Assembly: GCF_003614975.1 (NCBI RefSeq)
Contig: NZ_QZWI01000026.1
Span: 1-34,983 of the forward strand
Direction: 5' to 3'
Origin: Rahnella bruchi
GTDB lineage: Bacteria; Pseudomonadota; Gammaproteobacteria; Enterobacterales; Enterobacteriaceae
Length of the DNA: 34,983 nt
The notes below the pieces were generated by a model. The model saw only the letters and a program-made list of their open reading frames with translations. It ran no database searches and was not told the DNA's origin. The translations under genes were made by a program, and so were the position numbers. Shown piece by piece: positions 1 to 34,983 of this stretch. The stretch's first letter is position 1. Each line of letters opens with the position of its first letter.

Positions 1-25
1 TCATTTTGTCTGCATCAAGTGCCAT
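1..25 (-). CDS. 5' end of an unidentified SOS-regulated gene (runs off window)
   Basis: An ATG at 25 on the minus strand is preceded at good distance by a purine-rich AAGGATAAGG ribosome binding site, and the frame MALDADKM is open to the window edge. A LexA-type operator lies 35-54 bp upstream, so the gene is probably induced by DNA damage. Eight codons are too few to name a family. RecA and DinG begin with MA, but their next residues do not match. Start and control are fairly clear; identity is unknown. Confidence 0.5.
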
Positions 26-59
26 ATCCTTATCCTTGGTTCATACGGTTGAGTGTAAA

Positions 60-79
60 TACTGTAATTACATACAGTA
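60..79. promoter_or_regulatory. LexA (SOS) box
   Basis: TACTGTAATTACATACAGTA matches the enterobacterial LexA operator (TACTGT-N8-ACAGTA, with CTG-N10-CAG spacing). It sits between two divergent starts, ATG at 25 on the minus strand and ATG at 118 on the plus strand. It could control either; it is closer to the minus-strand gene. Confidence 0.8.
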
Positions 80-117
80 CTCACACCGTACTCTCGGTCC
101 ATGAGGAGATCAAAGTA

Positions 118-168
118 ATGATAAGCATTATCATTTGTGATGTCGATGGCACAATAACAAAAGCATAA
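118..168 (+). pseudogene. Broken start of a HAD-superfamily phosphatase gene
   Basis: An AGGAG ribosome binding site (104-108) precedes ATG at 118. The frame reads MISIIICDVDGTITKA and then stops. Hydrophobic-strand-DxDGT is motif I of haloacid-dehalogenase-like phosphatases, with the first Asp as the nucleophile, so this is very probably the true N-terminus of such a gene. No continuation of the HAD fold is seen downstream in any frame, so the gene was cut after roughly codon 13 by insertion or deletion. It diverges from the LexA-controlled gene at the window edge. The family call rests on a single motif. Confidence 0.5.
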
Positions 169-515
169 AAAAGTGCATGTCCGGCTTTAAGCGTGGTTGC
201 AAGGATGAGGGAAGCGTACGTGGGAACAGGTAAAACCGGAGAAAGTCAGGCGCTATAGGATTAGGACCCAATCACCGGGAAATGCCGCGCTAACATGCGT
301 TGAGACGAAGTGGTGCATCCGTATCAGCAGGCTAGGCACAGCATCCTGCATCACCAATACACCGGTCAGAGCATGTGTTAAGCAGGGCAGATTGAGAGTG
401 CGTTAGCATCCGGCCCCAGGCCATCGCGTACTGGCATTGAAATGCAGGCAACACGCCACAGCCGTAAAGGCGCCCACCTATCCCTCGTATCCTCGGGCTG
501 AAAACGAAACACTTC
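169..515. other. Degenerate region without a convincing gene
   Basis: No reading frame here has coding character and a plausible start. The stretch at about 170-330 is purine-rich, with GGGAACAGG and GGAGAAAG blocks that faintly recall the 5' domain of bacterial group II introns, but no intron end or intron-encoded protein is present. It begins exactly where the HAD-like frame is lost, so it probably entered by insertion or rearrangement. Confidence 0.3.
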
Positions 516-614
516 ATGGCGGAAGATAAAGGATATTTAAGGGGGTATGTGAAAAAATCCGCTGCCCGTGCGTTATTCAACAGCTACCGTCAGAGAAGAG
601 TGCTGGTGCGATAA
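516..614 (+). CDS. Small basic ORF, possibly a C-terminal gene fragment
   Basis: This is a 32-residue frame, rich in Arg and Lys, reading MAEDKGYLRGYVKK and ending RRVLVR. It has no good ribosome binding site. The same frame stays open upstream to a TAA near 466, so it may be the tail of a lost gene rather than a small gene. Two hairpins (674-725 and 769-795) lie downstream on the same strand, as expected after a transcribed gene. I do not recognise the product. Confidence 0.25.
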   Translation: MAEDKGYLRGYVKKSAARALFNSYRQRRVLVR

Positions 615-673
615 GATGGGGGAAGTCAGGCACGGGAAATAAGCGGGCATATAATCATCCGTCGATAAAAATA

Positions 674-725
674 AAAATGCCACAGAAACACATTTGTCGA
701 AACAAATGGAATTCTGTGGCATTTT
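674..725. terminator. Long nested hairpin, probable terminator
   Basis: A perfect 14-bp stem (AAAATGCCACAGAA at 674-687, complement at 712-725) encloses a second stem of 7 bp (CATTTGT/ACAAATG, 691-708) with a four-base CGAA loop. Minus-strand transcripts would meet a T-rich run (TTTTTATTTTTA) after the stem, so it may terminate in that direction; a plus-strand RNA would form the same fold. No minus-strand gene is seen just upstream, so a structured small RNA is possible. Confidence 0.5.
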
Positions 726-768
726 AACAACTACACACTTTAAGTTCCTGGTGTTGGCTAATGTTGCC

Positions 769-795
769 ACCTAACTCTGCGGTCAGGTTTTTTTT
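769..795 (+). terminator. Possible Rho-independent terminator before the luxR gene
   Basis: ACCTAAC and GTCAGGT pair with one mismatch around the loop TCTGCG and run straight into eight Ts. This would stop plus-strand transcripts from the degenerate region and insulate the luxR-type gene that starts at 938. Confidence 0.5.
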
Positions 796-846
796 GCTTA
801 TTACTTCTTATGCGGGGATTATACGGGGGGAGACGCATCCGGATAG

Positions 847-883
847 TTGTACTAAGGTGTAATAAGGCACTGTACTTAGTGAC
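847..883. promoter_or_regulatory. Tandem lux/esa-box-like sites upstream of esaR
   Basis: TTGTACTAAGGTGTAA (847-862) is a near-palindrome that matches the core of the EsaR-binding site CTGTACTATAGTGCAG, as I remember it, at 11 of 16 positions. A second sequence, CTGTACTTAGTGAC (870-883), shares the CTGTACT and TAGTG blocks with altered spacing. The pair lies 55-91 bp before the luxR-type start, where EsaR-type proteins repress their own genes. The binding-site call is inferred from remembered consensus. Confidence 0.5.
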
Positions 884-937
884 AAAAACTCTACGAAAAT
901 CAATAGGGAAAGGACGTTAGACAGGAGAGGTACAAGC

Positions 938-1693
938 ATGCATTCTCGTGTAAGAAATGACCAGAAAATAATAGAAACGTTACGCGACTATATCGAGAGG
1001 AAATTAGTTTCGTACGGGCCTTTGAAATATACTTATATGGTCATTAATAAGAAGAATCCTACTAATATCTTTGTGGTGACCAGTTATCCCGATGAATGGG
1101 TCAGTATCTACACCACACATAATTATCACCATATCGACCCGGTTGTGCTCACCGCGTTTAAACGCGTATCTCCCTTCGCCTGGGACGAAAACCTGACGGT
1201 GCTGTCGGATTTAAAATCATCAAAGATTTTTTCGCTCTCAAAGAAATTCAGTATCGCCAATGGGTTCACCTTCGTGCTGCATGATCACAGAAACAATCTG
1301 GGCATGCTGTCGCTGATCATGGAGGCAGGAGACGAGAAAGGGCCAGAAAATAAGGTGGCGCAGGACATGGACCGGTTGCAGTGCCTGTTGATTAAAACCC
1401 ACGAAAAAATGCTGATGCTTAACGAAAGCGCCGCAAGATCTTCTACGGGACCCGCGGTGAACAGCGGTAAGCCCATCTTCTCCGCCAGAGAAAACGAAGT
1501 GTTGCATTGGGCCAGTATGGGCAAAACCTACGATGAGATTGCCCAAATCACCACTATCACCACCCGCACGGTGAAATACCACATGGGAAATGTGGTCCGC
1601 AAGCTGGGGGTCATTAACGCCAAGCAGGCAATCCGGCTTGGCGTTGAGCTTGAACTGATTAAACCTGTTCTGGTGTCACCTGCAAAGACATAG
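938..1693 (+). CDS. esaR: LuxR-family quorum-sensing regulator, EsaR type
   Basis: The 251-residue protein has an N-terminal autoinducer-binding domain and a C-terminal LuxR helix-turn-helix. The family's conserved ligand-pocket residues are present: W54, Y58, D67-P68, W82 and G109. The HTH (about 180-240) carries the typical SARENEVLHWASMGKT start, TVKYH recognition helix and LGV. An AGGAG site lies just before the ATG. It is convergent with the luxI-type gene and overlaps its 3' end by 35 bp, the layout known for esaR/esaI of Pantoea stewartii. EsaR-type proteins bind DNA without ligand and are released by acyl-homoserine lactone. The sequence looks EsaR-like from memory; other names for this subfamily (ExpR, EagR, YpeR) are possible. 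Confidence 0.93.
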   Translation: MHSRVRNDQKIIETLRDYIERKLVSYGPLKYTYMVINKKNPTNIFVVTSYPDEWVSIYTTHNYHHIDPVVLTAFKRVSPFAWDENLTVLSDLKSSKIFSLSKKFSIANGFTFVLHDHRNNLGMLSLIMEAGDEKGPENKVAQDMDRLQCLLIKTHEKMLMLNESAARSSTGPAVNSGKPIFSARENEVLHWASMGKTYDEIAQITTITTRTVKYHMGNVVRKLGVINAKQAIRLGVELELIKPVLVSPAKT

Positions 1694-2309
1694 GCCATTG
1701 GCACAGCGCTGTGATGTCTGACTCTGACTGGTCGCTGATCCTTTTTGCGAGCAGGTGTTGGTTATGGTGGTCTATCGGAAGGCGCAGAAGATATATGGGT
1801 TCATTGTCACTGACAAACCCTTCCTTAATCACCTCTATCTCCCAACCTGAGCGTTTAGCTATCGTTAGCATGGCGCGGCTGACAATGGTATAAATCCCGG
1901 TGTGTCCATGATGACGTGCGTAATTAATCATCGACAGAAAAAGGACATAACTTATCGGGTACCTGCTGCCCAGCCATGCTTTTGCCCGGTTCTTATCGAC
2001 AAAGAAACGGCTTGATTCGATATAATCACCTTCCGGTAATTTCACGTCACCAAATAAACGTTGGAACGTATGCGTTATCATATTCGGTAAACGCAAATCA
2101 ATGAAACGGACACTGCAGACCAGCTGATTATCATAAATTCCCAGCATGTAGCGGGTATTTGAATTATCAAACTCGTCGAACTCCATATCGTTACTGCAAT
2201 TAACGGCCCAATCCAGACGGTCTTTAAAAGTTTTTTTCCTCAATTTGTAAAGGTCTTCCGAACGCCTTTCCGTCAGGTCGTTGTAACTGACATCAAAAAT
2301 TTCTAACAT
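1659..2309 (-). CDS. esaI: Acyl-homoserine-lactone synthase, LuxI family (EsaI type)
   Basis: I chose the ATG at 2309 because it follows CAGGAAAGAA and because MLEIFDVSY is the normal LuxI-type N-terminus; the frame is open 37 codons further upstream. The 216-residue enzyme makes acyl-homoserine lactone from S-adenosylmethionine and acyl-ACP. All invariant LuxI residues are seen: R24, F28, W34, D45, D48, R68, the ESSRFFV block (E98, R101) and T141. The Thr corresponds to EsaI T140, which favours 3-oxo-acyl chains, so a 3-oxo-C6 type signal is the likely product; that is an inference. No lux box is visible before it, which fits constitutive synthesis as in the Esa system. Confidence 0.94.
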   Translation of the reverse strand: MLEIFDVSYNDLTERRSEDLYKLRKKTFKDRLDWAVNCSNDMEFDEFDNSNTRYMLGIYDNQLVCSVRFIDLRLPNMITHTFQRLFGDVKLPEGDYIESSRFFVDKNRAKAWLGSRYPISYVLFLSMINYARHHGHTGIYTIVSRAMLTIAKRSGWEIEVIKEGFVSDNEPIYLLRLPIDHHNQHLLAKRISDQSESDITALCQWPMSLQVTPEQV

Positions 2310-2775
2310 TTTCTTTCCTGATAATGAGTACGGTCGAAGATAAGGTAATTTCAATCTGTCCTGATTATTGCAATAAATAATCGACAAAGAAATCACAGAC
2401 TGTAGGGAGATTGTATTCATCAGGGAGGGGAGACGCCGCTCCTAACCCCCGGAGAAAATGCGACGAGACTGTGCTTTTGATTCGCTGCTGCAAATCCTTT
2501 GTTGAAGGTGAGCCAACCCTATGTCCACTTCCCTAGGGATAGCATTTACCTTTATTTATTGCTGCCGGTGGGCGCCTTTATCGGCAAACCAGGAGGGGAC
2601 ATGAGACTGATTTCACCTATCAGGCGGACGGGCAAGCCCCGAACATGTGTGGGTGCCCGTAATGAAATGGCGAAGTAAGGGGCCTGATTCGGGCATCTTG
2701 AGTATGTTAAACCGTACAGAGCATTCCTCTTCACCCGGCGTGCCGGAGGGAACGCCGGAACGGGCCGCTCAGAGG
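2310..2775. other. Intergenic region between esaI and the sulfatase unit
   Basis: This holds the esaI leader (AT-rich up to about 2430) and then DNA of higher GC without a convincing gene. A hairpin with a 7-bp perfect stem (CCGGCGT 2735-2741, ACGCCGG 2752-2758) lies 18 bp after the stop codon of the radical-SAM gene and may end that transcript, although no U-run follows. A frame on the plus strand around 2545-2675 is open but starts nowhere sensible. Confidence 0.4.
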
Positions 2776-3978
2776 CTACTGTTGAAGGGATGCGGCAATA
2801 TTCATGATGTCTGCCGGGGCACGATTTTGGGCGAGTAATTTGCTCATGTGCTCCATATAGGGCGCCATATGCGCAAACATAGCCTGGTAACCCTGGCACA
2901 GATGATTATTGCCAACGTTTTCATCCCGGCTTATCCGATGTTTTGGACAACCGCCGTTGCAAAAACGCAACCATTCACAGTAGTAACACGCCCTGGAGAC
3001 ATTCAGTTTCGATAAGCCGAACCGACGCTGCTGCTTGCCGTAAACCATACGGTCTAAGTCGTCGGTATTGATATTGCCCAGCTTATGGGAGGGGTAAACG
3101 TAGTGGTCACAGCTGAAGATATCTCCATTTTGTTCAATGACCAATCCCTGACCACAGGACCCGTTCATGACGCAGAGGCTGGGCTTTTCGCCTAACCAGA
3201 TCCCAAAAACGTTATCGAAGAGCTGCACAAACTTCCGCCCCACATCATGTGTCACCCAGTAATCAAAAATAGTGATGATAAACTGTCCCCAGGCTTCACC
3301 CGTCACAGACCAGTCCGCCAGCTTTTTAGCCGGCGGATAGAGGGTGTTTTCCGGCGCCGTGGGAGGGGCATATTGCTCAACGATAGGGATGAACTGCACA
3401 TAGGACGCGCCCAACTCTTGCGTGATAAAATGATAGACCGAAAGAGGCGAGTGGCAATTCACACTGTTGACCGTGGTTAATACATTGAACGCTATCTGGT
3501 ACTTCTTCAAAACAGCGACCGCCTGCATCACCCTGTCAAATGACGTTCTGCCGCTGTTGGAGTAACGGTAGAAGTCATGAATTTCTTTCGGCCCGTCAAT
3601 GGAAATCCCCACCAGGAAGTGGTTTTTTGCCAGAAACTTTCCCCACTCATCGTTGATCAGCACGCCATTGGTCTGGATGCTGTTGCGAATTTTCTTGGTC
3701 CCGGCGTAGGTGTTCTGCCAGAAGAGCACCCGTCTGAAAAAAGGGATCCCCGCTAATGTAGGTTCGCCCCCTTGCCAGATGAATTCCACTTCCTGCAAGG
3801 GGGAGGCGGCAATATATTGCTTCACAAAACTCCGGAGCGTTTCATCGTTCATATGCCGGTTACTTTTTTTGACAATATTGAGAATGCTCTGTTCCTTACC
3901 CAAATAAAAACAGTATTCGCAAGAAAGGTTACATTGAGAACCTGTCGGTTTGGCTATTATATGAAAAGGCTTTTTCAT
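2776..3978 (-). CDS. Anaerobic sulfatase-maturating enzyme (radical SAM/SPASM)
   Basis: This 400-residue radical-SAM protein should convert the active-site Cys (or Ser) of a sulfatase to formylglycine in the cytoplasm. The radical-SAM cluster motif CxxxCxxC is at C16, C20 and C23, followed by the GGEPT motif at 70-74. The C-terminal SPASM region has C269, C275, C290, then CYYC (331-334), C340, C344 and C361 for two auxiliary clusters. Asp291 after C290 matches the catalytic Asp of anSME enzymes. The start has a GAGGTAA site. It lies 136 bp downstream of the sulfatase on the same strand, its obvious client. Length and motifs are those of a full, intact anSME (ChuR/AslB family). Confidence 0.93.
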   Translation of the reverse strand: MKKPFHIIAKPTGSQCNLSCEYCFYLGKEQSILNIVKKSNRHMNDETLRSFVKQYIAASPLQEVEFIWQGGEPTLAGIPFFRRVLFWQNTYAGTKKIRNSIQTNGVLINDEWGKFLAKNHFLVGISIDGPKEIHDFYRYSNSGRTSFDRVMQAVAVLKKYQIAFNVLTTVNSVNCHSPLSVYHFITQELGASYVQFIPIVEQYAPPTAPENTLYPPAKKLADWSVTGEAWGQFIITIFDYWVTHDVGRKFVQLFDNVFGIWLGEKPSLCVMNGSCGQGLVIEQNGDIFSCDHYVYPSHKLGNINTDDLDRMVYGKQQRRFGLSKLNVSRACYYCEWLRFCNGGCPKHRISRDENVGNNHLCQGYQAMFAHMAPYMEHMSKLLAQNRAPADIMNIAASLQQ

Positions 3979-4114
3979 TTACTTACCTCGATAACGAAGT
4001 TTGAAAGTTTTTCGACAGTTTTAAATAATGTTTCAGTTTGTTAAATGGCAGGCAAGCCAGTGAATTCAGATGGATATAAAAACCGGCATGCCGCCATTTC
4101 ACCGTGTTACGTTA

Positions 4115-5995
4115 TTAGTCTCTCAGATACCGCTCAACATGTTCTGGGTCTAAATCCCAGGTCAGGCCGTGCAGTGCCGGAATATAGTGACCATCGTCTT
4201 TAATGCCTATTTCACTGGCAAACTGGGCGTTGAGCTGAGAATTGAGTTGCATCATCACTCCCCGATAGTTTTCATCGTGTGCCAGATTGGTCATTTCATC
4301 GGGGTCATTGACCGTATCATAAAGCTCGATGTCATTATATTTCAGTAAGAAATCAATTGTTGTGGGCGTATGGTGCTGGCGTAAAGAGAAGTAGCGCGTA
4401 AATTTATATTTGCCGTCATACACCATTCTTACCCCGCCGCGTTTATCCAGGTTGGGTGTAAACGTGTTAAAAAGACGCTGTTTCTCAGTTTTGGTTAGCG
4501 CTTTGTCGCGGATGACTTTGAACATGTTCCCGATATAGGTGGCATCGGAATACATCAACATATCATAACAGTAAAGGATGCTGTCCCTGACGGCGTTCAC
4601 CGGTTTCTTGTCCGGGGAGAATAACAGGTCACTCAGGTCATGGCCTTTGCGGGAGCTGAGGATCTGACTTTTATTCAGGTTCTCCTTACCGGTGAGCGCC
4701 ACCAGTGTGGGCACAATATCTACGTGGCAGGTCAGGGCAGAACACGATTTACCGCCGGGGAACGCCGGGTGCACGATGGTCAGCGGCACATTCACCTGTT
4801 CTTTATAAGTGCAGGTGCCTTTCCCACTCATCTGATGTGCGCCGCACAGCTCCCCGTGGTCGGCCGTATACACGATAATGGTGTTCTTCGACAGGTCTAG
4901 CGCGTCTAACTCATTCAAGATGCGCATCAGTTGGGTGTCATTATCGCGGATGCAGTTGAAGTAATAATCCTGCAATTTTCGCCACCGGCGGTCCTGGTCG
5001 GCGATGGTGCCCACCAACACCCCGTTACACATCTGGTACTCCTCATGCGCATGCGGGCGACCCGGCTCATTAAACGACTGGTGTCGGGATTGGGCTAATG
5101 GGACATCCGGCCAGCCGTTCTTATACAGAGTGTTTTTGGGCGCCTGGTTGGGCGTTGAGCTGTTACTGCCGGCAATCAGCGGGCCTTTCCACTGGTTTTT
5201 CTCGCTGTCTTCGTCGGTGTCGATATACATCACATCATGCGGGTTCACCAGATTGACCGCCAACATCCAGGGTTCGTTTTTATCTTGTTTGGTGCGCCCT
5301 TTTCCCCGTAACCAGTTGATTGCCTGACTGGAGGTCAGCTCGTCGTAAAGGTATCCGCCCTGACTATGACCGATGACATCGCCCACGCCCGTGTAGTCAT
5401 GAAACCCGTACTCCTCCATGATGGCATGGAGTTTTTCGCGTGGAATGTCGCCAAGCTCGGTGGTGCCGTCAGGGTTCTTCTCCACCGGGTCTTCCATGAA
5501 GGTATTGAGGTGCCATTTCCCCTTATAGGCTGGGTAGTAGCCGATCTCCTGCATGATATGGCCCAGGGTACCAAGTTTCGGGTCCATACTGTTGGGCATC
5601 CACGGAAACCCTGGGTTATCAAACATGCCCGTTTGCGGCATGTGCAGGCCGGTGTAGAGCACAGAGCGGGAGGGGGTACAGACGCTGCTGCAAATGTGAT
5701 GGTTAGTGAATTTGGTGCCGGTTGCGTAGAGCCTTTCACGACCCGGAACAGGGAAGGGGTATTTCTCAAAATAGCGTTCCTGGTCTGAGACGATAAAGAG
5801 AATGTTATAACCGTCAGGGATCGCCTGCGGGGGCGTAATATTCTGTGACCGGGAATAATCTTTTGTTTCAGGGTTTCCCTTCGCATCTTGGGGTTTTCCA
5901 GCAAAGGCCATTTTTGAACTGATAATAGAGGCGGCCGTCACTGCACCGGTGCCAACAATAAAAGAGCGCCGTGACACATTTTTTGTGTTTTTCAT
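4115..5995 (-). CDS. Tat-exported Cys-type sulfatase
   Basis: The 626-residue protein opens with a twin-arginine signal (SRRSFIVG at 8-15, then a hydrophobic stretch ending MAFA), so it folds before export to the periplasm. The sulfatase signature CTPSRSVLYTG puts the formylglycine precursor at C106 and the conserved Arg at R110. Other alkaline-phosphatase-fold elements are D71 in VSDQ, GKWH (159-162), TADHGE with D379 and H380, and SGKGT with K392. It hydrolyses sulfate esters; the substrate is not readable from the sequence. A Tat signal fits cytosolic activation by the radical-SAM maturase encoded just downstream. AAGGAAC precedes the ATG. A phosphonate monoester hydrolase-like activity is a remote alternative. 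Confidence 0.93.
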   Translation of the reverse strand: MKNTKNVSRRSFIVGTGAVTAASIISSKMAFAGKPQDAKGNPETKDYSRSQNITPPQAIPDGYNILFIVSDQERYFEKYPFPVPGRERLYATGTKFTNHHICSSVCTPSRSVLYTGLHMPQTGMFDNPGFPWMPNSMDPKLGTLGHIMQEIGYYPAYKGKWHLNTFMEDPVEKNPDGTTELGDIPREKLHAIMEEYGFHDYTGVGDVIGHSQGGYLYDELTSSQAINWLRGKGRTKQDKNEPWMLAVNLVNPHDVMYIDTDEDSEKNQWKGPLIAGSNSSTPNQAPKNTLYKNGWPDVPLAQSRHQSFNEPGRPHAHEEYQMCNGVLVGTIADQDRRWRKLQDYYFNCIRDNDTQLMRILNELDALDLSKNTIIVYTADHGELCGAHQMSGKGTCTYKEQVNVPLTIVHPAFPGGKSCSALTCHVDIVPTLVALTGKENLNKSQILSSRKGHDLSDLLFSPDKKPVNAVRDSILYCYDMLMYSDATYIGNMFKVIRDKALTKTEKQRLFNTFTPNLDKRGGVRMVYDGKYKFTRYFSLRQHHTPTTIDFLLKYNDIELYDTVNDPDEMTNLAHDENYRGVMMQLNSQLNAQFASEIGIKDDGHYIPALHGLTWDLDPEHVERYLRD

Positions 5996-6923
5996 AACAT
6001 TGTTCCTTGTTAATTAAATCAAAGTATAAAAATGTTAAAAAATTGCGGTGTTTCTCTTTCTTAGAGGTATTGCAATGAAGAGTGATTCTTATTGTTATTG
6101 AAAAAACAGAGTGTCCTACAGCATTGAAAAAATCACTGTTAGGATATGTAACATGATGATAGAAAGCGTTGGGCTGTTAAATTTTCACCAGGTAACATTT
6201 TGGCTGATATATCTGAATGTCATTGGCTTTTATTCTGTTTCAATGTAATCAATGCCACCTTGCTATTTTTCCTGCAATTAAAGCTGGGATTCATGTTATT
6301 AGTGCAAAGCACTATGCGTGGGAATAAATTGGCCTATTGGGCGGGAAATGTTCCATGCCGCCATGGAGTGAAGCCTGCTCAACGTCGCCGGCGATAGCGA
6401 CGTCAGCACCGCCACAAAAAATCATGCAACGATGAGAAGGGCAACACAGGGAGTTTACAGATGGCATACTCGTGCAATGTTGTCTGTCCGCATTAACGTT
6501 CCCATCAAATCCATCGGTGAATGGGTAATGAGCTGCGGGCATATCATCATGAAAGTTAAGACGCAGTCTCTTACATAAAGATGGCGCCCTATGTGGGATA
6601 TGATGGCTCGCTAAGTTTTGACCTTCTAAAAGCATTTCGGATGAGGCTATTTCCATGAGTAAAGATTCCTGGGTTGGCAGAATTACGAACGAGAATTTTT
6701 TTCTAAATTATTTGTAAATCCACTCACTCTAAGACAAAGAATGGTTTTTCGAATGAATCCCTTAATTGGGGTCCTACTGTTTAGTCATGTCGCTTGAGGA
6801 TAGGGCCCCAAGTGAGCAAATGGCCATCATGCTGGGAGAAAAATGTCTCGCCTTAATTTGTATGGGAGTCATTCCCCTCTTGCTGTGGAAATGGGAGTAT
6901 GACAGCTCTTCTTTTTTGTTGCC
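5996..6923. other. Long region without a recognisable gene
   Basis: The first 200 bp form the AT-rich leader of the sulfatase gene, with an inverted repeat AGTGATT/AATCACT (6081-6087 and 6131-6137). The rest has short frames on both strands, none with a ribosome binding site and family signature. Small inverted repeats include ACGTCGC/GCGACGT at 6382-6403 and the stronger hairpin at 6766-6811. It reads as eroded island DNA between core-like genes and the defence region. Confidence 0.5.
6766..6811. repeat. Inverted repeat (hairpin) of 11 bp
   Basis: TTGGGGTCCTA (6766-6776) pairs with TAGGGCCCCAA (6801-6811), all Watson-Crick except one G-T, around a 24-base loop. No U-run follows on either strand, so it may be an element end or a structured RNA rather than a terminator. 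No gene is adjacent. Confidence 0.4.
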
Positions 6924-6926
6924 TAT

Positions 6927-6972
6927 AAGTCACATTAAAGAATGTAGCATAGACAAGTTGTGACTCATAGTC
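6927..6972. promoter_or_regulatory. Extra C-box-like sites
   Basis: TTGTGACTCATAGTC (6958-6972) repeats exactly the C-box found before the controller gene at 7241-7255. A related sequence lies inverted at 6927-6937 (TAAGTCACATT, read on the other strand as AATGTGACTTA). The dyad GACT-CAT-AGTC is the core of controller-protein operators in type II restriction-modification systems. These copies front no intact gene, so they may be relics of a lost restriction-modification promoter or a duplication. Confidence 0.45.
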
Positions 6973-7240
6973 TTCACGTGATTCCATAATCTCTTTTGGT
7001 GTTTTTTTACCTAAAAAGTGAGCTGAATCGAATAAGTTATGATAACGGTGAAAAAAACGTTGCAAAGGAATACGCATTTCTACAAGCCGAAGCTCCGCTG
7101 CATGCACAGCAGAGCGTGCTTAACCGAAGTGAATGTGCATCAGGTGAGGGCACATGTGCTATTGCTAAAATAACGCGAGTGACGCGACGTCAGGTTCTTA
7201 TGTTCGGGCTGGTTCACGATATAGAAACAGAATAGGGTGT

Positions 7241-7262
7241 TTGTGACTCATAGTCCGTGGTC
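7241..7262 (+). promoter_or_regulatory. C-box operator of the controller gene
   Basis: TGTGACTCATAGTCCGTG (7242-7259) closely resembles the left half of the operator of type II controller proteins (TGTGACTTATAGTCCGTG as I recall for Esp1396I-like C proteins). It is followed by TGAT, the start of the second half-site. It lies about 35 bp before the controller ATG, the position where C proteins bind to activate and then repress their own promoter. Confidence 0.65.
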
Positions 7263-7292
7263 TGATAAGCATCTAGGCGTCATTTTGGCGGC

Positions 7293-7514
7293 ATGATAAA
7301 TACCTTTAGCATTCAGGCCCGTTTCGGAGCCCACATTAAAAAACTCAGGCTACAGTCTGGTCTGTCTCAGGAAGCTTTTGCTGATAAATGTGGATTAGAT
7401 CGCACGTATATCAGTGGAATTGAGCGCGGTGTAAGGAATCCAACGCTACAAGTGATCAGTGTTTTAGCGGGTGGATTAGAAGTGAAAATCAGCATGTTGT
7501 TCGACTTCAAATAG
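7293..7514 (+). CDS. Controller (C) protein, XRE-type helix-turn-helix
   Basis: This 73-residue single-domain regulator has a full XRE helix-turn-helix (about 11-66) with the SQEAFADKCGLDRTYISGIERGVRNP core. LDRTYISGIERG is characteristic of C proteins that time expression of type II restriction-modification genes. A matching C-box lies just upstream. The ATG has only a weak Shine-Dalgarno; many C genes are leaderless. Normally a restriction gene follows at once, but here about 200 bp of non-coding DNA leads to a truncated type I hsdR instead. The regulator therefore appears orphaned. A phage-type XRE repressor is the alternative, but the operator match argues against it. Confidence 0.75.
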   Translation: MINTFSIQARFGAHIKKLRLQSGLSQEAFADKCGLDRTYISGIERGVRNPTLQVISVLAGGLEVKISMLFDFK

Positions 7515-7700
7515 TTTTTGGCCGAAAACCACCTGTGATTTTTTTTGAATTTTTTATAACAGGATAAGCGGCAAACACATCTCATCTGTTGCTTTTTGCC
7601 TCATGTGTCTGCCCTCAAAGTACGGTCCTGCTCTACGCATAGAATGAATGGCAGTGAAAACAACGAACTTTGCTGAAATGATAAAATGACTTAATTATCA

Positions 7701-9059
7701 CGATATCCCCTCGTCAATATGGTCATGACCCGTGGACAGGATGATGAGCTGGACATGTATAACCTGCTCGGTACCAAAGACTACCGCAGGGAACTGGACA
7801 AGCAGTTCAAAAATCCCCATTCCAACTTCAAGATAGCCATCGTGGTAGACATGTGGTTGACCGGTTTTGACGTACCCGAGCTTGATGCCATCTACATCGA
7901 TAAACCTCTGCAAAAGCATAACCTGATCCAGACCATCTCCAGGGTTAACCGACGCTTTGAGGGGAAAGAGAAGGGGTTAGTGGTCGATTACATCGGTATC
8001 AAAAGCCGGATGAATCTGGCATTGGCGATGTATTCGAAAGCGGATAAATCCAACTTTGAAGATGTTCAACAGTCACTGACCGAGGTGCGTAATCACCTGC
8101 ATCTGCTTGCACAGGTATTCCATACTTTTGACAGCCGTCATTACTTCTCAGGGACGCCCACTTTACAGCTGGAATGCCTGAACCGTGCCGCTGAGTTTGC
8201 GCTCCAGACCAAGAAGATTGAGCTGCGGTTTATGGGACTGGTAAAACGCCTGAAAGCCGCTTATGACGTTTGCGTCGGCAGTGAAGAGATCACTCAGGAT
8301 GAGCGTGAGCGAATTCATTTTTATCTGGCTGTGCGTTCTATTGTCTATAAGCTTACTAAGGGCGATGCGCCTGACACCGCGCAGATGAACCAGAAAGTGC
8401 GTGAGATGATCGCCGAGGCGTTAAAGGCCGATGGTGTCGAGGAAATATTCACGCTCGGTGAAGATAAAGCGGAGACCATCGACATCTTTGATGACGAGTA
8501 CATGGCGCGTATCAGCAAAATTAAGCTGCCTAATACCCGGATGCAATTGCTGCAAAAGATGCTGGCAAAAGCCATTAGCGATTTTCAAAAGATTAACCAG
8601 CTGCAGGGAATTAACTTCTCCAAGCGTTTCCAGGCCTTGGTTGAACAGTACAACCAGCGTAAGGAAAATGACGTCCTCAACGGCGAAGAGTTTGACGCTT
8701 TCACCCAACAAATGACCGATATGGTCTACGACATCAAAACCGAGATGATGTCATTTGCCGATATTGGCATCGATATGGAGGAGAAGACCTTTCTCGATAT
8801 CCTGGCGCTTATGTGCCAGAAGTACGACTTCACCTACGACGACGACAAGATGTTGGCCTTGGCTAGAGATATGAAGGTGATCGTCGATGACAGCGCCCAA
8901 TACCCAGACTGGAGCAATCGCGACGACATCAAGGCGAAGCTGAAAGTAGACCTTATTCTGCTGCTGCGCCGCTATGGTTTCCCTCCTGTAGCCAATGATG
9001 AAGTTTATAAAAGTGTGCTTGAGCAGGCGGAAAACTTTAAGAAGTATCTACAAAGCTGA
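7701..9059 (+). pseudogene. hsdR: 3' fragment of type I restriction endonuclease subunit HsdR
   Basis: About 450 residues remain of a subunit that is normally near 1000. The fragment starts inside the second RecA-like helicase domain (YPLVNMVMTRGQDD, LLGTKDYRRELD). It keeps motif V (VVDMWLTGFDVP) and motif VI (QTISRVNRRFEGKEKG) and then the helical C-terminal domain that binds HsdM, ending FKKYLQS. The PD-(D/E)xK nuclease domain, Walker A and DExH box are gone, so it cannot restrict. The homologous frame opens at about 7701, right after the XRE-gene region, and an internal ATG sits at 7719. No hsdM or hsdS is present. A deletion or recombination joined it to the controller gene. Confidence 0.88.
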
Positions 9060-9202
9060 TTAATTAACTTGCGATTTGGCATAGATACTCATTATGAAGG
9101 CATGACTCACATCGGGCTTACTCGTCAACGGGGAGCAGGACATACCGGGGAAGATATTTACTGTCGAATTTGTGTAGTAGTTTGGGCAGTTGTGCAAAAG
9201 AG

Positions 9203-9361
9203 GTGAACTTAGAGCCCGCGGTTGCTGATTTTTACCGCTCTTTCATGCCCGACCTACTTATAAGTGAATTCACCTGTCAGCGTATTCCTACTCTTACGTT
9301 ACTGATCTATTTCTCTGAAGTAATTAAAAAGGCGGAGGAATTAAAAAGGGAACAACAGTAG
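9203..9361 (+). CDS. Short hypothetical ORF, doubtful
   Basis: A GTG at 9203 could open a 52-codon frame reading VNLEPAVADFYRSFMPDLL and ending KKAEELKREQQ. Composition is protein-like but there is no clear ribosome binding site and no family I know. It follows the hsdR remnant and is followed by the long inverted repeat at 9399-9433. It could be the tail of a displaced gene. Confidence 0.2.
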   Translation: MNLEPAVADFYRSFMPDLLISEFTCQRIPTLTLLIYFSEVIKKAEELKREQQ

Positions 9362-9398
9362 CAATTAAATCACTGATGGGGGCGGAATAGGTTGTTTC

Positions 9399-9433
9399 AG
9401 ACAATTCGCCGAACGTTCGTCGGCGAATTGTCT
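9399..9433. terminator. Perfect 14-bp inverted repeat after the hns-like gene
   Basis: AGACAATTCGCCGA (9399-9412) and its exact complement (9420-9433) flank a 7-base loop. It lies 11 bp beyond the stop codon of the minus-strand hns-like gene and after plus-strand remnants, so it can act as a shared terminator. No long U-run follows on either strand. Confidence 0.55.
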
Positions 9434-9444
9434 AAAAAGAGGTG

Positions 9445-9843
9445 TTATATGGCAAAGTCTTCCAGTGATTTGCCTGAATCAAGAAGGTCTTTGATAGCCT
9501 TAGGAGTGCGCCCCTGGCCGGTCCATGTTTTTGTCTCACCATTTTCATCAGTATACTTATATTTAGCCGGGCGAGGCTCACGTGTCTTCTTAGATTTACC
9601 CGCTGAAAGTGAACCTAGGAGTTCAGTTGGATCGATGCCATCTTCAAGCATTTGTTGACGATATTTTTCAAGTTTAGCTTTACGTTCAGTAATTTCAGCA
9701 GATGCAGCTTCATCTTCCTGACGGCGATCTTCAACGATTGAGGTAAGTTTTTCTAAAATTTCATTCAAAGTCGCAAGATCGACTTCACGAGCCTGTGCAC
9801 GCAATGTACGAATATTATTTAATGTTTTTAGAGCTTCTGACAT
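9445..9843 (-). CDS. hns: H-NS-family nucleoid protein (paralogue)
   Basis: The start at 9843 gives [20 protein letters not shown], the standard H-NS N-terminus, behind an AAGGTGG site. The 132-residue protein has the coiled-coil dimerisation region (about 1-65), a second oligomerisation helix, a charged linker ([13 protein letters not shown]) and the C-terminal DNA-binding motif TWTGQGRTP with the AT-hook-like QGR. H-NS itself has 137 residues; the linker and coiled coil here diverge from the housekeeping protein. Its place in an IS-rich defence island suggests a horizontally carried paralogue (Hfp/Sfh-like) that silences AT-rich neighbours and forms mixed oligomers with host H-NS. A single genomic hns locus cannot be excluded from this window alone. 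Confidence 0.9.
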
Positions 9844-10261
9844 GAGTGCCACCTTACAGTTTAATATGGGGTTATTCATTCATACGATACATCAGTAAAT
9901 ATATCATGAAATCAAATATGCTCAATTTATTTATCTCTGTTGTCATCATTTAGAAATAATATGTCATTCTTTTTTTACGCCCAGTTTCTAGAGGTTTATC
10001 CCTCTTAGGAAATAACTGAAACCCCATTCTGCACTGGGCTGGATGACGCCTTACGACTTTGCCAAAAATCTGCCGGTTGTCAGAATATGCAGCCAGAATG
10101 AAGCCGGTTATTCTTGAATATGAATGGGGCTCATACGGGGCGCGTGTCAACAATATTATCCTCAGCCCCTGGAGTGGTTCTCACATCGGGGTAGTTTACT
10201 GTTGTGTGAACTGATTATACGGTGGGCCAGTCTGTAACAACTGAAACTTGCCAGGTGCGAC
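9844..10261. other. AT-rich hns leader and gene-poor stretch
   Basis: The first 110 bp are very AT-rich and should hold the hns-like promoter. A minus-strand frame (9950-10153) ending GRKKRMTYYF is open for 67 codons but has no ribosome binding site and no family I recognise. The region ends where the decayed IS110-type transposase frame becomes readable. Confidence 0.35.
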
Positions 10262-10931
10262 ACGATCCGCAACTTTCTGAATGCCAAAGGTGGCCGCACA
10301 ATGGCTCTTACCGAGCAACGTATTGCGAGTTTTGATAACGCGCTCCCATTGACGACAGACCCGTGTGTTATAGAGGCCAATGCTTCGATGGCAACAGCAC
10401 TGGCGACATAAAGTAAAGCCGTGATTGAAATCATCACAACCTAAGAAGAACGAATCGAAACGTTGTTTGACGCATTGCCAAATGCGGGGCAGTATCAATT
10501 ACTTCCCGGCATTGGCCAATGGCCGGGATCCTAGATGCTTGCTGCACTTTGTGATAACCGTGACCGGTTTAACAGCGATGAAGAAATTCAAAACTACGCA
10601 GGTATTGCACCGCTGACAGATTGAAGTGGCCAGATATTCTGGGTTCACTAGCAATGGCAATGGCAATGGCAATGGCAATGGCAATGGCAATGGCAATGGC
10701 AATGGCAATGGCAATGGCAATGTGCGAAGTTCGTCAGGCAGACCTTTGTTGAATGGGCTGCCAAAACGATTAACTCATCATACTGGGCCTGACTTTATTA
10801 CCCGGGCCTGCGAGAAAAAGGGAAGTCGCATTAATTAGCCATCGGGACTCTGGCGTTTTGATGGATCAGGATCTTTTAACGTTGCCCGAAGACCCGAATC
10901 CGCTACGGCGAAGCGAAATATTTGCTGTCAC
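10262..10931 (+). pseudogene. Decayed IS110-family transposase (C-terminal half)
   Basis: One continuous frame, broken by at least seven stop codons, reads as the C-terminal half of an IS110/IS1111-type transposase. It contains TIRNFLNAKGGRTMALTEQR, then LFDALPNAGQYQLLPGIG (the helix-hairpin-helix part of Transposase_20). RDRFNSDEEIQNYAGIAPLTD and KFVRQTFVEWAAKTINSSYWA follow, and it ends near GEAKYLLSL. The DEDD catalytic N-terminus is missing. The frame is kept through the hexanucleotide array at 10651-10722, which sits where the family has a Trp-rich WVHWRW-like segment. The element is long inactive. Confidence 0.85.
10651..10722. repeat. Twelve perfect copies of a hexanucleotide
   Basis: GCAATG is repeated 12 times without a single mismatch over 72 bp. 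In the transposase frame the unit reads TGG CAA (Trp-Gln), so it grew from one or two codons of the parent gene; in another frame it encodes Gly-Asn. Expansion in units of six keeps the frame. Such arrays change length by slipped-strand mispairing. Confidence 0.97.
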
Positions 10932-11411
10932 TCAATCCATCCAGGGCACAAGCTCACCAATATAAGTGTGTGTGCAACAGCGGCAAGTCACCTTTACGTC
11001 TTTTCCTGTAATCGAAGAGTTTACCTGTTGCAGAATTCCCCTCCCATCGACATACAGGCCCGGATAATAGCTGCTTTCGCCAATGCACACTAAATCCCTT
11101 CGCTCATGCTCATGTAGCGCGACCAACCAGAATACAGGCACTGTGGTATCAAGACGGCCACATACTTCGCTGAATATCTTATCCCACGGTTTTCCAATCT
11201 GTTTGACCAGAAAGTAAAATAATGGCGTGTAGTCCCGGCCACGCTTTTGCCTGCCATGCATTGTCTCGCGCTTTGCCAGTAGCTCATCTCCGACTTTTTT
11301 ACGATTGCGTTCCCAACGATACTCAGCACCTGGATTATTAGAATGATGCCGCGTAGTCGTGTTGACACTACGATAAAGTTTAAAGGATTTGTGTAGTTGA
11401 TGAGAACGCAT
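10932..11411 (-). CDS. Conserved hypothetical protein, possible zinc-binding tail
   Basis: The 159-residue protein starts after a well-spaced AGGAG. Visible features are a basic N-terminus (RWERNRKKVGDELLAKRETMHGR), a central DYTPLFYFLVKQIGKPWDKIFSEV helix region, a FWLVALHEHERRDLVCIGESSYYPGLYVD block, and a C-terminal CRCCTHTYIG cluster that could bind a metal. I recall similar proteins in scattered bacteria but know no function. The gene abuts the IS110 remnant tail to tail, with only one base between them, and faces away from the NIPSNAP gene. Codon use is enterobacterial rather than the AT-rich style of the defence operon. Confidence 0.6.
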   Translation of the reverse strand: MRSHQLHKSFKLYRSVNTTTRHHSNNPGAEYRWERNRKKVGDELLAKRETMHGRQKRGRDYTPLFYFLVKQIGKPWDKIFSEVCGRLDTTVPVFWLVALHEHERRDLVCIGESSYYPGLYVDGRGILQQVNSSITGKDVKVTCRCCTHTYIGELVPWMD

Positions 11412-11702
11412 CGCTCAATCTCCTGCATCCTTTCTTTAGTGAGCCGTTAACTCCTACTGGAGCCATATTCGATAGTGTGTGATTGTATGAACAATGGCAT
11501 GGTTAAAGCAGTCTCATTCTGCTGAAATAGCTCCCCGCTAACAACTACAAAAAAGTGCGCCTCGGGCTCTCAGAATACGCTCAGACCCAGCATGGCGAGG
11601 AAAGAATCGGTATCAATCAGCACGCTCCGCCAATACTGACAAGTTCAACGGCTCTACGTGCAATAATTCGCTATGATGAAAAAAATGAAAAGGATATCGA
11701 AG

Positions 11703-12032
11703 ATGAAAACAGTCGAATTTCTGCTGTACACCCTAAAACCCGGCACTGGGAAAGACTTCCACAGAATTATGACGGAGCAGAGTGCTCCACTTCACCGTTT
11801 AGCGGGTATGGATATTATTTCTTTTGGTATGTCGGCACATGACAACGACGCATACTATCTGATCAGAGCTTATGACAGCCTATCCCAGCTCAAATCTTCT
11901 CAGGAATCTTTTTACAACAGTGAAGAATGGCGTCTTGGCCCCCGGCAGGCCATTATTGATAGGGTCAGCGTCAGCGTTAAATCGGTGCTTATGCTTAACA
12001 ACGGTGCCATTGATAATTTACGATCCAATTGA
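11703..12032 (+). CDS. NIPSNAP-like dimeric alpha-beta barrel protein
   Basis: The ATG at 11703 follows AAAAGGATATCGAAG; an in-frame ATG 10 codons earlier lacks such a site. The 109-residue product has the ferredoxin-like layout of NIPSNAP/ABM proteins: strand VEFLLYTLKPG, helix FHRIMTEQSAPLHRL, strand MDIISFGMSAH, and DAYYLIRAYDSLSQLKSSQESFYNSEEW, which closes with RLGP. Such small proteins are dimers, often tied to oxidative or degradative metabolism; no specific reaction can be given. A GCCGC/GCGGC hairpin (12055-12068) follows 23 bp after the stop and may terminate it. It stands alone between mobile-element remnants. Confidence 0.7.
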   Translation: MKTVEFLLYTLKPGTGKDFHRIMTEQSAPLHRLAGMDIISFGMSAHDNDAYYLIRAYDSLSQLKSSQESFYNSEEWRLGPRQAIIDRVSVSVKSVLMLNNGAIDNLRSN

Positions 12033-12054
12033 CTGTGCATCTATGCGTATAAAA

Positions 12055-12068
12055 GCCGCGCAGGCGGC
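12055..12068 (+). terminator. Weak hairpin after the NIPSNAP-like gene
   Basis: GCCGC-GCAG-GCGGC forms a GC-rich 5-bp stem followed by ATTTATATT. It is short, but its position after the stop codon fits a weak intrinsic terminator. Confidence 0.4.
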
Positions 12069-12169
12069 ATTTATATTGCCTGCCCGACACAGCAAAGTTT
12101 TTAGGCAGAACTGTTAACTCTTCCCCGAGCCGTTCACCCGATGATCTGAGGTATCTCACCGGCAGCTTT

Positions 12170-12184
12170 GAGCGAGGAACGGAC
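12170..12184 (+). repeat. Direct repeat, left copy, flanking the defence operon
   Basis: GAGCGAGGAACGGAC recurs as GAGCGAGGAGCGGAC at 18539-18553 (14 of 15 identical), 6.4 kb away, so the pair brackets the three-gene operon. It may be a short dispersed repeat used in recombination, or a coincidence of a common intergenic motif. Confidence 0.4.
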
Positions 12185-12249
12185 CTTCGTGATTGGCAGC
12201 TTGGTGATTTACTAGTGTGAATGTTTGTTAATCATTTGGGAGCAGGTCT

Positions 12250-12332
12250 GCGGGCTTGCGAAACGGGAAATATGAAGAAAAAATAACCGACATTACTAAC
12301 TGAAGATTGTATCTAATCCTGGGGGCAAGTCA
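12250..12332 (+). mobile_element. 3' remnant of an IS3-family element (orfB tail and right end)
   Basis: The frame AGLRNGKYEEKITDITN followed by TGA is the C-terminus of an IS407-group orfB. The terminal 46 bp (12287-12332, ending GGGGGCAAGTCA) match the right end of the IS copy at 19947-19992 at 41 of 46 positions. Nothing else of this element is present. It lies 230 bp before the defence operon and marks the left junction of that segment. Confidence 0.85.
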
Positions 12333-12490
12333 CAAACATGGAATGAAAGAACATCAACTCAACGCACCGTTGACAAAGATTGACCGTGAGTGTTCTGACG
12401 GAGAAAGAAGATAGTTATTGAGTGCGATGAAGAGAGTGCATTGCCCTGCATAAGGATGTACAGTCGTAATTGACCACTACGATAATTAAA

Positions 12491-12515
12491 ATTCAAGTTA
12501 AAGAATAGCTTGAAT
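12491..12515. promoter_or_regulatory. Inverted repeat in the promoter of the three-gene operon
   Basis: ATTCAAG (12491-12497) and CTTGAAT (12509-12515) form a perfect dyad with an 11-bp spacer, about 50 bp before the first start codon in very AT-rich DNA. It is a candidate operator; no dedicated regulator is encoded in the operon. Confidence 0.35.
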
Positions 12516-12564
12516 GAACTGTGCATATTAAAATTCAACCAATGCCATTTAGGTCGTAAAACAC

Positions 12565-15261
12565 ATGAATAGCGTACAAATAGAAGAAAATGTCAAGAGT
12601 TTGGTGAAACAAGTATCAAGCCAAAAAATTTCGAAAGATGATTTTGTCTACGAACTGTTGCTGGCATACGGACATCGTAAGTCGGTAGTGAACCGTGTTA
12701 AGTCTGGTGAGCGTAACCTAGCGAAGGATGCTGGTGAGGTGATCTTAAAGCGTCATCTTTACTTTAAACCATGTACATCAAACTTGTTTGCTGAAATAGA
12801 TGCTCTCAAAAACAGCAAAACGGTTGCTACCAACAAGATTCGTTTTGTTGTTATTACTGATTTCTCTCAGCTTATTGCTATTGATACAAAGACTCAAGAC
12901 ACGCTTGATATCGAGCTTGGTCAGCTACCGAAACATTTTGATTTCTTCTTACCGTGGGCAGGTATGGAGAAAATGGTTTATCGCGGTGAAAACCCTGCGG
13001 ATGTCAAAGCGGCTGAGAAGATGGCGGATTTTTTTGACCATATCAAAGCAACTAACTACCCAGCGAATGCCACGAAAGAACAGTTGCATGATTTGGTAGT
13101 ATTTCTCAACCGCCTACTTTTCTGTTTCTTTGCAGAAGACACAAAAATCTTCTCTGAGAACCAATTCACAAACCTTCTGAATCAACATACGCAAGAAGAT
13201 GGAATCGATCTACAAGGCGTGTTTGAACGTTTGTTTTACGTATTGGATACGCCAGCACATCAGCGTAATGATTTTCCAAGGTATCTTAATGATTTTCCGT
13301 ATGTTAACGGTGGGTTATTTAAGCGCCAGATTAGAGTGCCAACATTCGATGCCAAAGCTCGTCGTATGTTGCTTGATTCTGGTCAATTAGATTGGGCAGA
13401 TATAAACCCTGATATTTTTGGTTCGATGATTCAAGGTGTTGCCGACCCTGAAACACGAAGCAAAATGGGGATGCACTACACCTCAGTATCAAACATCATG
13501 AAAGTGATTGAACCGCTGTTCTTGGATGATCTTTATGAAGAGTTTGATAAGTGCAATGACAATATCAACAAACTGAAGAAGCTTCAGGTTCGACTAAGCC
13601 GCATTAAGTTCTTTGACCCTGCGTGTGGTTCAGGCAACTTTTTGATTATTACGTACAAAGAAATTCGTGAATTAGAAATTGAGATCCTAAAGCGCATTCG
13701 TGAGCTTGAGTCAGAGTCTGAATCAGGAATTATAGGATTATTTGATGAATCTCATTCTGCGATTCACCTAGACCAATTCTATGGCATTGAGCTCGATGAT
13801 TTTGCTCATGAGATGGCAATTCTTTCATTATGGTTAGTTGATCATCAAATGAACATGGTGTTTGAGACTGAGTTTGGTTACACAGCACCAACGCTCCCAT
13901 TAAAGCAAAGCGGGCGGATTGTTGCAGGTAATGCAGTACTGATGGACTGGGAGTTGGTTTGTCCTTGTACCGACTCCGAAGAGGTATATATTTTAGGTAA
14001 TCCGCCATATTTAGGAGGGAAGTATCAATCACCGAACCAAAAGGCTGATATGAAAAAAGCTTTTAGCGGCATAAATAAATTTGGTGAGCTAGACTATATT
14101 GCTTGTTGGTTCTTTAAAGCATCAAAATATATAGCTGAATCTAGTGGCGTTTTTGCTTTTGTATCTACTAACTCGATAAATCAAGGCGCACAAGTCCATC
14201 AATTGTGGCCTTTGATTTTTGATATGGGGTTAGAGATAGGTTTTGCTTATAAGCCATTTGTCTGGAGCAACAATGCTAGAGATAAAGCCGCTGTGATTTG
14301 TACCATACTAGGAATTAGGAAAATAAGCGGTTCACCTAAATCAATATATGAATCCACAAGTAAAAAAAATGTAAAAAATATCAGTGCATATTTAAACGAA
14401 GGCGATAACACAATAGTTAATCAAAGCCTAAAGCCTATATCATTGCTGCCAAAATTAATAACAGGTAATAGCCCTTACGATGGCGGAAATTTAATATTAT
14501 CAATAGATGAAAAAAATTCTCTTTTAGATGCTTATCCTGAAGCAGGCAAGTTTATTAAGCGTCTTTGTGGTTCACAGGACTTTTTAAATGGACAAGAACG
14601 GTGGTGTATTTGGATCTCTGAAGAAGAATACGAAGAAGCTTACTCAATCCCTCCCTTAAAAGAACGAGTTGAACTCGTACGTGAGTTCCGTATCAACGGT
14701 GGTGATGTTGCTAGAGGGCTAGCAGATAAACCTTATAGGTTTAGATATACGCATCAAGCAAAAGAGCACCTGATAATAATACCACGAGTATCATCAGAAA
14801 GAAGAAAGTATATTCCTTTTGGGTTTTTAGGTGCTGAAATTATTGTTTCAGATTCAGCCCAAGCTATTTATGATCCTGAAGTATGGGTATTCGGCATACT
14901 AAGTTCTCGTCTACATATGTCTTGGGTGAGGCTGACAGCAGGAAGATTGAAAAGTGATTACAGATATTCATCTGCTATGTGTTACAACACATTTCCTGTG
15001 CCTGAACTAACTCTAGCAGATAAAGAAGATATTATGGAGGCAACGATTGGTGTTATTTCAGCAAGAGAAATGCATGCTGAATTTTCATTGGCAAAATTAT
15101 ATGATCCAGAAAGAATGCCTGCAAATTTGAAAGAAGCTCATGTTTTACTAGATGAGTGTATAGAAAGAATTTTCTTTGGTAAGACCATTCCCGAAGAAGA
15201 GGAGCGTCTTGAAATTCTTTTGAGAATGTATGAAAAAGTAATGGGTAAAGTGAATGCCTGA
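12565..15261 (+). CDS. MmeI-like adenine-specific DNA methyltransferase
   Basis: The 898-residue protein resembles type IIL (MmeI-like) enzymes. It has an N-terminal region of about 150 residues, then a helical spacer (QLPKHFDFFLPWAGMEK) and a gamma-class methyltransferase core. S-adenosylmethionine-binding motif I is FDPACGSGNFL (350-360), and catalytic motif IV is GNPPY (N479-Y482) for N6-adenine methylation. A likely target-recognition region follows (about 650-870). In true MmeI enzymes the N-terminal domain is a PD-ExK nuclease; here the matching stretch (AGEVILKRHLYFKPC) shows no D...ExK, so cleavage in cis looks lost. The stop overlaps the helicase start by 8 bp. Base and codon use are AT-rich, unlike the neighbours. 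AGGT lies before the ATG. The methyltransferase call is firm; the nuclease loss is my reading. Confidence 0.9.
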   Translation: MNSVQIEENVKSLVKQVSSQKISKDDFVYELLLAYGHRKSVVNRVKSGERNLAKDAGEVILKRHLYFKPCTSNLFAEIDALKNSKTVATNKIRFVVITDFSQLIAIDTKTQDTLDIELGQLPKHFDFFLPWAGMEKMVYRGENPADVKAAEKMADFFDHIKATNYPANATKEQLHDLVVFLNRLLFCFFAEDTKIFSENQFTNLLNQHTQEDGIDLQGVFERLFYVLDTPAHQRNDFPRYLNDFPYVNGGLFKRQIRVPTFDAKARRMLLDSGQLDWADINPDIFGSMIQGVADPETRSKMGMHYTSVSNIMKVIEPLFLDDLYEEFDKCNDNINKLKKLQVRLSRIKFFDPACGSGNFLIITYKEIRELEIEILKRIRELESESESGIIGLFDESHSAIHLDQFYGIELDDFAHEMAILSLWLVDHQMNMVFETEFGYTAPTLPLKQSGRIVAGNAVLMDWELVCPCTDSEEVYILGNPPYLGGKYQSPNQKADMKKAFSGINKFGELDYIACWFFKASKYIAESSGVFAFVSTNSINQGAQVHQLWPLIFDMGLEIGFAYKPFVWSNNARDKAAVICTILGIRKISGSPKSIYESTSKKNVKNISAYLNEGDNTIVNQSLKPISLLPKLITGNSPYDGGNLILSIDEKNSLLDAYPEAGKFIKRLCGSQDFLNGQERWCIWISEEEYEEAYSIPPLKERVELVREFRINGGDVARGLADKPYRFRYTHQAKEHLIIIPRVSSERRKYIPFGFLGAEIIVSDSAQAIYDPEVWVFGILSSRLHMSWVRLTAGRLKSDYRYSSAMCYNTFPVPELTLADKEDIMEATIGVISAREMHAEFSLAKLYDPERMPANLKEAHVLLDECIERIFFGKTIPEEEERLEILLRMYEKVMGKVNA

Positions 15262-17197
15262 TTTAGTCAACGTAACCTATGCTCAAACAGGTGAAAGCAC
15301 CAACAACGATGAGATGGGAATGCGAGCCATGCAGGCTCGTGCTTTTGAGCATCGCGCAAGCCAGTATTTATTGATTAAAGCCCCACCTGCTTCCGGTAAA
15401 TCTCGTGCTTTAATGTTCATTGGCTTGGATAAACTTCACAATCAGGGTATCGACAAAGTTATTGTCGCTGTTCCTGAGCGTTCTATCGGTGGCTCATTTG
15501 GATACACTGAGCTAACTAAATTTGGTTTCTTTGCGGATTGGAACATCAATCCGCATTACAACCTTTGTACGTCTGCCAGCAATCAAAGCAAAGTTAAAAT
15601 CTTTAAGGAGTTTTTAGATAGTGATGAGCGCATTTTAATCTGTACTCACGCTACCTTGCGCTTTGCATATCAAGAGTTAGAAGACTTCGCTTTTGACAAT
15701 ATCTTATTGGCAATCGATGAGTTCCATCATGTTTCTGCTGATGGTGACAACGTGCTGGGTGATGTGTTGCGTGCGCTCATTGAGAACAGTACCGCACACA
15801 TCGTTGCGATGACAGGTTCTTACTTCCGTGGCGATAGCGTATCAATCCTGACTCCAGAAGATGAGATGAAGTTTGATAAGGTCTCTTTTAACTATTACGA
15901 GCAACTGAACGGCTATCAGCACCTTAAGTCTTTGGGTATTGGTTACCACTTCTATAAAGGTCATTACCTCACTGCAATTGCAGAGGTGCTAGATACTGAT
16001 AAGAAAACGATTGTCCATATCCCCAACGTAAACTCTGCCGAGTCAGGAAAAGATGATAAATATGAGCAAGTCGCAGCTATCTTAGACATTATTGGTGAGC
16101 ATCAATTCACCGACCCAGATACTGGTGTCATTCATATAAAACGTAAAGAAGATGGAAAAATCATTAAAGTTGCCGACCTCGTATGGGATGAAAACGATAG
16201 AGAGAAAACACAGGCATTTTTACGTGATATTGACCATGAAGATGATATTGATATCATCATTGCGCTGGGCATGGCAAAAGAGGGTTTTGACTGGAGTTTT
16301 TGTGAGCATGCTTTGACGATCGGCTACCGCAACTCTTTGACGGAAATTGTGCAGATTATCGGTCGGTGTACTCGTGATAGTCATAACAAGGCTCATGCTC
16401 AGTTTACTAATTTGATTGCTGAACCTGATGCTTCAAGTGATCAAGTCAATTATGCTGTAAATAATATGCTTAAGGCAATCACTTGTTCTCTTCTTATGGA
16501 GCAAGTATTGGCACCAAACTTTAAGTTTAAAACAAAAAGTCCTATAGATAAGGAACCAACACCGCCGGGGGTGATCAGCATTGGTGGTTTGAAAGAGCCA
16601 AGCACCAAGCGAACTAAGCAAATATTAGAAACAGACCTTGATGACTTAAAAGCTTCGATTTTGCAAGATGACAACATTGTTAAAGCATCTGCCGCAGGTC
16701 ATGACCCTGAAGTTATTAATAAGGTGCTGATCCCTAAAATTATAGAGAAAAAATACCCAGACCTCTCTAAAGAGGAGATAGAGGAAATACGTCAGCGAGT
16801 TGTTGTGGACTCAGCGCTTTCAGCATCTGAAATTAAAGAGGAGGGTGGCAAGAAGTTTGTTCGCATGGCTGATAAGTTCATCAATATTGATGAGCTGCAT
16901 ATTGACCTTATCGACCAAGTAAATCCGTTTCAGAAAGCGTTTGAGATCCTATCAAAAGCGGTTAACACAGATACACTTAAGTTGGTTCAAGACTCTATTG
17001 AATCGACTCGTATGCAAATGTCTAAAGAGGAGGCCATTGCGTTGTGGCCGAAAGTTCAAGCGTTTGCAAATGAGAACAATAGGAATCCAGACCTTAACTC
17101 TCGTAATGGGCGTGAGCGTGAGTTGGCTCAGTGCGTTATATATCTGCGTCGTCTTGCACAAGAGCAGGTAGCAAATACTCAAAAAGAGGCTATGTAA
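15254..17197 (+). CDS. DEFH-box SF2 helicase/translocase of the defence operon
   Basis: The 647-residue protein carries superfamily-2 motifs: Walker A APPASGKS (43-50), motif Ia ICTHATLRF, Walker B AIDEFHH (D155-H158), motif III MTGSY (186-190), motif V ALGMAKEGFDW (338-347) and motif VI QIIGRCTRD (367-375). It is related to restriction-type DEAD helicases but has no nuclease motif of its own. A basic segment and helices (460-570) follow. The tail (about 594-637) contains an F-x5-R-x-P module that recurs in the next protein. It overlaps the methyltransferase gene by 8 bp, and its TAA is followed at once by the next ATG, so the three proteins are probably made in fixed ratio. Likely role: ATP-driven DNA translocation coupled to cleavage by the third subunit. 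Confidence 0.9.
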   Translation: MPDLVNVTYAQTGESTNNDEMGMRAMQARAFEHRASQYLLIKAPPASGKSRALMFIGLDKLHNQGIDKVIVAVPERSIGGSFGYTELTKFGFFADWNINPHYNLCTSASNQSKVKIFKEFLDSDERILICTHATLRFAYQELEDFAFDNILLAIDEFHHVSADGDNVLGDVLRALIENSTAHIVAMTGSYFRGDSVSILTPEDEMKFDKVSFNYYEQLNGYQHLKSLGIGYHFYKGHYLTAIAEVLDTDKKTIVHIPNVNSAESGKDDKYEQVAAILDIIGEHQFTDPDTGVIHIKRKEDGKIIKVADLVWDENDREKTQAFLRDIDHEDDIDIIIALGMAKEGFDWSFCEHALTIGYRNSLTEIVQIIGRCTRDSHNKAHAQFTNLIAEPDASSDQVNYAVNNMLKAITCSLLMEQVLAPNFKFKTKSPIDKEPTPPGVISIGGLKEPSTKRTKQILETDLDDLKASILQDDNIVKASAAGHDPEVINKVLIPKIIEKKYPDLSKEEIEEIRQRVVVDSALSASEIKEEGGKKFVRMADKFINIDELHIDLIDQVNPFQKAFEILSKAVNTDTLKLVQDSIESTRMQMSKEEAIALWPKVQAFANENNRNPDLNSRNGRERELAQCVIYLRRLAQEQVANTQKEAM

Positions 17198-18367
17198 ATG
17201 GATGATTGGTTAAAAGCTATTCTAGCTTCTGATACGCAAGGCTTATTAAAAACAAAGCCTAAATCATCGGCACCTACAGCCGATGACCACCTAATTGCTA
17301 AGTTTAAGCAAATTAATGAATTTTTTGATAAACATGGGAGAAAACCGCAAGCTAATCGTAGCAATCCGATTGAGCTGATGCGCAGCAAAAGCCTAGAATC
17401 TATCCGCAGTAACGAGCATCATTGTCGTGCGTTGAAACAATACGATATTCATGGGCTTTTGCCACGATTTGAAGAACCTAAACCGGCTTCTATTGAAGCG
17501 ATATTTGCGGATGATATGTTAGGCATATTAGATTTACCAGATGACAGTATCTTTAATTTAAAACACGTTAAAAAGACCTTGGGAATGCCCCAGCATATTG
17601 CCAAGCGTAAGAAGTGCGCCAACTTTGATGAATATGAGCCTCTGTTTCGGCAATGTCACGCTGATCTTAAAGCGGGTGAAATGGAGGCTGTTCAATTCAC
17701 CGGTGAGCAGCAAATTAAAAAGGGTATGTTCTTCATTCTTCACGGGATAACTTGCTATGTCTCTCATATGGAAGAGAGGCAGAAGAAGAATGGCAAGATA
17801 AACGCTCGATTACATCTAGTTTTTGAGAACGGTACAGAATCAGACATGCTGCTGCGCTCACTTGCTACTGAGTTGTATAAAGATGAAACAGGTCGTCGTA
17901 TTTTAGCTAAAAGTGATACAGAGTTGGATGAATTGCTGAACATCACTCATGACGATAAAAAATCAGGTTACATTTATATTCTCAAATCTTTAAGTAATGA
18001 ACCAGAGATCAGTAGAGTGAATAATTTATATAAGATTGGTTATTCCACCACTCCCGTAGTGCAGCGTATTGCTAATGCAGAGAAGGAACCAACTTATTTA
18101 ATGGCATCAGTTCAGTTAGTTTCTGAGTTTGAGTGCTACAATATGAAAACACATAAGTTTGAAGGGTTGCTACATACCTTCTTTGGACATTCCTGTTTGG
18201 ATGTAAAATTGGCTGATCATAAAGGAATTGTTCACACACCGAGAGAGTGGTTTATTGCTCCCCTAGAATGCATCAAGCAGGCAATACAAATGCTTATTAC
18301 AGGTGACATTGTCAACTATCGATATGATGCAATAACGCAAGAAATAGTAGAGAGAACGACACCTTGA
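17198..18367 (+). CDS. GIY-YIG nuclease-family protein (T5orf172-type)
   Basis: The 389-residue protein ends in a GIY-YIG fold of the T5orf172/MUG113 kind. It has GYIYILKS (257-264), LYKIGYS (277-283), the conserved Arg (R290), the catalytic-type Glu in KFEGLLHTFF (E322) and the closing REWF (349-352). All core catalytic positions are therefore present. The N-terminal 75 residues include KQINEFFDKHGRKPQ, matching a module at the helicase C-terminus; residues 90-250 show no domain I know. It begins on the base after the helicase stop codon. Inferred role: the endonuclease of the system, acting on unmodified DNA delivered by the helicase. T5orf172 domains also occur in phage proteins of unknown role, so activity needs proof. 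Confidence 0.85.
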   Translation: MDDWLKAILASDTQGLLKTKPKSSAPTADDHLIAKFKQINEFFDKHGRKPQANRSNPIELMRSKSLESIRSNEHHCRALKQYDIHGLLPRFEEPKPASIEAIFADDMLGILDLPDDSIFNLKHVKKTLGMPQHIAKRKKCANFDEYEPLFRQCHADLKAGEMEAVQFTGEQQIKKGMFFILHGITCYVSHMEERQKKNGKINARLHLVFENGTESDMLLRSLATELYKDETGRRILAKSDTELDELLNITHDDKKSGYIYILKSLSNEPEISRVNNLYKIGYSTTPVVQRIANAEKEPTYLMASVQLVSEFECYNMKTHKFEGLLHTFFGHSCLDVKLADHKGIVHTPREWFIAPLECIKQAIQMLITGDIVNYRYDAITQEIVERTTP

Positions 18368-18445
18368 GTATATCGGACGTTGTAATAGCTGCATCTAAAC
18401 CGGATACTTCACCAGTAAGACATAGACCTATATTTAAGGTGTGTC

Positions 18446-18458
18446 TGACCCGCTCCCC
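18446..18458 (+). mobile_element. IS left-end-like tip
   Basis: TGACCCGCTCCCC matches the first 13 bases of the IS3-family element at 18772 (TGACCTGCTCCCC) at 12 positions; similarity fades after that. With the right-end remnant at 12332 it would bracket the defence operon between IS ends in the same orientation. Thirteen bases alone are weak evidence. Confidence 0.35.
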
Positions 18459-18538
18459 ACGGATCAATTCAGACTGTCTAAAGCAACGTCTGCTCATGGC
18501 ACAGTGCGGGCAAGCTCAATGAGCTAAGGGTCCGCAGT

Positions 18539-18553
18539 GAGCGAGGAGCGGAC
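18539..18553 (+). repeat. Direct repeat, right copy
   Basis: GAGCGAGGAGCGGAC matches 12170-12184 with one mismatch. It is also part of a small dyad with GTCCG at 18529-18533, so it may belong to a family of short intergenic hairpins. Confidence 0.4.
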
Positions 18554-18575
18554 ATGAAAGCCATAGTGGAACCTG

Positions 18576-18771
18576 TTAACAGTCACCAGCAGAACCAGTG
18601 ACAGCCCTCATGAAGGCTTTACCTAACTCAGTAAAATAATACTCATGAGTATTAGTGCAAAGGCCTGCACGATCTAAACTGGCAAAAGTCATATTTAGCA
18701 GTCGCAGATCAATCCCATTTTCTAATTGTTGTTTTTTAAAATCATTCCAGCTTTTGGGTCTTCCTGGCTCC
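18576..18771 (-). pseudogene. C-terminal fragment of an unknown gene cut by the IS
   Basis: The frame EPGRPKSWNDFKKQQ ... LTFASLDRAGL-like ... YYFTELGKAFMRAV runs without interruption from the IS left end to a stop at 18576. It looks genuinely coding, with a winged-helix-like TELGKAF segment, but I cannot name it. No 5' part is recognisable beyond the right end of the IS, and no target-site duplication links the two sides, so DNA was probably lost. Confidence 0.45.
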
Positions 18772-18842
18772 TGACCTGCTCCCCGTTGATTAGTACACCC
18801 CGATTTTCGTAATGTCTTTATAAGCCACATGAGGACATCCCC

Positions 18843-19106
18843 ATGAAGAAGCGTTTTTCCGACCAACAGATCATCAGTATTCTCCGCGAGGCCTAAGCCG
18901 GAGTATCCGCCCGTGAACTCTGCCGCAAGCACGCCATTTCCGATGCCACGTTTTACACTTGGCGTAAGAAGTATGGTGGTATGGAGATGCCTGAGGTTAA
19001 GCGCCTGAAGTCGCTTGAAGAAGAGAACGCCAGACTCAGGAAGCTGCTTGCCGAAGCCATGCTGGATAAGGAGGCGCTTCAGGTGGCTCTGGGGCGAAAG
19101 TACTGA
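18843..19106 (+). pseudogene. IS3-family orfA with internal stop
   Basis: The frame MKKRFSDQQIISILREA is followed by TAA at 18894 and then continues as AGVSARELCRKHAISDATFYTWRKKYGG with the leucine-zipper [25 protein letters not shown] to the normal stop, 87 codons in all. It is the HTH-containing DNA-binding half of the transposase. A single base change (probably GAA to TAA) explains the stop. Confidence 0.9.
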
Positions 19107-19963
19107 CGACAGACCAGAAGCGGGAAGCCGTGGTGTTGATGTGCGATGCGACCGTTCTGTCGCAACGTCGTGCCTGCAGACTCACAGGTTTATCCCTGTC
19201 GACCAGCCGCTATGAGGCTCAGCGTCCGGCTGCAGATGAACATTTATCAGGGCGCATCACTGAGCTGGGACTGGAGCGCAGGCGTTTTGGCTACCGTCGC
19301 ATCTGGCAGTTGCTGCGCCGTGAAGGGCTTCATGTTAATCATAAGCGCGTGTACCGGCTTTATCACCTCAGTGGCCTGGGCGTAAAACGCAGAAGACGTC
19401 GTAAAGGGCTGGCAACAGAACGTCTGCCGCTGCTCCGCCCGGCGAAGCCCAATCTGACCTGGTCGATGGATTTCGTCATGGACGCATTGGCCACCGGTCG
19501 CAGGATCAAGTGCCTTACCTGCGTGGACGACTTCACGAAGGAATGCCTGACGGTCACTGTTGCCTTTGGGATTTCAGGTGTGCAGGTCACGCGTATTCTG
19601 GACAGCATTGCGCTGTTTCGCGGCTACCCGGCGACGATAAGAACTGATCAAGGCCCGGAATTTACCTGCCGCGCGCTCGATCAATGGGCCTTTGAGCATG
19701 GCGTAGAGCTGCGGCTTATCCAGCCCGGCAAGCCTACACAGAACGGATTTATTGAGAGTTTTAACGGACGCTTTCGCGATGAATGCCTGAATGAACACTG
19801 GTTCAGTGACGTCAGTCATGCCAGGAAAACCATCAGTGAATGGCGTCAGGATTATAATGAGTGACGCCCGCACTCCGCGCTGAATTATCAGACGCCGTCT
19901 GAATTTGCGGCGGCCTGGAGAAAGGGTAATTCTGAGAGTGAAGGATCCGACATTACTAAGTGA
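19103..19963 (+). pseudogene. IS3-family orfB (DDE transposase) with internal stop
   Basis: The frame begins in the -1 phase where orfA ends ([10 protein letters not shown]), as in programmed frameshifting of IS3 elements. It shows HTH_21, then the rve integrase core: [10 protein letters not shown] (first D), TDQGPEF (second D) and the ...[17 protein letters not shown] block with the catalytic E. A TGA at 19862 interrupts after RQDYNE; RPHSALNYQTPSEFAAAW and the natural C-terminus ITK follow. All DDE residues lie before the stop, but the truncated protein would lose the conserved tail. Confidence 0.92.
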
Positions 19964-20062
19964 GCGTTGTATCTAATCCTGGGGGCAGGTCATGACGTCA
20001 CATCCTGTAGGAGCTTGTTTTCTGATTGAATCACTACGGACGCCCCTCATATAAATGTATTC

Positions 20063-20159
20063 TTCTTAGCTTAGAATTATAATTTATCTGTACAGCTAAG
20101 AAAAAGAAAAAAGCTAATCCTTAGCTAAAAAACATTGTTTAGCTGTTCAGATAAGGATT
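20063..20159. promoter_or_regulatory. Cluster of TTAGCT/AGCTAA inverted repeats
   Basis: TTCTTAGCT (20063-20071) pairs with AGCTAAGAA (20094-20102). Straight after, AATCCTTA-GCTAAA (20116-20129) pairs with TTTAGC (20138-20143) and TAAGGATT (20152-20159). The AGCTAA core appears four times in 80 AT-rich bases, just before a small frameshifted reading frame. It could be an operator array or a structured leader. Confidence 0.4.
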
Positions 20160-20164
20160 GTATT

Positions 20165-20253
20165 ATGGATAATGAAAACGCTGCAAGCAGGGCACTAAGC
20201 AAGAATTAAGAAAGGGCATTCGCATAGAGTATGTAGACATTACGAGTGGTTAA
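20165..20253 (+). pseudogene. Frameshifted mini-gene (about 29 codons)
   Basis: ATG at 20165 follows AAGGATTGTATT. The frame MDNENAASRALSK meets a stop, but adding one base restores ELRKGIRIEYVDITSG and a stop at 20251. The restored peptide of about 29 residues looks coding. A 1-bp deletion is the simple explanation; the parent gene is unknown to me. It could instead be the 5' end of a longer lost gene. Confidence 0.3.
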
Positions 20254-20307
20254 ATGACCCAGGAGCTGTTCATTGACAACCGAGTCGGTTTGCAAAGTCC
20301 TCTCCTG

Positions 20308-20354
20308 GCTGTGAGTTCAATCAGTGTGTTGCATCCATCGGTTGAACTCACAGC
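20308..20354. terminator. 13-bp perfect inverted repeat after the LysR gene
   Basis: GCTGTGAGTTCAA (20308-20320) pairs exactly with TTGAACTCACAGC (20342-20354) around a 21-base loop, 21 bp downstream of the minus-strand LysR stop codon. No U-run follows. It is probably a terminator or RNA-stabilising hairpin. Confidence 0.45.
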
Positions 20355-20375
20355 ACAGAGCGGACTATCTCTATG

Positions 20376-21266
20376 TCAATTTACGAGTAACGATTCAGCC
20401 TGCAACCAGCGCTCAAAATTTTGCAATGCAATTTCATTGATTCCTGTTTCAACCGGTTTTACCAAACAAAATGTTTTGCTCAGTTGTTCTGATTGCGGCC
20501 AGGGTGCCACAAGCGATCCTCTGTTTAGCTCTTTTTCGACGTAGATGCGCGGCACCATCGCCACGCCTTGACCCGCCAGTACTGCAGCTATCGCCATTTC
20601 ATGAAGGTCATAACGGACACCTTGCGCCGGGTTATCAAGGACTATCCCACTTTGCTCGGCATAATGCAGCCAGGCTTCTGGGTTCTGCCGCCGGTGAATA
20701 CGGGGGAGCGTATTTAGCTGTCCAACGATGTTGTTTCCGGTTAACAGGTCGGGATGGCACACCGGCACCAGCCTCTCCTCAAAGAGGACCTGCATGCGCA
20801 TGCCTGCCCAGGCCGGGTGCTCAAAATGAATCACCGCGTCAAAGCCGCTCCCGGTGAGAATGAAGGGATCGGTTCTGGCCGCGATATTCAATGTGATGTC
20901 CGGGTATAAGGATTGGAAGCCGCTAAGGCGGGGGATAAGCCAGCGGCTGCAAAACGTTGGCAGTACAGCAATTTCCAGACTTCTACTGCCTTCAGGCATT
21001 CCCATCACATATTGAGTCTCCCGCTCGAGTCGTTCGAGCATTTCTCGTACGTGATGGGCGTAGTGTGTCCCCACCGTATTGAGCTTTACCCGGGTTCCCG
21101 TCCGGTCAAACAATTTGCACTCAAGCAGAGACTCCAGCCGGGCAATCTGGCGGCTGATAGCGCCTTCCGTCAGTGATAATTCTGCCGCAGCCCGCGCAAA
21201 ATTACCGTGCCTGGCAGCAGCTTCAAACGCCTGAAGTGAAGCACTGCTGGGAATTTTTCTGCGCAT
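20376..21266 (-). CDS. LysR-type transcriptional regulator (GcvA-like)
   Basis: The 296-residue protein has a typical winged HTH at 7-66 (LQAFEAAARHGNFARAAAELSLTEGAISRQIARLE) and a substrate-binding domain of the GcvA kind (LEIAVLPTFCSRWLIPRL, FDAVIHFEHPAW, GQGVAMVPRIYVEKEL). It diverges from the three-gene unit starting at 21430, and the shared 163-bp promoter holds three copies of the half-site GTCACTAA. It most likely controls that unit and itself. The effector is unknown; the enzyme regulated is a metallo-beta-lactamase-fold hydrolase. An AAGG site precedes the ATG. Confidence 0.92.
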   Translation of the reverse strand: MRRKIPSSASLQAFEAAARHGNFARAAAELSLTEGAISRQIARLESLLECKLFDRTGTRVKLNTVGTHYAHHVREMLERLERETQYVMGMPEGSRSLEIAVLPTFCSRWLIPRLSGFQSLYPDITLNIAARTDPFILTGSGFDAVIHFEHPAWAGMRMQVLFEERLVPVCHPDLLTGNNIVGQLNTLPRIHRRQNPEAWLHYAEQSGIVLDNPAQGVRYDLHEMAIAAVLAGQGVAMVPRIYVEKELNRGSLVAPWPQSEQLSKTFCLVKPVETGINEIALQNFERWLQAESLLVN

Positions 21267-21299
21267 TAATATTGCCTTATTGAAAGGGTGATATCCGTT

Positions 21300-21384
21300 G
21301 TTAGTGACTAAATGTCACTAACGGTTGAGTTAATATCGATTTATTGCCGGAATTACAACATATAGCATGAGTAAAAGTCACTAA
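21300..21384. promoter_or_regulatory. LysR operator between divergent genes
   Basis: A perfect 9-bp dyad GTTAGTGAC-TAAAT-GTCACTAAC (21300-21322) lies 34-56 bp before the lysR start. A third half-site GTCACTAA (21377-21384) lies nearer the forward gene. A strong dyad plus a weaker activation site is the common layout of LysR-type regulators. Confidence 0.65.
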
Positions 21385-21429
21385 GGAGGGCCAGCGTGTA
21401 CCTTTTAATCTACAGGCGGAGGTGAGCCA

Positions 21430-21972
21430 ATGTTCTACATCGTGGAGTGCAGCTATACCGATCCTGAAAGTGAGAAAGTGTGGAATGACTTTTACAGTCT
21501 GGAAAAGCTGCCCGCGCTGATCTCGGTCATTGGATTTAGTACTTCCCAGCGCTTTCAGTCCCTGACGCCAGGCTGCCCCGTATATCTCGCCATTCATACG
21601 GTGAAAGATGCGCAGGTGATAACCAGTAAGGAGTACAAGCTGAAAGGGGGCGGTAATTTTTCACGCTGGCAAAAGCACATCACTGATTGGCACCGTAACC
21701 TGTATGAGGGTGAAGGCATGGCACCCGCCGTATCCAGTGATGAATTCCTCCTGCTTAGCACTCACCCTTTGAGTGTTATTGAAGGGCAGGGATATCGGGC
21801 ACTCGAGATGCAAGCGTCAGGGTTGGACAGAACGCACGACCGACGTATTGCATACGTGGTAAAGCGTGATACTGCAGCGCAAATAGCAGATGTGCCCGGC
21901 GTATACCTCTATAAGCCACTGACGGCGCAACTGACCAATTTGCCTAAAACCAGAAGGGACCGGAATTCATGA
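21430..21972 (+). CDS. Uncharacterised dimeric alpha-beta-barrel-like protein
   Basis: The 180-residue protein starts after GGAGGTGA. MFYIVECSYTDPESEKVWNDFY followed by LPALISVIGFSTSQRFQ has the strand-helix-strand pattern of ferredoxin-like EthD/ABM folds. A second half (RALEMQASGLDRTHDRRIAYVV) may repeat it, giving an internal duplication. No catalytic residues can be assigned. It is the first gene of a LysR-controlled unit whose last gene is a metallo-beta-lactamase-fold hydrolase, so a role in breakdown or detoxification of a small organic compound is plausible but unproven. Confidence 0.65.
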   Translation: MFYIVECSYTDPESEKVWNDFYSLEKLPALISVIGFSTSQRFQSLTPGCPVYLAIHTVKDAQVITSKEYKLKGGGNFSRWQKHITDWHRNLYEGEGMAPAVSSDEFLLLSTHPLSVIEGQGYRALEMQASGLDRTHDRRIAYVVKRDTAAQIADVPGVYLYKPLTAQLTNLPKTRRDRNS

Positions 21973-22144
21973 CAACATGCCCAATCTGACGTTTTATTTA
22001 TTCCAATAACTCGCGCGAAGGTTCACTGATGTAAGCGATTAATAAAGGGCTACAGAGCATGTTGCGCAAGGACTCTGCGTGCAGATTCGAAAAATGTTCG
22101 TGTCACCGGTGTGGAGATAAAGCCTGGATGTGGGGATCCGCTCT

Positions 22145-22294
22145 ATGTCTAACACTTTTATCGTCAGATTACATGACGTACACCCGATGTCAGGAAGGGA
22201 CATTATGCGTGAGCTAGAACAGGCCATTCGAAATGCCTCGGATTTCACACCGCGTATATGTTTTGCAGCACCAAATCCATTTGCACGCAATTAA
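22145..22294 (+). CDS. Small protein (49 aa) in the LysR-controlled unit
   Basis: ATG at 22145 follows GGGGATCC; the frame MSNTFIVRLHDVHPMSGRDIM ... FAAPNPFARN ends 12 bp before the hydrolase start. A different frame upstream (about 22075-22152) reads NVRVTGVEIKPGCGDPLYV and stops just inside this gene, as overlapping genes do, yet has no start; it may be the tail of a deleted gene. The product is unknown. Position and tight spacing support translation with the hydrolase. Confidence 0.45.
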   Translation: MSNTFIVRLHDVHPMSGRDIMRELEQAIRNASDFTPRICFAAPNPFARN

Positions 22295-22306
22295 CCCGAG
22301 GCAATT

Positions 22307-23152
22307 ATGATCCATCCGTCTTTTTCAACCCATCAAGTTGGGGATTATCTGGTGACAGCGCTCAGTGATGGCACAATGTCAGCCAGCCTGGATTTGCTGT
22401 CAGGCATCGAAACAGCTGAAGCCGCCGCTATCCAACACAACGCCCAGATCGCTGAACCGGGCAATATTCATATCAACGGTTATCTTATTCAGGGCAGAGG
22501 GCGGGTCATCTTGGTGGATGCCGGTGCGGGTGGGCTGAATCACGTAGGCGGGCAGCTCAAGACGCGTCTCGGTGCAATAGGCGTCAGGCCCGATGACGTC
22601 GATACCGTCTTACTGACGCACGGCCATCCCGATCATATTGGTGGTCTCTTGGATGCAGAAGGGCAACCTGTTTTTAAACAGGCTGAACTTCATCTTCACC
22701 CTCTTGAAGCACAATATTGGCAAGATAATGAGGTATTCAAGGTGGTGAATGAGCGCGGGCAGCGTAATTTTAATCTGACCCGCCGGACGCTAGACGCCTA
22801 TGCCCGGCAGGTGCGCCTGTTTGATGAGGGCGAGATATCGGAGGGTATTCTTCCCGTATGGTTGCCAGGACATACACCAGGTCATACCGGATTTCGCATT
22901 ACCTCCGGGGAGGAGTGCCTAGTGATCTGGGGAGACATCGTCCATTTCCCGCATATCCAGTCAGCACGCCCGGAGGTGTCCATTGCTTTTGACTGCGACC
23001 CTCGCCAGGCCGAAGAAACACGGAAAAAAATCCTGGCCCAAGTGGCAAAAGAAAAACTTCTCATCGCAGGAATGCATTTAGACCGAGCGGATTTTGCCCA
23101 TGTGCTCAACGCGGGTCAGGGGTACTGTATTGTCTACCGAGAACATAAATGA
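22307..23152 (+). CDS. Metallo-beta-lactamase-fold hydrolase
   Basis: The 281-residue enzyme has the two-zinc motif THGHPDH (H105, H107, D109, H110), the second-shell LPGHTPGHTG (H189, H193), the bridging Asp in WGD (D210) and a final His in AGMHLD. This is the glyoxalase II/lactonase-like branch; there is no signal peptide, so it is cytoplasmic. The long loop SIAFDCDPRQAEETRKKIL is typical of quorum-lactonase and related hydrolases of this group. The substrate is unknown; lactone or thioester hydrolysis is likely. GAGG lies before the ATG. It is the last gene of the unit facing the LysR regulator. Confidence 0.9.
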   Translation: MIHPSFSTHQVGDYLVTALSDGTMSASLDLLSGIETAEAAAIQHNAQIAEPGNIHINGYLIQGRGRVILVDAGAGGLNHVGGQLKTRLGAIGVRPDDVDTVLLTHGHPDHIGGLLDAEGQPVFKQAELHLHPLEAQYWQDNEVFKVVNERGQRNFNLTRRTLDAYARQVRLFDEGEISEGILPVWLPGHTPGHTGFRITSGEECLVIWGDIVHFPHIQSARPEVSIAFDCDPRQAEETRKKILAQVAKEKLLIAGMHLDRADFAHVLNAGQGYCIVYREHK

Positions 23153-23397
23153 GGATCCTCCTTTGATTGAACACCTGCCAGCCCCTCAATTGACCTCGTC
23201 TTGTCAACCATTAGAGTGAGAGATATCGAGCACACTCGGACAGGTTATTAAAGAGGAGGCAGCCCGCGATGCGTGCAGGGGATACGAATCAGCAAAAGGA
23301 GGGCGGGTTGGCGATAAGAAAAATCCGCCAGAGACACATCGCGTCTTATCGGTTTGTGATGCTATTTTTATTACGTTGAAGGAGACAGATTACCTAC

Positions 23398-23517
23398 ATG
23401 TGTGCAAAGATTTCTCGTGAATTTTTAGAATGGTACTATGGTTATGTATTCGGTTCCTTTTCCTGTTATTACGTTGTTTGCGCTATTGATTTTGATAACA
23501 ATGGCGCTATTGCCTGA
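23398..23517 (+). CDS. Possible leader ORF overlapping the araC-type gene
   Basis: ATG at 23398 is preceded by AAGGAGA, the only good ribosome binding site in the area. It encodes 39 residues starting MCAKISREFLEWYYGY. It overlaps the first 80 bases of the regulator gene in another frame. The regulator's own ATG (23438 or 23444) has no visible site, so translation may depend on this leader. Alternatively the annotated regulator start is wrong. Confidence 0.35.
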   Translation: MCAKISREFLEWYYGYVFGSFSCYYVVCAIDFDNNGAIA

Positions 23518-24481
23518 AAAAAATCGCCACAGCGGGACACTGCGTTTTCTTATCGCCTGCACTGTCCTGCTGTCTGTAGGCATGCTGCGTTGGGAATATG
23601 AGTCAGTTATGCTGAGGAATATTCAATCTGTCTTGGCAATTCTCCTTCCCCCTCTCGCATGGCACAGTTTCATCTCAATGACGGATATCAATAAGCAGCG
23701 TCGCTGGCTTTTGTTGCTGTTACCTCCAGCCATTGCATTATTGATCAGGATGTTTTGGCCGGTTGCGACAGATTTCATCCTCTTTATCATATTTACGGGA
23801 TACGGATGTGACCTCCTACGCATTGCATGGATAGGGGAGCGTAACTTCACGCTGAGCCGACTGGCGGAGTCAACGTATCCAGCTAAGATGGCATTTTTCG
23901 CAGGCTGTTTTCTGTGTATATCTGCACTGACAGATCTTGCAGTGACATTCGACTTTCGCATTACCGGCGGAAAACAGGCCGCTGGTATGATTGTCATTTT
24001 CCAGATGACACTGCTTCCTCTCATCGCCGCAGCTATTGTCAGTGCGGGAAGGACAACCGTATCAGGAAAAGAGAACCGGGAAGAAATGCGGCCCGTGAGC
24101 GTTGCGGTACCCGTGGGAGAGTTTCAAGGGATTTATTGTAGACTCGAGAAACACGTGCGTGAGACACAAATTTATCTTAATCCCGACCTCACTTTGAGTA
24201 TTCTGGCGAGAAAAACAGGCATACCAGCACGGCATCTTTCGGGCGCGGTTAATTCTGTCAGTCAGTGCAATGTGTCACAGTGGATCAATGGCTTCAGGAT
24301 TGAGCGGGCAAAGGAACTGCTGTTAAGCACCCTTCTGCCCGTGACGGATATCATGCTGGAGTCTGGATTTACAACTAAATCAAATTTTAATCGTGAGTTT
24401 CTCAGAGTTTCTGGTGTGTCACCAACCTTGTTCCGCCAGCAGGTGCAGAGTAATCAAGCGAAGAATTCAGGAATGCACTGA
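23438..24481 (+). CDS. Membrane-bound AraC-family regulator
   Basis: The N-terminal 205 residues of this 347-residue protein form about seven hydrophobic segments (for example ITLFALLILITMALLP and FILFIIFTGYG). The C-terminal 110 residues are an AraC double HTH with LSILARKTGIPARHLS, RIERAKELL and the FTTKSNFNREFLRVSGVSPTLFR signature. Such proteins sense a signal at the membrane and act on nearby promoters. It converges on, and overlaps by 80 bp, the exported hydrolase gene. Starts at 23438 or 23444 are both possible. The target may be the hydrolase itself or genes elsewhere. Confidence 0.88.
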   Translation: MVMYSVPFPVITLFALLILITMALLPEKNRHSGTLRFLIACTVLLSVGMLRWEYESVMLRNIQSVLAILLPPLAWHSFISMTDINKQRRWLLLLLPPAIALLIRMFWPVATDFILFIIFTGYGCDLLRIAWIGERNFTLSRLAESTYPAKMAFFAGCFLCISALTDLAVTFDFRITGGKQAAGMIVIFQMTLLPLIAAAIVSAGRTTVSGKENREEMRPVSVAVPVGEFQGIYCRLEKHVRETQIYLNPDLTLSILARKTGIPARHLSGAVNSVSQCNVSQWINGFRIERAKELLLSTLLPVTDIMLESGFTTKSNFNREFLRVSGVSPTLFRQQVQSNQAKNSGMH

Positions 24482-25478
24482 TCTTAGCCACGAGATTTTG
24501 ATGAATATCCGCTCTCTTTGCTTGGGGGCCATCCTGGCAAACCACCTCATCGCCAGGTGATTCTTCGTTTAGGAGGTTTTCAGCGCCGGGTTTACAAAGC
24601 TGCATGAAACTGAAATGTGTGGCACCGTCAATGACCTCATAGTGCCTCCAGTTTGGTTTCATATTGGCAGCAAGGTATCCAGATTCCTGTCCTGCGGGTA
24701 ATTCTGCTAATTGGTCCCCCTGTGCGGCTAAAATCAAGACGGGAATATTAATGGCATTCAGACTCTGAGGGGTAAAACCCGGGGTTAGTCCGAGATCAAG
24801 AGAAACGACAGCTCGGATCCTGGCATCCCTGTTATTTGCCGATAGTTTATCCATGGAATACGTATCATTGATGCCAAGTTTTTCTATTAACCTGCAGTCA
24901 CCACGTTTGGAATGGTTTTGGCAATCTTTGATAAATACAGAGGGGGCAAATCGCGCACCTGCCAGTGACATGACTGTCCATCCCCCAAGAGAATGCCCTA
25001 AAGCAGAAATACGACTCTTGTCCGTAACGCCGAATAGCGCGGGCGAGTCACTGACGAAATCAATTACCCGCGAAATATCGCGCGGGCGTCGCCACAGCTT
25101 TTTAGCCTCTATCGGGTTCTGATCAAACGTAGTTGTACCTGGGTGGTCCGGGGAGGCAACAATATATCCTTCCTCTGCCATCGCCGCGGCAATCCAGGAC
25201 AAATTCCGCCAGTTACCGTTGTATCCGTGTGAAATAACCAGAAGAGGATGAGATCCTGGTAATGGCAGTGCATTGGGGGTCACAGTAACCCCAACAAAGG
25301 CGGGATTATTTCCTATATCTTCTGTCATTCCCTCCGAAGACGCCGGATACCACACTGCCACATCTAGCTCTTCCGACTTTTGGCCTGATAATGTTATCAG
25401 ACGAAAGCCTGGGGATGCCTGAACCTGTAGGCAGTAAAAGAAGACTGACAATAAACAAAAAATGCGGATGCACGTCAT
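24402..25478 (-). CDS. Exported alpha/beta hydrolase (dienelactone/PAF-acetylhydrolase-like)
   Basis: A signal peptide (MTCIRIFCLLSVFFYCLQVQA) leads a 358-residue serine hydrolase. The nucleophile elbow is GHSLGG with S163, the oxyanion segment is SHGYNGN (83-89), and the late His lies in DGATHFSF. Four Cys in the mature part (DCQNHSKRGDC, LCKPG, VCQDG) could form disulfides in the periplasm. The family cleaves esters, lipids or lactones; the substrate is unknown. The 3' end overlaps the AraC gene tail to tail over 80 bp, so both genes use both strands there. Confidence 0.9.
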   Translation of the reverse strand: MTCIRIFCLLSVFFYCLQVQASPGFRLITLSGQKSEELDVAVWYPASSEGMTEDIGNNPAFVGVTVTPNALPLPGSHPLLVISHGYNGNWRNLSWIAAAMAEEGYIVASPDHPGTTTFDQNPIEAKKLWRRPRDISRVIDFVSDSPALFGVTDKSRISALGHSLGGWTVMSLAGARFAPSVFIKDCQNHSKRGDCRLIEKLGINDTYSMDKLSANNRDARIRAVVSLDLGLTPGFTPQSLNAINIPVLILAAQGDQLAELPAGQESGYLAANMKPNWRHYEVIDGATHFSFMQLCKPGAENLLNEESPGDEVVCQDGPQAKRADIHQNLVAKISAFLNSSLDYSAPAGGTRLVTHQKL

Positions 25479-25539
25479 AAATAGCCCTGTATTGATGAAT
25501 TGTGCAAGATGTATATATCAGGCAGGGCATCCTGGCGTC

Positions 25540-25824
25540 CTAGAACACGATTGAGGTCGCGAATTTAGCTGTTTTTAGTACTCCTTGATTCAGCACCACA
25601 GGATATTTGCTATTTTGGGCATGGCAGGATGCCGTTAAGCGCTCAACTTTCGCTGCCTGCTGTAGGCGAAATGTGCAGGTAGCGTTTAGGTCACTCTCCC
25701 AACTCGATGATTGCCAACTTAGCAATCTCTGCGGCGTGTGAAAGGTATCATTGCTTGCCAATGACCATGTTGTTGAAAGTCCGCACCAGGCATTGATCCA
25801 TTTGATAAGACATTCTTGCATCAT
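25540..25824 (-). CDS. Hypothetical protein (94 aa)
   Basis: I chose the ATG at 25824, which follows GAGAGGG; the frame is open 36 codons further upstream without a site. The protein MMQECLIKWINAWCGLSTTW ... GVLKTAKFATSIVF is amphipathic and Ser/Thr-rich. The N-terminus weakly recalls phasin-like proteins, but I would not assign that. It lies upstream of the hydrolase gene on the same strand with 61 bp between them. Confidence 0.4.
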   Translation of the reverse strand: MMQECLIKWINAWCGLSTTWSLASNDTFHTPQRLLSWQSSSWESDLNATCTFRLQQAAKVERLTASCHAQNSKYPVVLNQGVLKTAKFATSIVF

Positions 25825-25980
25825 GCCAACCCTCTCGCTGACGATACTGAGCACTTGAGTGAAAACTTCAGTGACACAGCACCACTGTGACAGAACGCAT
25901 ATAAATGCCTCCCTTACCACGGTGATATGCACAAAAATAGTCAGATAACTCCGCCCTACACCATGTGAAGCCTGACGGGT

Positions 25981-26199
25981 TCAAGTCATGGCTAAAACCA
26001 AGGATTTTATTTTTTCCGCCTTTTCAAAATGATCCAGTTTCATCTTCATGATCCACCAATGCGCAACCTCCATCAGCAACTCTGGATCATCATTTTTATT
26101 GGCAAAAAATGCATAGAACGACAGTCCAACATTACTGCCTTTGGTCGCGATTTTTGCCTCACATATTCTAATGATTTTTTCCTGCATTCCTGCCCGCAC
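25981..26199 (-). CDS. Small conserved-looking protein (72 aa)
   Basis: A GTG at 26199 lies at proper distance behind AAAAAGGAGAGA; the in-frame ATG four codons later is poorer. The product (KIIRICEAKIATKGSNVGLSF, then YAFFANKNDDPELLMEVAHWW and KLDHFEKAEKIKSLV) is compact, helical and acidic/basic mixed. I recall similar small enterobacterial proteins without function. It stands alone. Confidence 0.5.
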   Translation of the reverse strand: MRAGMQEKIIRICEAKIATKGSNVGLSFYAFFANKNDDPELLMEVAHWWIMKMKLDHFEKAEKIKSLVLAMT

Positions 26200-26590
26200 A
26201 TTCTCTCCTTTTTAATTAGCAGGGCCTGAGTCTCTTCAAGCTCACCTCAGTTGATGTGGTCCGATAAAACAGTCTAAACCCACGACCGCAGCCCAATCTA
26301 AAAATCACTCAGTTATCCCCCTTTAAGTTGTTGTCGATGGCGGGGCGCTAGGTAAATCAACGGCAGGGACCACTTCACGAACACAGCGGTGAAGCAGGTA
26401 AAAAGCGCAAAGGCGTTGGACTCTGTGTGTCTCGGGTTTTCTCCATTGGCAGTTTCCCCCTCAAAGAGCCCTGCCGCGAGACGCATGCACACGATGACAT
26501 GCCTCAGGCTCGTAATAGATGAGGCATTTAGGTCATAGCTGGTGATGGCACCATTCTTTGCCGTGTAAACCAGCCTAGAGGTTAATGGAT
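26200..26590. other. Gene-poor spacer
   Basis: No supported gene. A minus-strand frame with no start (about 26310-26610) stays open through the region, but it has no ribosome binding site and no recognisable sequence. The spacer separates the small minus-strand genes from the end of the reductase gene. Confidence 0.45.
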
Positions 26591-27481
26591 TTACCCCGGG
26601 CCATCACTCCCCGCCGCCAGCAATGGTACCAGGATGTCACTAATAGGGGTTGGGATACCCTGTGAGTGTCCATATCGCTGAATGACGCCGTTGCGTATAT
26701 CCCATTCCATCGAGCGGTTAGCCTGGCGGTCGGCAAGGATAGAGGTGCCTAAATCCGCGGGCGCCCGCTGAAAACCCGCTATGATCTCTTGTGGAACATT
26801 ATCATGAAGTACCGCACCCTGCGCACGCGCGACAGTCAGACATTCATGAAGATATGCCAGCGCCAGCTGCGTGATATCCCTGCGCGCGAACATTCCCGCG
26901 CGTCGATTTGCGAGCACCATCAGACCTGCAACCGCATTCTGCAGCAGTTTGCGCCAGGCAATCGAGAGGAAATCGTCGGCTAACTCAACCCCACAGCGGG
27001 TGCCGCTAAGTGCATCAGCCACACGTTGTGCCTGCGGCACATCCGGCAGCGTCACACGCGGTTTGGCGCGTAGTCTGACCGACGCATCGGGCTCGCGTTG
27101 TGCCGGAAACCACACCACCGAGGGCAGCACGGTTGCCCCGCGGACATAGGGCGCCAGCAGGGTCTTCTGCTCCACGCCATTTTGCAGCGCACACACGACC
27201 GTATTTTCATTGCACAACGCGGCCAGCCAATCGGCGCTGTCAGTCACCTGGGTAGTTTTGACCGCAATAAACACCAGGTCCATTGGATGTGTGACCGCAG
27301 AAGGGTTACTTAAGACCGGACCTGGCACCACGATCTTCCCCTCATCGTGGTGAAGGATTAAGTGCGCATGCGCGGTACGCCCGCATAGCAGGGGGGTGCG
27401 GTTAACTTCATGAAGCGCTGCGGCAATCGTTGTGCCGATCGCACCGGGACCAATGAGCGCAATGTTTGGGCGGTCAGACAT
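26591..27481 (-). CDS. Ketopantoate-reductase-family oxidoreductase (ApbA/PanE-like)
   Basis: The ATG at 27481 follows AGGAGAACCCATT, so the 20 upstream codons are not used. The 296-residue protein has the NADP-binding GPGAIG motif (about 10-15), the middle FIAVKTTQV and ALQNGVEQ segments, and the C-terminal AWRKLLQNAVAG block with the catalytic-type Lys and Asn, ending in the substrate-domain signature SMEWDIRNGVIQRYG. It reduces a 2-oxo acid such as ketopantoate using NADPH. It lies 20 bp after the EamA gene in one operon, so it may serve an accessory pathway rather than pantothenate synthesis. Confidence 0.9.
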   Translation of the reverse strand: MSDRPNIALIGPGAIGTTIAAALHEVNRTPLLCGRTAHAHLILHHDEGKIVVPGPVLSNPSAVTHPMDLVFIAVKTTQVTDSADWLAALCNENTVVCALQNGVEQKTLLAPYVRGATVLPSVVWFPAQREPDASVRLRAKPRVTLPDVPQAQRVADALSGTRCGVELADDFLSIAWRKLLQNAVAGLMVLANRRAGMFARRDITQLALAYLHECLTVARAQGAVLHDNVPQEIIAGFQRAPADLGTSILADRQANRSMEWDIRNGVIQRYGHSQGIPTPISDILVPLLAAGSDGPG

Positions 27482-27501
27482 AATGGGTTCTCCTGATTTG
27501 A

Positions 27502-28329
27502 TTAACCTATCATCAGCGTGCCGGATGCAATCACCGTACACGCCAGCATTTTTCGCAGTGTGAGCTTTTCACCCAAAAACAAATAACCCAGAACGGCTGC
27601 AAACAAGACGCTGGTTTCGCGCAGCGCAGAGACAGCACCCATCGGTGCAGCCATCATGGCGTAAATAATCATGCCGTAAGCCAGCAGCGACACCAGTCCC
27701 CCGGCAGCCGTCATGACAATGCCGGGGCGCCAGCGCAGTAAACTTTTTGCGTCCCGCAGAGTGATGTAAAGGGCTGGCATCAATGCGCCCCATAACATGC
27801 TCATCCACACGGTGTAGGAATACGAATTGCCGGAGAGGCGCACACCTATCCCATCCACGACGCTATACGCGGCAATAAAAGCCCCGGTGGCGAGGGGGTA
27901 GGTGAGGCCCCGTGCCGCCAGCCTGCGGCCTCTTATGGCAAGGATCAAAATACCGCCAGAAATTAACCCGATGCCCAGCAGGGTGTCTATGTCGACATTT
28001 TCCCCGGCAAATATCGCCGCTCCACAGGTCACCATCAGCGGCGAAGAGCCGCGTGCAATGGGATAAGCCTGACCCAGCTCCCCGGTTTGATAACTGCGTA
28101 TCAGGCACAGGTTATAACCCACATGAAGCACACCCGATAACACCACGTACGTCACGCTCGCCACCGCGGGGAAGGGGAGAAACAGGGCAAAGACGGCGCA
28201 GCTAAGAGCGATGGCCATGCACATGATGGTCATCGACCAAAGCCGGTCAGCACCGCCGCGTAATAAGGCATTCCAGCAGGCATGCAGAAGGGCGGCGAAT
28301 AATGTCAGAAAAATAATGGGTGTGGGCAT
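27502..28329 (-). CDS. EamA/DMT-superfamily membrane transporter
   Basis: The 275-residue protein has about ten hydrophobic segments in two EamA halves, with YPIARGSSPLMV in the first and the closing GEKLTLRKMLACTVIASGTLMIG in the second. Members export amino acids, metabolites or drugs through the inner membrane. The ribosome binding site is weak. It leads a two-gene unit with the ketopantoate-reductase-like enzyme, hinting that the transported compound is a 2-oxo or hydroxy acid. The dyad ATGAG-N6-CTCAT 57 bp upstream links it to the neighbouring LysR gene. Confidence 0.9.
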   Translation of the reverse strand: MPTPIIFLTLFAALLHACWNALLRGGADRLWSMTIMCMAIALSCAVFALFLPFPAVASVTYVVLSGVLHVGYNLCLIRSYQTGELGQAYPIARGSSPLMVTCGAAIFAGENVDIDTLLGIGLISGGILILAIRGRRLAARGLTYPLATGAFIAAYSVVDGIGVRLSGNSYSYTVWMSMLWGALMPALYITLRDAKSLLRWRPGIVMTAAGGLVSLLAYGMIIYAMMAAPMGAVSALRETSVLFAAVLGYLFLGEKLTLRKMLACTVIASGTLMIG

Positions 28330-28385
28330 GCCCTGATGTTAGTCAGCACTTGCCCGGATTTAAAGCGATGCTTTGTCATCCCTGC

Positions 28386-28401
28386 ATGAGTCAATGCTCA
28401 T
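28386..28401. promoter_or_regulatory. Operator dyad before the EamA gene
   Basis: ATGAG-TCAATG-CTCAT is the same dyad with the same 6-bp spacer as at 29326-29341 in front of the lysR gene. It lies 57-72 bp before the transporter start. Confidence 0.6.
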
Positions 28402-28404
28402 GAT

Positions 28405-29310
28405 TTAACGGTAGCTGAGTTGTGCCTGGTGAGATTCACTCAACAGCCAGCTGCGAAATTTCTGGATGTGTGGCCGCGTTTCAATGCCCGCTGGACAGAC
28501 GAAGTAATAGGCCGCAGGTGAGGGGAACGGTATGTCAAAGAGGCGATTCAGGCTGCCATCGAGGAGCTCTTTCTCAACGTGGCCACTGCGTGCGAGCGCA
28601 ATACCCTGACCCAGTAACGCGGCTTCAATCGTCATATTCGTGTCAGCGAAGCGCACGCTCTCATGGAGTACGTCGGTATTCAGACCCACCTGCTTAAACC
28701 ATGCGTCCCATTTAGGCACCAGGTCGGCACCCTCACGCGTCAGCAGGGGGTAGCGCAACAATTCAGCAGGAACTCTCGGGATGCCAAAGCGTTTTAAAAG
28801 TGTCGGACTTGCAACCGGAAAGAGTTGTTCGCGAAACATAAAATCGGAATGCAGAGCGGGATAATTACCATGGCCGAATCGAATCGCTACCTCCGAATCT
28901 GCGCTTGTGAAGTTAATGGCGCTATCCGTGCTCTCAATCGTCACCAGGATCTCCGGATGCAGGCGTGCCAGACCCGGCAGGCGAGGTAACAACCACTTTA
29001 GCGCAAAAGAATAGGTCGTATTAACGAGCAACCGTACCCGCCCTTTTTGTTCACGCTGGTCGGCGAGCGTGGTTTCCAGTTTGCTAAAGAATTCGCGCAC
29101 GAGGGGGGCAAGGGCTGTGCCGGCAGGTGTTAATCGCAAGGTTTTACCACGCTCAAAGAGCTGCAAGCCCCAAAGTTCCTCCAACTTTTTAAGCTGATGG
29201 CTGACCGCACTTTGCGTGATAAATAACTCTTCTGCAGCTGAGGTAAACGTAGCGTGCCGGGTGGCGACCTCAAAGGCGCGTAATGTGGCAGTAGGGGGGA
29301 GATCACGCAT
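28405..29310 (-). CDS. LysR-type transcriptional regulator (GcvA-like)
   Basis: The 301-residue protein has an HTH at 6-65 (LRAFEVATRHATFTSAAEELFITQSAVSHQLKKLE) and a GcvA-type effector domain (VRLLVNTTYSFALKWLLPRL, SEVAIRFGHGNY, GQGIALARSGHVEKEL). AGGACGAAAAG precedes the ATG. It is transcribed towards the EamA/reductase pair on the same strand, and identical dyads lie before it and before the transporter, so it should regulate both itself and that pair. The effector is unknown. Confidence 0.92.
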   Translation of the reverse strand: MRDLPPTATLRAFEVATRHATFTSAAEELFITQSAVSHQLKKLEELWGLQLFERGKTLRLTPAGTALAPLVREFFSKLETTLADQREQKGRVRLLVNTTYSFALKWLLPRLPGLARLHPEILVTIESTDSAINFTSADSEVAIRFGHGNYPALHSDFMFREQLFPVASPTLLKRFGIPRVPAELLRYPLLTREGADLVPKWDAWFKQVGLNTDVLHESVRFADTNMTIEAALLGQGIALARSGHVEKELLDGSLNRLFDIPFPSPAAYYFVCPAGIETRPHIQKFRSWLLSESHQAQLSYR

Positions 29311-29325
29311 CTTTTCGTCCTATCA

Positions 29326-29341
29326 ATGAGCTTTAACTCAT
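29326..29341. promoter_or_regulatory. Operator dyad before the lysR gene
   Basis: ATGAG-CTTTAA-CTCAT lies 16-31 bp upstream of the lysR start, a position suited to autorepression. It repeats the dyad at 28386-28401. Confidence 0.6.
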
Positions 29342-29793
29342 GTCAGGATAAGCTGGAGCGGAGGTCATTGTCACGACTACAGTGAAATATACAAAGCTTG
29401 CGTAGTACGTCAAAGTCCGAAGAGTATCCCCCTGCTTACTCTTTTGAACTCCGTCGGAGGATTTCACTGCGGGTCGTCATATTGCCTTTTACCTCAGTGG
29501 ATTAAAATTACCTTCAGCATTTATTTTTCAATGTACTGCCATGCGAATGCCTTATACGATGGGCACAAAGCGATCGGATATGTGCCTCTTTTGTCCCAAA
29601 TTAGCAGGAATGCTATTTCTAAAGGGGAGCGACGAGACGCTGCAGGGGGATGACATCACCACCTACAGATAATAGCGGCGAAGCTCAACACCCAAAGTTG
29701 TATATGATGAATATTGGGTGCGAGCTTTTCATTCTATTAACAAGATGAGACGTGTGTGATTTCCCGGTCTTACTTGCTGAGTAAGGCCATCAC
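29342..29793. other. Intergenic region with two hairpins
   Basis: There is no supported gene. A hairpin at 29681-29727 pairs AAGCTC/GAGCTT and CACCCAA/TTGGGTG and ends in TTTTC. A second, with a 9-bp stem, at 29766-29788 (GGTCTTACT/AGTAAGGCC, one G-T pair) lies 5 bp after the stop of the minus-strand ABM gene and is probably its terminator. Confidence 0.45.
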
Positions 29794-30522
29794 TCAGTCA
29801 GATTCATATTCAAGGCCGCCTTTATTCATCAGCTTACCGGGTATAATAGCAATGGCTTCTTTAGCGGTCGTCATTTTTGCAGTTTGCGCAATATATTCCT
29901 TAAAATGAGGGGTCATACGATGGGCCAGATAAGCCACTTCGCTGGCGTAGATTTCATAGAAATACCAGCGGTGATCATTCGCCTTATCGACAGTGGCATA
30001 CATGGCCAGCACACCGTCTTCTCGTTTAATCGACTGCGCCATTTCGGGTAAAACAGCATCGCGAAAAGCCTGCCCAAACTCTGGTTTCACATCAACGATG
30101 ACAAAGTTATTTATCGTGTTATCACTTTGCACAATCTTTTTATCAGCCAGGAATTGCGGTATCACCTCAATTCTACGCTTTTGGCTCGTTTCCAGAATAT
30201 CCGGTGAATTGCGCAAAAATTCTTTATAGCTTGTTGAGTTCAGGTGTCTCTTGTAAGCATCGCTATCAGCATAAATTTCAAATAAATAAATAACAGAAGG
30301 GTTTGTTTTCTTTCTGGCTGAATACATCGCAAGGGTGCCTGATTCACCGGTTACCGAAGCAGTAATATTTTTTTCAGCCAGGCTGTCAAAGGCATTCTCT
30401 TTATGTTGCTTAATGTCGACTTCAAAAATAGTGAACATGGGTGAAACAAATGCTTTCTGCTCCTGAGCAACAGCAGAACTACTCAGAGCCAGCAAAAGTG
30501 ATAAAGAAACCCCGGCTTTCAT
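29794..30522 (-). CDS. Exported protein with two ABM (antibiotic biosynthesis monooxygenase) domains
   Basis: A signal peptide (MKAGVSLSLLLALSSSAVA) precedes two ABM repeats. The first runs about 28-120 (MFTIFEVDIKQHKENAF ... VIYLFEIYADSDAYKRHL), the second about 135-235 (NFVIVDVKPEFGQAFRDAVL ... WYFYEIYASEVAYLAHRMTPHF). The shared GTLAMYSA/GVLAMYAT and EIYAxxxAYxxH motifs show internal duplication. Related YgiN-like proteins are cofactor-free quinol monooxygenases; here the site is periplasmic. It is the last gene of a redox cluster, 82 bp after the aldo/keto reductase. GAGGTC precedes the ATG. Confidence 0.85.
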   Translation of the reverse strand: MKAGVSLSLLLALSSSAVAQEQKAFVSPMFTIFEVDIKQHKENAFDSLAEKNITASVTGESGTLAMYSARKKTNPSVIYLFEIYADSDAYKRHLNSTSYKEFLRNSPDILETSQKRRIEVIPQFLADKKIVQSDNTINNFVIVDVKPEFGQAFRDAVLPEMAQSIKREDGVLAMYATVDKANDHRWYFYEIYASEVAYLAHRMTPHFKEYIAQTAKMTTAKEAIAIIPGKLMNKGGLEYESD

Positions 30523-30604
30523 AAACGACCTCTTTTTTCGACTGCATTAAACTTTGTGCTGCTATTCCTGATTAGACGCGTTAACCATGGCCTCATCACA
30601 ATCC

Positions 30605-31636
30605 TTACTGGTTGATTCGCAGGGGTGAGAGTCGCGGCGCTTGCTCAGACAGCGGCGGTACGATGCCATCAACCACATGAGGAACGTACGGTGCCTCCAG
30701 CGCTGCAATTTCTTCTGGCGATAATGTCAGGTTAAGGGCTTCCACGGCGGTTGACAGGTGTTCTGCTTTAGTGGCACCGATGATTGGCGCAGTAATCACA
30801 GATTTAGACAGTACCCATGCAAGCGCAACATGTGCACGAGAGACGCCCCGCTCGGCGGCAATCTGCGCCACAACCTCAACCACTTTCCGGTCCTGCTGTG
30901 CAGCATTTTCATACATTTTCAGCGCAAAGGCGTCGTTCTGCGTTCGGGGCGTGGTTTCATTCCAGTCGCGTGTCAGCCGGCCGCGCGCCATCGGACTCCA
31001 GGGAATCACACCCACGCCTTGATCTTCACAAAGCGGCAGCATTTCCCGCTCTTCTTCCCGATACAGTAAATTGTATTGCGGTTGCATAGAGACAAACCGC
31101 GTCCAGCCGTAACGCTCGGCGACATGCTGCATCTTCGCAAAACGCCAGGCTTCCATTGAGGAGGCGCCGATATAGCGAACTTTCCCGGCTTTCACCAAAT
31201 CGTGAAGTGCTTCCATGGTTTCTTCAACCGGTGTGCTGTGATCAAAACGGTGAATCTGATACAGATCCACATAATCCATACCTAACCGGGTCAGGCTGTC
31301 ATCGATGGACTGAAACAGAGATTTTCGCGAGAGAAAACCGGTGTTTGGCGCGTTCCGCCACGGGAAAAAAGCCTTGGTGGCGACGACGATCTCATCCCGA
31401 TACGCCATATCGCGTAGTGCCCGACCGACAATTTCTTCTGAGCTTCCACCCGAATAAATATTCGCCGTATCAAAGAAATTAATTCCGGCCTCAAGTGCTT
31501 GACGTATCAACGGCCGTGAAGCACTTTCATCAAGCGACCAAGGCTGAGGAAGACGTTCTGGTTCGCCGTAACTCATGCATCCCAGACACAGTCGCGATAC
31601 TTTCAGGCCGCTTCGCCCCAGGTTTACATACTGCAT
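30605..31636 (-). CDS. Aldo/keto reductase (YajO-like)
   Basis: The 343-residue TIM-barrel enzyme has the full catalytic tetrad: D56 (NFFDTANIY), Y61, K88 (VATKAF) and H129 (YQIHR). It also has the NADPH-binding end GATKAEHLSTAVEAL. This group reduces aldehydes and ketones with NADPH and is often induced by electrophiles. GGGAG precedes the ATG. It lies 44 bp after the YciI gene in the redox operon facing the LysR regulator. Confidence 0.93.
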   Translation of the reverse strand: MQYVNLGRSGLKVSRLCLGCMSYGEPERLPQPWSLDESASRPLIRQALEAGINFFDTANIYSGGSSEEIVGRALRDMAYRDEIVVATKAFFPWRNAPNTGFLSRKSLFQSIDDSLTRLGMDYVDLYQIHRFDHSTPVEETMEALHDLVKAGKVRYIGASSMEAWRFAKMQHVAERYGWTRFVSMQPQYNLLYREEEREMLPLCEDQGVGVIPWSPMARGRLTRDWNETTPRTQNDAFALKMYENAAQQDRKVVEVVAQIAAERGVSRAHVALAWVLSKSVITAPIIGATKAEHLSTAVEALNLTLSPEEIAALEAPYVPHVVDGIVPPLSEQAPRLSPLRINQ

Positions 31637-31680
31637 AATCCGCTCCCTACCACGTTATTTAATGAAATTTGTCACGTCTT

Positions 31681-31959
31681 TTATTGCCAGCTTCCCACTC
31701 TTTTCGGGATAAATTCACGGATCTCATATTGAGCGAGACCAGGGTAATAGGGGTCTTCACTCAGGATGTTTTCCAGTTCTTCCCGACTTGCAGATTGCGC
31801 AATGATGACCCCTGCTCTTTCGCGGTCCGAATAGGGGCCGATAAGAACAAATATGCCTGCGTTGAAATACCGCTGAAACCAGCTGGCATGGCGCGTGAAA
31901 AGCGCTTCATGCTCCACAGCCGTAATATCGTCATTCACCGTAATATTGATGAGATACAT
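31681..31959 (-). CDS. YciI-family protein
   Basis: The 92-residue ferredoxin-like protein shows YciI hallmarks: LFTRHASWFQRYF with the conserved His (H24), GPYSDRERAGVIIAQ and EDPYYPGLAQYEIREF. YciI proteins are small dimers with a putative His/Asp active site and no settled reaction. It sits 15 bp after the flavodoxin-fold reductase, so co-translation is likely. GAGGCGG precedes the ATG. Confidence 0.88.
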   Translation of the reverse strand: MYLINITVNDDITAVEHEALFTRHASWFQRYFNAGIFVLIGPYSDRERAGVIIAQSASREELENILSEDPYYPGLAQYEIREFIPKRVGSWQ

Positions 31960-31974
31960 TTTTCCGCCTCTTTT

Positions 31975-32550
31975 TTACACAGCCATTCTTAAAGGAGGGT
32001 TCGTTTCTTGAATTGCGGTAATCAGACGTGCGGCGTGATCTCTAGCCATTGCTTTGTGTTCCAGGACTTTAGCTTCATCACGCCCTGCATAGCTGATGCC
32101 AAAGGTGTAAACCGGTTCTTGTAAATCCAGATTGCACATCTTTGCGGTGGTTTCAAACGAGGTCATGTATTGCTGAATGTCGTGGCCGAACAAACCTTCA
32201 GGGGAGTACAGGCCCTCTGGTGCTCCGGCAGTAAAGGAAATGATCAGCTTTCTACCAGCCAGTTTTGCGGTTGAGCCATGGGCAAAACCGTGGACAAATA
32301 CCTGGTCAATCCACAACTTCATTAACCCTGGCACTGAATACCAGGAAAAAGGAAACTGCCAGACAACCACATCGGCGTTGATTAAGGCTTCCTGTTCCTG
32401 TGCTACGTTGATTTGGTAGTCAGGATAGAGAGCATCAAGAAAGCGAATTTCGGCCCCGGGCAGCGCTCGTGCAATTTCACCCAAAATAGTGGCATTGCCA
32501 ATGGACTCCTGAAGATTTGGATGACCTGAAACAATCAGTACATTTTGCAT
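31975..32550 (-). CDS. NAD(P)H-quinone oxidoreductase, flavodoxin-like fold
   Basis: The 191-residue flavoprotein has the FMN/FAD phosphate loop SGHPNLQESIGN (8-19), VVVWQFPFSWYSVPGLMKLWIDQVF (the typical flavin-stacking WQFPxxWxxxPxxLKxWxD motif) and FTAGAPEGLYSPEGLFG. It belongs to the KefF/MdaB/YwrO group that reduces quinones by two electrons. It is the first gene of the redox operon and diverges from the LysR regulator at 32692. Confidence 0.92.
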   Translation of the reverse strand: MQNVLIVSGHPNLQESIGNATILGEIARALPGAEIRFLDALYPDYQINVAQEQEALINADVVVWQFPFSWYSVPGLMKLWIDQVFVHGFAHGSTAKLAGRKLIISFTAGAPEGLYSPEGLFGHDIQQYMTSFETTAKMCNLDLQEPVYTFGISYAGRDEAKVLEHKAMARDHAARLITAIQETNPPLRMAV

Positions 32551-32642
32551 TTTTGGCCTGCCTTACAGTGGCTTGTTTTAATTGAAAGTGAGTATAAACC
32601 CTCGCGATTATGTTTTTTAGGGCAGTAATAGCTCATGCAATC

Positions 32643-32657
32643 TTAGCCAATAGCTAA
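32643..32657. promoter_or_regulatory. LysR-type T-N11-A box
   Basis: TTAGC-CAATA-GCTAA is a perfect dyad containing T-N11-A (32644-32656) in the shared promoter of the LysR gene and the redox operon, 35 bp before the LysR start. Confidence 0.55.
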
Positions 32658-32691
32658 TAATATAATTTTGTTTCTTCTTCTGGATGACGCC

Positions 32692-33588
32692 ATGAATAAT
32701 GTCATTTACAACCAAATCCGTATTTTCCAGAGCATCGCCCGTGAAGGCAGCATCACGGCTGCGGCCAGGAAACTTGAGATAACGCCCCCCTCCGTGAGTA
32801 AAGCGTTAAAACTGCTTGAGCAACATATGGGGCATCCACTTTTTGTGCGCACTACGCGGCGTATTGAGCTGACGGATGCCGGGGAACAGCTGTTGCATCA
32901 GACATCGCAAGCTGTTCAGTCACTGGAAAGTGCGGTTGAAAGCATTAAAGACTTGAATCAGGAGCCCGCCGGGCTGGTCAGAATTACGTTGTCGCGCTTT
33001 GCTTACCTGCTTATTCTCAAGCCCTGTATGGCGGAGTTTTGCCAGAGCTATCCGGGAATACAGTTGGAGATATCGGTGTATGACGGCACCGTGAATATGA
33101 TTGATGAACGTTTTGATTTGGGCATACGTTTTGGCGATATCCTGGAAGAGAACGTTGTGGCTCGCCAGTTGATGAAACCGTTTCGTGAAGGTTTGTACGC
33201 ATCACGAGCCTATCTCGCAGAACACGGTACACCCAAACTGCCGACAGACTTGCATCAGCATCAACTCATCGGCTATCGCTTTATCACCAATAACCGCATT
33301 CTTCCCCTGAGACTGGAAGATAAAGGAGAGCCATTAACCGTTGAAATGTCCGGACAGCTCATCAGCAATGATATTGATGTTATGGCTGATGGAATACGCA
33401 GTGGCATGGGAATTGGCCGATTGTTTGAGCCGGTATATGAATTGCAGCCCGATAAAGAGCAGTTTATCCCGGTGATGATGCCTTACTGGAAAACTTATCC
33501 AGCGGTTTATCTCTACTATTTAAAAAATACCGGTAAGGCAAAGCGAGTCAAGGCACTGATCGATTTCTTAATGATGAAAACCAAATAG
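32692..33588 (+). CDS. LysR-type regulator of the redox operon
   Basis: I chose the ATG at 32692 behind GGATGACGCC; a TTG 8 codons earlier has no site. The 298-residue protein has the HTH IRIFQSIAREGSITAAARKLEITPPSVSKALKLLE and a CrgA/YafC-type effector domain (VRITLSRFAYLLILKPCMAEF, FDLGIRFGDILEENVVARQL, GIRSGMGIGRLFEP). Proteins of this branch often respond to quinones or aldehydes, in line with the divergent quinone reductase and aldo/keto reductase genes. The effector itself is not known. Confidence 0.9.
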   Translation: MNNVIYNQIRIFQSIAREGSITAAARKLEITPPSVSKALKLLEQHMGHPLFVRTTRRIELTDAGEQLLHQTSQAVQSLESAVESIKDLNQEPAGLVRITLSRFAYLLILKPCMAEFCQSYPGIQLEISVYDGTVNMIDERFDLGIRFGDILEENVVARQLMKPFREGLYASRAYLAEHGTPKLPTDLHQHQLIGYRFITNNRILPLRLEDKGEPLTVEMSGQLISNDIDVMADGIRSGMGIGRLFEPVYELQPDKEQFIPVMMPYWKTYPAVYLYYLKNTGKAKRVKALIDFLMMKTK

Positions 33589-34204
33589 CGATGGTGTTGA
33601 CCTGTCTCCACTCTCATGGGACTTGGGTGACCCAACACGCTATCAGATGCCCATAAGGGAGACGCGGTCAGTGAGGGTATTGGGTGTTGAGCTGAAGAGT
33701 CGGATAACCTATTCGTCAATCGTCCTGATAACGGACTGTTTTACTGTGCTCATTTAACATGACGATGGCAGTGTAAGTGCGCTGCACCCACGTTAATCCT
33801 TACTGCAGAAATTTCTCTCTTTCCCAAAGTTCAAGACGTACAGATTATGTCAGCAAGGCTGACGGTATTACCGCTGCAGCGCGTAGATGTCAGATCGCCG
33901 GATGGGGAGTCTGCTATGCCTGAAGGTTGAAGGGCCAAATTATTATGTCTTTCACCCAAGGCATGGAATGCAATGCAATAATGCCTTTTATCCGTAGTTT
34001 CAAACCTCAATATTTTCGATACTACCTGAAAATTTAAAAAACCTGCCGTACAACAGTGATGTCTCAAAGTTTTAGACAAGCCTCCTAAAAGAGGGGGGAG
34101 TGACATTATGTGAAAGTCTGAATAAATAAGACCTCATGAGATTGTTCAAGTTATAGCATTGCCCTACTGTTAAAGAGTGTTTTAAACCTTAAGGAATGAT
34201 CATC
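33589..34204. other. Gene-poor region with a possible gene remnant
   Basis: A GTG at 33671 after AAGGGAGA opens a 28-codon frame (MRVLGVELKSRITYSS...) that resembles the first strand of DUF3010/RNase-H-like proteins and then stops; it is probably a relic at best. GTCTCC (33605) and GGAGAC (33658), and CCCAACAC and GGTGTTG (about 33632 and 33682), form loose inverted repeats. The rest up to the CigR-like gene shows nothing I can support. Confidence 0.35.
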
Positions 34205-34696
34205 ATGTTTAAGCGTCGCGCTTTAAAAACGATGTTTGCGGCGGTTATCTCTTTCACTGTTCTTGCAGTACCCGTGTTTGCCAATCCCGGTAATGGAGCT
34301 AATGGAGAAGGTCAGGGCGGGAATCATCAAGATAGTAGTGGTAATCATGGGAATAAAGGTCAGGGGAACGCCAAATCAAAGGGGGACCATGGGCATCGCA
34401 AAAACTATGGTAAACCAGATCATGTCGACGTCGATATCAGCTTCTCTCGTGCTCGCTCTCTGGCTGTGAATCATGGCCTTGTGGGTTATCAGGCGCTTCC
34501 TCCAGGTATTGCTAAAAACGTAGCCCGAGGTAAACCATTACCTCCAGGTATTGCAAAGAAAACGCTGCCCACTTCGATGATTAACGAGTTGCCATACTAC
34601 CCTGGCTACGAATGGCGAGCCGTGGGTGATGATTTAGTGCTGGTTGCGTTAAGTACCGCTATTGTGACTTCTGTTATTAACGGTGTTTTTGATTGA
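34205..34696 (+). CDS. CigR-family exported protein
   Basis: I chose the ATG at 34205, about nine bases after AAGGA; the ATG three codons earlier overlaps the site. The 163-residue protein has a signal peptide (FAAVISFTVLAVPVFA) and then a low-complexity Gly/Asn/His/Lys segment. A duplicated LPPGIAK (GYQALPPGIAKNVARGKPLPPGIAKK), PYYPGYEWRAVGDDLVLVAL and a hydrophobic end STAIVTSVINGVF follow. This is the architecture of the CigR anti-virulence regulator family (related to RcnB), found in the envelope. A terminator follows at once. It is monocistronic. Confidence 0.85.
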   Translation: MFKRRALKTMFAAVISFTVLAVPVFANPGNGANGEGQGGNHQDSSGNHGNKGQGNAKSKGDHGHRKNYGKPDHVDVDISFSRARSLAVNHGLVGYQALPPGIAKNVARGKPLPPGIAKKTLPTSMINELPYYPGYEWRAVGDDLVLVALSTAIVTSVINGVFD

Positions 34697-34709
34697 CGGC
34701 AACTCCTTT

Positions 34710-34735
34710 AAAAAACGCCGAATTGGGGCTTTTTT
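34710..34735 (+). terminator. Rho-independent terminator of the CigR-like gene
   Basis: AAAAAA-C-GCC pairs with GGC-TTTTTT around a 7-base loop, 13 bp after the stop codon; the T-run serves as stem and tail, with an A-run allowing weak function on the other strand. Confidence 0.7.
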
Positions 34736-34890
34736 ATCTACCCAATCAACACCGCAGCTTATTCGTTAAAGCATTCCTGTGTTGCATCCTTCATTGACTC
34801 ATATTCACGCGCGGAAAATGGTCGATGGGGTAGGCTAAAGATTCACGATGTGTTGCATTCGAGACAGAGCGGAATATAGACATTCATACC

Positions 34891-34947
34891 GTGACTGCTC
34901 CCCGCTGTAAACGGCGAGGCTTCCCACTTCTTAGGCTGCAACCGCCT
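34891..34947 (-). ncRNA. Putative omega-RNA / right end of an IS200/IS605-type element
   Basis: Read on the minus strand after the TAA at 34948, the sequence ends GGGAAG-CCTCGC-CGTTTACA-GCGGGG-AGCAGTCAC. It forms the terminal hairpin typical of the 3' end of tnpB transcripts, which is also the right end of the transposon. The tip is about 34891; the bases just beyond it (34890 downwards) would be the guide. The hairpin pairing is exact with one G-T. The call is from remembered family pattern. Confidence 0.5.
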
Positions 34948-34983
34948 TTATGACGGACTTACACTGGCCTCGATGGGCAGTAA
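34948..34983 (-). CDS. tnpB: Last codons of a tnpB-like gene (runs off window)
   Basis: The minus-strand frame from the window edge reads LLPIEASVSPS and then TAA. Short tails of the LPVEAS type are common at the C-terminus of IS1341-type TnpB proteins, and the omega-RNA-like hairpin follows immediately, as it should. Eleven residues alone would not support the call; position and the hairpin do. Confidence 0.45.
   Translation of the reverse strand, partial: LLPIEASVSPS

Follow-up and report, generated by a model that had tools for sequence, protein, structure and literature searches.

The window analyzed here is the whole 34,983-nucleotide stretch of the Rahnella bruchi contig NZ_QZWI01000026.1. 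It harbors three adjacent genes (A, B, and C) between pieces of insertion sequences (IS), as follows:

about 10149-10933, strand not given: remnant of an IS110-family element (ISEsa2-like), upstream of the operon, matching E. coli IS110 records
12287-12332, + strand: 46-bp remnant of an IS3 end, upstream of the operon (self-BLAST)
12565-15261, + strand: gene A, MmeI-family adenine methyltransferase (DnmA/YeeA-like), 898 aa
14401-15009, + strand: target recognition domain (TRD) of gene A, the swapped part (PF20466 match)
15254-17197, + strand: gene B, SF2 helicase/translocase (YeeB-like), 647 aa
17198-18367, + strand: gene C, T5orf172/MUG113 GIY-YIG protein (YeeC-like), 389 aa, with a helical module (residues 28-74), an SH3-like middle domain (about 159-237), and a GIY-YIG domain (about 255-370)
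18772-19993, + strand: IS3-family insertion sequence (ISSen4-like in one listed record), matching plasmid IS3 elements at up to 96.6%

The A-B-C operon in the window is intact, mobile, and widespread. An earlier note on this DNA had described three genes locked together by an 8-bp overlap and a zero-base junction, and the coordinates agree: A and B overlap by exactly 8 bp, and B and C abut (0 bp). Its gene identities were reproduced by Pfam, which retrieved the MmeI domain set in A, an SF2 helicase in B, and MUG113/T5orf172 in C. The IS flanks it had reported were also found. The downstream IS3-family element contains a transposase ORF at 19130-19864, the 46-bp upstream remnant is 89% identical to the IS3 end at 19947-19992 in the same orientation, and the IS110-like remnant matches at about 85-87% in two pieces. 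The trio has a GC content of 39.7%, against 48.3% elsewhere in the window, a comparison internal to the window only. A C-terminal HsdR fragment of 446 aa (7719-9059) is a separate truncated gene in the window.

Gene A has the full set of MmeI domains (MmeI_N, hel, Mtase, TRD, and C; 343 bits for MmeI_Mtase and 267 bits for MmeI_TRD) and matches the MmeI structure 5hr4 in PDB with an E value of 8.4e-186. Its methylase motifs are DPACGSGNF (motif I) and NPPY (motif IV). At the positions of the MmeI nuclease residues D70/E80/K82, the window protein has E58, K68, and C70. The in-cis nuclease motif was absent from all 114 operon-linked A proteins, none of which has K at the K82 position (14 are gaps there) and one of which has E at the E80 position; D-x9-ExK was retained in each of the nine stand-alone relatives having an N-terminus. 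The operon-linked and stand-alone proteins formed two separate groups with a support of 1.0. The nuclease loss probably goes back to a single ancestral event, which means that the 114 proteins do not count as independent cases. A type IIL/IIG enzyme such as MmeI was ruled out for A, as the D-x9-ExK nuclease is not in the same polypeptide. The methylase, TRD, and C-terminal domains of MmeI are homologous over A, but A lost the in-cis PD-ExK, and the helicase and GIY-YIG functions are separate genes.

Pfam assigned DEAD, ResIII, and Helicase_C domains to gene B and found no nuclease domain in it, consistent with the earlier description of a helicase devoid of nuclease motifs. The Walker A (GKS, 48-50), DEFH box (155-158), and QxxGRxTR (367-374) residues of B were invariant in 145 of 145 aligned copies. 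A small helical module is common to B (590-636) and C (28-74). The SH3-like middle domain of C is a weak match, and no homologue of C with a solved structure was found by sequence. The catalytic positions of C, which the note had called intact, comprise six GIY-YIG-type residues (G257, Y260, K279, G281, R290, and E322), all present in the window and without variation across all 138 copies aligned. B and C are under purifying selection, with dN/dS values of about 0.03-0.04 in the window's lineage.

The association of the three genes is beyond chance, because over 100 loci contain the same set; the conservation check proposed in the note thus gave a strongly positive result. Among 80 named genome loci, which were the best 80 of 558 stretches, A was upstream of B in 67 of 67 loci with at least 3 kb of upstream sequence, and every one of the 76 loci with 1.3 kb or more of sequence beyond B had C on the downstream side. 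In a phylum sample, A was upstream in 19/19 and C downstream in 23/23 cases, and the corresponding counts for viral contigs were 29/29 and 38/41, all three misses having a truncated B. Where the flanking sequence was long enough, an intact B was always accompanied by both A and C, and C was absent only at contig ends or beside a truncated B. B was matched in 263 of 72,556 plasmid records (153 over at least 80% of its length); 118 of the 263 were predicted to be conjugative, and the trio is also chromosomal. A small number of E. coli genomes, MRE162 among them, carry close copies (B 94% and C 89% identical to the window), and the same trio was found at L109 (B. mediterraneensis), the nearest Bacillus locus examined.

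Comparison of the window, E. coli, and Vibrio copies showed that B, C, and the N-terminal third of A are 88-97% identical (A residues 1-327, 91-97%), whereas the TRD of the window A is only 39% identical to those of the other two. Judged from these alignments, recognition domains are exchanged on a constant B-C background. Among pairwise identities, the A N-terminus tracked B (r 0.93) and the TRD did so more weakly (r 0.54), correlations that common descent alone would partly produce. Other genes, many of defense type, often occupy the A-B slot, including RhuM, Fic, YhcG, and AAA_13. Accessory genes such as these four are also held by type I restriction-modification (RM) loci.

The trio resembles type I systems (HsdRMS) in its motor protein, its exchangeable specificity on a constant background, and its accessory-gene slot. 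It differs in lacking HsdS, as A combines methylase and specificity in one chain, and in having a separate GIY-YIG nuclease, while that of HsdR is PD-ExK. Type I RM was accordingly ruled out, in line with the note's statement that this is not a standard type I system, because A holds both methylase and TRD and B has no nuclease domain by Pfam. No match to PglZ (BREX) was obtained among the 10 window proteins scanned against PADLOC, and a Pfam scan of 20 window ORFs gave no DUF1998 (DISARM). PADLOC 2.0 called A alone a type IIG enzyme (1015 bits; DrmMI, 113 bits), gave weak Cas3/PbeA matches for B, and had no match for C; the family spans many phyla and plasmids, yet A is all that it names.

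The note had left it open whether the trio was named, and this possible novelty largely fell away. The trio matches the published DnmA(YeeA)-YeeB-YeeC cluster and is not new; for the B. subtilis cluster, PMC7261158 and PMC9973331 document its conservation, phage tests, and a proposed Type I-like RM role. As described there, an MmeI-homologous methylase without an REase motif is followed on one strand by an SF2 helicase (+1) and a T5orf172/GIY-YIG protein (+2). This likeness is by published description, the nearest Bacillus locus examined being L109 and not B. subtilis, and the window copy differs in lying between IS pieces. The MmeI_TRD family was detected in B. subtilis, used as a control genome.

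In two viral contigs (L161 and L166), the methylase motifs of A are destroyed and the recognition domain is kept; the gene facing C encodes a fused double C5-cytosine methylase. The fused enzyme is homologous to the pair of m5C methylases that LlaJI uses for its asymmetric site, as described in PMC1459862. No LlaJI restriction gene was present among the Pfam-scanned neighbors of these copies.

We consider it likely, from sequence comparison, that the trio is a working split RM machine in which A recognizes and methylates its site and unmethylated sites lead to loading of the B motor and C nuclease. A would bind through its TRD and methylate adenine, marking self DNA. At an unmethylated site, the N-terminal domain of A, which was once the nuclease domain in MmeI, may recruit B. 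Using ATP, B would translocate along DNA or remodel it, and it would deliver C, whose GIY-YIG domain would cut or nick. Complex formation, translocation, cleavage, and phage protection are thus predicted steps. This reading is favored by the synteny, in-cis nuclease loss, TRD swap, purifying selection, defense-type slot genes, and methylase-dead branch. The note's proposal of a split RM machine and candidate anti-phage system is partly supported: the evidence favors this reading, but the cluster was already published.

Deletions of the B. subtilis cluster left the plating of three phages and plasmid uptake unchanged, which speaks against the split RM machine, and its authors termed it a nonfunctional RM relic (PMC7261158 and PMC9973331). 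The copy of this model organism seems inert, and these negative tests favor an orphan methyltransferase, with A methylating and regulating genes next to B and C as inactive remnants, the interpretation put forward for B. subtilis. For the family we find this quite unlikely, given the invariant motif residues of B and C, their low dN/dS in the window's lineage, and the loss of C only at contig ends or beside a truncated B. Moreover, PMC9973331 notes that B. subtilis YeeB and YeeC lack C-terminal stretches found in the Vibrio proteins. In V. crassostreae, deletions of dnmA and yeeB, cited second-hand in the same paper, are reported to have increased sensitivity to some phages, which favors the split RM machine; other phage subclades were unaffected, which speaks against it.

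The B. subtilis DnmA site is not under-represented in phages, a further point against the split RM machine, and its authors hold that any mechanism must differ from canonical RM and that the T5orf172 domain is largely uncharacterized (PMC7261158, PMC9973331). Together with the SH3-like match in C, this would suit a BREX-like, non-cleaving defense, in which A marks self, and B and C keep unmarked DNA from replicating or entering, with no cleavage at the site or in its vicinity, C being a DNA-binding or nicking factor. The invariant GIY-YIG-type positions of C speak against this reading, which we hold to be unlikely; the reported lack of a growth defect upon dnmA deletion in B. subtilis excludes only A-independent cutting. 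The plasmid records, many of them predicted conjugative, and the IS-flanked window copy would fit a stabilization module of mobile elements (selfish RM/addiction) instead of host defense. That role is compatible with RM function, and the trio is also chromosomal; we regard this reading as very improbable.

Returning to the split RM machine, the trio may tentatively represent an unnamed RM class, in which a type-IIL-derived exchangeable recognition module is combined with a constant helicase/GIY-YIG pair and replaceable modification chemistry. A of L161 and L166 would then be a pure recognition subunit, with self-marking by the LlaJI-related fused methylase. The mutual exclusivity of in-cis and in-trans nucleases, the TRD swap, and the methylase-dead branch lead to the prediction that A directs B-C and that B-C works with any TRD. 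The close E. coli copies make the predictions of A directing B-C testable in a laboratory host.

The operon was found exactly where the earlier note had placed it, with an 8-bp overlap between its first two genes and a zero-base junction between the last two. The genes and the insertion sequences around them are as follows:

12565-15261, + strand: A, MmeI-family methyltransferase
15254-17197, + strand: B, SF2 helicase (DEAD, ResIII, Helicase_C)
17198-18367, + strand: C, T5orf172/MUG113 (GIY-YIG) protein
12287-12332: 46-bp copy of an IS3-element end, upstream of the trio
further upstream than the 46-bp copy: IS110-like remnant
18772-19993: IS3-family element, downstream of the trio

The MmeI-like, helicase, and GIY-YIG identities read from the sequence were borne out by the domains of B and C and by the complete MmeI domain set of A, which matched the solved MmeI structure 5hr4 at E 8.4e-186. 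The AT-richness (GC 39.7% vs 48.3% in the rest of the window) and the IS flanks (IS3-family element on the 3' side, IS3-end copy and IS110-like remnant on the 5' side) were likewise recovered.

Comparison across genomes supported the gene set as a unit, in which A and C were nearly always beside B, with misses mostly at contig ends or short flanks. A search of 398 genomes sampled from the phylum gave matches to B in 25, including that of the window; one match (G337, E 8.5e-4) was rejected as a family member, as its neighbourhood contained no A, B, or C. In the other 23 phylum genomes, C followed B on the same strand (23/23) and A preceded it in 21, both misses being at contig ends. In the best 80 of 558 confirmed stretches from the named-genome scan, whose titles included Vibrio, Psychrobacter, Acinetobacter, Flavobacterium and other Bacteroidetes, actinobacteria (Rothia, Microbacterium), Bacillus, Sulfurimonas, Planctomycetes, Lentisphaerae, Chlamydiae, Saccharibacteria, and others, A was upstream in all 67 loci having at least 3 kb upstream (72/80 overall), and C was downstream in all 76 having at least 1.3 kb downstream. 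The eight loci without an upstream A each had less than 2.5 kb upstream; one of them (L070, a Sulfurimonas MAG) carried the order B-C-A, not A-B-C, at 1156-7016. Among 43 viral-contig loci, A was present in 29/29 and C in 38/41 with room, and B was truncated in the three of these 41 that lacked C. Several loci were duplicates (L037 equals L062; L161 lies within L225, and L166 within L226 and L227; L167 equals L179 over the compared parts). In a set of 72,556 plasmid records, B had a match in 263, of which 153 covered 80% or more of it, and 100 of 5,426 E. coli genomes had a DNA match to B, just four over at least 80% of B.

The nuclease motif of MmeI was absent from the operon-linked A proteins. 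When MmeI was aligned to a profile built from 34 A proteins, its stretch DLFWPGILLIEMK, with the nuclease residues D70, E80, and K82, lay opposite EVILKRHLYFKPC of the window A. Among 114 operon-linked A proteins, D was found at the D70 position in four (one gap), E at E80 in one (one gap), and K at K82 in none (14 gaps). These are not 114 independent observations, though the contrast was sharp: D-x9-ExK was kept in 9/9 stand-alone relatives having an N-terminus, out of ten strong MmeI_TRD matches without an adjoining B in the phylum search (>100 bits, all ten fetched; matches <60 bits left out). Comparison supported both the motifs and the mutual exclusivity of in-cis nuclease and operon. A tree of 123 tips split the two groups cleanly (support 1.0), and the in-cis nuclease was therefore probably lost in a single old event. 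The alignments suggest that the nuclease moved from cis (A) to trans (a separate gene).

The target-recognition domain (TRD) of A had been exchanged on constant B and C. The first 327 residues of the window A, which span two domains, were 91-97% identical to the copies of E. coli MRE162 and Vibrio renipiscarius, and each 40-residue block as far as residue 440 was at 85-100%. Identity to these copies was 94-95% for B and 88-89% for C, and fell to 39% in the TRD. dN/dS against these copies was 0.03-0.04 for B, C, and the N-half of A, with a high dS (1.4-1.5) for C. DNA similarity to V. renipiscarius ran from 64 bp 5' of A to 13 bp short of the end of C, broken at the swapped part of A, and outside that stretch the window flanks tested (6001-12564 and 18368-22000) had no match to that copy. 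In the 105 loci whose A, B, and C were all complete, 18 pairs had helicase cores of B at least 95% identical; their TRDs were 38-67% identical in 14 pairs and 97-100% in four, with members shared between pairs and one of the four being one contig counted twice. Pairwise identities of the A N-terminus followed those of B (r 0.93, to which shared ancestry contributes) more closely than those of the TRD did (r 0.54). A restriction-modification system changing its specificity with its restriction machinery kept would show this pattern.

The catalytic motifs of A were lost in two viral contigs (L161/L225 and L166/L226; motif I NPDSSSGDC, motif IV NTQY), and motif IV NPP was retained in the other 112 of 114 A proteins. 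The TRD of these methylase-dead proteins still scored 237-250 bits in Pfam (267 in the window and L109), and the methylase domain 133-145 bits (343-350). Their N-halves were 56% and their TRDs 74% identical, making them the sole pair with a TRD identity of at least 70% among 1,902 pairs of N-half identity 50-62% (TRD mean 40.7, sd 5.0). By excess of TRD over N-half identity, the pair ranked just 103 of 6,441; each of the 15 top pairs listed joined L161 or L166 with another copy, owing to the strong drift of their N-halves. The checked motif residues of B and C were kept in both loci. Beyond C, at 28 and 42 bp and facing it, lay a protein in which two C5-cytosine methylase domains are fused (599-622 aa; 83% identical between the contigs):

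L225:12622-14421 (-): fused double C5-cytosine methylase
L226:13783-15651 (-): fused double C5-cytosine methylase

Read most simply, marking would have moved from A to the fused methylase, leaving A as a recognition subunit; the system would then depend on marking and hence restrict. The fused methylase may instead lie there by coincidence or give protection from something else. It was beside C in the only two loci with destroyed A methylase motifs among the 114 aligned A proteins, and the other 150 loci (of varying flank length, including L060 without the trio) gave one weak match, in L127. The methylase-dead branch rests on two contigs of one lineage, and the search found no further copy. 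In LlaJI, two m5C methylases serve the asymmetric GACGC/GCGTC site, according to PMC1459862. The best further relative found (L228, 69%) is a pair of unfused methylases; it belongs to a LlaJI-type system that includes AAA and RE_LlaJI genes but lacks the trio.

B and C also shared a module. The helical stretch that closes B (590-636) was related to the first of C (28-74) with an hhalign probability of 95% (E 3.7e-8); none of eight control pairs of segments exceeded 0.75%. In four loci (L035, L036, L066, and L149) this part of C formed a gene of its own (95 aa), placed between B and C. We infer a docking module. The AlphaFold model of C had a pLDDT of 90.8 and a pTM of 0.51, and domain placement is thus unsure. 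In the proposed mechanism of the trio, contact between A and B, translocation, cleavage by C, and protection from phages would be the further steps.

Type I loci may hold genes similar to those inserted between A and B here. At least one ORF of at least 100 aa occupied this slot in 27/80 named loci (best 80 of 558 stretches), 8/23 phylum loci, and 9/43 viral loci, one counted ORF in L120 being a piece of B; the slot of the window copy was empty. From 80 slot ORFs, 38 representatives were scanned, which included RhuM (from a cluster of 10), an AlbA_2/HATPase_c_4 protein (from a cluster of 8), YhcG/DUF1016, Fic/Doc, PDDEXK_4, AAA_13, Abi_C, and reverse transcriptase; some had no Pfam family. Among the matches listed, which cover 25 of 316 families, PADLOC models matched part of the inserts.

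The earlier note had left open whether the trio was named; by gene content it corresponds to the known DnmA-YeeB-YeeC set, and these comparisons offer direct tests of its function. Morgan et al. (2009) reportedly suggested a Type I-like restriction-modification role for the cluster; the trio is type I-like solely in how it may work. According to PMC9973331 and PMC7261158, dnmA (yeeA)-yeeB-yeeC of B. subtilis encodes an MmeI homologue without the nuclease motif that methylates GACGAG, a helicase, and a T5orf172/GIY-YIG protein, in an order kept in many bacteria, and the cluster neither restricted plasmid uptake nor protected from the three phages tested. Deletion of the dnmA and yeeB homologues of Vibrio crassostreae reportedly made the bacterium more sensitive to some phage subclades and not to others, as related in PMC9973331. 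The blaOXA-23 transposons Tn2006/Tn2009 of Acinetobacter baumannii are reported to contain genes named yeeA, yeeB, and yeeC (PMC9258068), and these may, judged by name alone, be pieces of the same family. The window A scored 1015 bits against PDLC03598 'REase_MTase_IIG' of PADLOC-DB 2.0, yet it lacks the in-cis nuclease motif; automated annotation may therefore mislabel the family as type IIG/IIL.

Elsewhere in the window, a truncated type I HsdR remnant (C-terminal 446 aa; PADLOC REase_I profile 589-1024 of 1029) was found upstream of the operon at 7719-9059 (+), with an H-NS-like protein gene at 9445-9879 (-) between the two. Convergent ORFs at 938-2420, overlapping by 35 bp, resembled a LuxR/SdiA-like regulator and a TraI-like acyl-homoserine-lactone synthase, with family scores under curated cut-offs. 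A gene pair at 2776-5995 (-) encodes an anaerobic sulfatase maturase (radical SAM) and a sulfatase; the maturase matched pVip in PADLOC (57 bits) and is not to be taken as a viperin defence gene. Short imperfect palindromes detected by self-BLAST at 9395-9437, 674-725, and 20296-20366 are possibly repetitive extragenic elements.
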